The notes under the pieces: model-generated
What the model was told of the DNA's origin: nothing
The model's input: the letters and a program-made list of their open reading frames with translations, nothing else
Database searches by the model: none
Program-made: the position numbers and the translations under genes
Shown here: positions 1 through 64,000 of the stretch, one piece after another
Position numbering within the stretch: position 1 is the stretch's first letter
How the letters are laid out: every line of letters starts with the position of its first letter
Assembly: GCF_037055275.1 (NCBI RefSeq)
Contig: NZ_CP146343.1
Coordinates: 1,336,501 to 1,400,500, forward strand
Origin: Pseudomonas sp. ML2-2023-3
GTDB taxonomy: Bacteria; Pseudomonadota; Gammaproteobacteria; Pseudomonadales; Pseudomonadaceae
DNA length: 64,000 nt
Direction of reading: 5' to 3'

Positions 1-268
1 GCTGATTTACTTGCTGTTGATTGGTCGCGGCCTGGTGATCACGGCCCAGGCGCAGACCCTGTTCGGCAAATTGCTGGCGGGCAGCCTGACCATGACGTTT
101 TTTGTTTATGTTTTCGTCAACATCGGTATGGTCAGTGGCTTGCTACCGGTGGTGGGCGTGCCATTGCCATTTATCAGTTACGGCGGCACTTCGCTCGTGA
201 CGCTGTTGTCAGCGTTTGGGGTTTTGATGTCGATTCACACACATCGCAAGTGGATCGCACAAGTTTGA
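1..268 (+). CDS. rodA: RodA, C-terminal fragment (peptidoglycan glycosyltransferase, SEDS family)
   Basis: Only the last ~89 codons are present; the start lies before the window. RodA polymerises glycan strands during cell elongation, together with PBP2, in the inner membrane. The visible part holds two hydrophobic segments and the SEDS-typical '[15 protein letters not shown]' motif near the C-terminus. The next genes (sltB1, rlpA, dacA) are the usual partners of rodA in Pseudomonas, which favours RodA over its paralogue FtsW. The reading frame is open from base 2 and stops at 266-268. Confidence 0.9.
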
Positions 269-285
269 TTAAGGTGAATTATTCA

Positions 286-1296
286 ATGCAAGCAATGCGT
301 GGCTGGGCCGCTCGATACGCGTCATGGGTGGGCCTGCTGGGTCTGTTCGGGGCAGCGCAGGGCGCGGTAGCCGGTGACTACGAAGGCTCGCCCCAGGTGG
401 CTGAGTTCGTCGGTGAGATGACCCGCGACTACGGATTTGCCGGCGAGCAACTGATGGGCGTGTTCCGTGAGGCAGAGCGTAAACAGAGCATCCTCGATGC
501 CATTTCTCGCCCGGCCGAACGCGTTAAACAGTGGAAAGAGTACGGCCCGATGTTCCTGACCGACGCCCGGGTTGCCCGTGGTGTGGATTTTTGGCGTGAG
601 CACGAAGCCGTACTGGCCCGCGCCGAGCAGGAGTACGGGGTTCCGGCCCAGGTGATTGTGTCGATCATCGGCGTCGAAACCTTTTATGGCCGCAACACCG
701 GCAACTACCGGGTGATCGATGCGCTGTCGACCCTGGGGTTCGATTACCCGCCGCGCGCCGAGTTTTTTCGCAAGGAGCTGCGTGAGTTCCTGCTGCTGAC
801 CCGCGAAGAGCAAGTTGACCCGCTCACCCTTAAAGGCTCTTATGCCGGGGCGATGGGCTTGCCGCAGTTTATGCCAAGCAGCTTTCGCGCCTATGCCGTG
901 GACTTCGACGGTGATGGTCATATCAATATCTGGAGCAATCCGGACGATGCCATCGGCAGTGTTGCCAGCTACTTCAAGCGTCACGGCTGGGTGGCCGGTG
1001 AGCCGGTGGTGATTCGCGCCGATGTGACCGGTGATCGGGCCGATGAAGGCCTGACCCAGGGCATTGAGCCGGTCAAGACTGTCGGGGAGTTGCGAGCGCT
1101 GGGCTGGTCGAGTCATGATGCGCTGCCCGACGATATGCCGGTCACGGCGTTCCGTCTTGAAGGCGCCAATGGTCCTGAATACTGGATGGGCCTGAAGAAT
1201 TTTTATGCGATCACGCGCTATAACCGAAGCGTGATGTACGCCATGGCAGTGCATCAACTGTCCGACCTGCTGGTTCAAGCACGGGGCAACAAGTAA
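286..1296 (+). CDS. sltB1: Lytic murein transglycosylase B, soluble (SltB1/MltB family)
   Basis: It cleaves the MurNAc-GlcNAc bond of peptidoglycan in the periplasm, leaving 1,6-anhydroMurNAc ends. The protein has 336 residues with an N-terminal signal peptide (hydrophobic stretch ending AVAG) and no lipobox cysteine, so it should be soluble. The family catalytic glutamate is E131 in 'IIGVETFYG', and the 'SYAGAMGLPQFMPSSF' and 'DFDGDGHINIW' blocks follow. ATG 286 is chosen because AAGGTG lies at 271-276; an upstream GTG at 250 would overlap the end of rodA. The stop overlaps the rlpA start by one base (TAATG), so the two are co-translated. Confidence 0.92.
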   Translation: MQAMRGWAARYASWVGLLGLFGAAQGAVAGDYEGSPQVAEFVGEMTRDYGFAGEQLMGVFREAERKQSILDAISRPAERVKQWKEYGPMFLTDARVARGVDFWREHEAVLARAEQEYGVPAQVIVSIIGVETFYGRNTGNYRVIDALSTLGFDYPPRAEFFRKELREFLLLTREEQVDPLTLKGSYAGAMGLPQFMPSSFRAYAVDFDGDGHINIWSNPDDAIGSVASYFKRHGWVAGEPVVIRADVTGDRADEGLTQGIEPVKTVGELRALGWSSHDALPDDMPVTAFRLEGANGPEYWMGLKNFYAITRYNRSVMYAMAVHQLSDLLVQARGNK

Positions 1297-2285
1297 TGCC
1301 GTTTCTAGCGATCCGCACACCTTTGAAACTCGCTGCCTGCGCCGCCCTGGCGTTGCTGGTGGTGAGCTGCTCCAGCAGCCGTTCGACGACCCCGCAAACC
1401 TCTGGCGGTGTCAGTTCCAAGCCGGGCCTGGACATCAACCGCGCCCATAAAGATGGTGCGCCGTGGTGGGATGTCGACGTATCCCGTATCCCGGATGCCA
1501 CGCCGACCCTGCACAGCGGTCCTTACAAGGCCGCGCCGTATTCGGTGCTGGGCAAGACCTACTTTCCGATGCAAGAGTCCAAGACCTATGTGGCTTCTGG
1601 CACTGCGTCCTGGTACGGCACCAAGTTTCACGGTCAGAACACGGCCAATGGCGAAGTGTATGACCTGTACGGCATGAGCGCGGCGCACAAAACCCTGCCG
1701 TTGCCCAGCTACGTCAAAGTGACCAACCTCGATAACGGCAAGGCCGTGGTCCTGCGGGTCAACGACCGTGGCCCGTTTTATTCGGATCGCATCATCGACC
1801 TCTCCTACGCTGCCGCCAAGAAACTGGGCTATGCCGAAACCGGTACGGCACGGGTCAAGGTTGAAGGGATTGACCCGCAAGCCTGGTGGGCCCAGCGTGG
1901 TCGTCCGGCTCCCTTGATGCTCAATGAGCCGAAAATGGCCCAGAACACCGGGCCGACCGTCTCTACCGGCAAGATTGAGCAATGGACGCCGCCGGCCCAG
2001 CAGCACGCCGCCGATGTGGTACCGGTCAGCACACTGCCCAAGGGCCAGGGTACGTATTTGCAGGTAGGCGCCTTTGCCAATCCGGACGCCGCCGAGTTGC
2101 TTCGTTCCAAGCTCAGTGGCATGGTCAGCACCCCAGTATTCATCAGCTCGATTGTGCGCAATCAGCAAACCTTGCATCGAGTGCGCCTGGGGCCCATTGC
2201 CTCGGCGGGTGAAGTACAGCAAACGCAAAACAGCGTGCGCCAGGCCAATTTGGGTCAGCCAAGCGTTGTGACGTCGGATCAGTAA
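1296..2285 (+). CDS. rlpA: Septal ring lytic transglycosylase / rare lipoprotein A RlpA
   Basis: RlpA is an outer-membrane lipoprotein that in Pseudomonas cleaves denuded glycan strands at septa and side wall. The 329-residue protein has a lipoprotein signal with lipobox VVSC (Cys25), a double-psi beta-barrel domain at about residues 100-190 ('GTASWYGTKFHGQNTANGE', 'RVNDRGPFYSDRIIDLS'), and a C-terminal SPOR domain from about residue 250 ('GTYLQVGAFANPDAAELL') that binds denuded glycan. It follows sltB1 with a one-base overlap, and both belong to the rodA elongation cluster. Confidence 0.93.
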   Translation: MPFLAIRTPLKLAACAALALLVVSCSSSRSTTPQTSGGVSSKPGLDINRAHKDGAPWWDVDVSRIPDATPTLHSGPYKAAPYSVLGKTYFPMQESKTYVASGTASWYGTKFHGQNTANGEVYDLYGMSAAHKTLPLPSYVKVTNLDNGKAVVLRVNDRGPFYSDRIIDLSYAAAKKLGYAETGTARVKVEGIDPQAWWAQRGRPAPLMLNEPKMAQNTGPTVSTGKIEQWTPPAQQHAADVVPVSTLPKGQGTYLQVGAFANPDAAELLRSKLSGMVSTPVFISSIVRNQQTLHRVRLGPIASAGEVQQTQNSVRQANLGQPSVVTSDQ

Positions 2286-2386
2286 CACCGATCAAAGCGT
2301 TGGGCCGGAGCATCAAGGGCCCAAACGCAGTTGCAGAGGTCAAGAATAAAAGCCCTTCCAGGGGCCGGGACTGCAACTGAATACGC

Positions 2387-2408
2387 GGCAGTCAGTCATA
2401 CGACTGCC
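2387..2408 (+). promoter_or_regulatory. Hairpin in the rlpA-dacA gap
   Basis: GGCAGTC (2387-2393) and GACTGCC (2402-2408) form a perfect 7-bp stem with an 8-base loop, 52 bases before the dacA start. No clear T-run follows, so a leader structure or operator is as likely as a terminator. The 175-base gap holds nothing else I can name except the presumed dacA promoter. Confidence 0.3.
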
Positions 2409-2460
2409 TGTACAGTTTTGCCCGTGAGGGTAAGTTTCAATTAACAACTTCGAGAGACGG

Positions 2461-3618
2461 ATGAACATCACCACTTTAGCCAAACGCCTGTGCCTGCTTG
2501 TACCGCTGATCGTCACTCCTGCCGCCTGGGCAGTCGAGATGATGCCGTCGCCGCCACAACTTGCAGCCAAGTCCTATGTTCTGATGGATGCCAGCAGCGG
2601 TAACGTGCTGGTTGAGAACAACGGCGACCAGCGTCTGCCGCCAGCCAGCCTCACCAAGCTGATGACTGCTTACATCGCGACCCTGGAAATCCGTCGCGGC
2701 CAGATCGGCGAAAATGATCCTGTCACCGTCAGCGAAAACGCCTGGCGTACCGGTGGTTCGCGGATGTTCATCAAGGTCGGCACTCAAGTGTCGGTCAGTG
2801 ACCTGCTGCACGGCATCATCATTCAGTCGGGTAACGACGCAAGCGTGGCCTTGTCCGAGCACATCGCCGGCAGCGAAGACGCCTTTGCCGACATGATGAA
2901 CAAGACCGCCGGCGAGTTGGGCATGTCCAACAGCCACTTCATGAACCCGACTGGCCTGCCAAACCCTGAGCATTACTCGTCGGCCCACGACATGGCGTTG
3001 CTGGCCCGTGCCATCATTCACGAAGACCCGACTCACTACGCGATCTACTCGCAGAAAGAGTTCTTCTGGAACGGCATCAAGCAGCCTAACCGCAACCTGT
3101 TGCTGTGGCGTGACAAGACCGTTGACGGTCTGAAAACCGGTCACACCGACGAAGCAGGCTATTGCATGGTGTCGTCGGCTGTTCGTGATGGTCAGCGACT
3201 GATTGCCGTGGTGTTTGGTACCAACAGCGAAGTCGCCCGTGCTGCCGAAACACAGAAGCTGCTGACCTACGGTTTCCGCTTCTTCGAAACCCAGACGTTC
3301 TATCAGAAGGGTGTAGAGCTGGCTCAGGCCCCGGTCTGGAAAGGCACCACCAATCAAGTCAAGGCCGGCCTGGCCGAAGACTTGACCATGACTCTGCCTA
3401 AAGGCCAATTGAAAAAGCTGGCTGCAAGCATGACCATGAACCCGCAACTGATGGCCCCTATCGCCCAAGGCGATGTGATCGGCAAGGTTGAGGTCAAGCT
3501 GGACGACAAGGTTGTGCACAGTGCCGACCTGATCGCACTGGAGCCCGTTGAGGAAGGCGGTATTTTCCGACGCGTTTGGGACAGCATCCGTCTATTCTTC
3601 TACGGTCTGTTCAACTGA
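2461..3618 (+). CDS. dacA: D-alanyl-D-alanine carboxypeptidase (PBP5 class, DacA/DacC)
   Basis: It removes the terminal D-Ala from peptidoglycan pentapeptides, anchored on the periplasmic face of the inner membrane. The 385-residue protein has a signal peptide ending in AWA (about residue 24). The penicillin-binding signatures are SLTK with nucleophile S63 and K66, S123-G-N, and K225-T-G. A C-terminal amphipathic tail ('RRVWDSIRLFFYGLFN') matches the PBP5 membrane anchor. In P. aeruginosa the gene at this position is named dacC. A strong hairpin (3637-3659) follows. Confidence 0.94.
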   Translation: MNITTLAKRLCLLVPLIVTPAAWAVEMMPSPPQLAAKSYVLMDASSGNVLVENNGDQRLPPASLTKLMTAYIATLEIRRGQIGENDPVTVSENAWRTGGSRMFIKVGTQVSVSDLLHGIIIQSGNDASVALSEHIAGSEDAFADMMNKTAGELGMSNSHFMNPTGLPNPEHYSSAHDMALLARAIIHEDPTHYAIYSQKEFFWNGIKQPNRNLLLWRDKTVDGLKTGHTDEAGYCMVSSAVRDGQRLIAVVFGTNSEVARAAETQKLLTYGFRFFETQTFYQKGVELAQAPVWKGTTNQVKAGLAEDLTMTLPKGQLKKLAASMTMNPQLMAPIAQGDVIGKVEVKLDDKVVHSADLIALEPVEEGGIFRRVWDSIRLFFYGLFN

Positions 3619-3636
3619 TAGCACCCACCTGCATGG

Positions 3637-3659
3637 CCCCGCGCTTACACGGCGCGGGG
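3637..3659 (+). terminator. Hairpin after dacA
   Basis: CCCCGCGC (3637-3644) pairs perfectly with GCGCGGGG (3652-3659) around a 7-base loop, 18 bases after the dacA stop. Only a short T-containing tail (TTATCTCT) follows, so termination may be partial and allow read-through into ybeD-lipB-lipA. Confidence 0.55.
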
Positions 3660-3697
3660 TTATCTCTGTAGCTCAAGGCTTACGAGGCCAATACGCC

Positions 3698-3973
3698 ATG
3701 ACCGATACTGAAGTAAAGGCGCCAAAGATCGAATTCCCCAACGTTGATTACCCGGTTAAGGTGATCAGCGACACGGGTGTGGGCAACAAGGACAGGATCA
3801 TCGACATCGTCAAGAAACACGCGACGGTCAACGATGATCGTGTCGACGAGCGCCAGAGCACCAACGGCAAGTACACGACCATCCAGTTGCACATCGTGGC
3901 AACAGATCAGGATCAGCTCTACAACATCAACAGCGAACTGCGAGCCACCGGCTTCGTACACATGGTGCTGTGA
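3698..3973 (+). CDS. ybeD: YbeD family protein (UPF0250/DUF493)
   Basis: A 91-residue small cytosolic protein of the YbeD family, which has a ferredoxin-like alpha/beta fold resembling a regulatory ACT domain; its biochemical role is not settled. The family pattern is visible: '[15 protein letters not shown]' near the start and '[11 protein letters not shown]' at the end. ATG 3698 has a GAGG motif at 3684-3687. Its stop shares a base with the lipB start (TGATG at 3971-3975). The ybeD-lipB-lipA order is conserved in gammaproteobacteria, suggesting a link to lipoate metabolism. Confidence 0.9.
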
Positions 3974-4626
3974 TGTCGCAGGTCTTGGGTATTCGCGAAC
4001 TGGGTCAGCTTGATTACGAGCGCACCTGGCTGGCGATGCAGCGCTTCACCGATGAGCGCAAGCTTGAGCCGGACACGCAAGATGAAGTCTGGCTGGTGCA
4101 GCATCCGCCGGTGTTTACCCAAGGCCAGGCAGGCAAGGCCGAGCATCTGCTGTTACCGGGTGATATCCCGGTGGTGAAGTCGGATCGCGGTGGTCAGGTG
4201 ACCTATCATGGCCCTGGCCAGCTGGTTGCTTACCTGATGCTTGACGTGCGTCGGCTGGGTTATGGCGTGCGTGAGCTGGTCTCGCGGATGGAGCAGTGCC
4301 TGATCGACCTTCTCGCCAGCTATGGCGTGAGCGCGGCGGCCAAGCCCGATGCGCCCGGCGTGTATGTTGACGGCGCGAAAATCGCTTCTCTGGGGCTGCG
4401 GATCCGCAATGGCTGCTCCTTCCATGGTCTGGCCCTGAATGTGGACATGGACCTGGAACCGTTTCGACGGATTAACCCCTGTGGTTATGCGGGGCTGGCG
4501 ATGACCCAGCTGCGTGACCATGCAGGGCCGATTGAATTTGCCGAGGTAGGTGCCCGGCTGCGTGTGCAGCTCGTCAAACACCTCGACTATGCTGAGCAGA
4601 CGACCCTGACGGGCGGAATCGACTGA
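3973..4626 (+). CDS. lipB: Octanoyltransferase LipB
   Basis: LipB moves octanoate from acyl carrier protein to lipoyl domains of 2-oxoacid dehydrogenases and GcvH in the cytosol, the first step of lipoate synthesis. The 217-residue protein carries the family block '[15 protein letters not shown]', the catalytic lysine K136 in 'GAKIASLG', and the acyl-accepting C170 in 'INPCGY'. The ATG overlaps the ybeD stop, and lipA starts one base after the lipB stop codon, so the pathway is translationally linked. Confidence 0.95.
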
Positions 4627-4627
4627 T

Positions 4628-5668
4628 ATGACTACTGCGCAAGACGCTGTTCAAACCCTGATCCCAACGCTGGATATCTCAGAACGTGCAGCCCGCGCCA
4701 GCGAGGCCCGTTCCAAGGTTGAGACCGGCGTTAAGTTGCGCGGTGCCGAAAAGGTTGCGCGTATCCCGGTAAAGATCATTCCGACCACCGAGCTGCCGAA
4801 GAAGCCTGACTGGATTCGTGTACGCATTCCGGTTTCGCCTGAAGTCGACCGTATCAAGTCATTGCTGCGCAAGCACAAGCTGCACAGCGTGTGCGAAGAA
4901 GCTTCCTGCCCGAACTTGGGCGAGTGCTTCTCGGGTGGCACCGCGACCTTCATGATCATGGGCGACATCTGCACCCGCCGCTGCCCGTTCTGCGATGTGG
5001 GTCACGGTCGACCGAAGCCACTGGACGTCAACGAGCCTGAAAGCCTGGCCATCGCCATTGCTGACCTGCGCCTGAAGTACGTGGTGATCACCTCGGTAGA
5101 CCGCGACGACCTGCGTGACGGCGGTGCCCAGCACTTTGCCGATTGCATCCGCGAGATCCGCAAGCTGTCGCCGGGCGTTCTGCTTGAAACCCTCGTGCCG
5201 GATTACCGTGGTCGCATGGACGTTGCGCTGGAAATCACCGCAGCCGAGCCGCCTGACGTGTTCAACCACAACCTCGAAACCGTGCCGCGCCTGTATAAGG
5301 CCGCCCGCCCTGGTTCCGACTACCAGTGGTCGCTGACCTTGCTCCAGCGCTTCAAGCAGATGATGCCGCACATCCCGACCAAGTCCGGCCTGATGCTGGG
5401 TCTGGGCGAGACGGATGAAGAAGTCATCGAAGTCATGAAGCGCATGCGCGAACACGACATCGACATGCTGACCCTGGGTCAGTACTTGCAGCCATCGCGC
5501 AACCACTTGCCGGTACAGCGTTTCGTGCACCCGGACGTTTTCGCCTGGTTCGCCGAAGAAGGCTACAAAATGGGCTTCAAAAACGTGGCATCCGGCCCGT
5601 TGGTACGTTCTTCGTATCACGCGGATGAACAAGCCAAGCTGGTCAAATCCATGCTGGTGAGTGCCTGA
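4628..5668 (+). CDS. lipA: Lipoyl synthase LipA (radical SAM)
   Basis: LipA inserts two sulfur atoms into the octanoyl chain made by LipB. The 346-residue protein has both expected cysteine sets: the auxiliary cluster C89, C94, C100 ('[12 protein letters not shown]') and the radical-SAM C115-x3-C119-x2-C122 ('CTRRCPFC'). The C-terminal '[13 protein letters not shown]' holds the conserved serine that ligates the auxiliary cluster. The start follows lipB directly. Confidence 0.96.
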
Positions 5669-5672
5669 TTCC

Positions 5673-6626
5673 ATGACAAACCGGAGCACCGCGCCCGTGT
5701 CTTTCAAGACCCACAGCGCGGTGCCCGCGTTGCCCGCTGGTGGGGTGATCGCCCTGATCGCCCCGGCCGGTCCCGCCGAACTTGATCTGAAACTCGCCAC
5801 CCAATGGATGCATGACCGCGGCTATCAGTTGCGCGTATTTCCGGGCGTGTGGGAAAAGGACGGCTACCTCGCAGGCTCTGATGCCGTGCGTTTACGCGAC
5901 CTGCACGACGCCTTTGCCGATGACAGCATTGATGGGATTTTTTGCCTGCGCGGTGGCTACGGATCCCCGCGCTTGCTTGATGGCATCGATTTCGAGCTTC
6001 TGCGCAACCATCCCAAGCCTTTTGTGGGGTATAGCGATATCACCGCGCTGCATCTGGCGATTACACGTTACGCAGGCTTTGTGACTTTCCACGGGCCGAT
6101 GCTGAACGCCGACCTGCTGGGTAACAAGCAACCGCCGACAGAATCCTCACTGCTACGCATGCTTGGCGGGCAGCAACTGCCTGTGCTGGAGCATCCTGCA
6201 GCTTACCCGCTGACAACCCTTGTGTCAGGTTGCGCCAGTGGCCGTTTGCTGGGCGGCAATCTATCCATGATCTGCGCCACCCTCGGGACGGCGTTTGAGC
6301 TGGATGGCGAAGGCATCATCCTGTTTATCGAGGACGTGAACGAGCCGTTGTACCGGGTCGACCGTCTGCTCACGCATTTGCGTCTGGCAGGCAAGCTCGA
6401 CAAGGTGCGTGGCGTCCTTGTAGGGGATGTGGCTGGGGTTGATGTACGGGCGCTGGAGCGGTTGCTCACACAGGAATTGGGCGGGCTTGGCATTCCCGTG
6501 CTGGCCGGATGGCGCAGCGGGCATTGTGATCCAAACCTGACCTTGCCGATGGGGGCTCAAGTGCGGCTGGATGCTGATCAGCAGTTATTGGTACTTGAGC
6601 AGGCTGTGGTCACAGTCAAAACCTGA
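5673..6626 (+). CDS. ldcA: LD-carboxypeptidase (peptidase family S66)
   Basis: This enzyme class removes the terminal D-Ala from murein tetrapeptides in the cytosol during cell-wall recycling. The protein has about 317 residues, the usual length. The S66 triad can be read: Ser in 'FVGYSDITALHLAI', Glu in 'IEDVNEPLYRVDR', and His in 'GHCDPNLTLPMG'. The start is uncertain: a GTG at 5661 would overlap lipA, while ATG 5673 lies 4 bases after its stop; neither has a strong ribosome site. MccF-like microcin peptidases belong to the same family, but the context favours recycling. Confidence 0.82.
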   Translation: MTNRSTAPVSFKTHSAVPALPAGGVIALIAPAGPAELDLKLATQWMHDRGYQLRVFPGVWEKDGYLAGSDAVRLRDLHDAFADDSIDGIFCLRGGYGSPRLLDGIDFELLRNHPKPFVGYSDITALHLAITRYAGFVTFHGPMLNADLLGNKQPPTESSLLRMLGGQQLPVLEHPAAYPLTTLVSGCASGRLLGGNLSMICATLGTAFELDGEGIILFIEDVNEPLYRVDRLLTHLRLAGKLDKVRGVLVGDVAGVDVRALERLLTQELGGLGIPVLAGWRSGHCDPNLTLPMGAQVRLDADQQLLVLEQAVVTVKT

Positions 6627-6629
6627 GCC

Positions 6630-6714
6630 GTGGGCGCGGGCTTGCTCGCGATTGCATCGACTCGTTTAGTCAGAAATACCGAGTTGATAGCCTCGCGAGC
6701 AAGCCCGCTCCTAC
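6630..6714. repeat. REPIN (paired REP sequences, Pseudomonas type)
   Basis: Two inverted REP arms, one at about 6632-6651 (GGGCGCGGGCTTGCTCGCGA) and one at about 6693-6714, flank a ~40-base spacer. It lies between the convergent ldcA (+) and lytic transglycosylase (-) genes, the typical extragenic place. The left arm departs by one or two bases from the arms at 18210-18297. Confidence 0.85.
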
Positions 6715-6729
6715 CGGTTGAGTCGCAAC

Positions 6730-8040
6730 TCAGCGGCTACGCAAACTCTCCAGCAACTTGTGACTCGGGTAGCCATCTGCAGGCCAACCCATAGCTTGCT
6801 GCGCGCTGCGAATTGCTTTGCGCGTATTGGCGCCAATAATGCCATCCGCATTGCCCGCATCGTAATTGCGCTGGCTCAGCAGTGTTTGCAGCTCTACGCG
6901 TTCGGAACGGCTCAGCGGTCGGTCATCTTTTGGCCACGCAGCCAAAATGGTTCCGCCCCCGTTGAAGCGCTGAGACAACAGGCCTACGGCCAGCGCATAG
7001 GACGATGAATTGTTGTAGCGCAAGATAGCGCGGAAGTTATCCAGCACCAGGAACGCCGGACCACGGTAGCCTGCCGGCAGCAGCAGGGTAGCGCTCAACT
7101 GCTCTGAGCCGGCTGCAGAACTTTCAGGCACTAATACCCCCAGTTGCTGCCATTCGGCGACGCTCTTTTTGACAGCACCATCCGCCAGCGCGTAGTCAAA
7201 GCTGGCAGGCAACATGACTTCAAAGCCCCACGGCTGGCCTTGTTTCCAGCCAGAGCTTTGCAGGTAATGCGCAGTCGAGGCCAGGGCGTCGGCAGAGCTG
7301 TTCCAGATGTCACGACGACCGTCACCGTCGAAATCCACGGCGTGGGTTTCATAGGTCGTCGGAATGAACTGGGTCTGGCCCATTGCGCCAGCCCAGGAGC
7401 CGAGCATTTTGTCGGCGCTGATATCACCTTGCTGAATGATTTTCAGCGCCGAGATCAATTGGCTTTGAGCGAATTCCGGGCGACGCCCTTCGTAGGCCAG
7501 GGTGGCCAGCGATCGGATGACGGATTTGTTGCCCTGGAACGAGCCGAAGTTGCTCTCCATGCCCCAGACCGACACCAGTGCCTGGCGGTCGACGCCATAA
7601 CGCTGTTCGATGCGGCTCAGCAACTCGGCGTTTTGCTCCAGCAAACGCTGACCATTACGCACACGCAAGGGTGACAGGGCGCCGTCGAGGTATTCCCAGA
7701 CAGGGCGGCTGAATTCAGGCTGGCTGCGGTCGGCCTTGATCACGCTCATGTCGGGTGTGACGCCAGCAAAGGCGTTATCGAACACCTGCGGGCTGATTCC
7801 GGCTTTGAGGGCCTGAACGCGGAAGTTGGCCTGCCACTCGCTGAAGCTCTGGGCGGGCTGGACAAAAGGTGTGTCGGTGGTGCCTGGCGCGCTGGTGGTC
7901 ACCGCTGGGGCGGGAGGCGTCACAGGCAAGGGTTGGGCATCGGCTGCGGTAGGTTTCTCGGCGCAGGCGACTAAAAGGATGACGCTGGAAGCAGCGATCA
8001 GTTGGCGCATCGGCCAACCACGTTTATGACTTAAGGGCAT
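6730..8040 (-). CDS. Lytic murein transglycosylase, lipoprotein, with peptidoglycan-binding domain (MltB family)
   Basis: The second MltB-type enzyme in the window. Starting at 8040 it has 436 residues, with a lipoprotein signal whose lipobox is LLVAC (Cys26). The catalytic glutamate sits in 'VWGMESNFGSFQG'; 'SWAGAMGQTQFIPTTYETHAVDFDGDGRRDIW' shows the family core in blocks. The C-terminal ~65 residues ('LSRSERVELQTLL...DGIIGANTRKAIRSAQQAMG') form a peptidoglycan-binding domain absent from sltB1. An internal ATG at 8010 (MRQLIAAS) is an alternative start; neither has a clear ribosome site. It is the last gene of the leuS-to-here run, just after arfA. Confidence 0.88.
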   Translation of the reverse strand: MPLSHKRGWPMRQLIAASSVILLVACAEKPTAADAQPLPVTPPAPAVTTSAPGTTDTPFVQPAQSFSEWQANFRVQALKAGISPQVFDNAFAGVTPDMSVIKADRSQPEFSRPVWEYLDGALSPLRVRNGQRLLEQNAELLSRIEQRYGVDRQALVSVWGMESNFGSFQGNKSVIRSLATLAYEGRRPEFAQSQLISALKIIQQGDISADKMLGSWAGAMGQTQFIPTTYETHAVDFDGDGRRDIWNSSADALASTAHYLQSSGWKQGQPWGFEVMLPASFDYALADGAVKKSVAEWQQLGVLVPESSAAGSEQLSATLLLPAGYRGPAFLVLDNFRAILRYNNSSSYALAVGLLSQRFNGGGTILAAWPKDDRPLSRSERVELQTLLSQRNYDAGNADGIIGANTRKAIRSAQQAMGWPADGYPSHKLLESLRSR

Positions 8041-8090
8041 GCGCAGGTCCAGGTAATGCAAATCAGATGCAGACCTTATCATCCCCGCTG

Positions 8091-8240
8091 TCAGGCAGCC
8101 AGAAAGTAAAAAGCCTCCCGGTCTCTCGACTGGAAGGCTTCGCGGCGGTAGCTGCCTTTGCCTTTGGCGGGGCGTTCCTGGCGGCTGCGGAACAGGGGTT
8201 GGGCGACGATGGATTTGGCCTTGTTGGGGCGCTTGCTCAT
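8091..8240 (-). CDS. arfA: Alternative ribosome-rescue factor A (ArfA)
   Basis: ArfA recruits release factor 2 to ribosomes stalled on mRNAs without a stop codon, as back-up to tmRNA. The 49-codon frame contains the family core 'PLFRSRQERPAKGKGSYRRE', close to E. coli ArfA 'PLFRQRVEKNKKGKGSY'. A complete intrinsic terminator lies inside the frame (8107-8140), before the stop codon. In other proteobacteria this arrangement makes arfA mRNA itself non-stop, so active protein accumulates only when tmRNA fails; the sequence predicts the same control here. It follows holA by 87 bases on the same strand. Confidence 0.87.
   Translation of the reverse strand: MSKRPNKAKSIVAQPLFRSRQERPAKGKGSYRREAFQSRDREAFYFLAA
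8107..8140 (-). terminator. Intrinsic terminator inside the arfA frame
   Basis: Read on the - strand, AAGCCTTCC (8140-8132) pairs with GGGAGGCTT (8119-8111) as a 9-bp stem with one G-U pair and a 12-base loop; the T-run TTTTTA follows at 8112-8107. It ends about 14 bases before the arfA stop codon, so terminated transcripts lack a stop. Confidence 0.85.
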
Positions 8241-8327
8241 GGCAGGTACTCTCGCTTGATGTGAACAAGCGCAAATCATCGGCCAGAATTTTGCGGTTGT
8301 CCAGCCATGGGTGAGTGGGAGCAGGGG

Positions 8328-9365
8328 TTACTCCGCAGGCAGACTCAAGCGTTGTCCGCACATCAGCAGCGCCAGACGACTCAGGCTGTTCCAGGCCGAG
8401 CCCGCTGCCTGACCCTTGATTTGCGCATCGATACGCTGTGCGTCCATCAACAGCTGTGCCCAGCGCTGCGCCGAGTAACGTTGCAAAGCCTTGCTCATCA
8501 GCGGCTTGCGCTTGTCCCAGACCGGGGGGCGTGCCTGGCTGAAAGCCTTGTCCAGAGGAATGCCCTGGCTGTATTGCAGCGCAATATTGGCCAGAACCCG
8601 CAGTTCACGGGCCAGTGCCCAGAGGATCACCGGAGGCTCTACACCTTCACCGCGCAAACCCTCCAGCATGCGCAAGGCGTGGGAAGCCTCGCCGTTAAGT
8701 ACGGCATCGACCAGGCCAAACACATCAAAGCGCGCACTGTCAGCCACCGCGGCCTGTACGGTTTCGACGGTGATCTGCCCGTCTTCGGCCATCAATTTGA
8801 GCTTTTCGATTTCCTGGGCCGCCGCCAGCAGGTTGCCCTCAACCCTTGCAGCAATCAGTTCGACCGCGTCCTGGCTGGCAGACAAGCCTGCCTGTGACAG
8901 GCGCTGGCGAATCCATTGAGGCAACTGGTTGGCGTCGACTGGCCAGATCTGAACGAACTGGGTATGGGGTCCCTCGACAAGTGCCTTGCCCCACTTGGTC
9001 TTCTGCGCGCTGCCATCAAGCTTGGGCAGGCTGATCAGCAAAAGGGTGTCTTCGGCCGGGCGTGAGCTGTACTCGATCAGTGCCGCGGCGCCTTTGTCGC
9101 CGGGTTTACCCGAGGGCAGGCGCAGTTCCAGCAGGCGCTTTTCGGCGAACAGCGACATGCTGGCGCCCGCTTGCAGCAACGTGCCCCAGTCAAAGCTGGC
9201 GTCTGCGCTGAACACCTGGCGTTCATCAAAACCTTGTTGGCGAGCAGTGCTGCGAATGGCGTCTGCCGCTTCCTGGCACAGCAACGGGTCATCGCCGCTG
9301 ATGATGTAGATCGGCGAGAGATTGCCTTGCAAGTGTTTGGCGAGTTGGGCGGGGGCGAGTTTCAT
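8328..9365 (-). CDS. holA: DNA polymerase III subunit delta (HolA)
   Basis: Delta is the clamp-loader subunit that opens the beta sliding clamp. The 345-residue length equals that usual for Pseudomonas HolA. The N-terminal block 'LSPIYIISGDDPLLCQEAADAIR' and the C-terminal 'WNSLSRLALLMCG' are characteristic; delta has no functional P-loop, and none is seen. ATG 9365 is chosen because upstream in-frame sequence runs through the lptE end. It lies between lptE and arfA, as in other pseudomonads. Confidence 0.92.
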   Translation of the reverse strand: MKLAPAQLAKHLQGNLSPIYIISGDDPLLCQEAADAIRSTARQQGFDERQVFSADASFDWGTLLQAGASMSLFAEKRLLELRLPSGKPGDKGAAALIEYSSRPAEDTLLLISLPKLDGSAQKTKWGKALVEGPHTQFVQIWPVDANQLPQWIRQRLSQAGLSASQDAVELIAARVEGNLLAAAQEIEKLKLMAEDGQITVETVQAAVADSARFDVFGLVDAVLNGEASHALRMLEGLRGEGVEPPVILWALARELRVLANIALQYSQGIPLDKAFSQARPPVWDKRKPLMSKALQRYSAQRWAQLLMDAQRIDAQIKGQAAGSAWNSLSRLALLMCGQRLSLPAE

Positions 9366-9383
9366 AGGGGCTATAACGATAGC

Positions 9384-9401
9384 GGGGCGCCTGAGCGCCC
9401 C
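9384..9401 (-). other. GC-rich hairpin between lptE and holA
   Basis: GGGGCGC (9384-9390) and GCGCCCC (9395-9401) form a perfect 7-bp stem with a CTGA loop. There is no T-run on either strand. It may stabilise the lptE end of the mRNA or partly attenuate holA. Confidence 0.4.
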
Positions 9402-9408
9402 GTATGCC

Positions 9409-10014
9409 TTACTGGTTTTGCAGTTCGAGAGGCGACTGTTGAGGGGTTTCCTCTTGAGCCTTGCGTGCAGCTTCGATGGCGTCGGCTTCAGCCTTGGCCT
9501 TCGCATCGGCCTGCTGTTGCAGCTTTTCCAGCTGCTCAGGCGTCAACTGCTCAAGGCGCATGACCAGTTGCTGTACGAGGTCGCGACGCATCTCTTTACG
9601 GATCATTTGGCCTTCCTGATTGGCGCCAGCAATGTTGCTGCCGTCCTGCAGGTAAACCTTGTTCGCTTCAACCCGATTGCTCAGCAGCGTCAGATTGTTG
9701 TGACCCCGGATTTCGTAATTCACCACGTTGGTCAACTGATACTCGGCAGTTCCGCCGTTGCCAGAGTAGCTGGCGGCGCGCTGAGTTTCTTTTTCGCTGG
9801 TCAGAACCATTTTGTACGGAGCATTGGCGGTCAGTTTTACGCCGCTGTTTTCCAGAATCTGACGCAGTTGGCGCACGGTATCGCCATAGGCGTTGCGAGC
9901 ACTCACGTCGAGTTCGGTGATCGTCAGCTGATTGGTGCCGGTGCCGCGCAGCTGGAAGCCGCAGGCGCTCAACAAAATAGCGAGACCCATCACCAGCAGG
10001 TTGCGTTTGATCAT
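9409..10014 (-). CDS. lptE: LPS-assembly lipoprotein LptE
   Basis: LptE plugs the LptD barrel and helps insert lipopolysaccharide into the outer leaflet. The 201-residue protein has a lipoprotein signal with lipobox LSACG and the family start 'GFQLRGTG' immediately after it. The C-terminal ~40 residues are rich in A, K, E and Q and predicted helical, an extension usual in Pseudomonas LptE. ATG 10014 has a strong AAGGGGAG ribosome site about 8 bases upstream. It follows leuS by 89 bases; leuS-lptE-holA is a conserved order. Confidence 0.92.
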   Translation of the reverse strand: MIKRNLLVMGLAILLSACGFQLRGTGTNQLTITELDVSARNAYGDTVRQLRQILENSGVKLTANAPYKMVLTSEKETQRAASYSGNGGTAEYQLTNVVNYEIRGHNNLTLLSNRVEANKVYLQDGSNIAGANQEGQMIRKEMRRDLVQQLVMRLEQLTPEQLEKLQQQADAKAKAEADAIEAARKAQEETPQQSPLELQNQ

Positions 10015-10103
10015 GTGTTGCTCCCCTTGAAACCAGATAGGCCGACTAGGCGGCCCTGAAGGTCTTATTGGGCGCCCGGGCATGGCACGGGCGCCTGTTC
10101 CAG

Positions 10104-12746
<2,643 letters not shown>

Positions 12747-12944
12747 TCAACATAGATCGGCTTTGGTGTTGCCCGGTCAGGTTGGAGCAGGGGTTACAGG
12801 AAGTCCCGTAGCATACATGACCCCGCTCTATCGAGGGAAACCCTGATTGCCTCATCACTCCGTTGGTCGCGGCAGCACGCCGGTTTTACAGGCACAGCTA
12901 AGCTCTCTTTGGGGGAGATACATTTCCTTTAATGAGGTGGACGG

Positions 12945-13229
12945 ATGGCAGAGTTGCAACGCAGCGCAACAACATCGCAAGTGTATGAGCGGCTGATTGA
13001 TCGTTTAAGTGTGGCTCTTGATTCAGCAAAGACGGCTGTCCAATTACGTGATGAACGTCCAGTCGAGTTGGAGTTGCGAGGCTTGAGTCGTGCCGAGCTA
13101 GAGTTGATCAACCTCTATTTGAATCGGATGGGGCGTGAGGCGATTGAACGCTCGCAAGGCAGCAGGAACATGCAGGATGCCCCCAAGGCCAAGGTCATCT
13201 GGCTTAAAGACAGGGTGCAGGGAGCTTAG
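12945..13229 (+). CDS. Small conserved-looking protein of unknown function
   Basis: A 94-residue protein I do not recognise. The start is well supported by GAGGTGG at 12932-12938, about 7 bases before the ATG. It is charged, without cysteines, signal peptide or membrane segment, and looks helical ('RLIDRLSVALDSAKTAVQLRDE', 'LSRAELELINLYLNRMGREAIE' in two blocks). It is divergent from leuS; the 234 bases between them presumably hold both promoters. It stands alone before the ydcF-like gene. Confidence 0.7.
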   Translation: MAELQRSATTSQVYERLIDRLSVALDSAKTAVQLRDERPVELELRGLSRAELELINLYLNRMGREAIERSQGSRNMQDAPKAKVIWLKDRVQGA

Positions 13230-13396
13230 GGCCTTACGGCGATTCAACGATTCAGGCCGGGCCTTCAGAAAAAGTCGCATCAAGAAAGGTTGTACCCCGG
13301 GTTGATGTATCAGGTGTTTGTGTTTGGGTTTCTCACCTGCGCTGTTGATGCGTTCACTCAACCCCCTTAGGCTTCGGGCATCTTTGGAGATGCTCG

Positions 13397-14158
13397 ATGC
13401 CTATTCGATATTTTTTAAAACAACTTCTATTACCTCCTGGAATTCTTTTACTCCTCTTGGTGCTTGCCTGGTGGTTGCGTCGTTCGCGCCCGCGTTTGGC
13501 GGGTGTCCTGTTCGCCTTGGGGGTGGGCGGTTTTTGGCTGATGAGTTTGCCCGTGATGGTGGAATGGGGCGCGCGGGTGCTCGAGAGCGAGCCGCCGTTG
13601 GCCCAAAGCGAGTGGTCCAGGCTTGCGCAGCGGGCGGATGCAATCGTGGTGCTGGGCTCGGGCCGTGAGCGGGGAGACCCGGCATGGGGCAGCGATCAAC
13701 CGACGGGAATAGGCCTGGAACGCCAGCGATATGCGGCCCGGCTGGCCAAGGCTTCAGGTTTGCCGGTACTGACCACGGGAGGTTTGCACTACGGCACGCC
13801 CCCCAGCGAGGCGCAGTTGATGGCGGACTCGTTGCGTGATGACTTTGGTGTGAGCGTGCGCTGGAAAGAAGAACAAAGCCGTACCACGTGGGAAAACGCC
13901 AAAATGACTGCAGACATTCTGCTGCCGCTGGGTATCAAACGCGTGGTAGTAGTCACCCACGGCTGGCACATGCCGCGTTCGGTGTGGAGCTTTGAAAAGG
14001 CCGGCTTTGAGGTTGTACCCGCTCCCGTTGGATTCTTGAGTGCTGACAACGCTCGGCCGCTGGGTGGCTGGATGCCCGAATACAAATCGTTCTGGCAGTC
14101 CGGGCTGTTGATCAATGAAGCGGTCGGGCAGATGTCCTATCCGCTTTTTTACCGGTAA
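13397..14158 (+). CDS. YdcF/ElyC family membrane protein (DUF218)
   Basis: A 253-residue protein with two N-terminal membrane segments (about residues 10-27 and 34-52) and a DUF218 domain. Family motifs are 'ADAIVVLGSG', 'TTGG', 'EEQSRTTWENA' and 'VVVVTHGWHMPRS'. The E. coli homologue ElyC acts in envelope biogenesis and affects use of the undecaprenyl lipid carrier; the reaction is not established. A GGAG lies about 9 bases before the ATG. It converges on lnt across a REP element. Confidence 0.82.
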   Translation: MPIRYFLKQLLLPPGILLLLLVLAWWLRRSRPRLAGVLFALGVGGFWLMSLPVMVEWGARVLESEPPLAQSEWSRLAQRADAIVVLGSGRERGDPAWGSDQPTGIGLERQRYAARLAKASGLPVLTTGGLHYGTPPSEAQLMADSLRDDFGVSVRWKEEQSRTTWENAKMTADILLPLGIKRVVVVTHGWHMPRSVWSFEKAGFEVVPAPVGFLSADNARPLGGWMPEYKSFWQSGLLINEAVGQMSYPLFYR

Positions 14159-14183
14159 CTGAGAGGCGGGGCGTCTGGCTGTT

Positions 14184-14215
14184 TGTGGGAGCGGGCTTGC
14201 TCGCGATGCAAGCCC
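14184..14215. repeat. Single REP sequence forming a hairpin between ydcF-like and lnt
   Basis: One REP arm (TGTGGGAGCGGGCTTGCTCGCGAT, split at 14184-14207) is followed at once by GCAAGCCCG, so CGGGCTTGC and GCAAGCCCG form a perfect 9-bp stem around a 7-base loop. Unlike the pairs at 6630 and 18210 there is no spacer. It sits between two convergent stop codons and could work as a bidirectional transcript end. Confidence 0.75.
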
Positions 14216-14223
14216 GGCTGCCA

Positions 14224-15747
14224 CTACACCGTCTTGGCAATCCGGCTGGTGATCAGTGCCCAGCCAATCAGCAGGCTGCACAGGATGATCAGCGGCCACG
14301 AGCGCCATTGCAGGTAAGGCGTGAAGTTGTGCATGGGGACTACTTCGCCATACATGATGCCCTGCTCAAACTGCGGGATCTGGGTGGTGATCTGGCCGAA
14401 CGGATTGATCAGAGCCGTTACGCCATTGTTGGTTGCCCGGATCATCCAGCGGCCTGCTTCCAGGGCGCGCATTTGTGCCATCTGCAAATGTTGCAGCGGG
14501 CCAATCGACGTGCCGAACCAGGTGTCGTTACTGATGGTGAGCAAAATATCGCTTTGGGCGGCGAGGTTGGCCACGAAGTCCGGGTAGACGACTTCATAGC
14601 AAATAAGCGGCGCGATCTGATAACCCTTCGCTTGCAGCATGGCCTGATCAGACGGGCCTCGGGCGAAGTCCGACATCGGCAGGTCGAAGAATGCGATCAG
14701 GCCGCGCAGGACATCCTGCAACGGCACGTATTCGCCAAACGGCACCAGCTTCTGTTTCAGATAAACACCGTCACCCTCACCAACGGCGGTAATACCGTTG
14801 AAGTAGCGCGGCTCGTGACGTACTTCCTGGCGGATAGGCACGCCTGTAATCAGTGCCGAGTTTCGATCAGCGGCAAACCGCCCCATCATGCTCAAGAAGC
14901 CTTCAGCGTTTTCTTTGAGTACGGGAATGGCGGTTTCTGGCCAAACGATGAGATCAACGCGTTTGGAGCTCAATGTCATGTCGCGGTACAGGGCCAGTTG
15001 CGCGTTGAGCTGCGCCGGATCCCATTTCATGCTTTGTTCGATATTGCCCTGGATGGCCGCGACGCTCAGTGGATCACCCGAAGGGCTGGTCCAGGCGTGA
15101 TGCTTGAGTGCCTGGCCGAGGCACCACGGACCGATCAGTAACACTAAACCAGCCGCTACAAAGGCTTTGCGTTTGGCCTTGATCAGGCGCGGCAGATTGC
15201 ACAGCAGTGCTGCGGTCAGGGCCAGGGTAAAGGAGATCAGCCACATGCCGCCCAGAGGGGCAAGGCCGGCCAGTGGGCCGTCCAATTGGCTGTAACCGGA
15301 GTACAGCCAGGGGAAACCGGTGAGGAACCAGCCACGAAAAGCTTCCTGTGCGACCCACAGGGCCGCAAACGCCAATGTGTCGGCCAGTGGCGCTTCGTTG
15401 CGGCGAATCCAGCGTGCCCAGAGCCAGGCGGGGAGGGCGAAGAACCATGCAATAGCTGCCGTGAACGCCAGCATCAGCAGTCCGGCCAGCAGCACAGACG
15501 CGCCGCCGAAGTGGTGAATGCTGTAGTAGATCCAGCTGGTGCCGGCGCCAAACAGACCAAAACCGTAGCACCAGCCACGGCCCAGCGCCTGTCTTGGGGA
15601 CAGGTCACGCAAGCCAAGATAGAAAATGGCCAGGGCAACCAGTGCCAGTGGCCAGATATCGAAAGGTGCCAACGCCAGGGTTGTCAGTGCGCCGGCCACC
15701 ACGGCCAGCAAGTTACCGGGCCAGCCGGGGGAGGTTATCCAGCGCAT
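14224..15747 (-). CDS. lnt: Apolipoprotein N-acyltransferase Lnt
   Basis: Lnt adds the third acyl chain to lipoproteins in the inner membrane, on the periplasmic side. The 507-residue protein has several N-terminal membrane segments (about residues 1-200) and a C-terminal nitrilase domain. The Glu-Lys-Cys triad lies in 'IVWPETAIPVL', 'YLKQKLVPFGEYVP' and 'PLICYEVVYP'. The start follows the corC stop by 21 bases. It is the last gene of the miaB-ybeZ-ybeY-corC-lnt block, an order shared with E. coli. Confidence 0.95.
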   Translation of the reverse strand: MRWITSPGWPGNLLAVVAGALTTLALAPFDIWPLALVALAIFYLGLRDLSPRQALGRGWCYGFGLFGAGTSWIYYSIHHFGGASVLLAGLLMLAFTAAIAWFFALPAWLWARWIRRNEAPLADTLAFAALWVAQEAFRGWFLTGFPWLYSGYSQLDGPLAGLAPLGGMWLISFTLALTAALLCNLPRLIKAKRKAFVAAGLVLLIGPWCLGQALKHHAWTSPSGDPLSVAAIQGNIEQSMKWDPAQLNAQLALYRDMTLSSKRVDLIVWPETAIPVLKENAEGFLSMMGRFAADRNSALITGVPIRQEVRHEPRYFNGITAVGEGDGVYLKQKLVPFGEYVPLQDVLRGLIAFFDLPMSDFARGPSDQAMLQAKGYQIAPLICYEVVYPDFVANLAAQSDILLTISNDTWFGTSIGPLQHLQMAQMRALEAGRWMIRATNNGVTALINPFGQITTQIPQFEQGIMYGEVVPMHNFTPYLQWRSWPLIILCSLLIGWALITSRIAKTV

Positions 15748-15768
15748 TTCAATCCTTGGTATTGAGGT

Positions 15769-16608
15769 TTAGCGGGCGATAGGCGTAAGGCGAATCAAAT
15801 GAATCCGGCGACTGTCCGCATTGAGGATGCGGAAGCGGTAAGGACCGATTTCAGTGGTTTCGTTGCGTTTTGGCAAGTGCCCGAATGCACTCATGACCAG
15901 GCCGCCGACAGTGTCGAATTCATCGTCGGAGAATTCGGTGTCAAAGAACTCGTTGAAGTTCTCGATGGGGGTGAGGGCCTTGATCAGGAAGTCACCGCTG
16001 GGCAGCGGCTTGATGTAGCTGTCTTCCTCGACATCGTGCTCGTCTTCGATGTCGCCGACGATCTGCTCCAGAACGTCTTCAATCGTTACCAGGCCCGCCA
16101 CGCCGCCGTATTCGTCAATCACGATGGCCATGTGGTTGTGGTTGGCACGGAACTCACGCAACAACACGTTCAGACGCTTGGACTCAGGGACAAACGTCGC
16201 CGGACGCAGCAAATCCTTGATGTTGAACTTGTCGCCGTTCTCCTGAAGGATCAGCGGCAGCAAGTCTTTGGCCAGGAGGACGCCCAGGACGTCGTCATGG
16301 CTTTCGCCGATCACCGGGTAGCGCGAGTGCGCAGCCTCAATGATCGCCGGGAGAAATTCACGGGGGGTCTGGGTCGCCTTGATGCTGATCATCTGCGAGC
16401 GCGGAACCATGATGTCCCGTACCTGCAGGTCAGCCACCTGAATGGCGCCTTCGACGATGGCCAGCGCTTCACTGTCCAATAGTTTGTTCTGGTGTGCTTC
16501 GCGCAGCAGCTCAAGCAGCTCCTGGCGGTTTTTCGGCTCATGGGCAAAGGCCTGGGTCAGCTTACCTAACCATGACTTTTGCCCGTTGCTCGATCGGTCT
16601 TCGCTCAT
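15769..16608 (-). CDS. corC: CorC/YbeX family protein, CBS domains and transporter-associated domain
   Basis: A 279-residue cytosolic protein with two CBS domains (about residues 70-190; 'VRDIMVPRSQMISI' and 'VIDEYGGVAGLVTIEDVLEQIVG') and a CorC_HlyC C-terminal domain ('DTVGGLVMSAFGHLPKR'). The family was linked to CorA-type magnesium/cobalt efflux; the E. coli homologue YbeX has been tied to ribosome-related phenotypes, which suits its place beside ybeY. It lies 38 bases after ybeY. Confidence 0.9.
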   Translation of the reverse strand: MSEDRSSNGQKSWLGKLTQAFAHEPKNRQELLELLREAHQNKLLDSEALAIVEGAIQVADLQVRDIMVPRSQMISIKATQTPREFLPAIIEAAHSRYPVIGESHDDVLGVLLAKDLLPLILQENGDKFNIKDLLRPATFVPESKRLNVLLREFRANHNHMAIVIDEYGGVAGLVTIEDVLEQIVGDIEDEHDVEEDSYIKPLPSGDFLIKALTPIENFNEFFDTEFSDDEFDTVGGLVMSAFGHLPKRNETTEIGPYRFRILNADSRRIHLIRLTPIAR

Positions 16609-16646
16609 AGCGATTTACTCGTATCCCTTGGTCGTTTCAGTGGGTG

Positions 16647-17108
16647 TTATTCGGTTTCGTCGTCTGCATACGGGTCTGGATGACCCAGTTCAGCAAGCAA
16701 CGTTCGTTCCAGTGCTTCCATTTCTTCGGCTTCTTCGTCTTCTATATGGTCGTAACCCAGAAGATGCAAGCAGCCGTGAATCACCAGGTGGGCCCAATGG
16801 GCCTCGAGGCTTTTGCCTTGTTCGGTGGCTTCGCGTTCAACCACGGCCACGCAAATCACCAGATCGCCCAGTAACGGGATATCGAGGAATTCGTCAGGCA
16901 CGTCAGCCGGAAAGGAAAGCACGTTGGTGGCGTAGTCTTTCTGGCGCCAGGTGTGATTGAGCTCGCGGCCTTCGGCTTCGTCTACCAGGCGAATGGTCAT
17001 TTCCGAATCGGCGGTACGCTGACGAAGAGCCAGTTCACACCATTGGCGGAACTGGGCTTCGGTGGGGGCGGCTGCCTCGGTGGCCAGTTGCAGGTCAAGC
17101 TCAAGCAT
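16647..17108 (-). CDS. ybeY: Endoribonuclease YbeY (rRNA maturation factor)
   Basis: YbeY is a zinc-dependent RNase acting in 16S rRNA 3'-end maturation and ribosome quality control. The 153-residue protein carries the full metal motif [11 protein letters not shown] near residue 115. Its ATG (17108) lies inside the end of ybeZ, so the two overlap by 8 bases and are translationally coupled. Confidence 0.94.
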
Positions 17109-18120
17109 CGTGACGGTAATCCTTTGCAGCGGGCAGTGCGGCCAGCTTGTCGGCGGCTTCCTGTTCGTAGCGCCCGTAGGCTTCCACAATGCGCTGCACC
17201 AGCGGGTGGCGCACGACGTCTTTGGACTGGAAGTGAGTAAAGCTGATACCCGGTACATCCTTGAGCACTTCAATGACGTGGTTCAGCCCTGATTTGGTGC
17301 CTTTAGGCAGGTCGATCTGGGTGATGTCACCGGTGATCACGGCGGTCGAGCCGAAGCCGATACGGGTCAGGAACATCTTCATTTGCTCGACGGTGGTGTT
17401 CTGGCTTTCGTCGAGAATGATAAAGCTGTTGTTCAGCGTGCGACCACGCATGTAGGCCAGTGGCGCAACTTCGATCACCTGGCGCTCGATCAGCTTGGCC
17501 ACGTATTCAAAGCCCAGCATTTCGTACAGCGCGTCGTAGAGCGGGCGCAGGTACGGGTCGATTTTTTGCGACAGGTCGCCTGGCAGGAAACCGAGTTTTT
17601 CGCCGGCTTCAACGGCCGGGCGCACCAGCAGGATGCGGCGGATTTGCTCGCGTTCCAGGGCATCAACGGCGCAGGCCACGGCCAGATAGGTTTTACCCGT
17701 ACCCGCTGGGCCAATCCCGAAGTTGATGTCGTTCCCCAGGATTTCTTTGACGTAGCGCTGCTGATTGATGCCCCGGGGGCGAATCATGCCCTTTTTGGTA
17801 CGCAGCGAAACACTGGCTTCAGCCACCGGATTACTGGCCAGGTCTTCGACGGCAGATTCCTGCAGGAACAGGTGCACCATGTCCGGTGAAAGCTCGCAGG
17901 CTCTGGTTTCACGGTACAGGCGGCGCAGCAGATGTTCAGCGGAAGAGGTCAGCTTGGGGTCGCCGATCAGCTCGAATTGATTACCGCGATTGCGGATTTC
18001 GATCGTCAGGCGTTGTTCGATCAAGCGCAAATGCTCGTCGAATTGCCCGCACAGATTGGCGAAACGGCGAGCCTCAAATGGCTCGAGAAGAAAGCGATGT
18101 GGTTCGATGGGTGCGTTCAA
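17101..18120 (-). CDS. ybeZ: PhoH-like ATPase YbeZ
   Basis: A 339-residue PhoH family ATPase, probably an RNA helicase-like partner of YbeY. It has Walker A '[11 protein letters not shown]' near residue 146 and Walker B 'FIILDESQN' near residue 240, with '[12 protein letters not shown]' downstream. The N-terminal ~110 residues form a KH-like region. It overlaps ybeY by 8 bases. A REPIN separates it from miaB, its upstream neighbour. Confidence 0.93.
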
Positions 18121-18209
18121 GGTCGTATTTAGCCGCCCTTAGGCAATTGAGATGGAATTAAGGATAACGCTAGCAGGTCAAGCGTGAAAGGACTTAACCA
18201 AATGTTTGA

Positions 18210-18297
18210 TGTGGGAGCGGGCTTGCTCGCGATTGCATCACCGCACTCGTCCAGCCGGACCGCGTTGCATGCATCGCGAGCAAGCCCGCTCCCACAG
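18210..18297. repeat. REPIN between miaB and ybeZ
   Basis: Arms at 18210-18232 (TGTGGGAGCGGGCTTGCTCG...) and 18272-18297 are near-perfect inverted copies around a ~40-base spacer. It lies inside a same-strand gene run, so the folded RNA could change the ratio of miaB to ybeZ transcripts. Confidence 0.88.
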
Positions 18298-18314
18298 AAG
18301 TTGATTGCGTGTGG

Positions 18315-19643
18315 TCAGTTCAGCAGCGAGCCCCGCAACGAGTGCGGCTGGGCAGCATCGATGTGCACATCGGCGAATTGCCCGATCAACTGCGGGTTGT
18401 CACAGCGGAAGTTGACGATCCGGTTGTTCTCGGTGCGGCCCTGCAGTTCACCAGGGTCTTTTTTCGAGTAGTCGGTCACCAGAATCCGCTGGATGGAACC
18501 CACCATTTGGCGGCTGATCTCAAAACCCTGCTGGTTGAGGCGATGTTGCAGCGCGTTCAGACGCTCCTTCTTGCGCTCTTCCGGCGTGTCGTCTGTCAGG
18601 TCTGCTGCCGGGGTGCCCGGGCGCTGGCTGTACACAAAGGAGTAGGAGAAGTCGAAACCTACGTCTTCGATCAGCTTCATGGTTTGTTCGAAGTCTTTTT
18701 CGGTTTCGCCCGGGAAGCCAACAATAAAGTCGGAACTGATGCAGATACCCGGTACGGCTGCCCGAAGTTTGCGCAGCTTGGACTTGTATTCCAGTGCCGT
18801 GTGGTTGCGCTTCATGGCCGACAGGATGCGGTCAGAGCCCGATTGCACCGGCAAGTGCAGGTGTTTGACCAGCTCCGGGACTTCGGCGTGGGCCTGGATC
18901 AGGCTGTCGGAGAACTCCAGCGGGTGGGAGGTGGTGTAGCGAATGCGCTCGATCCCGTCGATCGCGGCAACCACGCGAATCAGTTCGGCAAGATCGGCCA
19001 AGCGACCGCCCTCGGTCAGGCCGCGGTAGCCGTTGACGTTCTGGCCGAGCAGGGTCACTTCACGTACGCCGTTTTCGGCCAGGTGAATCACCTCGGCCAG
19101 CACGTCATCGAACGGGCGGCTGACTTCTTCGCCGCGGGTATAAGGCACCACGCAGAATGTGCAGTATTTGCTGCAACCTTCCATGACCGAGACGTAGGCG
19201 CTTGGGCCGTCGATGCGCGGTTCTGGCAGATGGTCGAACTTCTCGATCTCGGGGAACGACACGTCGACCTGCGGCAGCTTGGTGATGCGCGCAGCGTCGA
19301 TCATTTCTGGCAGGCGATGCAGGGTTTGCGGGCCAAATACCACATCCACGTAAGGGGCGCGATCGCGAATCGCCGCACCTTCCTGGCTGGCAACACAGCC
19401 GCCCACGGCAATCACCATGTCGGGGTTGGCCAGTTTCAATTCACGCCAGCGACCCAGTTGCGAGTACACGCGGTCTTGGGCGCGTTCACGGATCGAACAG
19501 GTATTAAGCAGGATGACATCAGCGTCTTCGGCGCGCGCTGTGACTTCCAGGGCCTGATGTTCACCCAGCAGGTCGACCATGCGCGAGCTGTCGTACTCAT
19601 TCATCTGGCAACCGTGGGTTTCGATGTAAAGCTTCTTGGCCAT
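18315..19643 (-). CDS. miaB: tRNA-2-methylthio-N6-dimethylallyladenosine synthase MiaB
   Basis: MiaB adds the methylthio group to i6A37 of tRNAs, using radical SAM chemistry. The 442-residue protein has the three N-terminal cluster cysteines ('[11 protein letters not shown]', 'LLNTCSIRE', '[10 protein letters not shown]'), the radical-[11 protein letters not shown] motif near residue 157, and a C-terminal TRAM domain. It is divergent from the DUF1820 gene and starts the ybeZ-ybeY-corC-lnt run. Confidence 0.96.
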
Positions 19644-19775
19644 GGGTGTTCATCAAGTGATTCAAAGAACCGCGCATTATAGGGGGCATGGCCGTTGCTT
19701 CCTAGCGTTGTGCGTCTGACGGCTATGCTATAGTTCGCGCCCTCTTTTATACCTCCAGATGCTTACCCGCCCACC

Positions 19776-20102
19776 ATGACCAAACGTGAAGCTCCAATCT
19801 ACAAGGTGATTTTCCTTAACCAGGGCCAGGTGTTCGAAATGTACGCCAAGCAGATCTATCAAAGTGATCTGTGGGGTTTCCTGGAAGTTGAGGAATTCGT
19901 CTTCGGTGAGCGCACGCAAATGGTCGTCGACCCGAGTGAAGAAAAACTCAAGGCCCAGTTCGAAGGTGTGGTGCGCAGTTTTGTGCCGATGCACTCGATT
20001 GTGCGTATCGACGAGGTTGAGCGCTTGGGCACTCCCAAAATCAGCGAAGCCCGTGGCGTGAGCAACGTGATGCCGTTTCCGTTTCCGATGCCGGAAAAGT
20101 AA
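19776..20102 (+). CDS. DUF1820 family protein
   Basis: A 108-residue protein of a family common in gammaproteobacteria, with no assigned function. Visible traits are 'PIYKVIFLNQGQVFEMYAKQ' at the start and a proline-rich tail 'VMPFPFPMPEK'. The central part reads like a small beta barrel, and no signal peptide is present. It is divergent from miaB with 132 bases between the starts, and no strong ribosome site precedes its ATG. Confidence 0.85.
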   Translation: MTKREAPIYKVIFLNQGQVFEMYAKQIYQSDLWGFLEVEEFVFGERTQMVVDPSEEKLKAQFEGVVRSFVPMHSIVRIDEVERLGTPKISEARGVSNVMPFPFPMPEK

Positions 20103-20177
20103 GGCCGTTTATTCTGTCGGGATTCGTCTGCCGGGATGGGCTAAGGCTGCGACTGCAGGCTTTGTGCTGGCCTTGAT

Positions 20178-20726
20178 TTAAGGTAGCGGCGAAAACGGCG
20201 AGCGGGCATCGGTCGATTGCAGTTCCTGCAAGTACTTGCGGAAAATCTGCCCCAGGATCTGGGTGGCGGTTTCCAGCTGGTCGCGAGGCATTTGCTCGGC
20301 TACCAGGTCGGCAGTGTCCAGTGCGTCTTCGGCGCCGTTGACCGCGGCCATCTTCAGCACGATATACGCCTGGATGTTATTGGCCGGTACACCTTCGCCC
20401 TTGAAGAACATGGTGCCGAGCTGGAATTGAGCCATGGCGTGACCTTGCAGCGACGCTTGCTCGAAATAGCTCAATGCCTGATTAAGATCGCGAGGGGTGT
20501 TTTTACCGTCGTAATAGAACTCGCCTAACTCGTATTCGGCTTCTGCATCCCCGGCTTTTGCCGCTTCAACGCATGCCGCAAGCGCCTCGGCGAGGTCTTC
20601 AGGCTGAGTATTGAGGGTGCAGCGACCCATCGCTGGGATCAACAACGAGTTACCGCCTGCCTGGACAAGCAGCGGTTGTAGGAGCAACAGGCAGCCCAGT
20701 GCAAGGGCGCGGCCGGTGCGGTTCAT
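20178..20726 (-). CDS. Secreted SEL1-like repeat protein
   Basis: A 182-residue periplasmic protein: a signal peptide ends at LVQA (about residue 24), followed by SEL1/TPR-like repeats ('AEAEYELGEFYYDGKNTPRD', 'AMAQFQLGTMFFKGEGVPAN') at about residues 68-135. SEL1 proteins usually act as scaffolds for protein contacts; the partner is unknown. ATG 20726 was chosen because the signal peptide starts there. It converges on the DUF1820 gene. Confidence 0.82.
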   Translation of the reverse strand: MNRTGRALALGCLLLLQPLLVQAGGNSLLIPAMGRCTLNTQPEDLAEALAACVEAAKAGDAEAEYELGEFYYDGKNTPRDLNQALSYFEQASLQGHAMAQFQLGTMFFKGEGVPANNIQAYIVLKMAAVNGAEDALDTADLVAEQMPRDQLETATQILGQIFRKYLQELQSTDARSPFSPLP

Positions 20727-20908
20727 GGGAATCGACGTACCTCTGAAAGGCGGGTTAACCCGACCGTGGGATGTGTAGGCGCGCATTATGAAATAAGCAG
20801 AGGCAACCTTACAAAGTCTTTACTCGTTTTTCTGCTGCGTGACCGCGATATCCATTGATTTAAGACGATTTTGGACGGGCGGGGTAAAAGATCAGGCCAT
20901 TACGGGCA

Positions 20909-20946
20909 TAAAAAAACGGCAAGGGCATCAACCCTTGCCGTTTTTG
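20909..20946 (-). terminator. Terminator of the thiD-thiE-hemL run
   Basis: CGGCAAGGG (20917-20925) pairs with CCCTTGCCG (20932-20940) around a 6-base loop; runs of A (20911-20916) and T (20941-20945) flank the stem, so it works in both directions. It lies just after the hemL stop. Confidence 0.9.
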
Positions 20947-20950
20947 TGGA

Positions 20951-22234
20951 TCACTTCAGTGCGGCAAATGCACGCTCTGCAGCATCCAGGGTCAGTTGCA
21001 GCTCGGTCTCGCCGTGGGCGATCGAGGTGAAACCGGCTTCAAAAGCACTGGGTGCCAGATACACGCCACCGTCGAGCATCAGGTGGAAGAAACGCTTGAA
21101 CAGATCGGCATCGCTGGCCATCACATCATCGAAGGTGACGATGTCGTCGGCGCCGCTGAAGTACAGGCCGAACATGCCACCGGCCTGGGTGGTGACAAAT
21201 GGAATGCCTGCCGCGTCGGCGCGCTGCTGCAAGCCATCCAGCAAGCGGGTGGTGTAATCGCTCAGCTCGGCGTGGAAGCCCGGACGGCTGATCAGGCGCA
21301 AGGTGGTCAGGCCAGCAGCCATTGCCAGCGGGTTGCCGGACAGAGTGCCCGCCTGGTAAACCGGGCCCAGTGGTGCGATGTGCTGCATGATTTCGCGTTT
21401 GCCGCCGAAGCAGCCAACCGGCATGCCGCCGCCGATGATCTTGCCGAAGGTGCTCAGGTCCGGGGTGACGCCGTAATGGGCTTGAGCGCCACCCAGGGCA
21501 ACACGGAAACCGGTCATCACTTCGTCAAAAATCAGCACCACGCCGTGTTTGTCGCACAGGCTGCGCAGGCCTTGCAGGAAACCTGGCGCAGGCGGTACGC
21601 AGTTCATGTTGCCGGCCACCGGCTCGACGATGATGCAGGCCACGGTGTCGCCGACTTCAGCCAATAGTTTTTCAACCGCTTCAATGTCGTTGAACGCGGT
21701 GGTCAGGGTGTGTTTGGCAAAATCAGCCGGAACCCCGGCCGAGCTCGGTACGCCCTGAGTCAGCAGGCCTGAGCCAGCCTTGACCAGCAGGCTGTCGGAG
21801 TGGCCGTGGTAGCAGCCTTCAAACTTGAGGATATTGTCGCGGCCGGTGAAACCACGGGCCAGGCGGATGGCGCTCATGGTGGCTTCGGTGCCGGAGCTGA
21901 CCATGCGCACCATTTCCATCGACGGCACGATGGAGCACACCAGGTCTGCCATTTCGGTTTCCATGGCGGTCGGAGCACCGTACGACAAGCCGTGTTCCAG
22001 TTGCGCACGCACCGCATCCAGTACTTGCGGGTGGCTGTGACCCAGAATCATCGGGCCCCACGAGCCGACGTAATCCACGTAGCGTTTGTCGTCTTCGTCA
22101 GTGACGTAGGCGCCTTCAGCATGCTTGAAGAACAGCGGGGTGCCGCCCACGCTCTTGAACGCACGCACAGGCGAATTCACGCCGCCGGGGATGTGTTTTT
22201 GGGCATTGGCAAACAGGGTTTCGGAACGAGACAT
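20951..22234 (-). CDS. hemL: Glutamate-1-semialdehyde 2,1-aminomutase HemL
   Basis: HemL turns glutamate-1-semialdehyde into 5-aminolevulinate, the start of tetrapyrrole synthesis by the C5 pathway. The 427-residue PLP enzyme has the Schiff-base lysine K265 in '[13 protein letters not shown]', plus '[15 protein letters not shown]' and '[14 protein letters not shown]'. It follows thiE by 31 bases. An intrinsic terminator lies directly after it. Confidence 0.96.
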
Positions 22235-22265
22235 GGTGGGCTCTCTCTGAATCAGGATTCGGTAT

Positions 22266-22889
22266 TTAAATAGACAGCAAGGTGTTGAACGCCTTGGCGC
22301 GGCGGGTGACTTCCTGGGCGTCCCGGGCGCCAAACAGGCCATGCACCACGGCCAGCAGGTCGGCGCCGTGGGCAACCAGTGGGGCCGCGTTGTCCAGGGT
22401 AATGCCGCCAATCACACAAATCGGCAGGTTGAGCCGGGCGCGAGCCTGGTCCAGTACGTCCAGGGTTGCGGTCGGGGCGCCGGGCTTGGTGCTGGAATTG
22501 AAAAAGCGTCCAAAGGCGACATAACTTGCCCCTTCCTTGGCGGCCTGCTCGGCAAGCTCAATCTGGCTATGGCAGGTGGAACCAATGATGGCATTGCGCC
22601 CGAGCAGTGCCCGGGCCGGTGTCAGCGGGCCATCGGTTTGCCCCAGGTGTACGCCCACGCCCAGGCGCGCGGCCAGCTCGGCATCGTCGTTGATGATCAA
22701 GTGCGCCTTGTAGCGCTCGCACAAACCGCGCAATGCCTCGGCTTCGCGAAGGCGACGGGCGTCATCGTTGCTTTTGTCGCGATATTGCAACAGCGTCAGG
22801 CCGCCATCGAGGGCCGCCTCAACGTAGGGCAGCAGTTTGCCGGCCAGCAGTTGGCTGTCAGTGATTGCATACAGGCCGCGCAGTGTCAT
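22266..22889 (-). CDS. thiE: Thiamine-phosphate synthase ThiE
   Basis: ThiE joins the pyrimidine (HMP-PP) and thiazole phosphates into thiamine phosphate. The 207-residue TIM barrel shows '[13 protein letters not shown]', '[24 protein letters not shown]' in two blocks, 'IIGSTCHS', and '[16 protein letters not shown]', the phosphate- and magnesium-binding parts. It starts 17 bases after the thiD stop. No TPP riboswitch is visible upstream of thiD. Confidence 0.95.
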
Positions 22890-22906
22890 GGTTCGTGCCT
22901 CATTCG

Positions 22907-23704
22907 TTACGAGCAGAAGTCCAGCGGCAAGCGGCGCGGTACAAACTGCCCCTGCCCCAGTTGCTCGGCATCGCGCAGGGTGCGCCACGTGTAGTTGAGC
23001 GCGGTCTGCACGGCGCTGACCAGTTCTTCACCGATGGCAAGCCGTCCTGCCAGTGTGCTGGCCAGGGTGCAACCCGAGCCGTGATAGCTGCCGGGCAAGC
23101 GATGGCAGGTAAAGGTATGACGGCTACCGTCGCGGCTGTACAGGCGATTATGGACTTCGTGTTCATCACCGTGACCGCCGGTGATCAGCAGGTGCTTGCA
23201 AAAGGGCAGGAGTTTTTCTGCGCATTCATCAGCGCTGCCCTCGGGCAGTTCGGCCAGGATGCGGGCTTCGGGAAGGTTGGGGGTGGCAATGGTGGCCAGG
23301 GGCAGCAGGCGTTCGCGCATCGCGTAGCCCACTTCGTCCTTGCCCAGTCGCCCGCCGCCGCCTGCGCGCAACACCGGGTCGCAGACCATTGGCAGATGCG
23401 GGTGGGCCTGAAGCAGTTCGACCACGGTGTCGACCATTTCCAGTGAGCCGAGCATGCCCAGCTTGACCGCCGCAACGGTGGAGTCGCTGAGCACGGCGTC
23501 GGCCTGGGCCAGCACCCACTCACGATCCAGCACGCGGAAGTCGCGGACATTGACGGTGTTCTGCACAGTCAGGGCGGTCACCACCGGGGCGGCGTGACAG
23601 CCTTGAGCCAGCAGGGCTTCGATATCTGCCTGCAAGCCGGCACCCCCACTGGGGTCATGGCCGGAGAGACAGAGGACAACGGGGCGAGAGCTGTAGATAT
23701 TCAT
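22907..23704 (-). CDS. thiD: Hydroxymethylpyrimidine/phosphomethylpyrimidine kinase ThiD
   Basis: ThiD phosphorylates HMP twice to give the HMP-PP used by ThiE. The 265-residue ribokinase-family protein has '[18 protein letters not shown]' near the start and '[19 protein letters not shown]' with the anion-hole GSGC near residue 210. ATG 23704 opens the thiD-thiE-hemL run. Confidence 0.95.
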
Positions 23705-23989
23705 GGTGCGCGAGCTTACCACCAAACGGTTTTTTGGGGCGCTTGGTCCGTGCGCAGTTAAATGTTGGTTATAAGCTTTTGATTGCCCTGACAAATTTCC
23801 CGTTTGAAAACTCGCCTATCGCTGTAATGCCCGATCTAGAGCCTTTGCATTGATTTTTGGCATGGTGTGTATGTGCCATTAATGGCTATGTTAGAGTGCC
23901 TTCAAATTAATAACCGGTCATTCGGGCGACGTCATCCCAGAGGGAGTATGGGCTGACGCAGTTTATCGAGTGAGCTACGTTGGGGCTGT
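23705..23989. promoter_or_regulatory. Divergent intergenic region thiD / ladS
   Basis: 285 bases between two divergent starts, AT-richer than the genes. It must hold both promoters, but I see no convincing -35/-10 pair, riboswitch or inverted repeat to report. Confidence 0.4.
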
Positions 23990-26377
23990 ATGCGCTATTT
24001 GTTGATGATGTTGTTGGGCTGGCTACCGATGCTGGCTGGCGCAGTCACGTTTGACGAAACCACACAAAGCCTGCCCTTGGGCCGCGTGATGCAAGTCTTC
24101 GAAGACGTGGGCGGCGAAGCGACTCTGGCAGATGTGACCGCCCGCGACGAGCTGTTCAAGCCACACACCAAAGACACGCTGAACGAGGGCTACTCGCACT
24201 CGGCCTTCTGGGTCAAAGTGGATTTGCACTATCAGCCACTAGACCCGCAGGTGCATCGCACCTGGCTGCTGGAATTGGCCTATCCGCCGCTTGATTCCAT
24301 CGAACTGTACCTGGCTGATGCCGCAGGCAACTACCGACTCGCCGAACGTACGGGCGATGCGCTGCCCTTTGACAATCGTCAGATCAAAGAAAACAACTAC
24401 CTGTTTGAACTCAACTTCACCCCGGGGCAAAGCCAGACCCTGTACTTGCGCCTCTCCAGCCAGGGCTCTGTCCAGGCGCCGTTAACGCTGTGGTCAGCCC
24501 AGGCGTACCTCGAAGAACAACCTGTACGGATTTATATCCTGGGCCTGATTTATGGCGTATTGCTGGGGATGCTGGTTTACAACCTGTTCATTTACCTCAG
24601 CGTGCGCGACACCAGTTACCTCTACTACATCTTCTACATCGGCTCCTTTGGCTTGTATCAGCTGTCAGTCAATGGCGCAGCGGTGCAGTACTTCTGGCCG
24701 AACAACCCGTGGTGGGCAAACGCGTCCACACCGTTCCTGATTGGGGCTTCGGCGTTTTTCGGTTGCCAGTTTGCCCGCTCCTTTTTGCACACCGCCTCCC
24801 ACAGTCGCTGGCTTGATCGGGCGCTGATGCTCCTGATGGCAGTGGGTGCCCTGGTGATGGTGCTGGCGTTGACCACCAGCTATGCCGTGTCGTTGCGCCT
24901 GGCCACTGGCCTGGCGCTGGCGTTTATCGTCACCATTTTTACCGCCGGCGTGGTGGCCTGGATACGAGGGCTGCGGGTCGCGCGCTACTTTGTGATCGCC
25001 TGGTCGGCCTTTTTGCTCGGTGGGCTGGTCAATACGCTGATGGTGCTGGGCTATCTGCCAAACGTATTCCTGACCATGTACGCGAGCCAGATCGGCTCGG
25101 CGATTGAGGTGGGGCTGTTGTCGCTGGCGCTTGCCGACCGGATCAATGCCATGCGTGACCTGCAGGCGCGCACGCTGCAAGAGTCCGGGCAAAAGCTGGC
25201 CGCCATGAACCAGCAGCTGGCGCGTACCAACCAATTGAAAGATGAATTTCTGGCAACCGTTACCCATGAGTTGCGCACCCCCATGAACGGCGTGATTGGC
25301 TCGCTGGAGCTGATCAAAACCCTGGACATGAGCCCTGAGCTTGCGCAGTACACCCAGACGGCAGAAGGTTCTGCACGCGAAATGATGCACATGGTCAATG
25401 GCATCCTGGTGCTGACAGAACTGCAAGCGGGTCGACTGGTCGCCCGTCCTCGCCCGTTCAGCCTGAATGAACTGCTGCATGGGCTGAGTGATCAGTTCGG
25501 GCCAGCGGCGCGTAGAAAAGGCCTGGAGTTTTCGTACGAAGTGGCACGCAACCTACCCGATCACTGGGTAAGCGATGCCGAGAAAATTCGACAGTGCCTT
25601 GAGTGCCTGCTGGATAACGCCATCAAGTTCACCCGTGAAGGTGGCGTGGTCCTGCGAGTTACCGGCAAAGCCGCAGACGCCGGGCGTTGGGCGCTGGCGT
25701 TCAATGTCATCGACAGCGGCATCGGTTTCGTACATCAGGAGGAAGCCGAGCTGTACCAGCACTTCTTCCAGGTCGATGGTTCCATGACGCGCGAATATGG
25801 TGGTTTAGGCATCGGCCTGGCGATTTGTCGACGTCTGGTGGAGCTGCTTGGAGGGCGACTGACACACCATTCGCAGCCCGGGCAGGGCTCACAGTTCCAA
25901 CTGTTGCTGGAGCTTGAGTCACCGGTTCAAGTCCCGCAGCCGCACCCCGTATCGGTCCACGCCCAGACCCTGGTTCGCACCCCCGGGGAGTGTGTTGTCC
26001 TGCTGGTTGAGGAACCCTCCAACCCTGCGATGGTGCGAGGCATGTTGCTCAAGCTGGGTTATCGCGTGCTGAGTGCCGACACCGGGCAGGCGGCGATAGA
26101 GGCACTGCGTCGCGAGCGGGTCGATGCAGTGTTGCTGGCGTGCCCGCTGGCGCTGGTGTCGGGGACATCGATAGGCAGCCAGTTGCTGACACTGGCTGCG
26201 TGCGCGCAACTACCCGTGCTGGCGTTGTTCGAGTCCGAGCTCGAGGCCCATCAGGCCCGTGATCAGGTCGACGGAATCACCGATTACCTGATCAAGCCGC
26301 TACGGTTTGAGGCGCTGCAACACGCCTTGGCACAGCGGCTTTTGATTCGGGAAGGCAGCAAGAACGCAGAGTTTTAG
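23990..26377 (+). CDS. ladS: LadS-type hybrid sensor histidine kinase (7TMR-DISM) with a degenerate receiver
   Basis: In P. aeruginosa LadS feeds the GacS/GacA-Rsm pathway and responds to calcium. The 795-residue protein has a signal peptide (to about residue 18), a periplasmic DISMED2 sensor domain (about 25-155), seven membrane segments (about 180-385), a HisKA domain with H426 in 'ATVTHELRTPMNG', and an HATPase domain ('DNAIKFT', 'GGLGIGLAICRRL'). The C-terminal receiver (about 665-790) keeps the lysine in 'YLIKPL', but the expected phospho-acceptor Asp at the end of strand 3 reads Ala717 ('VDAVLLACPLA', codon GCG at 26138-26140). Position and neighbours match PA3974 of P. aeruginosa (recalled). 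Confidence 0.9.
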   Translation: MRYLLMMLLGWLPMLAGAVTFDETTQSLPLGRVMQVFEDVGGEATLADVTARDELFKPHTKDTLNEGYSHSAFWVKVDLHYQPLDPQVHRTWLLELAYPPLDSIELYLADAAGNYRLAERTGDALPFDNRQIKENNYLFELNFTPGQSQTLYLRLSSQGSVQAPLTLWSAQAYLEEQPVRIYILGLIYGVLLGMLVYNLFIYLSVRDTSYLYYIFYIGSFGLYQLSVNGAAVQYFWPNNPWWANASTPFLIGASAFFGCQFARSFLHTASHSRWLDRALMLLMAVGALVMVLALTTSYAVSLRLATGLALAFIVTIFTAGVVAWIRGLRVARYFVIAWSAFLLGGLVNTLMVLGYLPNVFLTMYASQIGSAIEVGLLSLALADRINAMRDLQARTLQESGQKLAAMNQQLARTNQLKDEFLATVTHELRTPMNGVIGSLELIKTLDMSPELAQYTQTAEGSAREMMHMVNGILVLTELQAGRLVARPRPFSLNELLHGLSDQFGPAARRKGLEFSYEVARNLPDHWVSDAEKIRQCLECLLDNAIKFTREGGVVLRVTGKAADAGRWALAFNVIDSGIGFVHQEEAELYQHFFQVDGSMTREYGGLGIGLAICRRLVELLGGRLTHHSQPGQGSQFQLLLELESPVQVPQPHPVSVHAQTLVRTPGECVVLLVEEPSNPAMVRGMLLKLGYRVLSADTGQAAIEALRRERVDAVLLACPLALVSGTSIGSQLLTLAACAQLPVLALFESELEAHQARDQVDGITDYLIKPLRFEALQHALAQRLLIREGSKNAEF

Positions 26378-26452
26378 GCGTTTATGCCACTTGTTTAGGT
26401 GCAGATGCGTGCTTCACTGGCTCTATTGGCAAGAGCCAGAGGAGCCCGCGCA

Positions 26453-28102
26453 ATGAACCTGCATCAATACGCTGAAACCCACCAAGTGACCAATCAGCCG
26501 CCGTCTCTGGACGGCGTGAACCTGTACCGGATCGATCGGGTGCTGCAACAGTGGAGTCAGCACTTTGGTGCGGGCTGGGCACAGGCGCGGATCGATGAGT
26601 ACGGTGCACTGGCGGGTGGCCCGTTGATGGTCGCGGGCTTTTTGGCCAATGAAAACAAACCGCAGTTTGTCAGCCATGACCGTTATGGGCATCGGATCGA
26701 TCTGGTGGAGTTTCACCCGGCGTACCACGAACTGATGCGCACGGCGATTGAGCACGGCTTGCCGTCTTTGCCCTGGACGCAGCCGCAACCCGGTGCCCAT
26801 GTGGCCCGCGCCACCATGACCTACCTGCACAGCCAGGCCGAAGCAGGCAGCGGCTGCCCCTTGACCATGACCTTCGCCAGCGTGCCGGCCTTGCGCCTGC
26901 AACCCGAGCTGGCTGCTGTCTGGCTGCCCAAAGTGCTGGCCACTGACTATGACCCGCGCAATGTCGATATCAGCCAAAAGGCCGGCGTGACCCTGGGCAT
27001 GGCCATGACTGAAAAACAGGGCGGTACCGATGTGCGCGCCAACACCACTCGGGCGTATCCGGTGGGAGCCAAGGGAGCGGGGCAGGCCTACGAACTGTTG
27101 GGCCACAAATGGTTTTGTTCGGCACCGATGTGTGACGGCTTCCTGACCCTGGCGCAGACCGACAAGGGCCTGAGCTGCTTTTTGCTGCCGCGCCATCGCC
27201 CGGACGGCAGCCGCAATGAGTTCTATATCCAGCGCCTGAAAAACAAACTGGGCAACAGCTCCAACGCCTCCAGTGAAGTCGAGTTTCGTGGTGCGCTGGC
27301 CTGGATGATCGGCGAAGAAGGGCGCGGCGTGCCGACGATTATTGAAATGGTCGCCATGACCCGCTTCGATTGCATGGTCGGCTCCAGCGCCTTGATGCGT
27401 CAGGCGCTGACCCAGGCCAGCCATCATTGTGCTCACCGTCTGGTGGGAGGGCGGGTGTTGGCAGAGCAGCCGTTGATGCAGAACGTACTGGCAGACCTGG
27501 CGCTTGAAAGTGAAGCCGCGCTGGCCTTGAGCTTGCGCATGGGGCGTGCGCTGGATCACCTGGACGACCCGCAAGAAGCCCGGTTTTCCCGGCTGGTGAC
27601 GGCGGTGGGCAAGTACTGGATCTGCAAGCGGGCTCCAGCCATGATCAACGAAGCGGCCGAATGCATGGGTGGTGCAGGGTATGTAGAAGACAGCATCCTG
27701 CCGCGCTTGTATCGCGAAGCGCCGGTGAATTCAACGTGGGAAGGTTCGGGGAATGTGCAATGCCTGGACGTGCTGCGAGCCCTGTCCAAAGAGCCCGGAG
27801 TCCTGGATGCGCTGTTTGCCGAACTGGGTGACGGGCACGGTGATACGCGTCTGGCGCAGCACATTGCACAGCTTAAAACCGACTTTAAAGACACCGATGA
27901 CATTCAATACCGCGCGCGGCAACTGACAGAAGACATCGCCCTGGGCCTGCAGGCAAAGTTATTGCTGGAAGCGGGAAACAGCGATGTCAGCGACGCCTTT
28001 ATCGCCAGTCGCCTGCAAAACAGCGGCCGGGTTTACGGCACGTTGCCAAGGGGTTTGAATGTGGCCGCGATCGTTGCTCGCTCAACCCCTGGGATCCCCT
28101 GA
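26453..28102 (+). CDS. AidB-type acyl-CoA dehydrogenase
   Basis: A 549-residue flavoprotein resembling E. coli AidB along its length: 'NQPPSLDGVNLYRID' at the start, 'GMAMTEKQGGTDVRANTTRA' (FAD-binding), 'LGNSSNASSEVEF', 'AECMGGAGYVEDS' and 'VNSTWEGSGNVQCLDVLR'. AidB joins the alkylation (Ada) response and binds DNA; other members are isovaleryl-CoA or long-chain acyl-CoA dehydrogenases. No ada-type gene is nearby, so the substrate is open. ATG 26453 has GAGGAGCC about 9 bases upstream; longer forms would add an unlikely Arg-rich leader. Confidence 0.88.
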   Translation: MNLHQYAETHQVTNQPPSLDGVNLYRIDRVLQQWSQHFGAGWAQARIDEYGALAGGPLMVAGFLANENKPQFVSHDRYGHRIDLVEFHPAYHELMRTAIEHGLPSLPWTQPQPGAHVARATMTYLHSQAEAGSGCPLTMTFASVPALRLQPELAAVWLPKVLATDYDPRNVDISQKAGVTLGMAMTEKQGGTDVRANTTRAYPVGAKGAGQAYELLGHKWFCSAPMCDGFLTLAQTDKGLSCFLLPRHRPDGSRNEFYIQRLKNKLGNSSNASSEVEFRGALAWMIGEEGRGVPTIIEMVAMTRFDCMVGSSALMRQALTQASHHCAHRLVGGRVLAEQPLMQNVLADLALESEAALALSLRMGRALDHLDDPQEARFSRLVTAVGKYWICKRAPAMINEAAECMGGAGYVEDSILPRLYREAPVNSTWEGSGNVQCLDVLRALSKEPGVLDALFAELGDGHGDTRLAQHIAQLKTDFKDTDDIQYRARQLTEDIALGLQAKLLLEAGNSDVSDAFIASRLQNSGRVYGTLPRGLNVAAIVARSTPGIP

Positions 28103-28217
28103 ACATGTGAGCTCCCACAGGAAATCACCCACATAAAATCAGTGGCATGCCTACATTTGTAGCTGTCTTTGCCCCTCGATACAGGCAAGATAAAGGCCTG
28201 CCCGTTCAGAAGACAGG

Positions 28218-29690
28218 ATGCTTATCGTGACCGAAGCTTTTATTGTCGTTTCCACCGCTGAAGAGGCCGTTGATCGCCTCGCTGCCCTCCACGAGCGCGC
28301 AACCACTGCGTTGAGCCAGGCACTCAAGCGTTACCTGAAAGACCGAGTCGAGCCCAGTGCCGAAGAGCGCGCCCTGTTCCGCTACCCGGAACTGCGACTG
28401 ACCAATACCATTCACGGTGAAATCCCCACCCTGACCCGTGCTTACGCCAAAGTGCAATTGCCGGGCACATACAGCATCACCGTCACCCATCCCGCCTCTT
28501 TCCGTAACTACCTGCTGGAGCAGTTGGTGCCGTTGATGCGCGATTTCACCGTTGAGGTGGAAGTCGGTGTCAGCCAGCAAAATATTCCGTATCCCTATGT
28601 GGTCGAACAAGGGGATGAGCTTGCCGGTTCCGGAGTGACCGCAGCCGCGTTGGCGCGCGTATTCCCCAGCACCGACCTGTCCGCCGCCACCGACGGCATC
28701 GCAGATGGCCTGTACGATTGGGAAAACACCGATCCGCTGCCCTTGGCGCTGTTCGACGCTGCCCGGGTCGACTTCTCGCTGCGTCGCCTGGTGCACTACA
28801 CCGGCAGCGACTGGCGCCATGTGCAGCCGTGGATTCTGCTGACCAACTACCATCGCTATGTCGATCAGTTCATCTTGCACGGCCTTGAGCAACTGCGGGA
28901 CAACCCGCGCTTTGTGCGCATGGTGTTGCCGGGCAACGTGATCATCGAAAAATCGATGGACTACGGCGAAGCCCAGGCCATTGCGGCAGGGGTGGTGTGG
29001 CATCGTTACCAGATGCCGGCGTATCACCTGCAGGCCAGCGATGGTCACGGCGTGACCTTGGTGAACATTGGCGTCGGCCCGTCCAACGCGAAAAACATCA
29101 CCGATCACCTTGCCGTGCTGCGTCCCCATTGCTGGTTGATGATTGGTCACTGCGGCGGCCTGCGTCAGTCGCAAACCATCGGCGACTACGTGTTGGCCCA
29201 CGCCTACATGCGTCGCGACGGGATTCTGGATCGGGTCGTACCGCCCAATATTCCGATTCCGGCTCTGGCAGAAGTGCAACTGGCGTTGCAGGAAGCGGCG
29301 GCACAGGTCACCGGCGAGCGCGGCGAAGAACTGAAAAAACGCCTGCGCACCGGCACCGTACTGACCTATGACGACCGTAACTGGGAACTGCGCTGGGCTC
29401 AGGAGCGCCCGCTGATCAACCTGTCCCGCGCCGTGGCCGTTGACATGGAAAGCGGCACCATTGCGGCCCAGGGCTATCGCTTGCGCGTTCCGTACGGCAC
29501 GCTGCTGTGCGTGTCGGACAAACCCTTGCACAGCGAAATCAAACTGCCGGGCTCGGCCAACGCTTTCTATGAGCGGGCCGTGAGCCAGCACTTGAAAATC
29601 GGTATTGCCGCCGTGGACTTGATGCGCAGCCAGCTCAACTCCCTGCACTCGCGCAAACTGCGCAGCTTCGACGAACCGCCGTTCCGTTGA
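28218..29690 (+). CDS. amn: AMP nucleosidase Amn
   Basis: Amn hydrolyses AMP to adenine and ribose 5-phosphate, controlling the adenylate pool. The 490-residue protein closely follows E. coli Amn: 'RVDFSLRRLVHYTG', 'VGPSNAKNITDHLAVLRPHCW' (two blocks), 'MIGHCGGLR', 'AVAVDMESGTIAAQGYR' and the end 'HSRKLRSFDEPPFR'. The N-terminal domain is the allosteric part, the C-terminal one a nucleoside-phosphorylase fold. A GTG at 28227 is an alternative start. Confidence 0.95.
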   Translation: MLIVTEAFIVVSTAEEAVDRLAALHERATTALSQALKRYLKDRVEPSAEERALFRYPELRLTNTIHGEIPTLTRAYAKVQLPGTYSITVTHPASFRNYLLEQLVPLMRDFTVEVEVGVSQQNIPYPYVVEQGDELAGSGVTAAALARVFPSTDLSAATDGIADGLYDWENTDPLPLALFDAARVDFSLRRLVHYTGSDWRHVQPWILLTNYHRYVDQFILHGLEQLRDNPRFVRMVLPGNVIIEKSMDYGEAQAIAAGVVWHRYQMPAYHLQASDGHGVTLVNIGVGPSNAKNITDHLAVLRPHCWLMIGHCGGLRQSQTIGDYVLAHAYMRRDGILDRVVPPNIPIPALAEVQLALQEAAAQVTGERGEELKKRLRTGTVLTYDDRNWELRWAQERPLINLSRAVAVDMESGTIAAQGYRLRVPYGTLLCVSDKPLHSEIKLPGSANAFYERAVSQHLKIGIAAVDLMRSQLNSLHSRKLRSFDEPPFR

Positions 29691-29760
29691 TCGGTGATGG
29701 TCATTTAGCGATCGGGGGACTAGCATTGCCAGCCCTGATCGCTAGATGTCCTTTTTTGTC

Positions 29761-30393
29761 ATGTCTCGTCCCGCCCCGCGCCGCCCGGCCTCGAAAAGTC
29801 CAAACCCTCAAGCTGCCAATCGCCGTGTGGCCAAGGCGCCGCCGTCTGATCCCAAGCTCTATCTGTTCAATAAACCCTTCGATGTGCTGACTCAGTTCAG
29901 CGACGAAGGCGGGCGGGCGACGCTCAAGGATTTTATCCCCATACCGGGCATTTACCCGGCCGGTCGGCTGGACAGGGACAGTGAAGGTTTGCTGCTGCTG
30001 ACCAATGATGGCCAGCTACAGGCGCGGATTGCCGACCCCAAGCACAAATTGCCCAAGACCTACTGGGTACAAGTGGAAGGCGAGCCCACGCCAGAGCAAT
30101 TGCAGCAGTTGCGTGAGGGTGTGGAGCTCAACGATGGCAAGACCCTGCCAGCCGAAGCACGGGCACTGGAAGAGCCGCAGCTATGGCCGCGCAACCCGCC
30201 GGTGCGCTTTCGAAAAAGCATTCCCACGTCGTGGCTAGAGCTGGTGATTCGCGAAGGGCGCAATCGTCAGGTACGGCGGATGACGGCCGCGGTGGGCCTG
30301 CCGACCCTGCGTCTGGTGCGGGTGCGAATTGGCGACTGGACGATTGAAGGGCTGGAGCAGGGGCAATACAAGGAAGTGCCAGCGCGGCTATAG
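29761..30393 (+). CDS. rluE: Pseudouridine synthase, RluE type
   Basis: A RsuA/RluE family enzyme; E. coli RluE makes pseudouridine 2457 in 23S rRNA. The protein has about 210 residues with '[13 protein letters not shown]', catalytic-motif '[17 protein letters not shown]' and '[16 protein letters not shown]'. It has no N-terminal S4 domain, which fits RluE rather than RsuA; a basic N-terminal tail (about 25 residues) replaces it. ATG 29746 is an alternative start; neither has a clear ribosome site. Its stop overlaps the convergent DUF2788 gene by 6 bases. Confidence 0.87.
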
Positions 30394-30597
30394 CGCGCCG
30401 GACTCAATCAGCCCGATCACCACGCTTTTGATGATGAACGCCGCAACACCCAGGCCCAGTACGAAAAACAGAATCATTGAGCCGAAGCGCCCGGCTTTGG
30501 ACTTCTTCGCCAGATCCCAGACGATAAAGGCCATGAAAATGATCAGCACACTGACCAGAATCGTCATCATCCATTCTTCAAGTACGGCAGGATCCAT
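30388..30597 (-). CDS. DUF2788 small membrane protein
   Basis: A 69-residue protein with two membrane segments (about residues 10-27 and 41-63) and a short Lys-rich cytosolic loop ('[12 protein letters not shown]'). The family is widespread in pseudomonads and has no known role. Its 3' end overlaps the end of rluE by 6 bases, tail to tail. Confidence 0.82.
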
Positions 30598-30691
30598 CGG
30601 TGTTCTCCGGCGTCATCGTGGGAAAAAGCCGTAGGAGTATACGCCAGGGAAGAGTGGCTGGTTGTTGAGCTGGGTCGTGAAGATGAGCTGC

Positions 30692-30781
30692 GTAGTCGCT
30701 GCCGAAGGCTGCGAAGGGTTGCACCGCAACCCGTTTTCTTGAATTCACCACAGCCTCTTCGCAGCCTTCGGCAGCGACTAC
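30692..30781. repeat. Nested inverted repeat, copy 1
   Basis: Outer arms GTAGTCGCTGCCGAAGGCTG... (from 30692) and its complement ending ...CAGCGACTAC (30781) are about 22 bases long. Next to the left arm lies an inner hairpin GGGTTGC-ACC-GCAACCC. A second element of the same build is at 32788-32878. It sits between the DUF2788 and Lrp genes. Confidence 0.8.
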
Positions 30782-30789
30782 AGGCCTGC

Positions 30790-31287
30790 TTACGTGCGCA
30801 AGTGAGTCAACGGCAACTCGGTGCTGTTAAGCACCTGATTGAGCACAAAGCTCGAGCGCACGCTGGTCACGCCTTCGATACGGGTCAGCTCCCCCAGCAG
30901 CAGTTTCTGGTAATGATCCATGTCGGCTACCACCACTTTGAGCTGGTAGTCCGCGTCCATGCCGGTCACCAGGCTGCACTCCAACACCTGGGGCAGGTTG
31001 CGAATACAGGCTTCGAAATTCTCAAAACGCTCTGGCGTGTGTCGGTCCATGCCGATCAGCACGTAGGCCGTAAGGCTTAAACCCAGCAGCTTACGGTCGA
31101 GCAGCGCCACCTGCCGGCTGATGTAGCCATCATCCTCCAGCTGTTTAACCCGGCGTGAGCAAGGTGATGGCGACAGGCCGATGCGCTCGGCCAGTTCCTG
31201 GTTAGAGATGCGTGCGTCACGCTGCAATTCCGCCAAAATGCTCAGGTCATACCGGTCGAGTTTGCTCACGAAGTTACCCTTTGTCAT
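30790..31287 (-). CDS. Lrp/AsnC family transcriptional regulator
   Basis: A 165-residue DNA-binding regulator: an N-terminal winged helix ('LDRYDLSILAELQRDARISN', 'RIGLSPSPCSRRVKQLEDDG') and a C-terminal RAM/ACT-like effector domain ('RNLPQVLECSLVTGMDADYQL'). Such proteins usually sense amino acids. A GTG at 31272 (VSKLDRYD) is an alternative start. No transporter or amino-acid enzyme is divergent from it; the adjacent transcript on the other strand is a probable RNA. Confidence 0.88.
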   Translation of the reverse strand: MTKGNFVSKLDRYDLSILAELQRDARISNQELAERIGLSPSPCSRRVKQLEDDGYISRQVALLDRKLLGLSLTAYVLIGMDRHTPERFENFEACIRNLPQVLECSLVTGMDADYQLKVVVADMDHYQKLLLGELTRIEGVTSVRSSFVLNQVLNSTELPLTHLRT

Positions 31288-31359
31288 AACTATTGCGTGA
31301 AAGTATCCACCTTAAGTCAAAAATTGCGCAAGTAATGTTTTATCGAGCAATATTCGCAA

Positions 31360-31583
31360 TCGCCTGCTGTGCCCTCAAGCCTATTCTTATCAACAGAATC
31401 ACTGCCCGGACATAGAGTCCACAGCGGCCCGCCGAATCAGGCCAGCCGCGGCCGCCAACCCCACAGGGGTGTTCCGGCCCCCGGGCTACGCACTGTCCAG
31501 AAGACGGCGCGAGGTGAGCCAACATCACAAGTGTTGAGCCAGGACTGAAAATTCAAGGGGCGACCGACGGGTCGCCCTTTTTT
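31360..31583 (+). ncRNA. Candidate small RNA or structured leader
   Basis: A GC-rich stretch between the Lrp gene and the DUF6515 gene, without a credible reading frame. It holds short perfect hairpins (GGAC...GTCC near 31407; CCCC-ACA-GGGG near 31465) and ends in a textbook intrinsic terminator (31558-31583), about 100 bases before the next start. A possible promoter is TTGCGC with CAATAT 17-18 bases on, near 31324-31354. I could not match it to 6S, 4.5S, tmRNA, RNase P, RsmY/Z, PrrF or CrcZ from memory. The 5' end is a guess. Confidence 0.5.
31558..31583 (+). terminator. Intrinsic terminator of the candidate RNA
   Basis: GGGCGACC (31558-31565) and GGTCGCCC (31570-31577) form a perfect 8-bp stem with a 4-base loop, followed directly by six T. 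Confidence 0.9.
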
Positions 31584-31643
31584 CGTTTGCCAAAAATAAG
31601 TTTTACCCGACTGTTTCCCACAGAACTGGTTCTATAAATCCTA

Positions 31644-31659
31644 GTCTTATTTGTAAGAC
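31644..31659 (+). promoter_or_regulatory. Inverted repeat before the DUF6515 gene
   Basis: GTCTTA-TTTG-TAAGAC, a perfect 16-base inverted repeat ending 22 bases before the start codon and 11 before the GAGGA ribosome site. It could be an operator or a leader hairpin. Confidence 0.4.
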
Positions 31660-31681
31660 CTAACCCGCAGTGAGGAACAGC

Positions 31682-32776
31682 ATGAAACCGCGCATCTGGC
31701 ATCTGGCTACAGTTGGCGTGCTCTGTGTGAGTGTCAGCGGACAGTTATTGGCCGATGAACGAGGTGAAGGCGGTCCTCAAGAAGCTCGCCCCGCCCATTC
31801 CAATGGTGGTCAGCAACACGGGCAGGGCGGTAATAATCAGCCGCGCCAGGAGTTCAACCAAGGGCGCCCCCAAGGCCATCAAGACAACCAGCCACGCCCT
31901 GAAAACAGGCTGCAACAAGAAAATTCGCAGTCCCATGGCGGTCAATGGCAAGGGCGCCCGCAGGGTCATTCAGACACCTCGGCCCGCCCTGAAAACAGGC
32001 CGTCACAAGAGAATGCGCAGTCTCATGGCGGTCAATGGCAAGGGCGTCCACAGGGCGCAGCCCCTGTTCAAGCGCGCCCGGTCCAGCCCGGTAATAACCT
32101 GTCGATTCAGTCTCGTCCAGATACAGTGCAGCAGACCCAGGCCCCGAACCGGGGTGGCAATCAGAGTTGGCACGGCGGCGGTTACTACCCGGGCGCCAAT
32201 AATCGTCACCCCAACGACCAGCGCTGGGTCGGGCGCCCGCCCGGGAACGGAAATGGCTGGGGTCCGGGGCCTCAATACAGGCCCGGTTACGTGATTGACC
32301 GTTTTCCCGGTCAGTACCGGCAAGTGCCCTATCGCGGTCAGGATTACTTCTTTTCCGGCGGCTACTGGTATCGCCCACAAGGCCCGCGGTACATCGTGGT
32401 TCAACCGCCCTATGGGATTCGCGTAGGGTATTTGCCTGAGTTTGCGCGGGAAGTATGGTTTGGCAGCACGTTGATGTTCCTGGCGGCGGGTGCGTATTAC
32501 GCGTATCAACCCGCAACCCAGGACTACATCGTGGTTCAACCCCCGACTGCCCAGCAACCAGTGAGCAACGGCTATGACGTGGTGGCTTACCCGATGAATG
32601 GCCAGAGCCCGGCGCAAATCGATCAGGATCGCTATGACTGCTACCGCTGGGCTGTGGATCAAAGCGGTTTTGACCCAGCCAGACTCACCTACGCACCTGA
32701 CCCGGCCTTGGTGCAAGCCTATCGTCAGGCACAAGGCAATTGCCTGAGCAGCCGCGGGTATCAGGTGACGTATTGA
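31682..32776 (+). CDS. Secreted Gln/Gly-rich DUF6515 family protein
   Basis: A 364-residue protein with a signal peptide (cleavage after about LLADE, residue 24), a low-complexity His/Gln/Gly/Asn region (to about residue 190), and a DUF6515-type domain ('YRQVPYRGQDYFFSGGYWY', 'YIVVQPPYGIRVGYLP') with a hydrophobic stretch near residue 265. The C-terminus ('QIDQDRYDCYRWAVDQSGFDP') recurs in small envelope proteins. No function is known; an envelope location is inferred. GAGGA precedes the ATG. Confidence 0.82.
   Translation: MKPRIWHLATVGVLCVSVSGQLLADERGEGGPQEARPAHSNGGQQHGQGGNNQPRQEFNQGRPQGHQDNQPRPENRLQQENSQSHGGQWQGRPQGHSDTSARPENRPSQENAQSHGGQWQGRPQGAAPVQARPVQPGNNLSIQSRPDTVQQTQAPNRGGNQSWHGGGYYPGANNRHPNDQRWVGRPPGNGNGWGPGPQYRPGYVIDRFPGQYRQVPYRGQDYFFSGGYWYRPQGPRYIVVQPPYGIRVGYLPEFAREVWFGSTLMFLAAGAYYAYQPATQDYIVVQPPTAQQPVSNGYDVVAYPMNGQSPAQIDQDRYDCYRWAVDQSGFDPARLTYAPDPALVQAYRQAQGNCLSSRGYQVTY
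31862..32056 (+). repeat. In-frame 90-bp tandem repeat in the DUF6515 gene
   Basis: Two full 90-base units (31862-31951, 31952-32041) and a start of a third (to 32056) encode 30-residue repeats beginning GRPQGH, with RPEN, QEN.QSHGGQWQ shared. Exact period and high identity suggest recent duplication and likely copy-number change between strains. Confidence 0.88.
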
Positions 32777-32787
32777 CCTGAACACCT

Positions 32788-32878
32788 GTAGTAGCTGCCG
32801 CAGGCTGCGAAGGGTTGCGTAGCAACCCGTTGTCTCAAAGACTCCGCGATCCCCTTCGCAGCCTGCGGCAGCTACTAC
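32788..32878. repeat. Nested inverted repeat, copy 2
   Basis: Outer arms GTAGTAGCTGCCGCAGGCTG... (from 32788) and complement ending ...CAGCTACTAC (32878), with inner hairpin GGGTTGC-GTA-GCAACCC. Same build as 30692-30781 but with different bases in the arms that still pair, i.e. compensated changes. Its right arm provides the fieF stop codon (32875-32877). Confidence 0.82.
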
Positions 32879-33768
32879 AAGGTTTTGCCCCTAACCACTT
32901 CCTTCGGGTCGGCGTGCACCAGCACCTCGGCCTGGGGGTAAACCTGCTTGATGGCGTCGGCGGCGTGGTCGCAGATGGTATGGGCTGCGGACAGGGTCAG
33001 CTCGCCCGGCAGCTCAAGGTGAAACTGCACAAACCAGACAGTGCCCGAGATGCGTGTGCGCAGGTCGTGAGCGCCCAGTACGCCCGGCACGGCACAGGCC
33101 AATGACAGCATGTTTTCGCTGATGTCACTCGGTAACTCCTGATCCATCAACACGGCAAAACTCTCACGCCCGATCTGGATCGCACTCCAGAGGATATACA
33201 CCGCAATCCCCAGACCAAACCAGGCATCCAGTTGAGGAAAGCCAACACTGGCCAGCACCAGCGCCAGCAAAATACTGCCATTGAGCATCAGGTCCGATCG
33301 ATAGTGCAGCGAGTCGGCACGCACGGCATTGGAGCCCGTGGCCTTGATCACCCGGTGTTGCAGCATCAACAGTGCCACGGTCATCACCAGCGAAAATACG
33401 ATCACGCCAATTCCGATCCACGGTGCGCCCACCGGCTCGGGGTTTTTCAGCCGTTCGACGGCCTGAAAGGCGATCAATACTGCACTCACCCCGATAAACA
33501 GTGCTTGTCCCATGCCGGCCAGCGACTCGGCCTTGCCGTGACCGTAGCGGTGATCTTCATCGGCGGGGCGCAAGGCGTAATGCACGGCCAGCAAATTGAG
33601 AAACGAGGTCACGCCATCGAGCAGCGAGTCGGTCAACCCGGCGAGCATGCTGATCGAGCCACTGAGCCACCAGGCGATGGCCTTGGTCACGATCAACAGA
33701 CTCGCCACCGCCACCGACGCACGGGTGGCGAGGCGTAACAGGCGGGCGTGTTCCGTGCTGCTGGTCAT
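32875..33768 (-). CDS. fieF: Cation diffusion facilitator FieF/YiiP type
   Basis: A 297-residue metal/proton antiporter in the inner membrane, moving Zn2+ or Fe2+ out. It follows E. coli FieF closely: 'MLAGLTDSLLDGVTSFLNLL' with the transport-site aspartates, 'DEDHRYGHGKAESLAG', 'VRADSLHYRSDLMLNGSILL' and the C-terminal 'GAHDLRTRISGTVWFVQFHLE' domain with binding-site histidines. The stop codon lies in a repeat element. It is a housekeeping paralogue of the CzcD at 56.6 kb. Confidence 0.9.
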   Translation of the reverse strand: MTSSTEHARLLRLATRASVAVASLLIVTKAIAWWLSGSISMLAGLTDSLLDGVTSFLNLLAVHYALRPADEDHRYGHGKAESLAGMGQALFIGVSAVLIAFQAVERLKNPEPVGAPWIGIGVIVFSLVMTVALLMLQHRVIKATGSNAVRADSLHYRSDLMLNGSILLALVLASVGFPQLDAWFGLGIAVYILWSAIQIGRESFAVLMDQELPSDISENMLSLACAVPGVLGAHDLRTRISGTVWFVQFHLELPGELTLSAAHTICDHAADAIKQVYPQAEVLVHADPKEVVRGKTL

Positions 33769-33797
33769 GGCGCTTCCTTGTTCATGGGCGACGGGCT

Positions 33798-34217
33798 TCA
33801 GGCGGCGGGCTGCAAACCGTACATGGCCAACTGCTGTGCGCTGCCCTTGTGCTGGATCAGGCGCGGGTCGTTCAGCGGGAAACTGCGGCCCAACTCGCTT
33901 TCGAGAATGGCCTGAAGCTTGGCGTTATCGACCTTGCCGTCTTCGCCAATGGCTTCGCGCAGTTTTTCCGGGGCGATTTGTGCGGTTTTGCCTGGCGGGA
34001 AGTAAATCGCGCCGGTGGCGAAATCGACACCGAATGCGATCAGGCCCGGAATCACATAAAACAGCAGGCCTACGGCATCGAGCACAGCAATCATGGGATC
34101 GATCTTGCCGTCGATCTGTCCACGACGATCGGGAAAGAAAATACTGCCGCAGGCAGTCAATTGGCTGAGCAGGGCCGCAACCACGACACCGCCGATCACA
34201 CGGGAAGACATACGCAT
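33798..34217 (-). CDS. Small lipoprotein of unknown function
   Basis: A 139-residue protein with a lipoprotein signal and lipobox LTACG. After it comes 'DRRGQIDGKIDPMIAVLDAVGLLFYVIPGLIAFGVDF' in short blocks, a hydrophobic stretch that may insert in the membrane, and a charged C-terminal part. ATG 34217 has GAGGT about 7 bases upstream. The Cys-Gly-Ser start faintly recalls YceK/YidQ lipoproteins, but I would not assign it. Confidence 0.75.
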   Translation of the reverse strand: MRMSSRVIGGVVVAALLSQLTACGSIFFPDRRGQIDGKIDPMIAVLDAVGLLFYVIPGLIAFGVDFATGAIYFPPGKTAQIAPEKLREAIGEDGKVDNAKLQAILESELGRSFPLNDPRLIQHKGSAQQLAMYGLQPAA

Positions 34218-34315
34218 ACAAAAACCTCGAAGACGCTTAAAGGACTGAATCATTAAGACCGCGCTTAATGCTCAACTGTTCGCCGTTATACTCGCCGCTC
34301 TGTTCTGGAGCCACC

Positions 34316-36817
34316 ATGATTTCTTTGCCGATTGATGAAGTTTTACCTGCGCTGCGCCTGGCTTTGTCCGAGCGCCATGAAGCCGTGCTTGAAGCGCCCC
34401 CCGGCGCTGGTAAAACCACCCGTGTTCCGCTGGCCCTGCTCGATGAACCGTGGCTCGCCGGTCAGAAAATTCTGATGCTCGAACCCCGGCGTCTTGCTGC
34501 CCGTGCAGCCGCCGAGCGTTTGGCCAGTGAACTGGGTGAAAAAGTCGGCGAAACCGTGGGCTATCGGATTCGTCTCGACAGCAAAGTCGGTCCCGATACC
34601 CGTATTGAAGTGGTCACCGAAGGCATCCTCACCCGCCGCCTGCAGCACGACCCGGCGCTGGAAGGGGTAGGCCTGGTGATTTTCGACGAGTTCCATGAGC
34701 GTAGTCTGGATGCCGACCTGGCGTTGGCCTTGAGCCTCAATGGCCGTGAGCTGTTTCGCGACGAGCAACCGCTGAAAATCCTGCTGATGTCCGCCACCCT
34801 TGAGGGCGAGCGCCTGGCCAGCATCCTGGGCGATGCACCGATCCTGCGCAGTGAAGGACGCATGTACCCCGTAACGATGCGCTGGGGGCGGCCCTTTGTG
34901 CCCGGCGAGTTTATCGAGCCGCGAGTGGTGCAGACCGTCCTCGATGCCATCAACGATGAAAGCGGTAGCCTGCTGGTGTTCTTGCCCGGGCAGGCAGAGA
35001 TTCGCCGGGTCAATCAGCAATTGGCTGACGCGCTGGGCTCACGCAGCGATATTTTGCTGTGCCCGCTGCACGGTGAGCTGGATCTGGCGGCTCAGCGGGC
35101 GGCCATCGAACCGGCGCCCAAGGGCCTGCGCAAAGTGGTGCTGGCCACCAACATTGCCGAGACCAGCCTGACCATTGACGGCGTGCGCGTGGTCATCGAT
35201 GCCGGGCTGGCGCGGGTGCCGCGTTTTGACCCGGGCAGCGGCATGACCCGTCTCGATACCCAGCGTATCTCCCGTGCCAGTGCCACCCAGCGCGCTGGTC
35301 GTGCCGGGCGACTGGAACCCGGTGTGTGTTACCGCCTGTGGTCAGAAGACCAGCACGGGCAACTGGCCGCCTACGGCAGTGCTGAAATCCTTCAGGCAGA
35401 CCTTGCCGGGCTGGCGTTGCAGTTGGCGCGCTGGGGCGTGACGCCGGAGCAATTGATCTGGCTCGATGTGCCTCCCGCGGCAAGTTATGCACAGGCTCAG
35501 CAATTGCTGGAACGCCTGGGCGCCTTGCGCGACCGAAAACTCACGCCGCATGGCGAAACAATGGCCGAACTGCCTGCGCACCCGCGTATCGCCCATCTGT
35601 TACTTCGCGGGCAAGACTTGGGCCTGGCTGACATGGCCTGCGACGTGGCGGCGCTATTGGGTGAGCGCGATATCTTGCGCGGCGCCGGGGCGGATGTGCA
35701 CAGCCGCCTGGCCTTGCTCTCGGGTGAAAGCCGCGCCGCACGGGGCGGTCAAGGAGGCGTGCAGCGCGCCAAACAACTGGCCCGTCAGTATCGGGGCTAT
35801 TTGCGGGCCAAGGCCACTCAGCCGGTGACCGACCCCGATCACCCGCGCTGGCTGGGCGCCTTGCTGGCGCTGGCCTACCCCGACCGCATTGCCCAGCAAC
35901 GCAAGCCCGGTGGTGCGGAGTATCGGCTGGCCAATGGCCGGGCAGCGCTGTTCAGCGAAGTCGACGGCCTGATGAAGCAGCCCTGGCTGGTCATCGCAGA
36001 CCTGGGCAGCCGTCAGGGCCAGCGCGAAGAGCGTATCTACCTGGCCGCCGAGTTTGATCCCGCGCTGCTGGATGGCGTGCTGAGTGAGCAGGTCAGCGTT
36101 GTCGATCAGCTTGACTGGGATGAGCGAGAAGGCGTGTTGCGTGCTGAACGCCAACGCAAAGTGGGCGAACTGGTACTCAGTCGCGAACCGTTGACCGGTC
36201 TGGACGAGGCGGCGCGCACGCAAGCGCTGATCAATCTGGTGCGGCGCAAAGGCCTGGAGTTGTTGCCGTGGACGCCCGAACTGCGTCAATGGCAGGCGCG
36301 AGTGGCCCTGTTGCGTCAGCTTGAAATGCAGGCTCAAGGCCACAGCGAATGGCCGGACGTCAGCGATACTGCGCTATTGGCCGGGCTTGAGGAGTGGCTG
36401 GCGCCCTACCTGGGAAGGGTTTCGCGGCTGAGTCATTTTGCCGGCCTGGACCTGTCGAGCATTGTGCATAACTTGCTCAAATGGCCGCTGCCCCAGCGCC
36501 TCGACGAACTGGCGCCCCATCACATCAAGGTGCCGTCGGGTTCATCGGTGCGGTTGGACTACAGCGAGCACCCACCGATTTTGGCGGTACGCCTGCAAGA
36601 ACTGTTCGGCCTGGCGGATACCCCGCGCATTGCGGGCGGGCGTCAGGTGGTCAAATTGCACCTGTTGTCGCCTGCACGGCGACCGGTACAAGTGACCCAG
36701 GATCTGGCCAACTTCTGGCGCAGCACCTATGCCGAGGTGAAGAAAGACCTCAAGGGGCGTTATCCCAAGCTATTCCATAAGTTGGACCCTTGGGTCGATT
36801 CGCTTAACAAGAAATGA
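34316..36817 (+). CDS. hrpB: ATP-dependent helicase HrpB
   Basis: HrpB is a DEAH-family SF2 helicase of unclear RNA-related role. The 833-residue protein has Walker A 'APPGAGKTTRVP' at about 27-38, 'FDEFHERSLDADLAL' (DEFH box), 'LLMSATLEG', 'ATNIAETSLTIDGVRVVID' and 'QRAGRAGRLEPG' (motif VI), and an HrpB C-terminal domain with 'WPLPQRLDELAPHHIKVPSGS' in blocks. ATG 34316 follows CTGGAG. Its stop marks the left edge of the mobile island. Confidence 0.94.
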   Translation: MISLPIDEVLPALRLALSERHEAVLEAPPGAGKTTRVPLALLDEPWLAGQKILMLEPRRLAARAAAERLASELGEKVGETVGYRIRLDSKVGPDTRIEVVTEGILTRRLQHDPALEGVGLVIFDEFHERSLDADLALALSLNGRELFRDEQPLKILLMSATLEGERLASILGDAPILRSEGRMYPVTMRWGRPFVPGEFIEPRVVQTVLDAINDESGSLLVFLPGQAEIRRVNQQLADALGSRSDILLCPLHGELDLAAQRAAIEPAPKGLRKVVLATNIAETSLTIDGVRVVIDAGLARVPRFDPGSGMTRLDTQRISRASATQRAGRAGRLEPGVCYRLWSEDQHGQLAAYGSAEILQADLAGLALQLARWGVTPEQLIWLDVPPAASYAQAQQLLERLGALRDRKLTPHGETMAELPAHPRIAHLLLRGQDLGLADMACDVAALLGERDILRGAGADVHSRLALLSGESRAARGGQGGVQRAKQLARQYRGYLRAKATQPVTDPDHPRWLGALLALAYPDRIAQQRKPGGAEYRLANGRAALFSEVDGLMKQPWLVIADLGSRQGQREERIYLAAEFDPALLDGVLSEQVSVVDQLDWDEREGVLRAERQRKVGELVLSREPLTGLDEAARTQALINLVRRKGLELLPWTPELRQWQARVALLRQLEMQAQGHSEWPDVSDTALLAGLEEWLAPYLGRVSRLSHFAGLDLSSIVHNLLKWPLPQRLDELAPHHIKVPSGSSVRLDYSEHPPILAVRLQELFGLADTPRIAGGRQVVKLHLLSPARRPVQVTQDLANFWRSTYAEVKKDLKGRYPKLFHKLDPWVDSLNKK

Positions 36818-36954
36818 TTGACGCATTCAGGCTTCTGCTTCCACATAACGAGCAGCGTTGACTACGACGCGTTCACTGTCCCAGGTTGCTTGAGCTCTGG
36901 ACGAGGAAGTAACTGCACTGAGTTGAGGTGAATCGAAAACGCGTACTCGCTAAG

Positions 36955-36974
36955 GTGGATTTTCCAACATCCAC
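36955..36974 (+). promoter_or_regulatory. Hairpin at the ribosome site of the first recombinase gene
   Basis: GTGGAT (36955-36960) and ATCCAC (36969-36974) pair around an 8-base loop; the ribosome site AGGTGA follows at 36975-36980 and the ATG at 36984. It could be a recombinase-binding site near the element end or a translation control. The 166 bases from the hrpB stop to the ATG hold nothing else that I can name. Confidence 0.35.
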
Positions 36975-36983
36975 AGGTGAGCT

Positions 36984-38453
36984 ATGCCATACAGCAACCC
37001 CTCTCATCGAAGTCGCCTGACCACGATTGCGCGTATTTCCGATCCCTTTTCAAACGTGTCAACGCTTGAAGCCGCTGGCGCCCGCGCGGAGCCTCTGACC
37101 GCAGACCAATCACTTGTCGTTTATGAGTTCAACTCGATCTGCGAACCGGGAAATTCAGAGCTATACCACCTTCCATTTTTGTTTCATGCCAACGGAGACC
37201 CTTGGCATGAGGCAAACTCATACGTGCTGAGTGTGATTCGTGATAGCCCAGTTAGGGTTAGCCGCACCGATGGGATAAGAAAGCTAGCAAGTAAGTTGTT
37301 AGATTATTTGAGGTTTTGCGAAGACAATGAACAAGAATGGCTCGACTTCTCGGGTACTAGGATGTCCATGCACCCAACTACCCGTTACTTTCATAGGCTG
37401 ATAACGGAAGGTAAGAGAAGTAATTCTGTAATCAATCAATATACCGGGGCGGTATACGGTTTTTATCAATATGTCAGCGAGAACTGGCATCCATTAGATA
37501 TGAATAAGGTTGATACGGTCAAGTACGTCAAAATGATGGTGGAGACGTCAACAGGTACCAAGTCATTCGAGGTAAGGAAAAGAGGGCAGACAAAAAAGGT
37601 GCCACGCAGGGCGATGCCGCAAATTGGATACATAAGAGAGGATGGCGAGGATTTGCGGCCTCTGCATAATTCTGAACTTCAGGTCTTGATGCTATCTCTG
37701 AGTGATGGTGAAGTTTGGTCTGCTGTAGAGCGGCTTATTGTGCATGTTTCTCTTCTTACTGGGGCAAGAAAACAAACAGTTTTGACATTGCGGCTTCGGC
37801 ACCTGAAAAGATTTCGCCCTGAATTTCTGCAAAAAGATAATACTTATAAACTTTTTGCCGGGCCAGGAACCGGAATCGACACGAAAAATAACAAGCTGCA
37901 AGACCTCTATTTTCCTAGGCCGCTCGCCGAAGAATTATGCAGGTTAATTGCTAGCCCGTTGATGCTTGCCCGACAGAAAAAATTTCAAGCAAAGTTGGCA
38001 AAAGAATTTCCACAGGTGCAAATGACAGGCGATGAAATGTACGTATTTTTATCTGATCAGGGTAATAGCTATTACATGGCTAAGGATGATCCCCGGTATA
38101 CCCTAGTGAAATCGCCTCAGTCCGGGCAGGTCGCAGATACGATTCGACGCAAAATAAGACGTCTTGATATTAAAAACTTTCCTTGCGATTTTACCTGCCA
38201 CTGGCTGAGAGCAACATACGCCTATATTTTATATCAAAGGCTGAAAGCTCTCGTATCTAAAGAGTTGTTGCCGTCGGGGGATATCATCGATTTCATACAA
38301 TCCAGAATGCATCATGAGGCAAGAGAGACTACGGAGAACTACTTAAAGCTCTTTACAATGACGCATGAGAAAGTGCTCGTACAGGAGTTTTGGGAGTATA
38401 GGTTGTTTGAAGGTGCGTACGAAATATCAGGCGGAGGCCTGTCCAATGCATGA
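36984..38453 (+). CDS. Tyrosine recombinase, GmtY-like (first gene of the module)
   Basis: A 489-residue site-specific integrase with a complete active site: R262 in 'LLTGARKQTVLTLR', H406-x-x-R409 in 'CHWLRATYAYIL', H444 in 'RMHHEARE' and nucleophile Y453 in 'TENYLKLF'. The N-terminal ~200 residues are the core-binding region. Size and position fit the recombinase GmtY of gamma-mobile-trio islands (recalled name, not searched). The stop overlaps the next gene by 8 bases. AGGTGA precedes the ATG. Confidence 0.82.
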   Translation: MPYSNPSHRSRLTTIARISDPFSNVSTLEAAGARAEPLTADQSLVVYEFNSICEPGNSELYHLPFLFHANGDPWHEANSYVLSVIRDSPVRVSRTDGIRKLASKLLDYLRFCEDNEQEWLDFSGTRMSMHPTTRYFHRLITEGKRSNSVINQYTGAVYGFYQYVSENWHPLDMNKVDTVKYVKMMVETSTGTKSFEVRKRGQTKKVPRRAMPQIGYIREDGEDLRPLHNSELQVLMLSLSDGEVWSAVERLIVHVSLLTGARKQTVLTLRLRHLKRFRPEFLQKDNTYKLFAGPGTGIDTKNNKLQDLYFPRPLAEELCRLIASPLMLARQKKFQAKLAKEFPQVQMTGDEMYVFLSDQGNSYYMAKDDPRYTLVKSPQSGQVADTIRRKIRRLDIKNFPCDFTCHWLRATYAYILYQRLKALVSKELLPSGDIIDFIQSRMHHEARETTENYLKLFTMTHEKVLVQEFWEYRLFEGAYEISGGGLSNA

Positions 38454-40374
38454 GGATTACGTGCAGCGTGCAGACTTAATTCACATCCCACCGTCAGCGT
38501 TTCTGGAAGATTTTTCTGAGCCTGAGAGGCTTCTAGTTAGATTGACAAGGTCGGTCAAGAAAAAAGGCTTAGATTTTGGAAGTTTTGCGTATGCTGATAC
38601 TCGGGCAGATTTGAATGTGCACGAGGATCGTGGCGAGTATGTTGTTCTTTCATCTTTTGTTGAATCTCGCCGGGAACTCATTCTTGCAATCATACAGAGC
38701 TTGTTTACTCTTCGTGAAGAAAGCGTGCTCCAAAACTTCGTACGCATACGGCTATTCATTCGATGGCTGAATAGAGAAGGCTTTGTGAGGCTGTTCGAAA
38801 GCGAGGAGGAAGCGCAAAGAGCGTATGTTGGATACACGGCTCACCTTATACATAGGCTTCATACTGGTGGGCTTAAGCCGCGTACTGCTGCACATTACCA
38901 AGAAGGTGCTTGTTCCGTTATTAAAGCAGCATTTCCCCAGACCTACCGACATGTCGTATCGGGAGTCACAAAAATTTCGGGAGTGACACAACCTGTTGCT
39001 CCTAGTGACGATCATATCCACTTTTATAGAGATGTATGTCTCGCTCTGGCTCGACAATGCAGTGAGTTCGTGTTGAACAAACGACCTTTCCCATGCGTGG
39101 TAAATATTCGCGATTATGAAGTGGTTGTTTTTCACTCTGTAGTAGGCGTTTCGAGCCCGTATAGACCTCCTATAGACGTTTATAATGCCGCGGAGCGGCG
39201 TATCGCTACGCTCGATGAATATAAGGCTAAATTGCTTGAGAAAAACATTGAAGTAAAAGACAGGATCCTTAAGCACGGCATAATGGATGCTCAAAAAACC
39301 TTGAGCAGAAATAACCGCGATGAACGATCTCGGCAGCGTCTTCGCATTGCATCCTTGGCAGTCAAGGCGTATGCGTGCCTTCTGCTCTTAATTACCGGGG
39401 CTACCCCTACGGAATTTTCTCAGTTTTTATACGCGGATGCCCTGCAAGTTAATAAATCGCCGTTAAAAAAAGAATTGTCGGCGGTGAAGTTTAGGGCAGG
39501 TGGGAAAGTTACAAATTATAATGTTGGTAGAAAAAATGGGCTGTCTATTCTCCAGGACTATCTCAAATTGCGGGAGTGGTTGCTAGACGGTCGGAGCTAC
39601 GATAAGCTTTTTTTTACGGTCTCTGAACTGCGTAATCCATCCTACAAAGAGCTTGACGCTTTGAGGGATTTTCCAACTAGCGATGCGCTACAGACGTTCT
39701 ATCGTACCCTTCATGCGGGGTTTATAGATCCTAGTATTCCAATCCTTACAGTGAGGGAGATGCGAAGACATAAGAGCGTCACCCAGCATATGGGGGGGTT
39801 TTCCGTATCTACAGTAGCGAATTCTCTGAATCATACAGAGACTATGAACCTAGGTCGGTATTCTGGAGGTACCCTCGAGCATCAAAAGTCAGAGCTTTCC
39901 AAATACTGGGAGGCTGTTCAAACGGCTGCTGCATCAATTAAAGAACAATCCGAGAAGGCGGATCAGCTGATACCTATCGCCAGCGGCCAATGCGAACAAT
40001 TCGGCGCTGCTTCGCCAGCACCTCAATTTGCGTCGAGTATTTCCATACTACCGGACTGCCAAACCCAGCACGGATGCTTGTTTTGTGTTCACTATGTGTG
40101 TCACTCAGATGAGACTGACATAAATAAATTGATGAGTTTGCAGTACGTAGTAAATGCTGTACGTCGTTCTGCGCCAGATATGGAGCATGCTGAATTACTA
40201 TACTCGGATTTGTCTGCAAGGATTGATTATATCCTTAACGCTCTTGCGGAACGCGGCGATTCGGTTGCGAAGATTGTTGAAAAAGTAAGAACTACTGTGC
40301 ATGTCTATGGTGTATTAACCCCTTTTTGGGAAACGCGCTTGAGTCGCTTTGAAAGGCTAGGAGTTGTTTTTTGA
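38446..40374 (+). CDS. Recombinase-like protein with a degenerate active site and Cys cluster
   Basis: A 642-residue protein, second in the module. Its C-terminal half resembles a tyrosine recombinase, but the first catalytic Arg is missing ('ITGATPTEFSQF' where GAR is expected) and HxxR reads R-E-M-R ('TVREMRRHKS'). The last His and Tyr keep normal 9-residue spacing ('LNHTETMNLGRYSGG'). A cluster C-x5-C-x2-C-x4-C ('CQTQHGCLFCVHYVC') near residue 545 may bind zinc. The likely role is structural or accessory. ATG 38446 has GGAGG about 8 bases before it, inside the previous gene. NCBI names such as 'VPA1269 family' may apply; I am unsure. Confidence 0.75.
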   Translation: MHEDYVQRADLIHIPPSAFLEDFSEPERLLVRLTRSVKKKGLDFGSFAYADTRADLNVHEDRGEYVVLSSFVESRRELILAIIQSLFTLREESVLQNFVRIRLFIRWLNREGFVRLFESEEEAQRAYVGYTAHLIHRLHTGGLKPRTAAHYQEGACSVIKAAFPQTYRHVVSGVTKISGVTQPVAPSDDHIHFYRDVCLALARQCSEFVLNKRPFPCVVNIRDYEVVVFHSVVGVSSPYRPPIDVYNAAERRIATLDEYKAKLLEKNIEVKDRILKHGIMDAQKTLSRNNRDERSRQRLRIASLAVKAYACLLLLITGATPTEFSQFLYADALQVNKSPLKKELSAVKFRAGGKVTNYNVGRKNGLSILQDYLKLREWLLDGRSYDKLFFTVSELRNPSYKELDALRDFPTSDALQTFYRTLHAGFIDPSIPILTVREMRRHKSVTQHMGGFSVSTVANSLNHTETMNLGRYSGGTLEHQKSELSKYWEAVQTAAASIKEQSEKADQLIPIASGQCEQFGAASPAPQFASSISILPDCQTQHGCLFCVHYVCHSDETDINKLMSLQYVVNAVRRSAPDMEHAELLYSDLSARIDYILNALAERGDSVAKIVEKVRTTVHVYGVLTPFWETRLSRFERLGVVF

Positions 40375-42437
40375 ATAAGAAGTTTTCATCCTCGGGCATA
40401 TTATACGCAGCCAAAGGCTTGGATATGAAGAACAAGCCTGATGTTGCATGCGCAAGCGGTAAGGCACCAAGTAATTGTTTTGTTTTATGTCGAGATGGTG
40501 ACGGCCTGGCCACCGCCGTGTATGGAAATAATATTTGGGATTTTAATCCGTACAGGCTGTCGGCGGTTCATATATGCAAGGTAAATTTTGCCAAGGTTTT
40601 CAAGGGCGAAGGCGAACACGAATTGCGCTTAATAGATGAGGCGAAATATATAATGTACTCATTGATTTATTACGGCGGAGGTGGACGGACCGGGGCTTTG
40701 AGCGCTACTACTCTTGGTTTGTATTGGGTGCATGTGCTGCGGGGAGCGCTGCGGTTTTGCTATGCTCAGCGCGCTAAACCCATGGTAGGGATTATCACAC
40801 TGGGCGAGTTGTTTACTATTCCAGTTTATCTTGCTGCATTCTTGCGCGAATTGAACCCGTCCTATCACAAAGTTACATCTGCATTTCTAAGTCAAATGAT
40901 AGGTGTCGGGGCGCGGCATCTGGGTTATGAAGTTGTTAATCCTCAAGCTCTTAAAATCGTCCGGCCGAAGAATAAACAACACCCCGTTATTCCCACAAGA
41001 TTTTACCTTCAGATTATAAACGTTACCGGCGCTTTGCTCGATCAGATTTATCCGAATATTAAAGAGCTCGATACATTGATTTGTAAATTCTCCGATGAAC
41101 ATTACGGCATTGGGAGAGGTACACAGAAATCAAGGGGCTTAGGTGGGAAAAGACACTATCGTCCAGATTTGCACATGGCTATCAAGGAGCATGGTTTGCA
41201 CGATTTGTTCAAGGGGGAATTTGAGTGTCAATCTCGGTTGGTATTTCAAAGAATCATTTTGAAACTTCAGTATGTTATGAAAACTGTAATCCAGTTGTAT
41301 ACCGGCATGCGGGAGCAGGAAGTCATGCGCATGTCATATAATTGTATAAGTGAGGTATCGTATCGTACTCCGTTTCAAGACCCGAAGCGTATCAGTACCG
41401 ATCTTGGGCAATGCGTGAGCGTACTGTCTACGACGACCAAGTATTCTGGATATAAAATGGAAGGAAGGTGGCTTGCCCCCAAGGAAGTCACAAGGGCTGT
41501 GGAAGGCGCACAGGCCATTTGCAGAGGGTTGGCGACCTTATATGGAATAGACGTTGGTGATGAATGCCCACTGTTTCTTAGTCCTTCGGTGATCGGATTT
41601 ATAAGAGGGGCGAAAAAAGTAGCAGTTGCTAACTTTGTATCAGAAAAGACCCAGCTTGCTGGCTTATCTTCGATGCTTATTACCGCTGAGGATTTAGCTG
41701 AGCTCTCATTAACCGATCAGTCTCGTGACTTTTGGAATGAACCTGCTTACCAAGTTGGTCAGCCATGGCCGCTGACTGGACATCAATATAGACGCTCGCT
41801 AGCGTTTTATGGCAGTAGTAGCGGCTTCGTCTCTCTTCCAACGCTCAGATCTCAGTTTAAACATTTGTCTTTAGCAATGGCCCGATATTACGCTAACGGG
41901 TTTAATAAGTTGCGCACGATGTTCGGGTACTATGATCAAGGTAGAGGAGAGTTTGTCTTGCCGAAAAACCACATTGCATATGATTATCAGATGGCTATAC
42001 CAATGTCAGTTGCTAATCAATTAATCGCAGACCTTCTGCATTCTGATGCCCCTCAGTTTGGCGGAGTCGGAACTTATGTGGAAAAGCAGCGTGGAAGAGT
42101 TCTCAGTGGTGAAATTAGTGTAGAGGAACTTCGAGCGGATACTCAGCGCAGAGTCAAGAACGGTGACATAAGCTTTCGCGAGACGCTCTTGGGTGGATGC
42201 ACTAAGTTTGGTCGCTGCAATTCTTTTTTGCTCGGCGATTTTTTGAGTTGCCTAACGTGCGAGAGTGCGGTGATAAAGTTAGAAAGGATTGAAGTCGTGA
42301 TATCGGATAGTCGTTCCGAATTGTTGATGTATCCACAGGCTTCTGGCGAGCGGCAGATAGTAGAGAAAGAAATTGAAAGACTATCCGACTTTTTGCGTCT
42401 AAAGACCACTGAGCGGGTTGGGGTAGAACTAGTATGA
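40371..42437 (+). CDS. Tyrosine recombinase, GmtZ-like (third gene of the module)
   Basis: A 688-residue recombinase with an intact active site: R314 in 'YTGMREQEV', H471-x-x-R474 in 'TGHQYRRSLAFY', H498 in 'QFKHLSLAM' and Y507 in 'ARYYANG'. Near residue 610 lies another cysteine set, C-x5-C-x10-C-x2-C ('GGCTKFGRC', 'LSCLTCES'), possibly zinc-binding. The start is TTG 40371, overlapping the previous stop (TTGA), with AGGAG 8 bases upstream; ATG 40425 is the alternative. It corresponds best to the integrase GmtZ of gamma-mobile-trio islands (recalled). Confidence 0.78.
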   Translation: MNKKFSSSGILYAAKGLDMKNKPDVACASGKAPSNCFVLCRDGDGLATAVYGNNIWDFNPYRLSAVHICKVNFAKVFKGEGEHELRLIDEAKYIMYSLIYYGGGGRTGALSATTLGLYWVHVLRGALRFCYAQRAKPMVGIITLGELFTIPVYLAAFLRELNPSYHKVTSAFLSQMIGVGARHLGYEVVNPQALKIVRPKNKQHPVIPTRFYLQIINVTGALLDQIYPNIKELDTLICKFSDEHYGIGRGTQKSRGLGGKRHYRPDLHMAIKEHGLHDLFKGEFECQSRLVFQRIILKLQYVMKTVIQLYTGMREQEVMRMSYNCISEVSYRTPFQDPKRISTDLGQCVSVLSTTTKYSGYKMEGRWLAPKEVTRAVEGAQAICRGLATLYGIDVGDECPLFLSPSVIGFIRGAKKVAVANFVSEKTQLAGLSSMLITAEDLAELSLTDQSRDFWNEPAYQVGQPWPLTGHQYRRSLAFYGSSSGFVSLPTLRSQFKHLSLAMARYYANGFNKLRTMFGYYDQGRGEFVLPKNHIAYDYQMAIPMSVANQLIADLLHSDAPQFGGVGTYVEKQRGRVLSGEISVEELRADTQRRVKNGDISFRETLLGGCTKFGRCNSFLLGDFLSCLTCESAVIKLERIEVVISDSRSELLMYPQASGERQIVEKEIERLSDFLRLKTTERVGVELV

Positions 42438-42871
42438 GTAAAGAACCCCAAAGCGGTTTATTACTTTGTTTTGAGGCGTTGGATCGATTGATTGCGGCGC
42501 AACCCGTAAAATCCAGATTTGTAGGGTTGTCTTTAAGTAAGCTTACGGCAAGTATAGTTAGCGAAGAGGCGGGGTATGATAGAGGATATCTTAAGCGCTC
42601 ACGCGCCGCTCATCTTCCGCTACTGGCGAGAATTGATGCTTTACGCATGAGTGCGTCTAAAACTAAAACGTCATCAAGTGAGAGTACGCTGCAGTCATTG
42701 AAAAAAAAGGTACAGAATCTTGAGCAGCAGCTTATTGAAACCTCGTATCAGCGTGATCGGGCTCTGGCTCAAAATCTTAAACTTTGGGAGCGTATGAGGG
42801 TATTAGAGCAATCCAAGTCCGGCCGAATCGTGGCGCTGGGAGGTCCTAAAAGAGGTACTACCAATCGCTGA
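42434..42871 (+). CDS. Small coiled-coil protein, GmtX-like
   Basis: A 145-residue basic protein, fourth of the module, overlapping the previous stop as ATGA. The N-terminal half reads helical with a pattern like a small DNA-binding fold ('LTASIVSEEAGYDRGYLKRS'), followed by a coiled coil ('LQSLKKKVQNLEQQLIETSYQ' region, about residues 90-130). It likely binds DNA or bridges the recombinases; this is inference. The position after the recombinases matches GmtX (recalled). The 230 bases after it are AT-rich and hold no gene. Confidence 0.7.
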   Translation: MSKEPQSGLLLCFEALDRLIAAQPVKSRFVGLSLSKLTASIVSEEAGYDRGYLKRSRAAHLPLLARIDALRMSASKTKTSSSESTLQSLKKKVQNLEQQLIETSYQRDRALAQNLKLWERMRVLEQSKSGRIVALGGPKRGTTNR

Positions 42872-43101
42872 TGTTCAAGTTGGCTGGGGTTGAGATTAGT
42901 AACGCGCTTTTCTTAGCCTCTGGCCATTTTTACTAGGTATCTGATAATAGAGTAGTAAGGATAAATGATCGATGTCGTGATTAATCGCCGTTGTATCCTC
43001 ATCTTTATCTATTATGGTAGTTCAAAATTTCAGCGATTTCCACCTGGGATAGATTGCCAGATTTGCTCGATGGCGTATCTAAGAGGTGTGCCGGTCCCAT
43101 G

Positions 43102-43317
43102 TTATCGGCTGTCAGGTAACAAGCATCTGGGATCACACCCTAGACTCTCCGCAATCTGATAGAGCTTCTCTACCGTAATGTTTGCCTCGCCCCGCTCAAT
43201 CCGGCCCATATAGCTGCGATCAACTTTGCATACAAGTGCAAGCCCATCTTGGGATATGCCTTTTGCCTTCCTTGCTTCCCTCACTTTTTTCCCTAACGCC
43301 TTCGCCAAATCGCTCAT
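43102..43317 (-). CDS. XRE-family HTH regulator
   Basis: A 71-residue protein that is nearly all one helix-turn-helix domain ('KKVREARKAKGISQDGLALV', 'RSYMGRIERGEANITVEKLYQ'), like phage and restriction-modification control repressors. It is divergent from the winged-helix/helicase genes, with 100 bases between starts that contain inverted repeats, so it probably controls both itself and them. Confidence 0.85.
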   Translation of the reverse strand: MSDLAKALGKKVREARKAKGISQDGLALVCKVDRSYMGRIERGEANITVEKLYQIAESLGCDPRCLLPDSR

Positions 43318-43320
43318 AGC

Positions 43321-43341
43321 TGCCTCAATTCACTCGAGGCA
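43321..43341. promoter_or_regulatory. Inverted repeat beside the XRE start (candidate operator)
   Basis: TGCCTC (43321-43326) and GAGGCA (43336-43341), perfect 6-base arms spaced by 9, start 3 bases before the XRE gene's first codon. On the XRE strand it covers the expected ribosome-site region. Confidence 0.45.
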
Positions 43342-43354
43342 GGACTATCGGGCG

Positions 43355-43387
43355 TTTACGGACGAATCAGCCACGGACTATAATCCG
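43355..43387 (+). promoter_or_regulatory. Promoter of the winged-helix/helicase pair, -10 inside a palindrome
   Basis: TTTACG (43355-43360), an 18-base spacer and a consensus TATAAT (43379-43384). The -10 lies in the inverted repeat CGGA-CTATAA-TCCG (43374-43387), and ACGGAC also occurs at 43358-43363. A repressor bound there would block the polymerase; the divergent XRE protein is the obvious candidate. Confidence 0.55.
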
Positions 43388-43417
43388 TATTTTGTCTGCG
43401 AAAGCTTGGTTCCCTGC

Positions 43418-44017
43418 ATGAAACATGATTCATTCGAGTTTGACAGGCAGCTGTATGACCTCCTCTGCCATGAACACCATCAAAGTTTCACGATCCGGCA
43501 GCTCCGGGATGCCTACGTGCTGACTATGGAAGGAAGCCCGAAACTCGCTGCAGTTCGGATCTACGTGTATGAGCAGATCCGGCGGCTGGTGCGTGCCGGA
43601 TGGGTGGCCAAGGCGCCTATGCTTCGTAAGCGTGGCCAAGTCTATCAAGTCTTAAGCAAGCCTCCTGGCATAGACCTCATGCTGGTTGCATCTCGCTTCC
43701 GATGTGCAGACATCTCAGACCCAGTTGTGGGGGGGCATCACGCAAGTGACAATACAATTGATCCATCAGATCCAATTTTGCCAATCGCTGATCCGGCGGT
43801 AGCCCATAGCCGCTTAGAGGAAATGCTGAAGGAGACTCGCCTAGACCTTCTTTCCTCAATGGGAGAAACAGAACGTTACAAGCAGCTCTTTGAGGAAATC
43901 CCCCATTTGAAAGGGCTTCTTGAAAACGCTTATTACGAGGTTCGAGACCGCTGCTCCCGCCTGTTGGGTCATCTCCGCGCGCTAGAGACGACACTCAAGG
44001 CTGTGACCGCGGTATGA
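43418..44017 (+). CDS. Winged-helix-like protein of unknown function, helicase partner
   Basis: A 199-residue protein I do not recognise. Residues ~8-80 read as a winged helix ('LYDLLCHEHHQSFTIRQLRD', 'YVYEQIRRLVRAGWVAKAPM', 'KRGQVYQV'); the middle is Pro/Asp-rich; the C-terminal ~70 residues are helical and probably a coiled coil ('SRLEEMLKETRLDLLSSMGE', 'RCSRLLGHLRALETTLKA'). Its stop overlaps the helicase start as ATGA, so the two are made together. The ATG has only a weak ribosome site. It may read DNA ends or steer the helicase; this is inference. Confidence 0.68.
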   Translation: MKHDSFEFDRQLYDLLCHEHHQSFTIRQLRDAYVLTMEGSPKLAAVRIYVYEQIRRLVRAGWVAKAPMLRKRGQVYQVLSKPPGIDLMLVASRFRCADISDPVVGGHHASDNTIDPSDPILPIADPAVAHSRLEEMLKETRLDLLSSMGETERYKQLFEEIPHLKGLLENAYYEVRDRCSRLLGHLRALETTLKAVTAV

Positions 44018-45408
44018 GCATGGGACTTCGCACATGGCAGGATCAATGCAAAAACACGGCGTTGGCTCAATACCTTGAGACGCCCCATTTTTTCTGTCAG
44101 GCCACTCCCGGGGCCGGTAAGACCAGGATGGCGGCTGAACTTGCAAAAGCGCTGCTGGATCAGGGCAGAATTGACCTGGTTTTGTGTTTTGCTCCATCAC
44201 GCCAAGTGGTTGAAGGCTTCCGGCGTACTTTTTCTGATGTGCTGTCGAGACGACTCGATGGGCTGATTGGCGCCGTCGGCGCTGTGTGCACCTACCAAGG
44301 GATGGAATACCGGGATGAGACCTTTTGGAAGCTGTTCGATGATTATCGTGTGTTCGCTGTGTTTGACGAAATTCATCATTGCGCTGGCCACGATGCACTC
44401 TTAAGCAATGCTTGGGGGCAGCGTATAATTCAGCGCGTCCAGGACAGGGCTGCGTACACGCTAGCGCTTTCTGGCACGCCTTGGAGGTCCGACCAAAAGG
44501 CGATAGTCCTGGCGCGCTACTCGACTCCAGAAGGCAACCTTATTTGTGACTACCGTTACGGTCTTGAAGAGGCGATCTCGGACGAGGTATGCCGATCACC
44601 GCGAATAGTTATTTTGGACAATACAATGGTCAGACTCACAGAGGCCATTGAGAGTGATAATACGGTTACTGTTTTCCCCAACATCGCTAGCTTGCTTACA
44701 GACTCGCCAGTTACCTATGAAAGCCTGCTGTTCCACGAAGATGTCCTGAGACAGCTTTTGCTATTAGGGTGCCGGAAGCTCAAGGAAATTCGTAACGTGA
44801 AACCGGACGCTGGCGGGCTTGTGGTGGCAACAAATATCGAACACGCTCACCAAGTCGCAGCGATGCTCCGACTTGAAGGTGAGAGCTGCGATGTAGTCAC
44901 AAATAAAACCCCAAATGCTCAGCGAGTGATCAACGATTTCAGGCACAGCAATCGGCCGTGGATTGTGGCTGTTGGAATGATTAGTGAGGGTACTGACATT
45001 CCGAGGCTTCAAGTGTGCTGTCACCTAAGCAGGATCAGGACTGAGCTTTATTACAGACAGGTCTTGGGCCGGATTCTGCGTCGTTCCGCTAGTAATGACA
45101 CAGAGGCCTGGCTGTACGTCTTGGCCGAGCCTTCGCTGCAGCAGTTTTCTGAGCGGGTTGCAGACGATCTTCCCCGCGACGTCGCGGTGCTGAACTATCT
45201 TCAGGGTGTCTCAGAGGAGGTCGCCGCTAGCCCAGTTGAGAACTCGGCTGACCAGTACAACTGTCACCCTGTGACGCCGTTCCAAGGCGAGTGCTTTGAG
45301 CGCGAAAGCCAACAGTTGCCGGATGAGATCTATAGCTACGATGTTGGCCGAACCTACGAGCTCAACTTCTCTCAGCATTACCGGACACAACTGCTTCGAG
45401 TTTGCTAA
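44014..45408 (+). CDS. DEIH-box SF2 helicase
   Basis: A compact 464-residue superfamily 2 helicase. Motifs: Walker A 'ATPGAGKTRMA' (30-40), 'DEIHH' (118-122), 'SGTPWR' (153-158), then a helicase C domain with 'LVVATNIEHAHQVAAML', 'VGMISEGTDIPRLQ' (motif V) and 'QVLGRILRR' (motif VI). No nuclease, methylase or large accessory domain is visible, unlike type I restriction or HamB proteins. It is coupled to the winged-helix gene and converges on the UvrD-like gene with 97 bases between. A defence role is inferred from context. Confidence 0.82.
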   Translation: MSMGLRTWQDQCKNTALAQYLETPHFFCQATPGAGKTRMAAELAKALLDQGRIDLVLCFAPSRQVVEGFRRTFSDVLSRRLDGLIGAVGAVCTYQGMEYRDETFWKLFDDYRVFAVFDEIHHCAGHDALLSNAWGQRIIQRVQDRAAYTLALSGTPWRSDQKAIVLARYSTPEGNLICDYRYGLEEAISDEVCRSPRIVILDNTMVRLTEAIESDNTVTVFPNIASLLTDSPVTYESLLFHEDVLRQLLLLGCRKLKEIRNVKPDAGGLVVATNIEHAHQVAAMLRLEGESCDVVTNKTPNAQRVINDFRHSNRPWIVAVGMISEGTDIPRLQVCCHLSRIRTELYYRQVLGRILRRSASNDTEAWLYVLAEPSLQQFSERVADDLPRDVAVLNYLQGVSEEVAASPVENSADQYNCHPVTPFQGECFERESQQLPDEIYSYDVGRTYELNFSQHYRTQLLRVC

Positions 45409-45505
45409 CGCAAGGGGCCACCATGCCTTACCAATCTAGTCTTTTGGCACAGCAATGTGCCGGGGCGAGGCGTATTTTCGATGGGCCTCCCCCCTAGGCT
45501 GGATT

Positions 45506-47290
45506 CTACTCGGCTGCGTCGTAGTCAAAGACACATGTGAACAGTGCCTCTGTAGCCGCATAGTGCCCATAGTGCCCTTGGGGGCGTCCGCTCTCAGAAA
45601 TCAAATGTAGATTCTTGCGGGCACGGGAACCTACGACGTAGAGGAGCTTGTTCGCGGCATCCAGGCTTGCTGCCTCGGTGAAATGAGGCACCATCCCCTG
45701 AAGAAGGCCGAACGCGATGACCACATCGTACTCGGCACCTTTTACCCCGTGGATCGTCGAAACGGTGATACCAGTCCGCTCGCGAAATACCTTCCTGAAG
45801 AAAGAGATATCGTTGATGTACGGGGCCCCGTCCTTTTGGAGCCTGTCGATCCGAGATAGTGAGCTGCGAAAGAACGCATCGCGGTGCTCCATTAATGCGG
45901 GGAAGCTATGAAGGGCTACCCCGAGTCGTTCAAGCAGCGCGGTGAAGGCTTGGTCAAGGTAGGCAATCCCATCCATTTCGGAGATTGAAATTGAGTTGCA
46001 TTCCCTCAATAGGAGCCGCTGTGTCAGGCGCGATGTATCAACGCCCAAATCACCCAGGTCGCTGATCACATCTCTGGCCCATCGCATGCGACGAACAAGC
46101 ATCTTCGGCGATGACTCAGTCAGGATGATTTTCGAAACCTTGAACCAGAAGTTGTCTATATCGTTACTAAAGGGGACTAGACCAGGGCCGTCAAACTGCT
46201 GATCCGGAAGCATCCTTACTAGATGCCGCGTCGTCGATGCCAATAAAATCCACCATGGGGCGAGCACGCAGATCTCCTCAGGAGGATGCCCGGCAGCAAG
46301 GCTTGCTTGGATCAGTCGTACTAGCTCGTCATGCAAATTGGTGAGTGTTACGTGCTGGTTGTACGAAACCTTGCTTGGAAACGACGCATCCGATCCCGCG
46401 CTCTCGATTGATGTCGGATAAACGCTGAAATTCGAGAAGTGGGAAATGATCCTATTACTCGAACGGTAATTCCGGGTAAGCGCCATTTCTCTTATCGGGA
46501 TTCCAGCTTCGGCACGAAAATCAGCCACCGGAACTGCGTAGCCACCAAGCGAGCCGTAGATAGCTTGGTTTGGATCGCCTACGATGAAGGTCTTCGTTCG
46601 CCCCGCTCCGGCACGCAAAATAGCGGTAAGAAGGCCATATTGAATTTGTTTCGTGTCCTGATACTCGTCTACCAGAACATATGAGAAGACCGAAGCGAGA
46701 ATTGATGCAATATGCTTTTGATCACTCATCAGGACCTGCGCATACCAAAGGATCAGCTCGAAATCGATCTGACGCGCTTCGCCGAGCTCGCGAAAATACT
46801 CACCAAGAATTTTATGTAGCGTTTCATGCTTCCAAGCATCTTTGCATCCTAGGTGATAGCCCGTTTTGCTGAAGTAATAATCGCAATCCCAGTGCGTGAT
46901 CTTTGGGTAGGGCGCGCATAGCCTATCGAGCATGAGTTCGCGGTCGTGTCTGTCTAGGACTCGATAGCCGCGGGAAAGCTCTGGAAGGTAGATGCCATAT
47001 GGCTTAATGATCCACTCGAGGCAAAATGAGTGAATGGTCCCGATCCACAGCTTTGACGTGTCAACACCGAGACCTTCAATGCGCTCCTGAATTTCATCTG
47101 CTGCGCGGTGCGTATAAGTAATCGCCACGACAATCCGCTTGTCCGTGGCCCGCGAAAGCTCATAAGCGATCTTATAGGTCAACGTCCGCGTTTTTCCGCT
47201 CCCAGGGCATGCGATGAGGAATACGCTCGAAGGCTCCTCGATTGCGGCAGACTGCTCGGCGTTCAATTCACGGGAATCCCAGGCGAACAT
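45506..47290 (-). CDS. gajB: UvrD/Rep-like SF1 helicase, GajB-type (Gabija)
   Basis: A 594-residue SF1 helicase with Walker A 'ACPGSGKTRTL' (27-37), 'GTIHSFC', 'VDEYQDT' (207-213), 'VGDPNQAIYG', 'LTRNYRSS' and 'STIHGVKGAEYDVV'. It is shorter than UvrD/PcrA and starts in the stop codon of the upstream OLD nuclease gene (TGATG). An OLD-type ATPase/nuclease followed by a UvrD-like helicase is the definition of class 2 OLD and of the Gabija anti-phage system; GajB there responds to DNA ends and depletes nucleotides with GajA. It is somewhat longer than the Bacillus GajB. Confidence 0.82.
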   Translation of the reverse strand: MFAWDSRELNAEQSAAIEEPSSVFLIACPGSGKTRTLTYKIAYELSRATDKRIVVAITYTHRAADEIQERIEGLGVDTSKLWIGTIHSFCLEWIIKPYGIYLPELSRGYRVLDRHDRELMLDRLCAPYPKITHWDCDYYFSKTGYHLGCKDAWKHETLHKILGEYFRELGEARQIDFELILWYAQVLMSDQKHIASILASVFSYVLVDEYQDTKQIQYGLLTAILRAGAGRTKTFIVGDPNQAIYGSLGGYAVPVADFRAEAGIPIREMALTRNYRSSNRIISHFSNFSVYPTSIESAGSDASFPSKVSYNQHVTLTNLHDELVRLIQASLAAGHPPEEICVLAPWWILLASTTRHLVRMLPDQQFDGPGLVPFSNDIDNFWFKVSKIILTESSPKMLVRRMRWARDVISDLGDLGVDTSRLTQRLLLRECNSISISEMDGIAYLDQAFTALLERLGVALHSFPALMEHRDAFFRSSLSRIDRLQKDGAPYINDISFFRKVFRERTGITVSTIHGVKGAEYDVVIAFGLLQGMVPHFTEAASLDAANKLLYVVGSRARKNLHLISESGRPQGHYGHYAATEALFTCVFDYDAAE

Positions 47291-49428
47291 CAGGCAATGC
47301 CAACCATGAACGAATTAATGGCATCGCCTGGTAGCGCGAGGGCGACAGCAGCTTTTAGGAAAACCAGATCGATTTCGCCGCGTTGGAAACGCTCAACCTC
47401 ACCCCTCAGGAGTGTTAGTCGTGGCTGTGCTGAAGGATCGGCATGGATTTGGCGGGCAACTCGATACTGTAGGATTCTGGCGAGCAGCAGAGGGGACATG
47501 TGCCCATGCGCGAATTGAAGGGCCTGCAAGATGTAGGGAGGGATCGCTACCTGATGGTCCAGCTCTTCGGCGAGCATGATTGCAAACCAGCCTTTCCCCT
47601 CATACTCAGCCATCAACAGCGCACGAAAACCTACTAGGTGAGGTTGACCCGATCGAAGGGCTTCCACCGCCTCTTTGATAGTGTGCGGCGCTATATAGAC
47701 CTTGCTCGCTGCTCGAGCGAACGCCTCTTCGTTGCCCGCTGATACGAGGTCAACTTCAAAGGTGTGTGGTGCATAGAAGGCCGAGATCCAAGGGTTTCCA
47801 GCGACAAAGGCATCGAGACCAACCTTGCGTTCGACGCCAGCTTTTTGGGAACCTATCGCCTTGCGTTTCTTGCTTGCCAGAAACTCATGATCAGTGGGCT
47901 GCGGCGTCACATCAAAGAAGGTGGTATCAAGGTCAGTAACTATCGCACAGCGCTTGCGGATTCGGAGGTCGTGAAAAAGGACTGCGACGTTTTTGAACCC
48001 CGTGCTGCGTATGTTGATGACACTAATACCCAACTCATCAACGCTCAGCCCAAGCACCTTTTTCACCAATATCGGGATCAGTATCTCCTCCGCATCGCCT
48101 TCAACGAGTAGTACGCTTTTAGCGAAGAGCAAATTACTGCGGACAGCATCCAGATATCTCTGGATGCTTCTCACCTCTGATGGCTCAAGCCCCGTAGCGG
48201 GTTGGTAAGCCTCGCAATATGAGCCTTGCCGCCCCAGAATGTTGACGTTAGTGACATTGCTCACTTCGGAGATGTGGGTCGAATGCGTTGTGTAGATAAT
48301 CTGGGCATCGCTGTAGGAAATACGGTCGAACAGAGTCTTCTGGATATGGGTGTGAATGTGCGCTTCGGGCTCCTCGATCAGTAGAAAGTTGGCAATGGCA
48401 AGCTTCTCACGCTGATACTTGAACTCAAGAAGCTTCAGCGTCAGGTAGATGAGGTTTGCTCCGCCCAAGCTCAGCTCGTGAATACCACCCTCATACCCAT
48501 CATCGGCCTCGCCTACAAAAAGGCGCAGGGACTGAAATAATTTTTCTGCCTCATCTGGTAGGTCAGATTTAATCGAAAGCGAAGCAGGCGAGTAGGTTTC
48601 TCCGGCCGCATCTTTGATCGTTTCGCGAATGTGGTTACGAACCGACTGCACATCTTCGAGTCCTTCGATAGAGGCATTCAGGTCTCTGACCATTTGGGTT
48701 ATAGGAAGCATCGACACTGGATCTATCTCCCCACTCTTACTCTTGAGTAGCGCAAACAACGGGTTCGTTCGGTTGTTGTGAAACTCGGCAACGACGTCCC
48801 GGAGGGCTTGTATGAAGGTCAGTGACACTTCTTTCGTAACCGAGAGGAATCCAGGTACTTTAGCCCCGATCTGAGGGAATTCAGTTTCAGCACTGAAAGT
48901 ACACGTTTCGAAATTACCCACAATCGACTGGTAGACGGAAGGGTCGCTGAAGTCGGCGCTGCTTCTTCCCGTGAACACAGTTTCGTAGTCATCGATCGTG
49001 ATGGTACTGCGTATTTCCGCGAGCACCTCATCATCAAAAATATCTAGAGCAGCCAGCTTGAGCCGGATCTCCTTTTTCGGACGGAAGATGAGGTTATAGG
49101 TTGCCTTCGCTAGCGGTCCGTCTTCTAGCGCAGCGGTGCCGTGAAGAAATAGCGCCTGAACGGCTTCGTCGGCGCTGATCTGTTCAAACTCAACACTGAT
49201 AATGATCCAGTGACCTCGCCATTCACCGAGCGATCGGCAGAAGTCGGACTCCTCCAGTCGATAGGCTGCACGCACCATGGTGTCATCCAATAGTAGACGG
49301 ATTGCGCGCAGGATATTGGACTTACCTGAGCCATTTTCGCCGATGATGGTGTTGACGCCCCGCTGAAACTTTAGCGTTGTGTTGCTGAAGTTTCGGTAGT
49401 TCACCAAAGTCATTTTGGAAATGTGCAT
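47290..49428 (-). CDS. gajA: OLD-family ATPase with TOPRIM nuclease domain, GajA-type (Gabija)
   Basis: A 712-residue protein: an ABC-type ATPase with Walker A 'GENGSGKSN' (30-38), signature 'LSLGGANL' (319-326), Walker B 'LLIEEPEAHIH' (349-359) and H-loop 'THSTH' (381-385), followed by a TOPRIM domain with E443 ('LLVEGDAEE') and D499/D501 ('VTDLDTTF'). GajA is a nicking endonuclease held back by nucleotides. A further ~200-residue C-terminal part makes it longer than the founding GajA. ATG 49428 has GGAG upstream; a start at 49446 lacks one. It is followed by gajB with a one-base overlap. Confidence 0.82.
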   Translation of the reverse strand: MHISKMTLVNYRNFSNTTLKFQRGVNTIIGENGSGKSNILRAIRLLLDDTMVRAAYRLEESDFCRSLGEWRGHWIIISVEFEQISADEAVQALFLHGTAALEDGPLAKATYNLIFRPKKEIRLKLAALDIFDDEVLAEIRSTITIDDYETVFTGRSSADFSDPSVYQSIVGNFETCTFSAETEFPQIGAKVPGFLSVTKEVSLTFIQALRDVVAEFHNNRTNPLFALLKSKSGEIDPVSMLPITQMVRDLNASIEGLEDVQSVRNHIRETIKDAAGETYSPASLSIKSDLPDEAEKLFQSLRLFVGEADDGYEGGIHELSLGGANLIYLTLKLLEFKYQREKLAIANFLLIEEPEAHIHTHIQKTLFDRISYSDAQIIYTTHSTHISEVSNVTNVNILGRQGSYCEAYQPATGLEPSEVRSIQRYLDAVRSNLLFAKSVLLVEGDAEEILIPILVKKVLGLSVDELGISVINIRSTGFKNVAVLFHDLRIRKRCAIVTDLDTTFFDVTPQPTDHEFLASKKRKAIGSQKAGVERKVGLDAFVAGNPWISAFYAPHTFEVDLVSAGNEEAFARAASKVYIAPHTIKEAVEALRSGQPHLVGFRALLMAEYEGKGWFAIMLAEELDHQVAIPPYILQALQFAHGHMSPLLLARILQYRVARQIHADPSAQPRLTLLRGEVERFQRGEIDLVFLKAAVALALPGDAINSFMVGIA

Positions 49429-49838
49429 AATTCTCCAGAGCGCCAACGCTCATGAACAGTCTTGTCTGTTTGTGAACGATGGTAGCGTGAGGGAGCATCG
49501 TATTCCCACAGAAACCGCTCACAGGCGCCCACCAACAGGCGCAGGGATTGCGCTGTTCCGCAATAGCTTGATCTCATGGCTCAACCTCAGATGTTAACGA
49601 GGCAAATGTGATGCAAGACTCACGAGTTTTAGAACTCTTCTTTCGAGCCCCGGTCGAGTGCTGGAGTACAGATCGCCAGTTTGGATTTGGACATACAATC
49701 ACGAGCGATCGAACATGGCCCTCGGAGGCATTCCCCCCCTAACAGAAGTTGGCCCTAGTAGCTTGATCTCTATTTCAGGCGAGTATCAAAAATAGGGGCA
49801 TTATCAGGGGCAGTTTCATAAGGTTTTTTCCTTAAGGC
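49429..49838. other. Gene-free stretch between gajA and cusA
   Basis: 410 bases with no credible gene. It must hold the gajA promoter; an inverted repeat AACAG-TCTTGT-CTGTT (49455-49470) lies 27 bases before the gajA start and could be an operator. The cusA side ends with T/A-rich sequence near 49820-49835 but no clear terminator. It may contain the right end of the island; no copy of the hrpB-proximal sequence was seen here. Confidence 0.4.
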
Positions 49839-52800
49839 TTAGTGGGTACAACCCGAGAGGTTCCGACGGCGCATTAAGCTGTAGGCTGCCGGTATGACAA
49901 ACAGGGAAAGCAAGGGAGCAGTGACCATCCCGCCGACCATTGGCGCGGCGATGCGACTCATCACTTCACTACCGGTTCCGCTGCCCAACAGAATGGGCAA
50001 CAGGCCGGCAATGATGACGGACACGGTCATGGCCTTGGGGCGAACGCGCTGTACAGCTCCTTCACGGATCGCCGCCACCAGCCCAACTTCCGTGTTGTCG
50101 CCGAGGTCTACACGTTCGACCCAAGCGTTCTTGAGGTAGAGCAGCATGATCACACCGAATTCGGCCGAAATTCCGGCCAGCGCGATAAAGCCGACCCCGG
50201 TTGCGACCGACAGGTTGTACCCCAATAGATAGAGGAACCATGCCCCGCCCGTGAGGGCGAATGGCAGAGTGGCCATGACCAAAAAGGCCTCATCGAAGCG
50301 GGCGAAAGTCATGTAGAGCAGCACGAAAATGATCAACAACGTGGCAGGCACAACTAGTTTTAGTCGGGCGTTGGCCCTTTCGAGAAATTCGAACTGCCCC
50401 GAGTAGCTCAGGCTCATACCTGGCTGCAACTTGACCTGTTCACTGACGACCCGGCGCAGATCGGCGACGACTGAGGCAATGTCCCGGCCCCGCACGTCGA
50501 TATAAACCCAGCCCGAAGGCCGAGCATTTTCGCTCTTGAGCATCGGCGGGCCGTCGCTGACCTTAATCTTCGCCACAGTACCCAGGGTGATCTGGCTGCC
50601 TAACGGGGTGTAGATAGGTAATTGCTCCAAAGCACCGAGCGAGTCACGCCACTCCCGTGGGTAACGCACGTTGATTGGAAACCGTGCCAACCCCTCAATG
50701 GTCTCCCCAACGTTCTCTCCACCGATAGCACCGGCCACGATGGATTGCACATCGGCGATATTCAGGCCGTAGCGGGCGGCGGCCTTGCGGTCTATATCCA
50801 CATCGATATACCGGCCACCGGTCAGTCGCTCCGCCAGAGCCGAGCTGACACCAGGTACCCCCTTGGCCACGCGCTCGACCGTCTGAGTGACCGTATCAAT
50901 TTCCATCAGATTGGTGCCGGCAACCTTCACACCGATGGGGCTCTTGATCCCCGTAGCCAGCATGTCGATACGGTTGCGAATCGGCGGTATCCAGATATTG
51001 GTCAGCCCCGGAACTCGCACCACTCGATCCAATTCTTCCACCAGTTTTTCAGGTGTCATACCTTGGCGCCATTGCTCGCGTGGTTTGAACTGAATGGTGG
51101 TTTCAAACATCTCCAGAGGGGCAGGATCGGTTGCGGTTTCGGCACGCCCTGCTTTACCGAAAACGTGTTCGACTTCAGGCACGGTCTTGATCAGGCGGTC
51201 GGTCTGCTGCAGCAGCTGCGCGGCTTTGTGTGCCGACAACCCCGGAAGAGCAGAAGGCATGTAGAGCAGATCGCCTTCGTCCAGCGGTGGAAGAAACTCG
51301 CCCCCCAGGCGAGACATTGGCCATAGTGCACTGCAAAATACCAAGAGCGCCACCACTAGCGTGATCTTGGGACGACGCAGTACCGCATCCAGGGCTGGCT
51401 GATAGAGTCGAATCAACCACCGGTTCAACGGGTTCTGTTGTTCATTGGGAATTCGACCTCGAATCCAGTAACCCATCAGCACTGGCACCAACGTCACTGA
51501 CAGTCCCGCCGCTGCCGCCATGGCGTAGGTCTTGGTGAAAGCCAACGGGCCGAACAGCCGCCCTTCCTGGGCCTCAAGGGTAAATACCGGAATGAACGAC
51601 AGGGTGATGATCAACAAGCAGAAGAACAGTGCCGGGCCTACCTCCGCAGCCGCTTCGGTCATCACGTGCCAATGACGCTCGCCGTTCAGTTCCTCCCCAG
51701 GGTTGGCAGCGTGCCAAGCCTCTATCTTCTTGTGGGCGTTCTCGATCATCACCACGGCGGCATCGACCATAGCGCCGATGGCGATGGCAATCCCGCCCAA
51801 GGACATGATGTTGGCGTTGATGCCTTGGTAGCGCATGACGATGAAGGCAATCAACACGCCCACCGGCAGCGAAATGATCGCCACTAGGGATGAGCGCAAG
51901 TGCCAGAGGAAGATCCCGCAGACCAGCGCGACGACGATGAACTCTTCGATGAGCTTGTGGCTGAGATTTTCCACCGCGCGATCGATCAGCTTGCTGCGGT
52001 CGTAGGTGGTGACGATTTCAACGCCGGCCGGCAAACTGGATTTCAGTTCGTCGAGTTTGGTCTTGACCGCCGCAATGGTCTCGCGGGCGTTCTTGCCGTT
52101 GCGCAAAATCACCACACCACCAACGGTCTCGCCTTCGCCGTCGAGTTCGGTGATGCCACGTCGCATTTCCGGGCCCAATTGGATGGTGGCGACATCGCCA
52201 AGGGTGACCGGCACTCCGGCCGCCCCCAGTTTTAGCGGGATGGCCCGAAAGTCATTGAGCGTCTTCAGGTAGCCGGAAGCTCGCACCATGTACTCAGTCT
52301 CGGCCATCTCCATCACGGCGCCGCCCGTCTCCTGGTTGGCCTTGCCGATAGCCTCGGTCACCTCCGCCTGTGTGATGCCCAGACTGGCCAACTTGAGCGG
52401 GTCAAGCTGCACCTGGTACTGCTTGACCATGCCTCCCACCGTAGCCACTTCAGCAACATTGGGCAGGGTCTTGAGTTCGAACTTGAGGAACCAGTCCTGA
52501 AGTGCGCGCAGCTGTGCCAAGTCGTGCCCACCCGTGCGATCCACCAGTGCGTACTGATAGATCCAGCCCACTCCCGTTGCATCCGGCCCCAACGCAGGTT
52601 TTGCACTGGCCGGCAATCGGTTTTGTATCTGACTCAGGTACTCCAGCACTCGCGAGCGGGCCCAGTACAAGTCCGTGCCGTCTTCGAACAGCACGTAAAC
52701 GAAGCTGTCACCGAAGAAGGAATAACCACGTACCGTCTTGGCTCCCGGCACTGAGAGCATGGTGGTGGCCAGCGGATAGGTCACCTGGTTCTCGACAATC

Positions 52801-52976
52801 TGCGGCGCTTGTCCCGGATAAGGGGTGCGGATGATCACTTGCACATCTGAGAGATCCGGCAACGCATCGATCGGTGTGCTCTGTACCGACCAGATGCCCC
52901 AAGCAGTGACGAACAGCGTAGCCAGTAGCACCAGAAACCGGTTGGCCACCGACCAACGAATCAGTGCAGCAATCAT
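49839..52976 (-). CDS. cusA: CusA-type RND copper/silver efflux pump
   Basis: A 1045-residue inner-membrane RND pump that moves Cu(I)/Ag(I) to the outside, driven by protons. It starts '[13 protein letters not shown]', has 12 membrane segments by pattern and the heavy-metal RND marks '[11 protein letters not shown]' and '[13 protein letters not shown]'. Three methionines that form the CusA metal site are kept in context: 'LLYMPS', 'PLEMFET' and 'RIDMLA', which separates it from the Co/Zn/Cd pump CzcA at the window end. The start overlaps the cusB stop (ATGA). Confidence 0.92.
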
Positions 52977-54457
52977 GGCTGGCTCCCCGATTTGTCCAGG
53001 CGCTCGACACGCAAACCATCGTCAGTTTGGCTCACCGCGATCCGAACCTTGTCCCCCGCCTTGAGGCCCTGCATCAGCGCCGGACTGGCGAGAGGAAAAG
53101 TCATCGTCATGCCGGGCATGCCCAGCGTCTTGAAAGGACCATGGGCGAGCGTCACGTCTTTGTCGTTGATCTCAACAATCTGCCCATCGGCCTCATGAAA
53201 ACTGGAGGCTGTTGCGCCGAGTGGTGAATCTTCCTCAGCGCTGGCAACAATGCCTTTAAGACTGGCTTCCGAGTCGAGCAGGAACTGGCCAGACGTAACC
53301 ACTTTCTGTCCTTCTGTCAGACCTTTCACAATCGCCGTCTTGCCATCGCTTTCCTGCCCGAGTTGCACCTCCACCGGGCGATAGCGACCGGCGTCTTCAG
53401 CGAGCATCACCAGGGCGCGTCGGCCAGTGCGAATGACTGCTTCACTCGGCACCCACAACACACTTTCCCCGGTCGAATGACTCAGGCGCACCTGCGCCGT
53501 CAAACCGGGCCTGAGGTGCTCGTCCGGGTTGGGTAGTTCCACCCGCACCCGAAGAGTGCGGCTGTCCGGATTGGTCTCGGGCAAAATCGCGCTGACCTTG
53601 CCTCTGAACGTTGTCCCCGGGAAGGCTGGCAGACGCGCTTCGACCGCCTGCCCCACAGTGATGGCCCCGGCATCGGATTCTGGAACAGCCACGGCTAGCC
53701 ATATACTGCTCAAGCCATTGACCCGTGCCAGAGTCTCGCCCGTCGCCACGGTCATGCCCGCGCGTACGTTCAGCTCTTGCAGCACACCGGCGATGGGACT
53801 GGTCAGGGTCAGATACGGTTGAACCTTACCGCTACGTTCAACCTGAGTAATCAGTGCTGCGGGCATCCCTGTGAGTCGCAGGCGCTGACGGGCCGCAACC
53901 AACAGATCGGCATCCCCGTTACGCCTCAGGGCCAGAAACTCTGTCTGAGCCGCGGCCCATTCCGGCACCAGAATATCCGCCAGGGCGGCATTGGCTTTGA
54001 GCACATCCCCTGGAGCAAGGGCATAGACCCGCTCCACAAAGCCGGCGGTACGGGCCTGAATCACCGCGACATCACGCTCGTTGAACGCCAAGACACCTGC
54101 CACATCTAGGCTGGAATCAAAGACTCCCCGGGTGACCGTCGCAAAACGCAAACCGAGGTTCTGGGTCAGGCTTGGATCGATACTGACGACCGCACGATCC
54201 CCTTCGCTGCTGGCGTATTGAGGCACCAACTGCATGTCCATAAAGGGGGACTTTCCGGGGTTATCAAACTTTTGCTGCGGGTACATGGGGTCGTACCAAT
54301 ACAGAGCCTTGCGTTCACCCGACGGGCTGACACCCCTCTCCTGGGCAGTACTGGATACTCCGTTCATCCGCTGCTGAGCGAACCAGTAACCACCGGCAAC
54401 ACCCAATGTCAGCGAGATGCCTACCAACAATGCCCCATTCCACTTTTTAAGGATCAC
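52973..54457 (-). CDS. cusB: CusB-type periplasmic adaptor fused to a CusF-like domain
   Basis: A 494-residue membrane-fusion protein that links CusA with CusC. An N-terminal membrane anchor is followed by the heavy-metal-binding segment '[19 protein letters not shown]' with '[10 protein letters not shown]' (about residues 53-82), the hairpin and barrel domains ('[18 protein letters not shown]', 'GRVNGLSS'-like region), and from about residue 415 a CusF domain ('[19 protein letters not shown]') with the Met pair that binds Cu(I). In E. coli CusF is a separate chaperone; here it is joined to the adaptor, a form also known in other pseudomonads. Overlaps cusC and cusA by 4 bases each. Confidence 0.92.
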
Positions 54458-55710
54458 TGGCTGGGCTCCCCATAGGCAAAGTACAGGCGCGCACTGGTCA
54501 GCGCCCGCTGCTCTTCCACCTCAATCTGTTTGAGACGCGCTTCGATGAGCTCACGCCGGGCCGCAACAACGGCATTTAAATCGCCTTTTCCGGCACGATA
54601 ACTGGCCATGCTGAGTTCGACCTTTTCCTTGGCCAGAGGCAACAGACTGTCCTGGTTTCGGTGCACCGCACGATTCAGACGCTCATAGTCAGCCAGTTGG
54701 TTTTCCAGTTCCTGAGTGTGCTCGCGTGACAGGGCTTCACGCTCGGCCTCAAGCTGGCTGAGTTCAGCCTGCTTGGCTGCGATTTTGGGATTTTGGCGAG
54801 AGCCAGGAAACAGCGGCAGATCCCAGGAAAGCTGCACACTGACCATATCCCCAAACGCTCGGCCACGGTGCTGGTAATCCAGCTCCCAGCTCCAGTCTGA
54901 CTGTTTCTCCGACACGGCTTCACGAACCTTGGCTTGCGCTTCTCGGGTCATCGGGGCAAACGCTGCCAGCTCGGGATGGTGCTGCAGGTTATGGGAGTAA
55001 CCGGAGGTATCGACGGACCATTCAGGCAAGCGGCCCACAAGCTCGTCGTTGGCAGCGGGGCCAATCCAACGCTTGAGGGCAGCTCGGGCCTGCCTTCGCT
55101 GCTGAATCAGATCGTCCTGTTGCTCCGCTAGTCGAGCCGCTTCTTGCTTGGGTGTTACCGCATCGGCGGGTTGAGCCCGGCCACCGGCAATCTGAGCCAG
55201 GACGGTATTGCTCAGCAGGCGGTTCTCTTTGTAGAAGTCCTGGAACAGTGCATCTTTGCGCTCAACCGAGTAGCTACTGATCCAGGCCAACGCCGTGGAT
55301 TGGCGTACGTTCAGACGTTCGACCCGCCGCTGCGCCGCGGCGCGTTCAACGGCCGCATCGGCGACCTCAATGCGCGCCTTGCGCTTGTCGCTGTTGGGCA
55401 TTTCTTGCCTGACTCCAACCATTTGCATTGTCATGAAGTCTTGGTCGATGCTCCAGCGATCCGGGCCGCCAACAGGATAGTTCTGCACACCCAGCAGCAG
55501 TTTGGGGTCAGGCAACTCCCCCGCTGGAATGGCTGCGCTGCTGGCAGCCTGAATTTTGGCGTCTTGTGCGGTCAGCGACGGTGCATTGTTTTCGGCCAGC
55601 CGCAACGCTTCATCAAGCGTCAATCCACCCGCCAAGCTCGGCAATGCCAGAACGCTTACCGCCAGACCGGCCACGAGGGACCAGCCTATGCAATAGCACT
55701 TTGAGTTCAT
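54454..55710 (-). CDS. cusC: CusC-type outer membrane efflux protein (TolC family)
   Basis: A 418-residue outer-membrane channel with a signal peptide (to about LAGG, residue 29), the TolC-family opening 'LTLDEALRLAENNAPSL' and two OEP repeats, with long helical, Gln/Glu/Ala-rich stretches. ATG 55710 is preferred (AGGA about 10 bases upstream) over 55740. First of cusCBA, it follows the small Cys/Met-rich gene by 99 bases, so the two probably share a promoter. Confidence 0.88.
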   Translation of the reverse strand: MNSKCYCIGWSLVAGLAVSVLALPSLAGGLTLDEALRLAENNAPSLTAQDAKIQAASSAAIPAGELPDPKLLLGVQNYPVGGPDRWSIDQDFMTMQMVGVRQEMPNSDKRKARIEVADAAVERAAAQRRVERLNVRQSTALAWISSYSVERKDALFQDFYKENRLLSNTVLAQIAGGRAQPADAVTPKQEAARLAEQQDDLIQQRRQARAALKRWIGPAANDELVGRLPEWSVDTSGYSHNLQHHPELAAFAPMTREAQAKVREAVSEKQSDWSWELDYQHRGRAFGDMVSVQLSWDLPLFPGSRQNPKIAAKQAELSQLEAEREALSREHTQELENQLADYERLNRAVHRNQDSLLPLAKEKVELSMASYRAGKGDLNAVVAARRELIEARLKQIEVEEQRALTSARLYFAYGEPSQ

Positions 55711-55809
55711 GTTTAGGATTCCTGTGATCATCCACTGCACGCATCAAAAGACATGCGCTCAGCTCTTGCATCCCGCCAATGCGGAATGAGGCTCAATATG
55801 GGACAGGAA

Positions 55810-56151
55810 TCAAACGCGGGGCGGTCGCCACACCCTGGACGGGGTTTGTGCAGGCAAGGAATCACTAAAGAAGGAAAGTACTACGGGGCTAAACACGGCT
55901 ACTGAAGGCTTGAAAGTCGAGACTTGCAATATGCCGCCTGCCTTGCATTCCTGTCCCGGTTTACATGGCTTTCCGTGCTCGGACAGGGTTTTCATATCGT
56001 TGCAGCAGTCCATGCCCATGTCGTCCATTATCGTCATGCCCATCGTCTTCATGGGGCACGGTTCTATCGATGCCTGAACTCCCGCCATCCCGCTGAGGGG
56101 AAGCGCCAAGCTAATCACGAAGATGATGCAAAACTGCACGTAGCGTTTCAT
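55810..56151 (-). CDS. Small secreted Cys/Met-rich protein, probably copper-linked
   Basis: A 113-residue protein with a signal peptide (to about residue 27) and a dense metal-ligand patch: 'EPCPMKTMGMTIMDDMGMDC' then C, 'HGKPCKPGQECKAG'. That gives six Cys, many Met and a His, fitting Cu(I)/Ag(I) binding or sensing. The C-terminal ~45 residues hold a hydrophobic stretch. It precedes cusCBA on the same strand, like the CopL-type leader proteins near copper operons of other bacteria; the family is not assigned. Confidence 0.72.
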   Translation of the reverse strand: MKRYVQFCIIFVISLALPLSGMAGVQASIEPCPMKTMGMTIMDDMGMDCCNDMKTLSEHGKPCKPGQECKAGGILQVSTFKPSVAVFSPVVLSFFSDSLPAQTPSRVWRPPRV

Positions 56152-56642
56152 TCGCTGGAGTGTAGTCGCTTCAAATGGTCGTTACAAATCGACTCATGTC
56201 ATTAACACCCTGTCGCCAAGCTCCGACATATAGGTAATGAAGCCGACAAGGAATTAAGCCAACATTACGTTTAGAAAATAGACGCGGACGACGAGCTATC
56301 GATCCGCCTATATTTGAATTCATAGTGTTGATCTGAACTCAATCATGGATGAAATGGCTAGCCAACTGAGAAATCAAGCAGAAGCCGAGATGAAAAATTG
56401 GCGCGACAAAGACCTATCGGTCTACTAACATCTGATTCCGGGAAGTTTGGGTACAAATAATACGCGTATTCGCAGTACTGCTATTTTCTAGAGTGTGGGT
56501 GCCTTGGGGGAGCACAGGTCGCGTCCAAATAAGTGCTTTTCAGTTGCCTCTCTCCAAAACCGAAATCTCTTCTTGAGGAAGATTGACCCGTTGACGATCT
56601 TTTGAGTAGTTGCCGCATCCTTTCACCCGCATGGAGAGTCAT
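56152..56642. other. Divergent region between the Cys/Met-rich gene and czcD
   Basis: 491 AT-rich bases. It must hold the promoter of the cus genes and that of czcD (a TTGACG lies near 56592). One 27-codon frame (56345-56428, + strand, ending KNWRDKDLSVY) has no ribosome site that convinces me and may be a gene remnant. No copper box could be identified with confidence. Confidence 0.4.
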
Positions 56643-57554
56643 ATGAGCGCTGGTCATAGTCACGGTCAAGCTCGTGCAGGACACGAGAAAAAATTGTGGA
56701 TCGCTCTGGCGTTAACGACAAGCTTCATGATCGCGGAGGTCATTGGGGCTTTCGTGACAGGCAGCTTGGCGTTGTTATCCGATGCGGCTCACATGCTAAC
56801 TGATTCCACTGCCTTGGCTATTTCATTGATAGCTATTCAAATTGCCAAACGCGCTGCGGATAAAAAACGGACATTCGGCTATGCACGATTTGAGATCCTC
56901 GCAGCTGCTTTTAACGCGATTTTGTTGTTTATGGTGGCGGTGTACATCTTGTATGAAGCTTATCAGCGGTTTAAAGCCCCGACAGAAATCCAATCGACAG
57001 GGATGCTGATCGTCGCAGTGATCGGACTAGTTGTGAACCTTGTTTCAATGCGGTTGCTAATGTCTGCCAGTGCCGAAAGTCTTAACGTAAAAGGCGCGTA
57101 CCTAGAAGTATGGAGCGACATGTTGGGCTCCATGGGCGTAATAGGGGCGGCATTGATCATTCGTTTTACCGGATTCACTTGGGTTGACTCGATCGTTGCC
57201 GCAGCTATCGGCCTGTGGGTGCTTCCCAGAACCTGGGTTTTGCTCAAAGAAAGCATGAACATCCTGTTGCAAGGGGTTCCGGATGGCATCGATATCGCTG
57301 AAGTGGAAGCGTGCATCAGGGCGGTTGAAGGCGTTGAGGATATCCATGACCTGCATATCTGGGCCCTGACCAGCGGCAAGAATGTCATGAGTGCTCACCT
57401 TGTAATCCTGCGTAGCTCCCGAACTGAGCAAGATATATTGGCTGAGGTGACTCGGCTGATGAGCGAGGTATTCCATATCAGCCATACGACTCTTCAATTG
57501 GAAAACTTACAGTTTCATGCAACGCTTGAAGAAAACGAAGGCATGCAGCACTAG
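56643..57554 (+). CDS. czcD: Cation diffusion facilitator CzcD
   Basis: A 303-residue Zn/Co/Cd exporter of the inner membrane. It has a His-rich N-terminus ('MSAGHSHGQARAGHEKK'), six membrane segments, the HxxxD/DxxxD-type transport sites ('LLSDAAHMLTDSTALAISL' and 'SDMLGSMGVIGA') and a C-terminal cytosolic domain ('DIHDLHIWALTSGKNVMSAH'). ATG 56643 has GGAG about 7 bases upstream. Lying between cus and czc genes, it provides cytosol-to-periplasm export that feeds CzcCBA. Confidence 0.92.
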   Translation: MSAGHSHGQARAGHEKKLWIALALTTSFMIAEVIGAFVTGSLALLSDAAHMLTDSTALAISLIAIQIAKRAADKKRTFGYARFEILAAAFNAILLFMVAVYILYEAYQRFKAPTEIQSTGMLIVAVIGLVVNLVSMRLLMSASAESLNVKGAYLEVWSDMLGSMGVIGAALIIRFTGFTWVDSIVAAAIGLWVLPRTWVLLKESMNILLQGVPDGIDIAEVEACIRAVEGVEDIHDLHIWALTSGKNVMSAHLVILRSSRTEQDILAEVTRLMSEVFHISHTTLQLENLQFHATLEENEGMQH

Positions 57555-57696
57555 AGCGGGATCTTGCAAACATCTCATGTCGGAGTAGGGGCTGCTGCGA
57601 TGTACTCAGAACTCAGCGGACATTAAAAAACCTGACCACAGGCGCATATCCAGTGGTGCAGGGAGGGTTGCACAGGTTTGTTGCGGGAATTTACCC

Positions 57697-59127
57697 TTAA
57701 ACCTTTCTAGCCTGTTGCCAAGTGGTCTGTCCGTCGAGGTTTGGGAAGCTCAGCCTGAAAACGGTCATGCTGCCAGGCATGCTTTGAACATCCGCAGTTC
57801 CCTGGTGGAGGCTCATGATCGATCGAACAATAGCTAAACCAAGACCAGTGCCACCCTCAGCACGCGAGCGACTTGTATCAATTCGATAAAAGCGGTCAAA
57901 CAAGTGCAGCAGATGCTGAGGTTCGATTCCTGCTCCAGGGTTGCCTACAAGTAGCGATACCTGTTTGGCATAGTTTTCAATAACAATTGAAATAGATTGT
58001 CCCGCAGGGCAATGGCGTATTGCGTTGGACAATAGATTGGATATTGCTCGCTGTATCATTAACCTGTCGCCAATGGTCTTGCCATTTCCGGTAACATTCA
58101 GGGTGATACGTTTCTCTTCCGCAGACAGTGAAAACAGATCGACCACCTTAAATGCTTCATCTTCTAAGGTGATTATTTCGAACGGGACAAGTGCCGCGGG
58201 ATGGCTGACCTGAGCTAAGAAGAGCATATCCGAGACAATTCGCGTGACACGGCCCAACTCCTCGGTGCATGACTCCAGCACAGCTTTGTATTCTTCTGCC
58301 GGACGCTCCCGAGAAAGGGTAACCTGGGCCTTGCCCATCAAATTGGTGATCGGGGATCGTAATTCATGGGCTAAGTCATCTGAAAATTGCGACAGCTGCT
58401 GAATACCGCTGTCGAGCCGGTGCAGCATGAAGTTGATGCCATGAGCCAACTCACTAAGCTCCTGAGGCATTTTAACAACAGAAAGTCGATGGTTGAGATC
58501 TTGAGCCGAGATCATGGCGGCGACCTTCCGGAACTCTCTCAGTGGAGAAAGTCCTTGTTGTACTACGGCCCAAGCACTTGCTCCGATGAGTATCAGTAAA
58601 AGCGGTAGTGCAATAACCGTCGACCTAAGGTACGCGCTGAGCAGCGCTTCATCGTTCGCACAATCCATCGACAGCAATACGGGAACACTTACACCATTCT
58701 TTAATGGGATGAGCTTGGATGCGGTAAGGAAGTGTCGACCTTCACCATCTGAATTGGTGGAATAGGAAACCTTGTCAACGGCAGCAGTCGCAGCTTTCAA
58801 CTCAGTCCGCGGATCCGACAATCCAGGCCCAAATTTCAGTAAGGGCGCCCTGAGGTTTTTCAGGTCATAGATGGTCAGATTCAGATTGTCATGTCCCATG
58901 ACTTGATCCAGTAACGAATGCGGTTTTGAATTTACGTCGGCCGTGTCATCGTATAGCGAGAGGCTATGTTCAACCTGCTCCATCTTATTGATCAGGCTGT
59001 TTTTTGCCAACTTATCCAGCTCATGCGTCAGCGCAAAAAAGGCCAAGACAGCCAAAAACACTACCAACAACGCCCCTAAAATACTTACTGTCAAGCCTAG
59101 TCGCATTGACAGGCTGACCGGCTTCAT
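57697..59127 (-). CDS. czcS: Heavy-metal sensor histidine kinase CzcS
   Basis: A 476-residue inner-membrane kinase: membrane segments at about residues 12-33 and 168-190 flank a periplasmic sensor loop; HAMP; HisKA with the phospho-His in '[14 protein letters not shown]'; HATPase with '[14 protein letters not shown]' and '[14 protein letters not shown]'. The length and layout match the CusS/CzcS family. It overlaps czcR by 4 bases (ATGA) and is divergent to czcCBA, its probable target with czcD. Confidence 0.9.
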
Positions 59128-59798
59128 ACACGCGCCTCTAATACGTAACCAACACCGCGAAGGGTGTGGATCAACTTGTTATCGAAGGGGTCATCTATTT
59201 TGGCCCTCAGCCTACGGATTGAAACCTCGACAACGTTAGTGTCGCAATCAAAATTCATATCCCAGACCAGTGAAATGATTTGGGTGCGAGAAAGCACTTC
59301 TCCAGTTTGGCGCATCAGCAAGTGCAGCAGCGCAAACTCCTTGGTTGTCAGATCTATGCGCTGCTCACCGCGAAAAGCACGATGACGTCCTTGGTCTAGT
59401 TCCAGGTCGGCTACTTTTAGTACCTGCGGGACAGGTATGTGCTCACTGCGACGCATCAGGGTTCGTACCCGTGCAAGTAACTCAGGAAATTCAAACGGTT
59501 TAACCAGATAATCATCGGCACCCAAATCTAGTCCGCGTATCTTGTCCGCTAGGCGCCCTCGGGCCGTCAACATCATGACCCGGGCATTACTGCTTTGTCG
59601 TAGACGTTCAAGAACACCCCAGCCATCAAGTTCGGGAAGATTAACGTCAAGTATCACCAAATCATAAACATGTTGGCGCGCCAGATGTAGTCCATCCGCG
59701 CCAGTTATCGCACGATCAACAATGTAGCCACTTTCAGTCAGTCCCTGATGTAAGTATTCGGCAGTTTTGAGCTCGTCCTCAACTACAAGGATTCGCAT
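59124..59798 (-). CDS. czcR: Heavy-metal response regulator CzcR (OmpR family)
   Basis: A 224-residue regulator: receiver domain with D51 in '[16 protein letters not shown]' and Lys in '[10 protein letters not shown]', then an OmpR-type winged helix ('[20 protein letters not shown]', '[16 protein letters not shown]'). It is first of czcRS. In P. aeruginosa CzcR activates czcCBA and represses oprD; here it may also serve cusCBA, since no CusRS pair lies in the window. Confidence 0.92.
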
Positions 59799-60292
59799 GA
59801 CATTTCACCTTCTTAATGACTAGAGTTAAAGGGGGCTCAGAAAAATAATAACCGTATTAGTGTGGTTTTCTGATTGGTGCTATCTTTTAATAGGATTTTC
59901 AATCCTCATATGGTTTGAATAACTTACGAGATGACAGCCCTCATTCTAAAGCCTGTAGCTGCTTCAGGGTCAAGCCAAAGCTGCGGTTTTGAGGCGCCAA
60001 AGCTAGGGTTGCGACAATCTGTCGCGGGAAATAATCCAGGGGCTATGTAGCACATCGTGTGCTCATATGAATACCCCAATTCGACAAGTGCGCTTCGGCA
60101 GATAATTGCTGAATTTTTGTTTCATCATATTGCTGCCTTAAGTTTTTTCTTTTTTAACACCTCCTATATTAGAGCAAAATCTACAGTAGTAGAGCTGGAT
60201 AACATATTTGTAATTCTTCAGTCACCTTGTTGATAAGTGAAGAACTCTACAGTTACTACGTTGAGAAAATTCGCTTTAAAGGAAATATAAAA
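59799..60292. promoter_or_regulatory. Divergent control region czcR / czcC with three short palindromes
   Basis: 494 bases between divergent starts. Three perfect inverted repeats each have a 3-base centre: GGATT-TTC-AATCC (59893-59905), GCGACA-ATC-TGTCGC (60011-60025) and AGCACA-TCG-TGTGCT (60049-60063). A further pair TTCTTCA/TGAAGAA (60214-60220, 60238-60244) lies in the czcC leader. OmpR-type regulators usually bind direct repeats, so these may serve another regulator or fold in RNA. The czcC side is AT-rich. Confidence 0.5.
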
Positions 60293-61573
60293 TTGCGTTG
60301 GCTTAGAAAGTTCATTACCCCCTTGCGTATCATAAAATCCATGTTGGTAATAGGCCTAAGTTGCACGCTTGCACTATCAGGCACGGCTTTTTCCGCTGGT
60401 TCGGCTTCACAGGCGCTGACAATGGATCAAGTTCTTCAAATGGCGTTTGCCAACAATCCTGACCTAGCGGCAGCACAGTGGGAAATTGGTATCACTCAGG
60501 GAGATCGGCAGCAGGCGAGCTTGATTCCCAATCCTGAGTTGTCTTGGGAGGCTGAGGATACCCGGCGAAATTCGCGCACTACGACGGTGATGATCAATCA
60601 GCCGATCGAGCTTGGCGGTAAGCGAGGCGCTAGGATCGAAGTGGCAAGTCGAGCGCAAGATGCAGCCGAGATTGAATTGGAGCGCAAGCGTAATGCTCTA
60701 CGTGCCGATGTCATTCAGGCGTTTTACAACACATCTACGGCTCAGCAAAGGTTGCTGTTATCACGTCAATCACTTGAGCTCGCACAGCGTGGCTTGCATG
60801 TAGCTCAAGGTCGCATCAGTAGTGGCAAGTCATCGCCTGTTGAAGGTACGCGAGCAGAAGTCCAGTTGTCGGAGGTACGCCTAGAGCTGAAACGGGCAGA
60901 GCGAGATGAGGCAAATGCCTATCAACAACTCGCTCGAGTCATGGGTGTGCCTTTGCCGGCGTTTGCGTCTGTAAGTGATTCAAGTCAGCCAATGCCAACT
61001 GTACCGGAACCTTCGCTGCTCCTTAATCGCATAGGTCAGACTGCGGAGTTACGGTTGGCAAAGCTGCAAATTGACCAGCGTGAAGCCTCACTTGGCTTGG
61101 AGAAAGCCCAGCGCATTCCTGACCTAACCGTAAGTTTAGGTAGCCAATACGATGAACGGGAGCGTGAGCGCGTGAATGTCGTAGGGCTGTCGATGCCCAT
61201 CCCATTATTCAATCGTAACCAGGGCAATGTGTTGGCAGCCGCCCGCCGAACTGATCAGGCCCGCGACCTTCGCAATGCCAGCGAGTTACGCCTGCGCACA
61301 GAAATTCAGACCACTCTAGCTCAGTGGAATACAGCGAACACTGAAATCACGTCGTTCAATCAAACCATCCTACCTGCCGCGCAAAGTGCTGTAGATACCG
61401 CTACCCGTGGTTTCGAAATGGGGAAATTCAACTTCCTAGATGTGCTAGATGCCCAGCGCACCTTAATCAGCGCACGCGGTCAGTACATCCAGGCCATTGC
61501 TGAGGCGACAGACGCCTGGGTGCGTATCGAGCGAATTTTCGGTGATGTCGACAAGCTCACTCATACCCCTTGA
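60293..61573 (+). CDS. czcC: CzcC-type outer membrane efflux protein
   Basis: A ~426-residue TolC-family channel of the Co/Zn/Cd exporter. It shows 'LTMDQVLQMAFANNPDLAAA', 'LSWEAEDTRRNSR', 'INQPIELGGKRGARIEVA' and 'GKFNFLDVLDAQRTLI', all typical of CzcC. The start is unsure: TTG 60293 has AAAGGA 9 bases upstream and gives a basic signal-peptide start; ATG 60341 leaves the signal without its basic end. First of czcCBA. Confidence 0.88.
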   Translation: MRWLRKFITPLRIIKSMLVIGLSCTLALSGTAFSAGSASQALTMDQVLQMAFANNPDLAAAQWEIGITQGDRQQASLIPNPELSWEAEDTRRNSRTTTVMINQPIELGGKRGARIEVASRAQDAAEIELERKRNALRADVIQAFYNTSTAQQRLLLSRQSLELAQRGLHVAQGRISSGKSSPVEGTRAEVQLSEVRLELKRAERDEANAYQQLARVMGVPLPAFASVSDSSQPMPTVPEPSLLLNRIGQTAELRLAKLQIDQREASLGLEKAQRIPDLTVSLGSQYDERERERVNVVGLSMPIPLFNRNQGNVLAAARRTDQARDLRNASELRLRTEIQTTLAQWNTANTEITSFNQTILPAAQSAVDTATRGFEMGKFNFLDVLDAQRTLISARGQYIQAIAEATDAWVRIERIFGDVDKLTHTP

Positions 61574-61660
61574 ATTTCATATAACACTTTTTTAACCGCT
61601 ACTCAGCATCGCAGTGCCACGGTAATCCGTGACTGCCCACTGAGCTGCGTAGGGAGTCCC

Positions 61661-62887
61661 ATGGATAAAAAACAAATCCTTGTCACCGCACTGACCCTCA
61701 CGGTGGGCATATGTGTTGGTTCGCTCTGGATGGGTAGCACGTCAACAGCGTCCACCGGCGTACAGACGCAAGAAGAACAGGGCCACGATGCTGATCACAG
61801 CAACGAGGGTGCGGCCAAGGAGTCAGTTGATGGCGGGCATGCAGAAGGGGAAGCAGAAGAAGGTCACCTGACTCTGAGCGACGATCAGATCAGATCTGCC
61901 GGCATTCAGTTAATCGAAGCTAAGGAACAGAGCATCAGCCTCTCATTGCCGTTTCCTGGAGAAGTCCGTTTCGATGAAGACCGTACTGCGCATGTGGTAC
62001 CCCGGGTTCCTGGTGTCGTCGAGTCGGTACATGTCAATCTTGGCCAAACAGTGAAAAAAGGTCAGCTACTAGCCGTGATTGCCAGTCAACAAATTTCTGA
62101 TCAGCGCAGTGAGCAAGCCGCAGCGCAACGTCGTCTAGAGTTGGCGCGCACTACCTACGAGCGTGAACGCCAGTTATGGCAGGACAAAATCTCTGCCGAA
62201 CAGGATTTCCTTCAAGCCCGTCAGGCTCTGCAAGAGGCCGAAATCGCTGTCAGTAATGCCCGACAAAAAATCAGCGTACTTAGTGGCAGCTCGGTGACCA
62301 GTGGTGGCAACCGGTATGAGCTGCGTGCACCGTTCGATGGCGTTGTGGTCGAAAAGCACTTGGGCCTTGGTGAGGTTGTCAGTGAAACCAGCAATGCGTT
62401 CACACTCTCGGACTTGTCGCATGTTTGGGTGACTTTTGGCGTTTCCCCTAAGGATTTGAGCAAAGTCCTGGTGGGCAAGTCTGTCACGGTTAGTGCCGCT
62501 GAGTTGAATGCGGAAGTTACGGGTGCCGTGGCCTACGTTGGGAGTTTACTGGGTGAGCAGACTCGTACCGCCACTGTCCGTGTGTCCATAGCGAATCCGC
62601 AAGGAGCTTGGCGTCCCGGGCTGTTCGTAACCGTACTGGTTGATACCGATACCCGGCTGGCGAAAGTCGCAGTACCAGAAGCAGCAATCCAGACGGTCGA
62701 GGATAGGCCAACAGTTTTCGTGCGAACTGATGACGGGTTTAAGGCGCAAGCAGTAGTAATAGGTAGTCGTGCAGCAGGTCTGGCTGAGATCACAGAGGGC
62801 CTGGAGCCCGGAGCTCAAGTCGCTGCTGCCGGCAGCTTCATTCTGAAATCAGAACTGGGTAAAGCCTCGGCTGAACACGCCCACTGA
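61661..62887 (+). CDS. czcB: CzcB-type periplasmic adaptor
   Basis: A 408-residue membrane-fusion protein joining CzcA and CzcC. An N-terminal anchor is followed by a His/Asp/Glu-rich segment ('GHDADHSNEG', 'DGGHAEGEAEEGH', about residues 40-70) likely to bind divalent metal, then the lipoyl-like, hairpin and barrel domains ('VPRVPGVVESVHVNLGQTVK', 'YELRAPFDGVVVEKHLGLGE'). It lies 87 bases after czcC and 26 before czcA. Confidence 0.93.
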   Translation: MDKKQILVTALTLTVGICVGSLWMGSTSTASTGVQTQEEQGHDADHSNEGAAKESVDGGHAEGEAEEGHLTLSDDQIRSAGIQLIEAKEQSISLSLPFPGEVRFDEDRTAHVVPRVPGVVESVHVNLGQTVKKGQLLAVIASQQISDQRSEQAAAQRRLELARTTYERERQLWQDKISAEQDFLQARQALQEAEIAVSNARQKISVLSGSSVTSGGNRYELRAPFDGVVVEKHLGLGEVVSETSNAFTLSDLSHVWVTFGVSPKDLSKVLVGKSVTVSAAELNAEVTGAVAYVGSLLGEQTRTATVRVSIANPQGAWRPGLFVTVLVDTDTRLAKVAVPEAAIQTVEDRPTVFVRTDDGFKAQAVVIGSRAAGLAEITEGLEPGAQVAAAGSFILKSELGKASAEHAH

Positions 62888-62913
62888 TCCGCCACTTCCA
62901 CGAGAAGGTTCTC

Positions 62914-64000
62914 ATGTTCGAACGCCTAATCCAATTTGCCATCGAGCAACGCATAATCGTCCTGCTCGCGGTTCTCCTCATGGCCGGACTCGGCATTGCT
63001 AGCTACCAGAAGCTGCCGATCGACGCCGTGCCCGACATCACCAACGTCCAGGTGCAAATCAATACTGGTGCCGCAGGTTTCTCGCCACTGGAGACTGAGC
63101 AGCGCATCACTTTCCCTATTGAAACCGCCATGGCAGGTCTGCCGGCACTTGAGCAGACGCGTTCACTCTCACGCTCGGGTCTTTCACAAGTTACGGTGAT
63201 TTTCAAGGAAGGCACCGACCTATTCTTCGCCCGGCAATTGGTCAATGAACGATTGCAGATGGCAAAGGAACAATTGCCCGAAGGCGTGGAAGCTGTCATG
63301 GGGCCGATTTCTACCGGTTTGGGTGAGATTTTTCTGTGGACTGTCGAGGCCCGAGAAGACGCCGTAAAAGAGGATGGTAGCCCCTATACGCCGACCGACC
63401 TGAGGGTAATCCAAGATTGGATTATTAAACCTCAGCTGCGCAACGTTCCTGGGGTCGCCGAAATTAACACCATTGGCGGATTCGCCAAGGAATACCAGAT
63501 TGCTCCGGATCCAAAACGCTTGGCCGCTTACAAGCTGACCCTGACAGACATTGTGACCGCGCTGGAAAGCAACAACGCTAACGTAGGAGCCGGCTACATT
63601 GAGCGCAGTGGCGAACAACTACTGATTCGTGCCCCTGGCCAAGTGGCGACCACCGACGACATCGCCAATATCGTGATCGCCAACGTCGATGGCACTCCTA
63701 TACGTATTAAAAATGTGGCGACCGTGGATATTGGGCGTGAAATGCGTACCGGTGCGGCGACCGAAAACGGTCGTGAAGTCGTACTCGGCACGGTGTTCAT
63801 GCTGATAGGCGAGAACAGCCGTACCGTCTCTCAGGCCGTTGCAGTCAAGCTAGAGCAAATCAACCGTTCACTGCCCAAAGGGGTGGTTGCGATCACTGTT
63901 TACGACCGTACTAACTTGGTAGACAAGGCTATTGCCACGGTCAAGAAGAATCTGATTGAAGGTGCAATCCTAGTAATCGCGATTTTGTTCCTATTCCTAG
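62914..64000 (+). CDS. czcA: CzcA-type RND heavy-metal pump, N-terminal part (runs off the window)
   Basis: The first 362 codons of an RND pump for Co/Zn/Cd; the frame is still open at the last base. It begins 'MFERLIQFAIEQRIIVLLAV', with 'LPIDAVPDITNVQVQINTGA' and a porter domain up to the second membrane segment ('LIEGAILVIAILFLFL'). 'DAVPDITNVQV' in place of '[11 protein letters not shown]' and the adjacent His-rich CzcB separate it from cusA. AGAAGG precedes the ATG by about 8 bases. Confidence 0.92.
   Translation, partial: MFERLIQFAIEQRIIVLLAVLLMAGLGIASYQKLPIDAVPDITNVQVQINTGAAGFSPLETEQRITFPIETAMAGLPALEQTRSLSRSGLSQVTVIFKEGTDLFFARQLVNERLQMAKEQLPEGVEAVMGPISTGLGEIFLWTVEAREDAVKEDGSPYTPTDLRVIQDWIIKPQLRNVPGVAEINTIGGFAKEYQIAPDPKRLAAYKLTLTDIVTALESNNANVGAGYIERSGEQLLIRAPGQVATTDDIANIVIANVDGTPIRIKNVATVDIGREMRTGAATENGREVVLGTVFMLIGENSRTVSQAVAVKLEQINRSLPKGVVAITVYDRTNLVDKAIATVKKNLIEGAILVIAILFLFL

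Follow-up and report, generated by a model that had tools for sequence, protein, structure and literature searches.

The window analyzed here, a 64,000-nt stretch of Pseudomonas DNA, carries four closely packed genes (g1 to g4) just downstream of hrpB, and these are listed in Table 1 together with the surrounding features. As stated in the initial annotation, all four ORFs are present and specify two intact tyrosine recombinases, a recombinase-like protein between them and a small coiled-coil protein, and the 4–8 base overlaps it described were measured as 8 (g1/g2), 4 (g2/g3) and 4 bases (g3/g4). The full R / HxxR / H / Y set is found in g1 and g3, the same RHRY motif as in the IntA and IntB proteins of SEs. 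The active site of g2 lacks the first Arg (TGATPTE) and has an Arg in place of the box II His, with R, H and Y retained. Its predicted structure (mean pLDDT 66.8) gave tyrosine recombinases as the top 13 Foldseek matches, all with E>0.1, which lends weak support to the fold. The GC content across the four genes is 45.6%, compared to 60.6% and 60.4% in the 10-kb flanks of the element described below, and g1 starts 166 bases past the hrpB stop codon, in agreement with their description as AT-rich DNA right after hrpB. The defense-type genes noted downstream are gajB and gajA of the Gabija system (45506–49446).

Table 1. Features of the hrpB-associated element and its left boundary (positions in the window).
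Feature	Position	Strand	Remarks
hrpB, ATP-dependent helicase, target gene	34268..36817	+	Host DNA to 36770; frame finished by the element (LFHKLDPWVDSLNKK*)
CCAAGC, left-junction six, central six of attB	36765..36770	+	Same as native hrpB
Element left end (TATTCCATAAGTT...), counterpart of SE motif C	36771..36817	+	Also encodes the replacement HrpB C-terminus (codon analysis)
Putative recombinase arm sites and/or promoter elements	36805..36862	+	TAAC-N9-TTGAC, 36805–36822; TAAC-N8-TTGAC, 36846–36862
g1, IntA/GinA-like tyrosine recombinase, 489 aa	36984..38453	+	Complete RHRY
g2, Tfp/GinC-like protein with a putative recombinase fold, 642 aa	38446..40374	+	From ATG at 38446; first catalytic Arg missing; C-terminal Cys/His cluster
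g3, IntB-like large tyrosine recombinase, 688 aa	40371..42437	+	TTG start; complete RHRY; C-terminal Cys cluster
g4, Srap/GinD-like small protein, 145 aa	42434..42871	+	C-terminal coiled coil (from the initial annotation)
XRE-type regulator, accessory	43102..43317	-	Named from sequence and annotated relatives
Hypothetical protein, ~200 aa, accessory	43418..44017	+	Listed ORF start (43226) overlaps the XRE gene
DEAD/DEAH (ResIII) helicase, accessory	44014..45408	+	63–64% identical in L008, L059 and L054
GajB (Gabija defense), cargo	45506..47290	-	831 bits to PDLC00127
GajA (Gabija defense), cargo	47290..49446	-	1028 bits to PDLC00072
Metal-efflux cargo	49839..64000		Named by best family; element ends beyond the window, at extended position 90157

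A pair of recombinases with a small protein beside defense cargo resembles the gamma-mobile-trio (GMT) islands, which also carry defense cargo, and the locus had been read as a GMT-like island on this likeness. GMT loci do occur in related genomes, and NCBIfam models for the trio detected GmtY (530 bits) in L051, and GmtZ (995 and 711 bits) and GmtX (223 and 128 bits) in both L051 and L053. With the same models, none of the four proteins of the window matched the profiles for the GmtY recombinase (NF040693), GmtZ integrase (NF047926) or GmtX (NF040692) at E≤1, the outcome that the initial annotation had named as refuting a GMT assignment. A whole-genome search for GmtY returned 3 of 57 genomes above the cut-off, and the window locus was not among them. 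Profile-profile comparisons of g2 with GmtZ, g3 with GmtZ and g4 with GmtX each gave a probability below 1%, and that of the g1 family with GmtY (13%) was confined to a 41-column H-x-x-R...H...Y patch. In L051 and L053 the genes are adjacent in the order Y-Z-X, code for GmtZ proteins of 862 and 1028 aa, and have no fourth gene between them. GMT (GmtX, GmtY, GmtZ) thus resembles the present locus in combining a recombinase module with a small associated protein, but has three genes belonging to different protein families. Given the missing profile matches, the working control and the profile-profile results, a GMT island, or a four-gene derivative moved by GmtX/Y/Z homologues, is extremely unlikely, and what was a tempting misfiling is corrected.

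A survey of 199 genomes of the genus found the same kind of module at 15 further loci (34–67% identity per protein), so the four-gene array is not a chance arrangement. All four genes are present in order at 14 of the 16 loci, the window included; g4 was undetected in G032, where g3 is also truncated, and in G164, where the contig stops, and g3 is split in G030 and G103. This retention of the module, together and in order, bears out the earlier suggestion that the extra 642-residue protein is a constant part of the machinery. Genome-wide matching gave 50 rows, from which 40 regions were fetched, leaving out the window's own row, G004:C81, G177, G192:C1:987454 and six rows below 71 bits (one inside a fetched region). 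Contig scanning with an alignment query gave 20 loci and with a single-sequence query none, and no module loci were found in the viral contigs scanned. An hrpB gene lies upstream of the module in 13 of the 16 survey modules; the one counted for G103 is a second hrpB, at a distance of about 1 kb. Among the 20 named loci, a set that overlaps the 16, the same holds for 17. The known exceptions in target are P. saxonica, P. ceruminis and the plasmid copies.

The left boundary of the element was set by near-identical elements at different sites, and with empty-site relatives its span could be traced from 36771 to position 90157 in coordinates extended beyond the window, a length of 53,387 bp within the 3' end of hrpB. 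The displaced native hrpB tail lies 53.4 kb away on the same contig, and in empty-site relatives hrpB runs on as ...KHYWPDDP... in place of the element-encoded tail. Empty sites were seen at 22 of the 30 hrpB loci fetched (native six CCAAGC at 12, CGAAGC at 7, and three others once each), which shows that the four genes are not a fixed core block in relatives and, with the Gabija genes, upholds the proposal of a mobile island with defense cargo. Two tandem elements within the 53 kb were also considered, and rejected: attL-like and attR-like patterns each occur just once, and the genome gave a single IntA-like match.

Since the left end of the element serves as a replacement 3' end of hrpB, the host is predicted to keep a full-length HrpB with an altered tail. 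Within codons 2–13, to which the test was limited, 12 of the 15 distinct codon changes in the replacement tail are synonymous, compared to 19% expected for random changes. The left-end motif is present in 29 of 39 sequences searched, whose 48-base tails take 16 distinct forms. The attL pattern did not pick up G030, G137 or G117. Sequences like the TAAC-N8/9-TTGAC repeats of Table 1 are seen in many other left ends. The terminal inverted repeat is weak (TATTCCATAAGTTGGACC vs TATCACCTATGTCCAATC, 10/18), with no run longer than 8 in the alignment; attL and attR can be read as an imperfect direct repeat (TATCCCAAGC / GATACCATGC, 7/10). SEs are described with imperfect terminal inverted repeats of 13–19 bp and GInts flanking imperfect direct repeats of 10–17 nt, and the SE survey reports that ends were not identifiable for most SE core genes in Pseudomonas (PMC10214605). 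This genus now gains an element of the SE/GInt class with exact ends.

Judged by the order of the genes, their catalytic residues, the profile comparisons and the structure of the ends, the four genes are assigned to the module of the four-gene class known as SE (strand-biased circularizing integrative elements; intA-tfp-intB-srap) or GInt (genomic islands with three integrases; ginABCD), with the 642-residue protein as the predicted counterpart of Tfp/GinC, a recombinase-like partner without the first catalytic arginine. Profile matches connect g2 (E 1.5e-12), g3 (E 1.7e-35) and g4 (E 1.8e-12) to a tmexCD-adjacent module and its Pseudomonas relatives, that between g2 and the tmexCD-type Tfp in L056 being at profile level only, with no match by BLASTP. 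As described for SE-6283, SE-6945 and SE-PaeBT2436 (PMC9345347, PMC10214605), SEs share with the hrpB element the intA-tfp-intB-srap order with overlapping starts, that is, catalytic, degenerate, catalytic and small (PMC10214605), RHRY in IntA and IntB, a degenerate Tfp, a small Srap, an asymmetric six-base footprint, target specificity, and GC below that of the host. Some members also carry a copy of the target gene, bcp in SE-6283 and, in five genomes here, a second hrpB in or beside the element. The element differs in its size, being 53 kb long where published SE lengths have a median of 15.7 kb and reach at most 58.5 kb, and an hrpB target or encoded HrpB tail was not found in the portions of these SE descriptions available (PMC9345347, PMC10214605). 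GInts, compared by description (PMC5385486; Tn6571 family in PMC10121019), are alike in having a four-gene operon at one end (three recombinase-like proteins and a small one), variable cargo, which in E. coli includes defense genes (PMC10121019), integration at gene ends and a six-nt overlap. Their published targets differ (an ABC-transporter gene, ssb and a ribonucleotide reductase gene; PMC5385486), and their degenerate member is GinC, presumably encoded by the third gene rather than the second as here. Tn554 (TnpA, TnpB, TnpC) is described as having an ordinary and a large tyrosine recombinase, a small helper and a six-base footprint (PMC10214605), but is set apart by description, lacking a Tfp counterpart and residing in Staphylococcus and Enterococcus. 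The class of element is already known; a literature search found nothing joining the helicase HrpB to a genomic island or integrase in Pseudomonas. With the ends described above, it is very probable that a mobile island 53,387 bp long, a member of the SE/GInt class, has integrated site-specifically into the last codons of hrpB, and that the four genes are its recombination module.

Right ends were compared for 12 chromosomal and five plasmid copies of such elements. The six bases following the right end differ from native hrpB in 11 of the 12 chromosomal copies, and left and right sixes are unequal in 11 of 12, the pairing being inferred in five cases with the right junction on another contig (G004, G217, G117, G077 and G030); G031 has the native hrpB six on both sides. 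The search for right junctions ignored weak matches and identified none for G164, G137, G103 and G074. This inequality bears on whether the island is an ordinary integrative (mobilizable) element, with one recombinase cutting and pasting and the other genes as passengers. Integrative elements often insert site-specifically at the 3' end of a gene and replace the gene end, just as seen at hrpB. The unequal sixes speak against such an element, as does the presence of the four genes together, in order, wherever the contig reaches (G032 excepted), making this account very improbable. Published knockouts point the same way, with all four gin genes needed (PMC5385486), and likewise intA, intB and srap of SE-6283 (PMC10214605).

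Of the six distinct plasmid left-flank sixes, two recur as right sixes of chromosomal copies, each time of a near-identical element. GCTCAC, which follows the right end in G032, also flanks the S. rhizophila plasmid copies on the left (100% identity over 2758 bp), and CGGGTG, which follows the right end in G030, flanks the plasmid copy of 4810-S13 on the left (99.85% over 2749 bp). In 200,000 random trials, two or more exact matches turned up among the 72 possible left/right pairings 24 times. The remaining four plasmid left sixes (GGTGAC, TGGATT, CCTGGA and GCAAGC) had no exact match among chromosomal right sixes. CGAAGC, a native hrpB six, occurs at all five readable plasmid right ends, using for CP046903, which has two candidate right ends, the second, where the megablast match ends. 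G160 shares its element with pF007 and the S. rhizophila plasmids, yet its six is CCTGAC, and a search of the 30 kb fetched from the 4810-S13 plasmid did not locate the G030 element's right end. With g3 truncated and g4 undetected in G032, and g3 split in G030, both of these copies look inactive now. The right six of the window copy, CCATGC, is one base away from the CCAAGC of hrpB and so could be a mutated hrpB six; it had no matching donor among the copies compared, megablast found no plasmid copy of the window's own module or right end, and no near-identical module was found on a plasmid. The overall pattern is the published SE signature, with the six from the donor's left flank placed at the right end in the recipient, and suggests that these elements shuttle between hrpB and plasmids.

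A GInt in the strict sense (ginABCD, the operon of P. stutzeri DSM 4166) would instead move by 6-nt staggered cuts and heteroduplex repair, and its excision could restore an empty site. This reading overlaps the preferred one, which leaves SE or GInt open, and we regard it as possible though rather unlikely. It draws on the relation of g2 to a subfamily also present on plasmids of Betaproteobacteria (E 3.3e-75), which is far closer than its relation to the tmexCD-type Tfp, on the 10-nt imperfect direct repeat that can be read in attL/attR, and on the description of GinC without the first Arg and the report by Idola et al. of GInts, and no SEs, in Betaproteobacteria (PMC10214605). On the other hand, the degenerate gene is second, as in SEs, and Idola et al. 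report differing orders for SEs and GInts (PMC10214605). Heteroduplex repair also predicts mixtures, whereas both traceable plasmid-to-hrpB cases and all five plasmid right ends are marked by the donor's left six. When authentic GInts were sought through their neighbors, an SSB gene or an EttA-type ABC gene (which we take to be the ABC gene of the GInt paper) lay beside the module in none of 28 genomes with other modules.

For the SE/GInt-class island favored here, IntA and IntB (catalytic), Tfp (degenerate active site) and Srap (small auxiliary) would act jointly on both ends, most likely exchanging one strand between them, with a proposed strand bias. The element would be copied out as a circle bearing the left-flank six of the donor copy, and a further copying step would place the circle's sequence in a new attB, where the recipient's own six come to lie on the left and those of the donor on the right; the window copy may still be capable of this. 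We lean modestly toward the view that the clade is a third branch bridging SEs and GInts, specialized for hrpB and cycling between chromosomal hrpB of Pseudomonas and large plasmids, with each hop leaving the donor's six-base mark and the host spared by a replacement HrpB tail (most members) or a whole second hrpB (others). If so, the marks would be a natural record of the last transfer. Where matched to plasmid copies, the marks are evidence at the sequence level, taken from natural isolates, for the one-way transfer that experiments with Vibrio-type elements had shown, and they suggest which way defense and metabolic cargo passes between plasmids and chromosomes. In Pseudomonas, where the target is known, one could ask why the module needs four proteins, including one whose active site is degenerate.

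Everything beyond the module would be cargo or accessory (Gabija, heavy-metal efflux). The metal-efflux set includes a CusA/CzcA-type RND pump, a CDF transporter, a heavy-metal two-component pair, a TolC-like protein and a second RND adaptor, along with a CusB-like adaptor scoring below the model cut-off. The XRE regulator, ~200-aa gene and DEAD/DEAH helicase preceding Gabija were absent from the initial annotation. They were considered as an extended core and rejected, as the trio follows the module only in the window, G032 and G160 among the 16 survey modules, several of whose stretches end soon after g4. Behind the module, these three genes recur on two plasmids, L008 and L059, and in L101; CP146204 is annotated with the same series, and L109 has parts of it.

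Among 59 Pseudomonas genomes, 58 gave a match to hrpB, the ATP-dependent helicase gene, and 30 hrpB loci were fetched. Native junctions are present in 22, and in the window and seven more loci other DNA replaces the last hrpB codons. Going downstream on the window's own contig, the displaced tail of hrpB reappears after 53.4 kb, and about 1.8 kb past it is DNA that adjoins hrpB in several empty relatives. The element is 53,387 bp long, ends at contig position 1426657, and is followed by CCATGC and then the hrpB tail. Its left boundary is confirmed by near-identical copies at different sites, common from TATTCC on and divergent before it (P. lundensis and P. saxonica; hrpB copies and plasmid pF007; P. 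ceruminis against P. iridis and P. rhodesiae).

Features of the hrpB element (extended positions continue the window numbering)
Feature	Position	Remark
Whole element	36771 to extended position 90157	
Four-gene module (g1-g4)	36984-42871	
XRE regulator, ~200-aa protein and DEAD/DEAH helicase	43102-45408	XRE on minus strand
Last 1.5 kb of element	extended position 88,662-90,157	

In a survey of 199 genomes, 44 gave an IntA-like match at E<=1e-15, and 16 modules fell in the window's clade. Thirteen of the 16 have hrpB upstream (for G103 this is a second copy of the gene, about 1 kb off), one is at another place (G137), and in two the left side is cut or disturbed (G030, G117). Among 20 named loci, a set that shares members with the 16, 17 have hrpB upstream, one is on a contig that begins inside g2, and the P. 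ceruminis and P. saxonica copies are elsewhere.

The four ORFs are present as described in the initial annotation, overlapping by 8, 4 and 4 bases, and the AT-rich setting was borne out (GC 45.6%; flanks 60.6% and 60.4%), as were the complete catalytic sets (R/HxxR/H/Y) of the first and third proteins and the adjoining Gabija defence genes. In the middle protein, g2, the first Arg and the His of box II are missing but R, H and Y remain, and its C-terminal end carries a conserved Cys/His cluster. Its AlphaFold2 model has a mean pLDDT of 66.8, and the top 13 Foldseek matches are tyrosine recombinases, none at E<=0.001. Three genes absent from the initial list, for an XRE regulator, a ~200-aa protein and a DEAD/DEAH helicase, lie between module and Gabija. 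They occur together behind this module in several elements, and are possibly a defence or element-control unit.

The module had been likened to a gamma-mobile-trio (GMT) element. In an NCBIfam search, none of the four proteins matched a Gmt model at E<=1; all three models exist in that collection, and they recognised the trio in L051 and GmtZ and GmtX in L053, both loci of related genomes. A GmtY search of 57 genomes gave three above the cut-off and detected the GmtY of L053; the window locus was not returned. Profile-profile comparison gave probabilities below 1% for g2 with GmtZ, g3 with GmtZ and g4 with GmtX, and 13% for the g1 family with GmtY, confined to the generic catalytic patch. By these profile searches, controls and comparisons, the module is not a GMT. 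GMT loci (L051, L052, L053) were seen in three of the 57 genomes; in L052, GmtY is followed by an ORF of 222 aa and then one of 1563 aa.

The order catalytic, degenerate, catalytic, small agrees with the core intA-tfp-intB-srap of strand-biased circularizing integrative elements (SEs), as set out in the available text of Idola et al. (PMC10214605). Profile comparison with a tmexCD-adjacent module (L056) and its Pseudomonas relatives, taken as SEs because of the tmexCD neighbour, gave E-values of 1.5e-12 (g2), 1.7e-35 (g3) and 1.8e-12 (g4). Nearer still to g2 (E 3.3e-75) is a subfamily found in other Pseudomonas and on plasmids of Paraburkholderia and Cupriavidus, and these relatives may be islands with three integrases (GInts), since the same text reports GInts, not SEs, in Betaproteobacteria. 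GinC likewise lacks the first Arg in the account available from Bardaji et al. (PMC5385486). The window element is an hrpB-specific element of the SE/GInt class, a joint name under which it may be either an SE or a GInt. One open-access library yielded no earlier paper joining the HrpB helicase with a genomic island and an integrase in Pseudomonas. Left flanks were also inspected for tmexCD-SE-type modules in other Pseudomonas (L086, L091, L093, L094, L095; L087, L089, L092); genes in or beside them are presumably comM-like in five loci and umuC-like in three.

The anatomy, ends, target and marks of the window element are observed. Its movement would involve exchange of a single strand between the element ends, the element being copied out and then copied into a new site; Tfp would be a DNA-binding partner without catalysis, and the window copy may be active. 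Knockouts described in the available texts found all four gin genes required (PMC5385486) and, in SE-6283, intA, intB and srap, where complementation restored srap only and tfp could not be deleted (PMC10214605).

The first 47 bases of the element finish the hrpB reading frame with LFHKLDPWVDSLNKK. Over codons 2-13 of 16 distinct left ends, 1, 1 and 7 sites vary at first, second and third codon positions, and of 15 distinct codon changes 12 leave the amino acid unchanged (19% expected); the replacement HrpB tail is therefore probably under selection as a protein. Five genomes (P. borbori, P. benzenivorans, G066, G074 and G077) have a second hrpB within the element or next to it, with left ends of type TATCAC in four and TATCAT in G066. 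The divergent copy lies ahead of the module in two loci (of L105, L107, L072, L073 and L074); in the other three, which match at 67-68% DNA identity, it follows the hrpB junction at a distance of about 8 kb. G076 has a divergent hrpB with no element seen beside it. SE-6283 likewise carries its target gene, bcp, in the available text of PMC9345347.

The six bases left of the element are the local hrpB's own. In 11 of 12 chromosomal copies those on the right equal none of the native hrpB sixes observed, the exception being G031 (native CCAAGC); both junctions share a contig in seven of the 12 and are on separate contigs in five (G004, G217, G117, G077, G030), where their pairing was deduced. Copies of a 22.5-kb element that carries ptxD (phosphite use) and Pycsar defence genes agree at the right end but not in the six bases beyond it: GCTCAC in G032, CCTGAC in G160 and CGAAGC in four plasmids. 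This element lies beside an integrase gene on P. aeruginosa (cystic-fibrosis isolates) and Stenotrophomonas plasmids (L157-L160), and also at hrpB of Pseudomonas chromosomes.

GCTCAC is the exact left six of the element on two S. rhizophila plasmids, and one of these copies is identical to G032 over its first 2758 bases. The G030 copy has CGGGTG on its right, the same six as on the left of the 4810-S13 plasmid copy, which matches G030 at 99.85% over 2749 bases (module contig) and 100% over 135 bases (hrpB junction); the right end of this plasmid copy was not found in the plasmid sequence fetched. Both matched chromosomal copies now have a damaged module (G032, g3 truncated and g4 not detected; G030, g3 split). 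All five plasmid copies with a readable right end, about three independent insertions, have the right six CGAAGC, native in seven of 22 empty hrpB loci. With random hexamers, 24 of 200,000 trials produced at least two exact matches among the 72 pairings. Weighing against this, four of six distinct plasmid left sixes have no exact chromosomal match, CCTGAC of G160 was seen at no plasmid copy, and CCATGC of the window, one base from CCAAGC, has no known donor. Under the rule published for SEs, the donor's left six is placed at the recipient's right; the marks follow this rule and read as transfer from hrpB to plasmid and from plasmid to hrpB. Our confidence in the SE/GInt-class reading and in the most far-reaching reading is slightly lowered by the five right junctions on separate contigs and the four unmatched plasmid marks. 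The P. ceruminis copy shares its left end with the G004 element, and its left six, CAGCGC, is one base off the G004 right six, CAACGC, perhaps a sign of a homologous donor site.

Cargo inside the window comprises Gabija and heavy-metal efflux with a two-component system. Past it, a family scan of 10 ORFs (L043) gave an RND pump end, OprD porin, transposases, CopD, a CusS-like kinase with response regulator, cation efflux and a copper-binding protein. Over its last 1.5 kb the element is 99.7% identical to the corresponding end in G217, but their modules are just 38-50% identical, and left and right parts have therefore apparently been swapped between elements that share this target.
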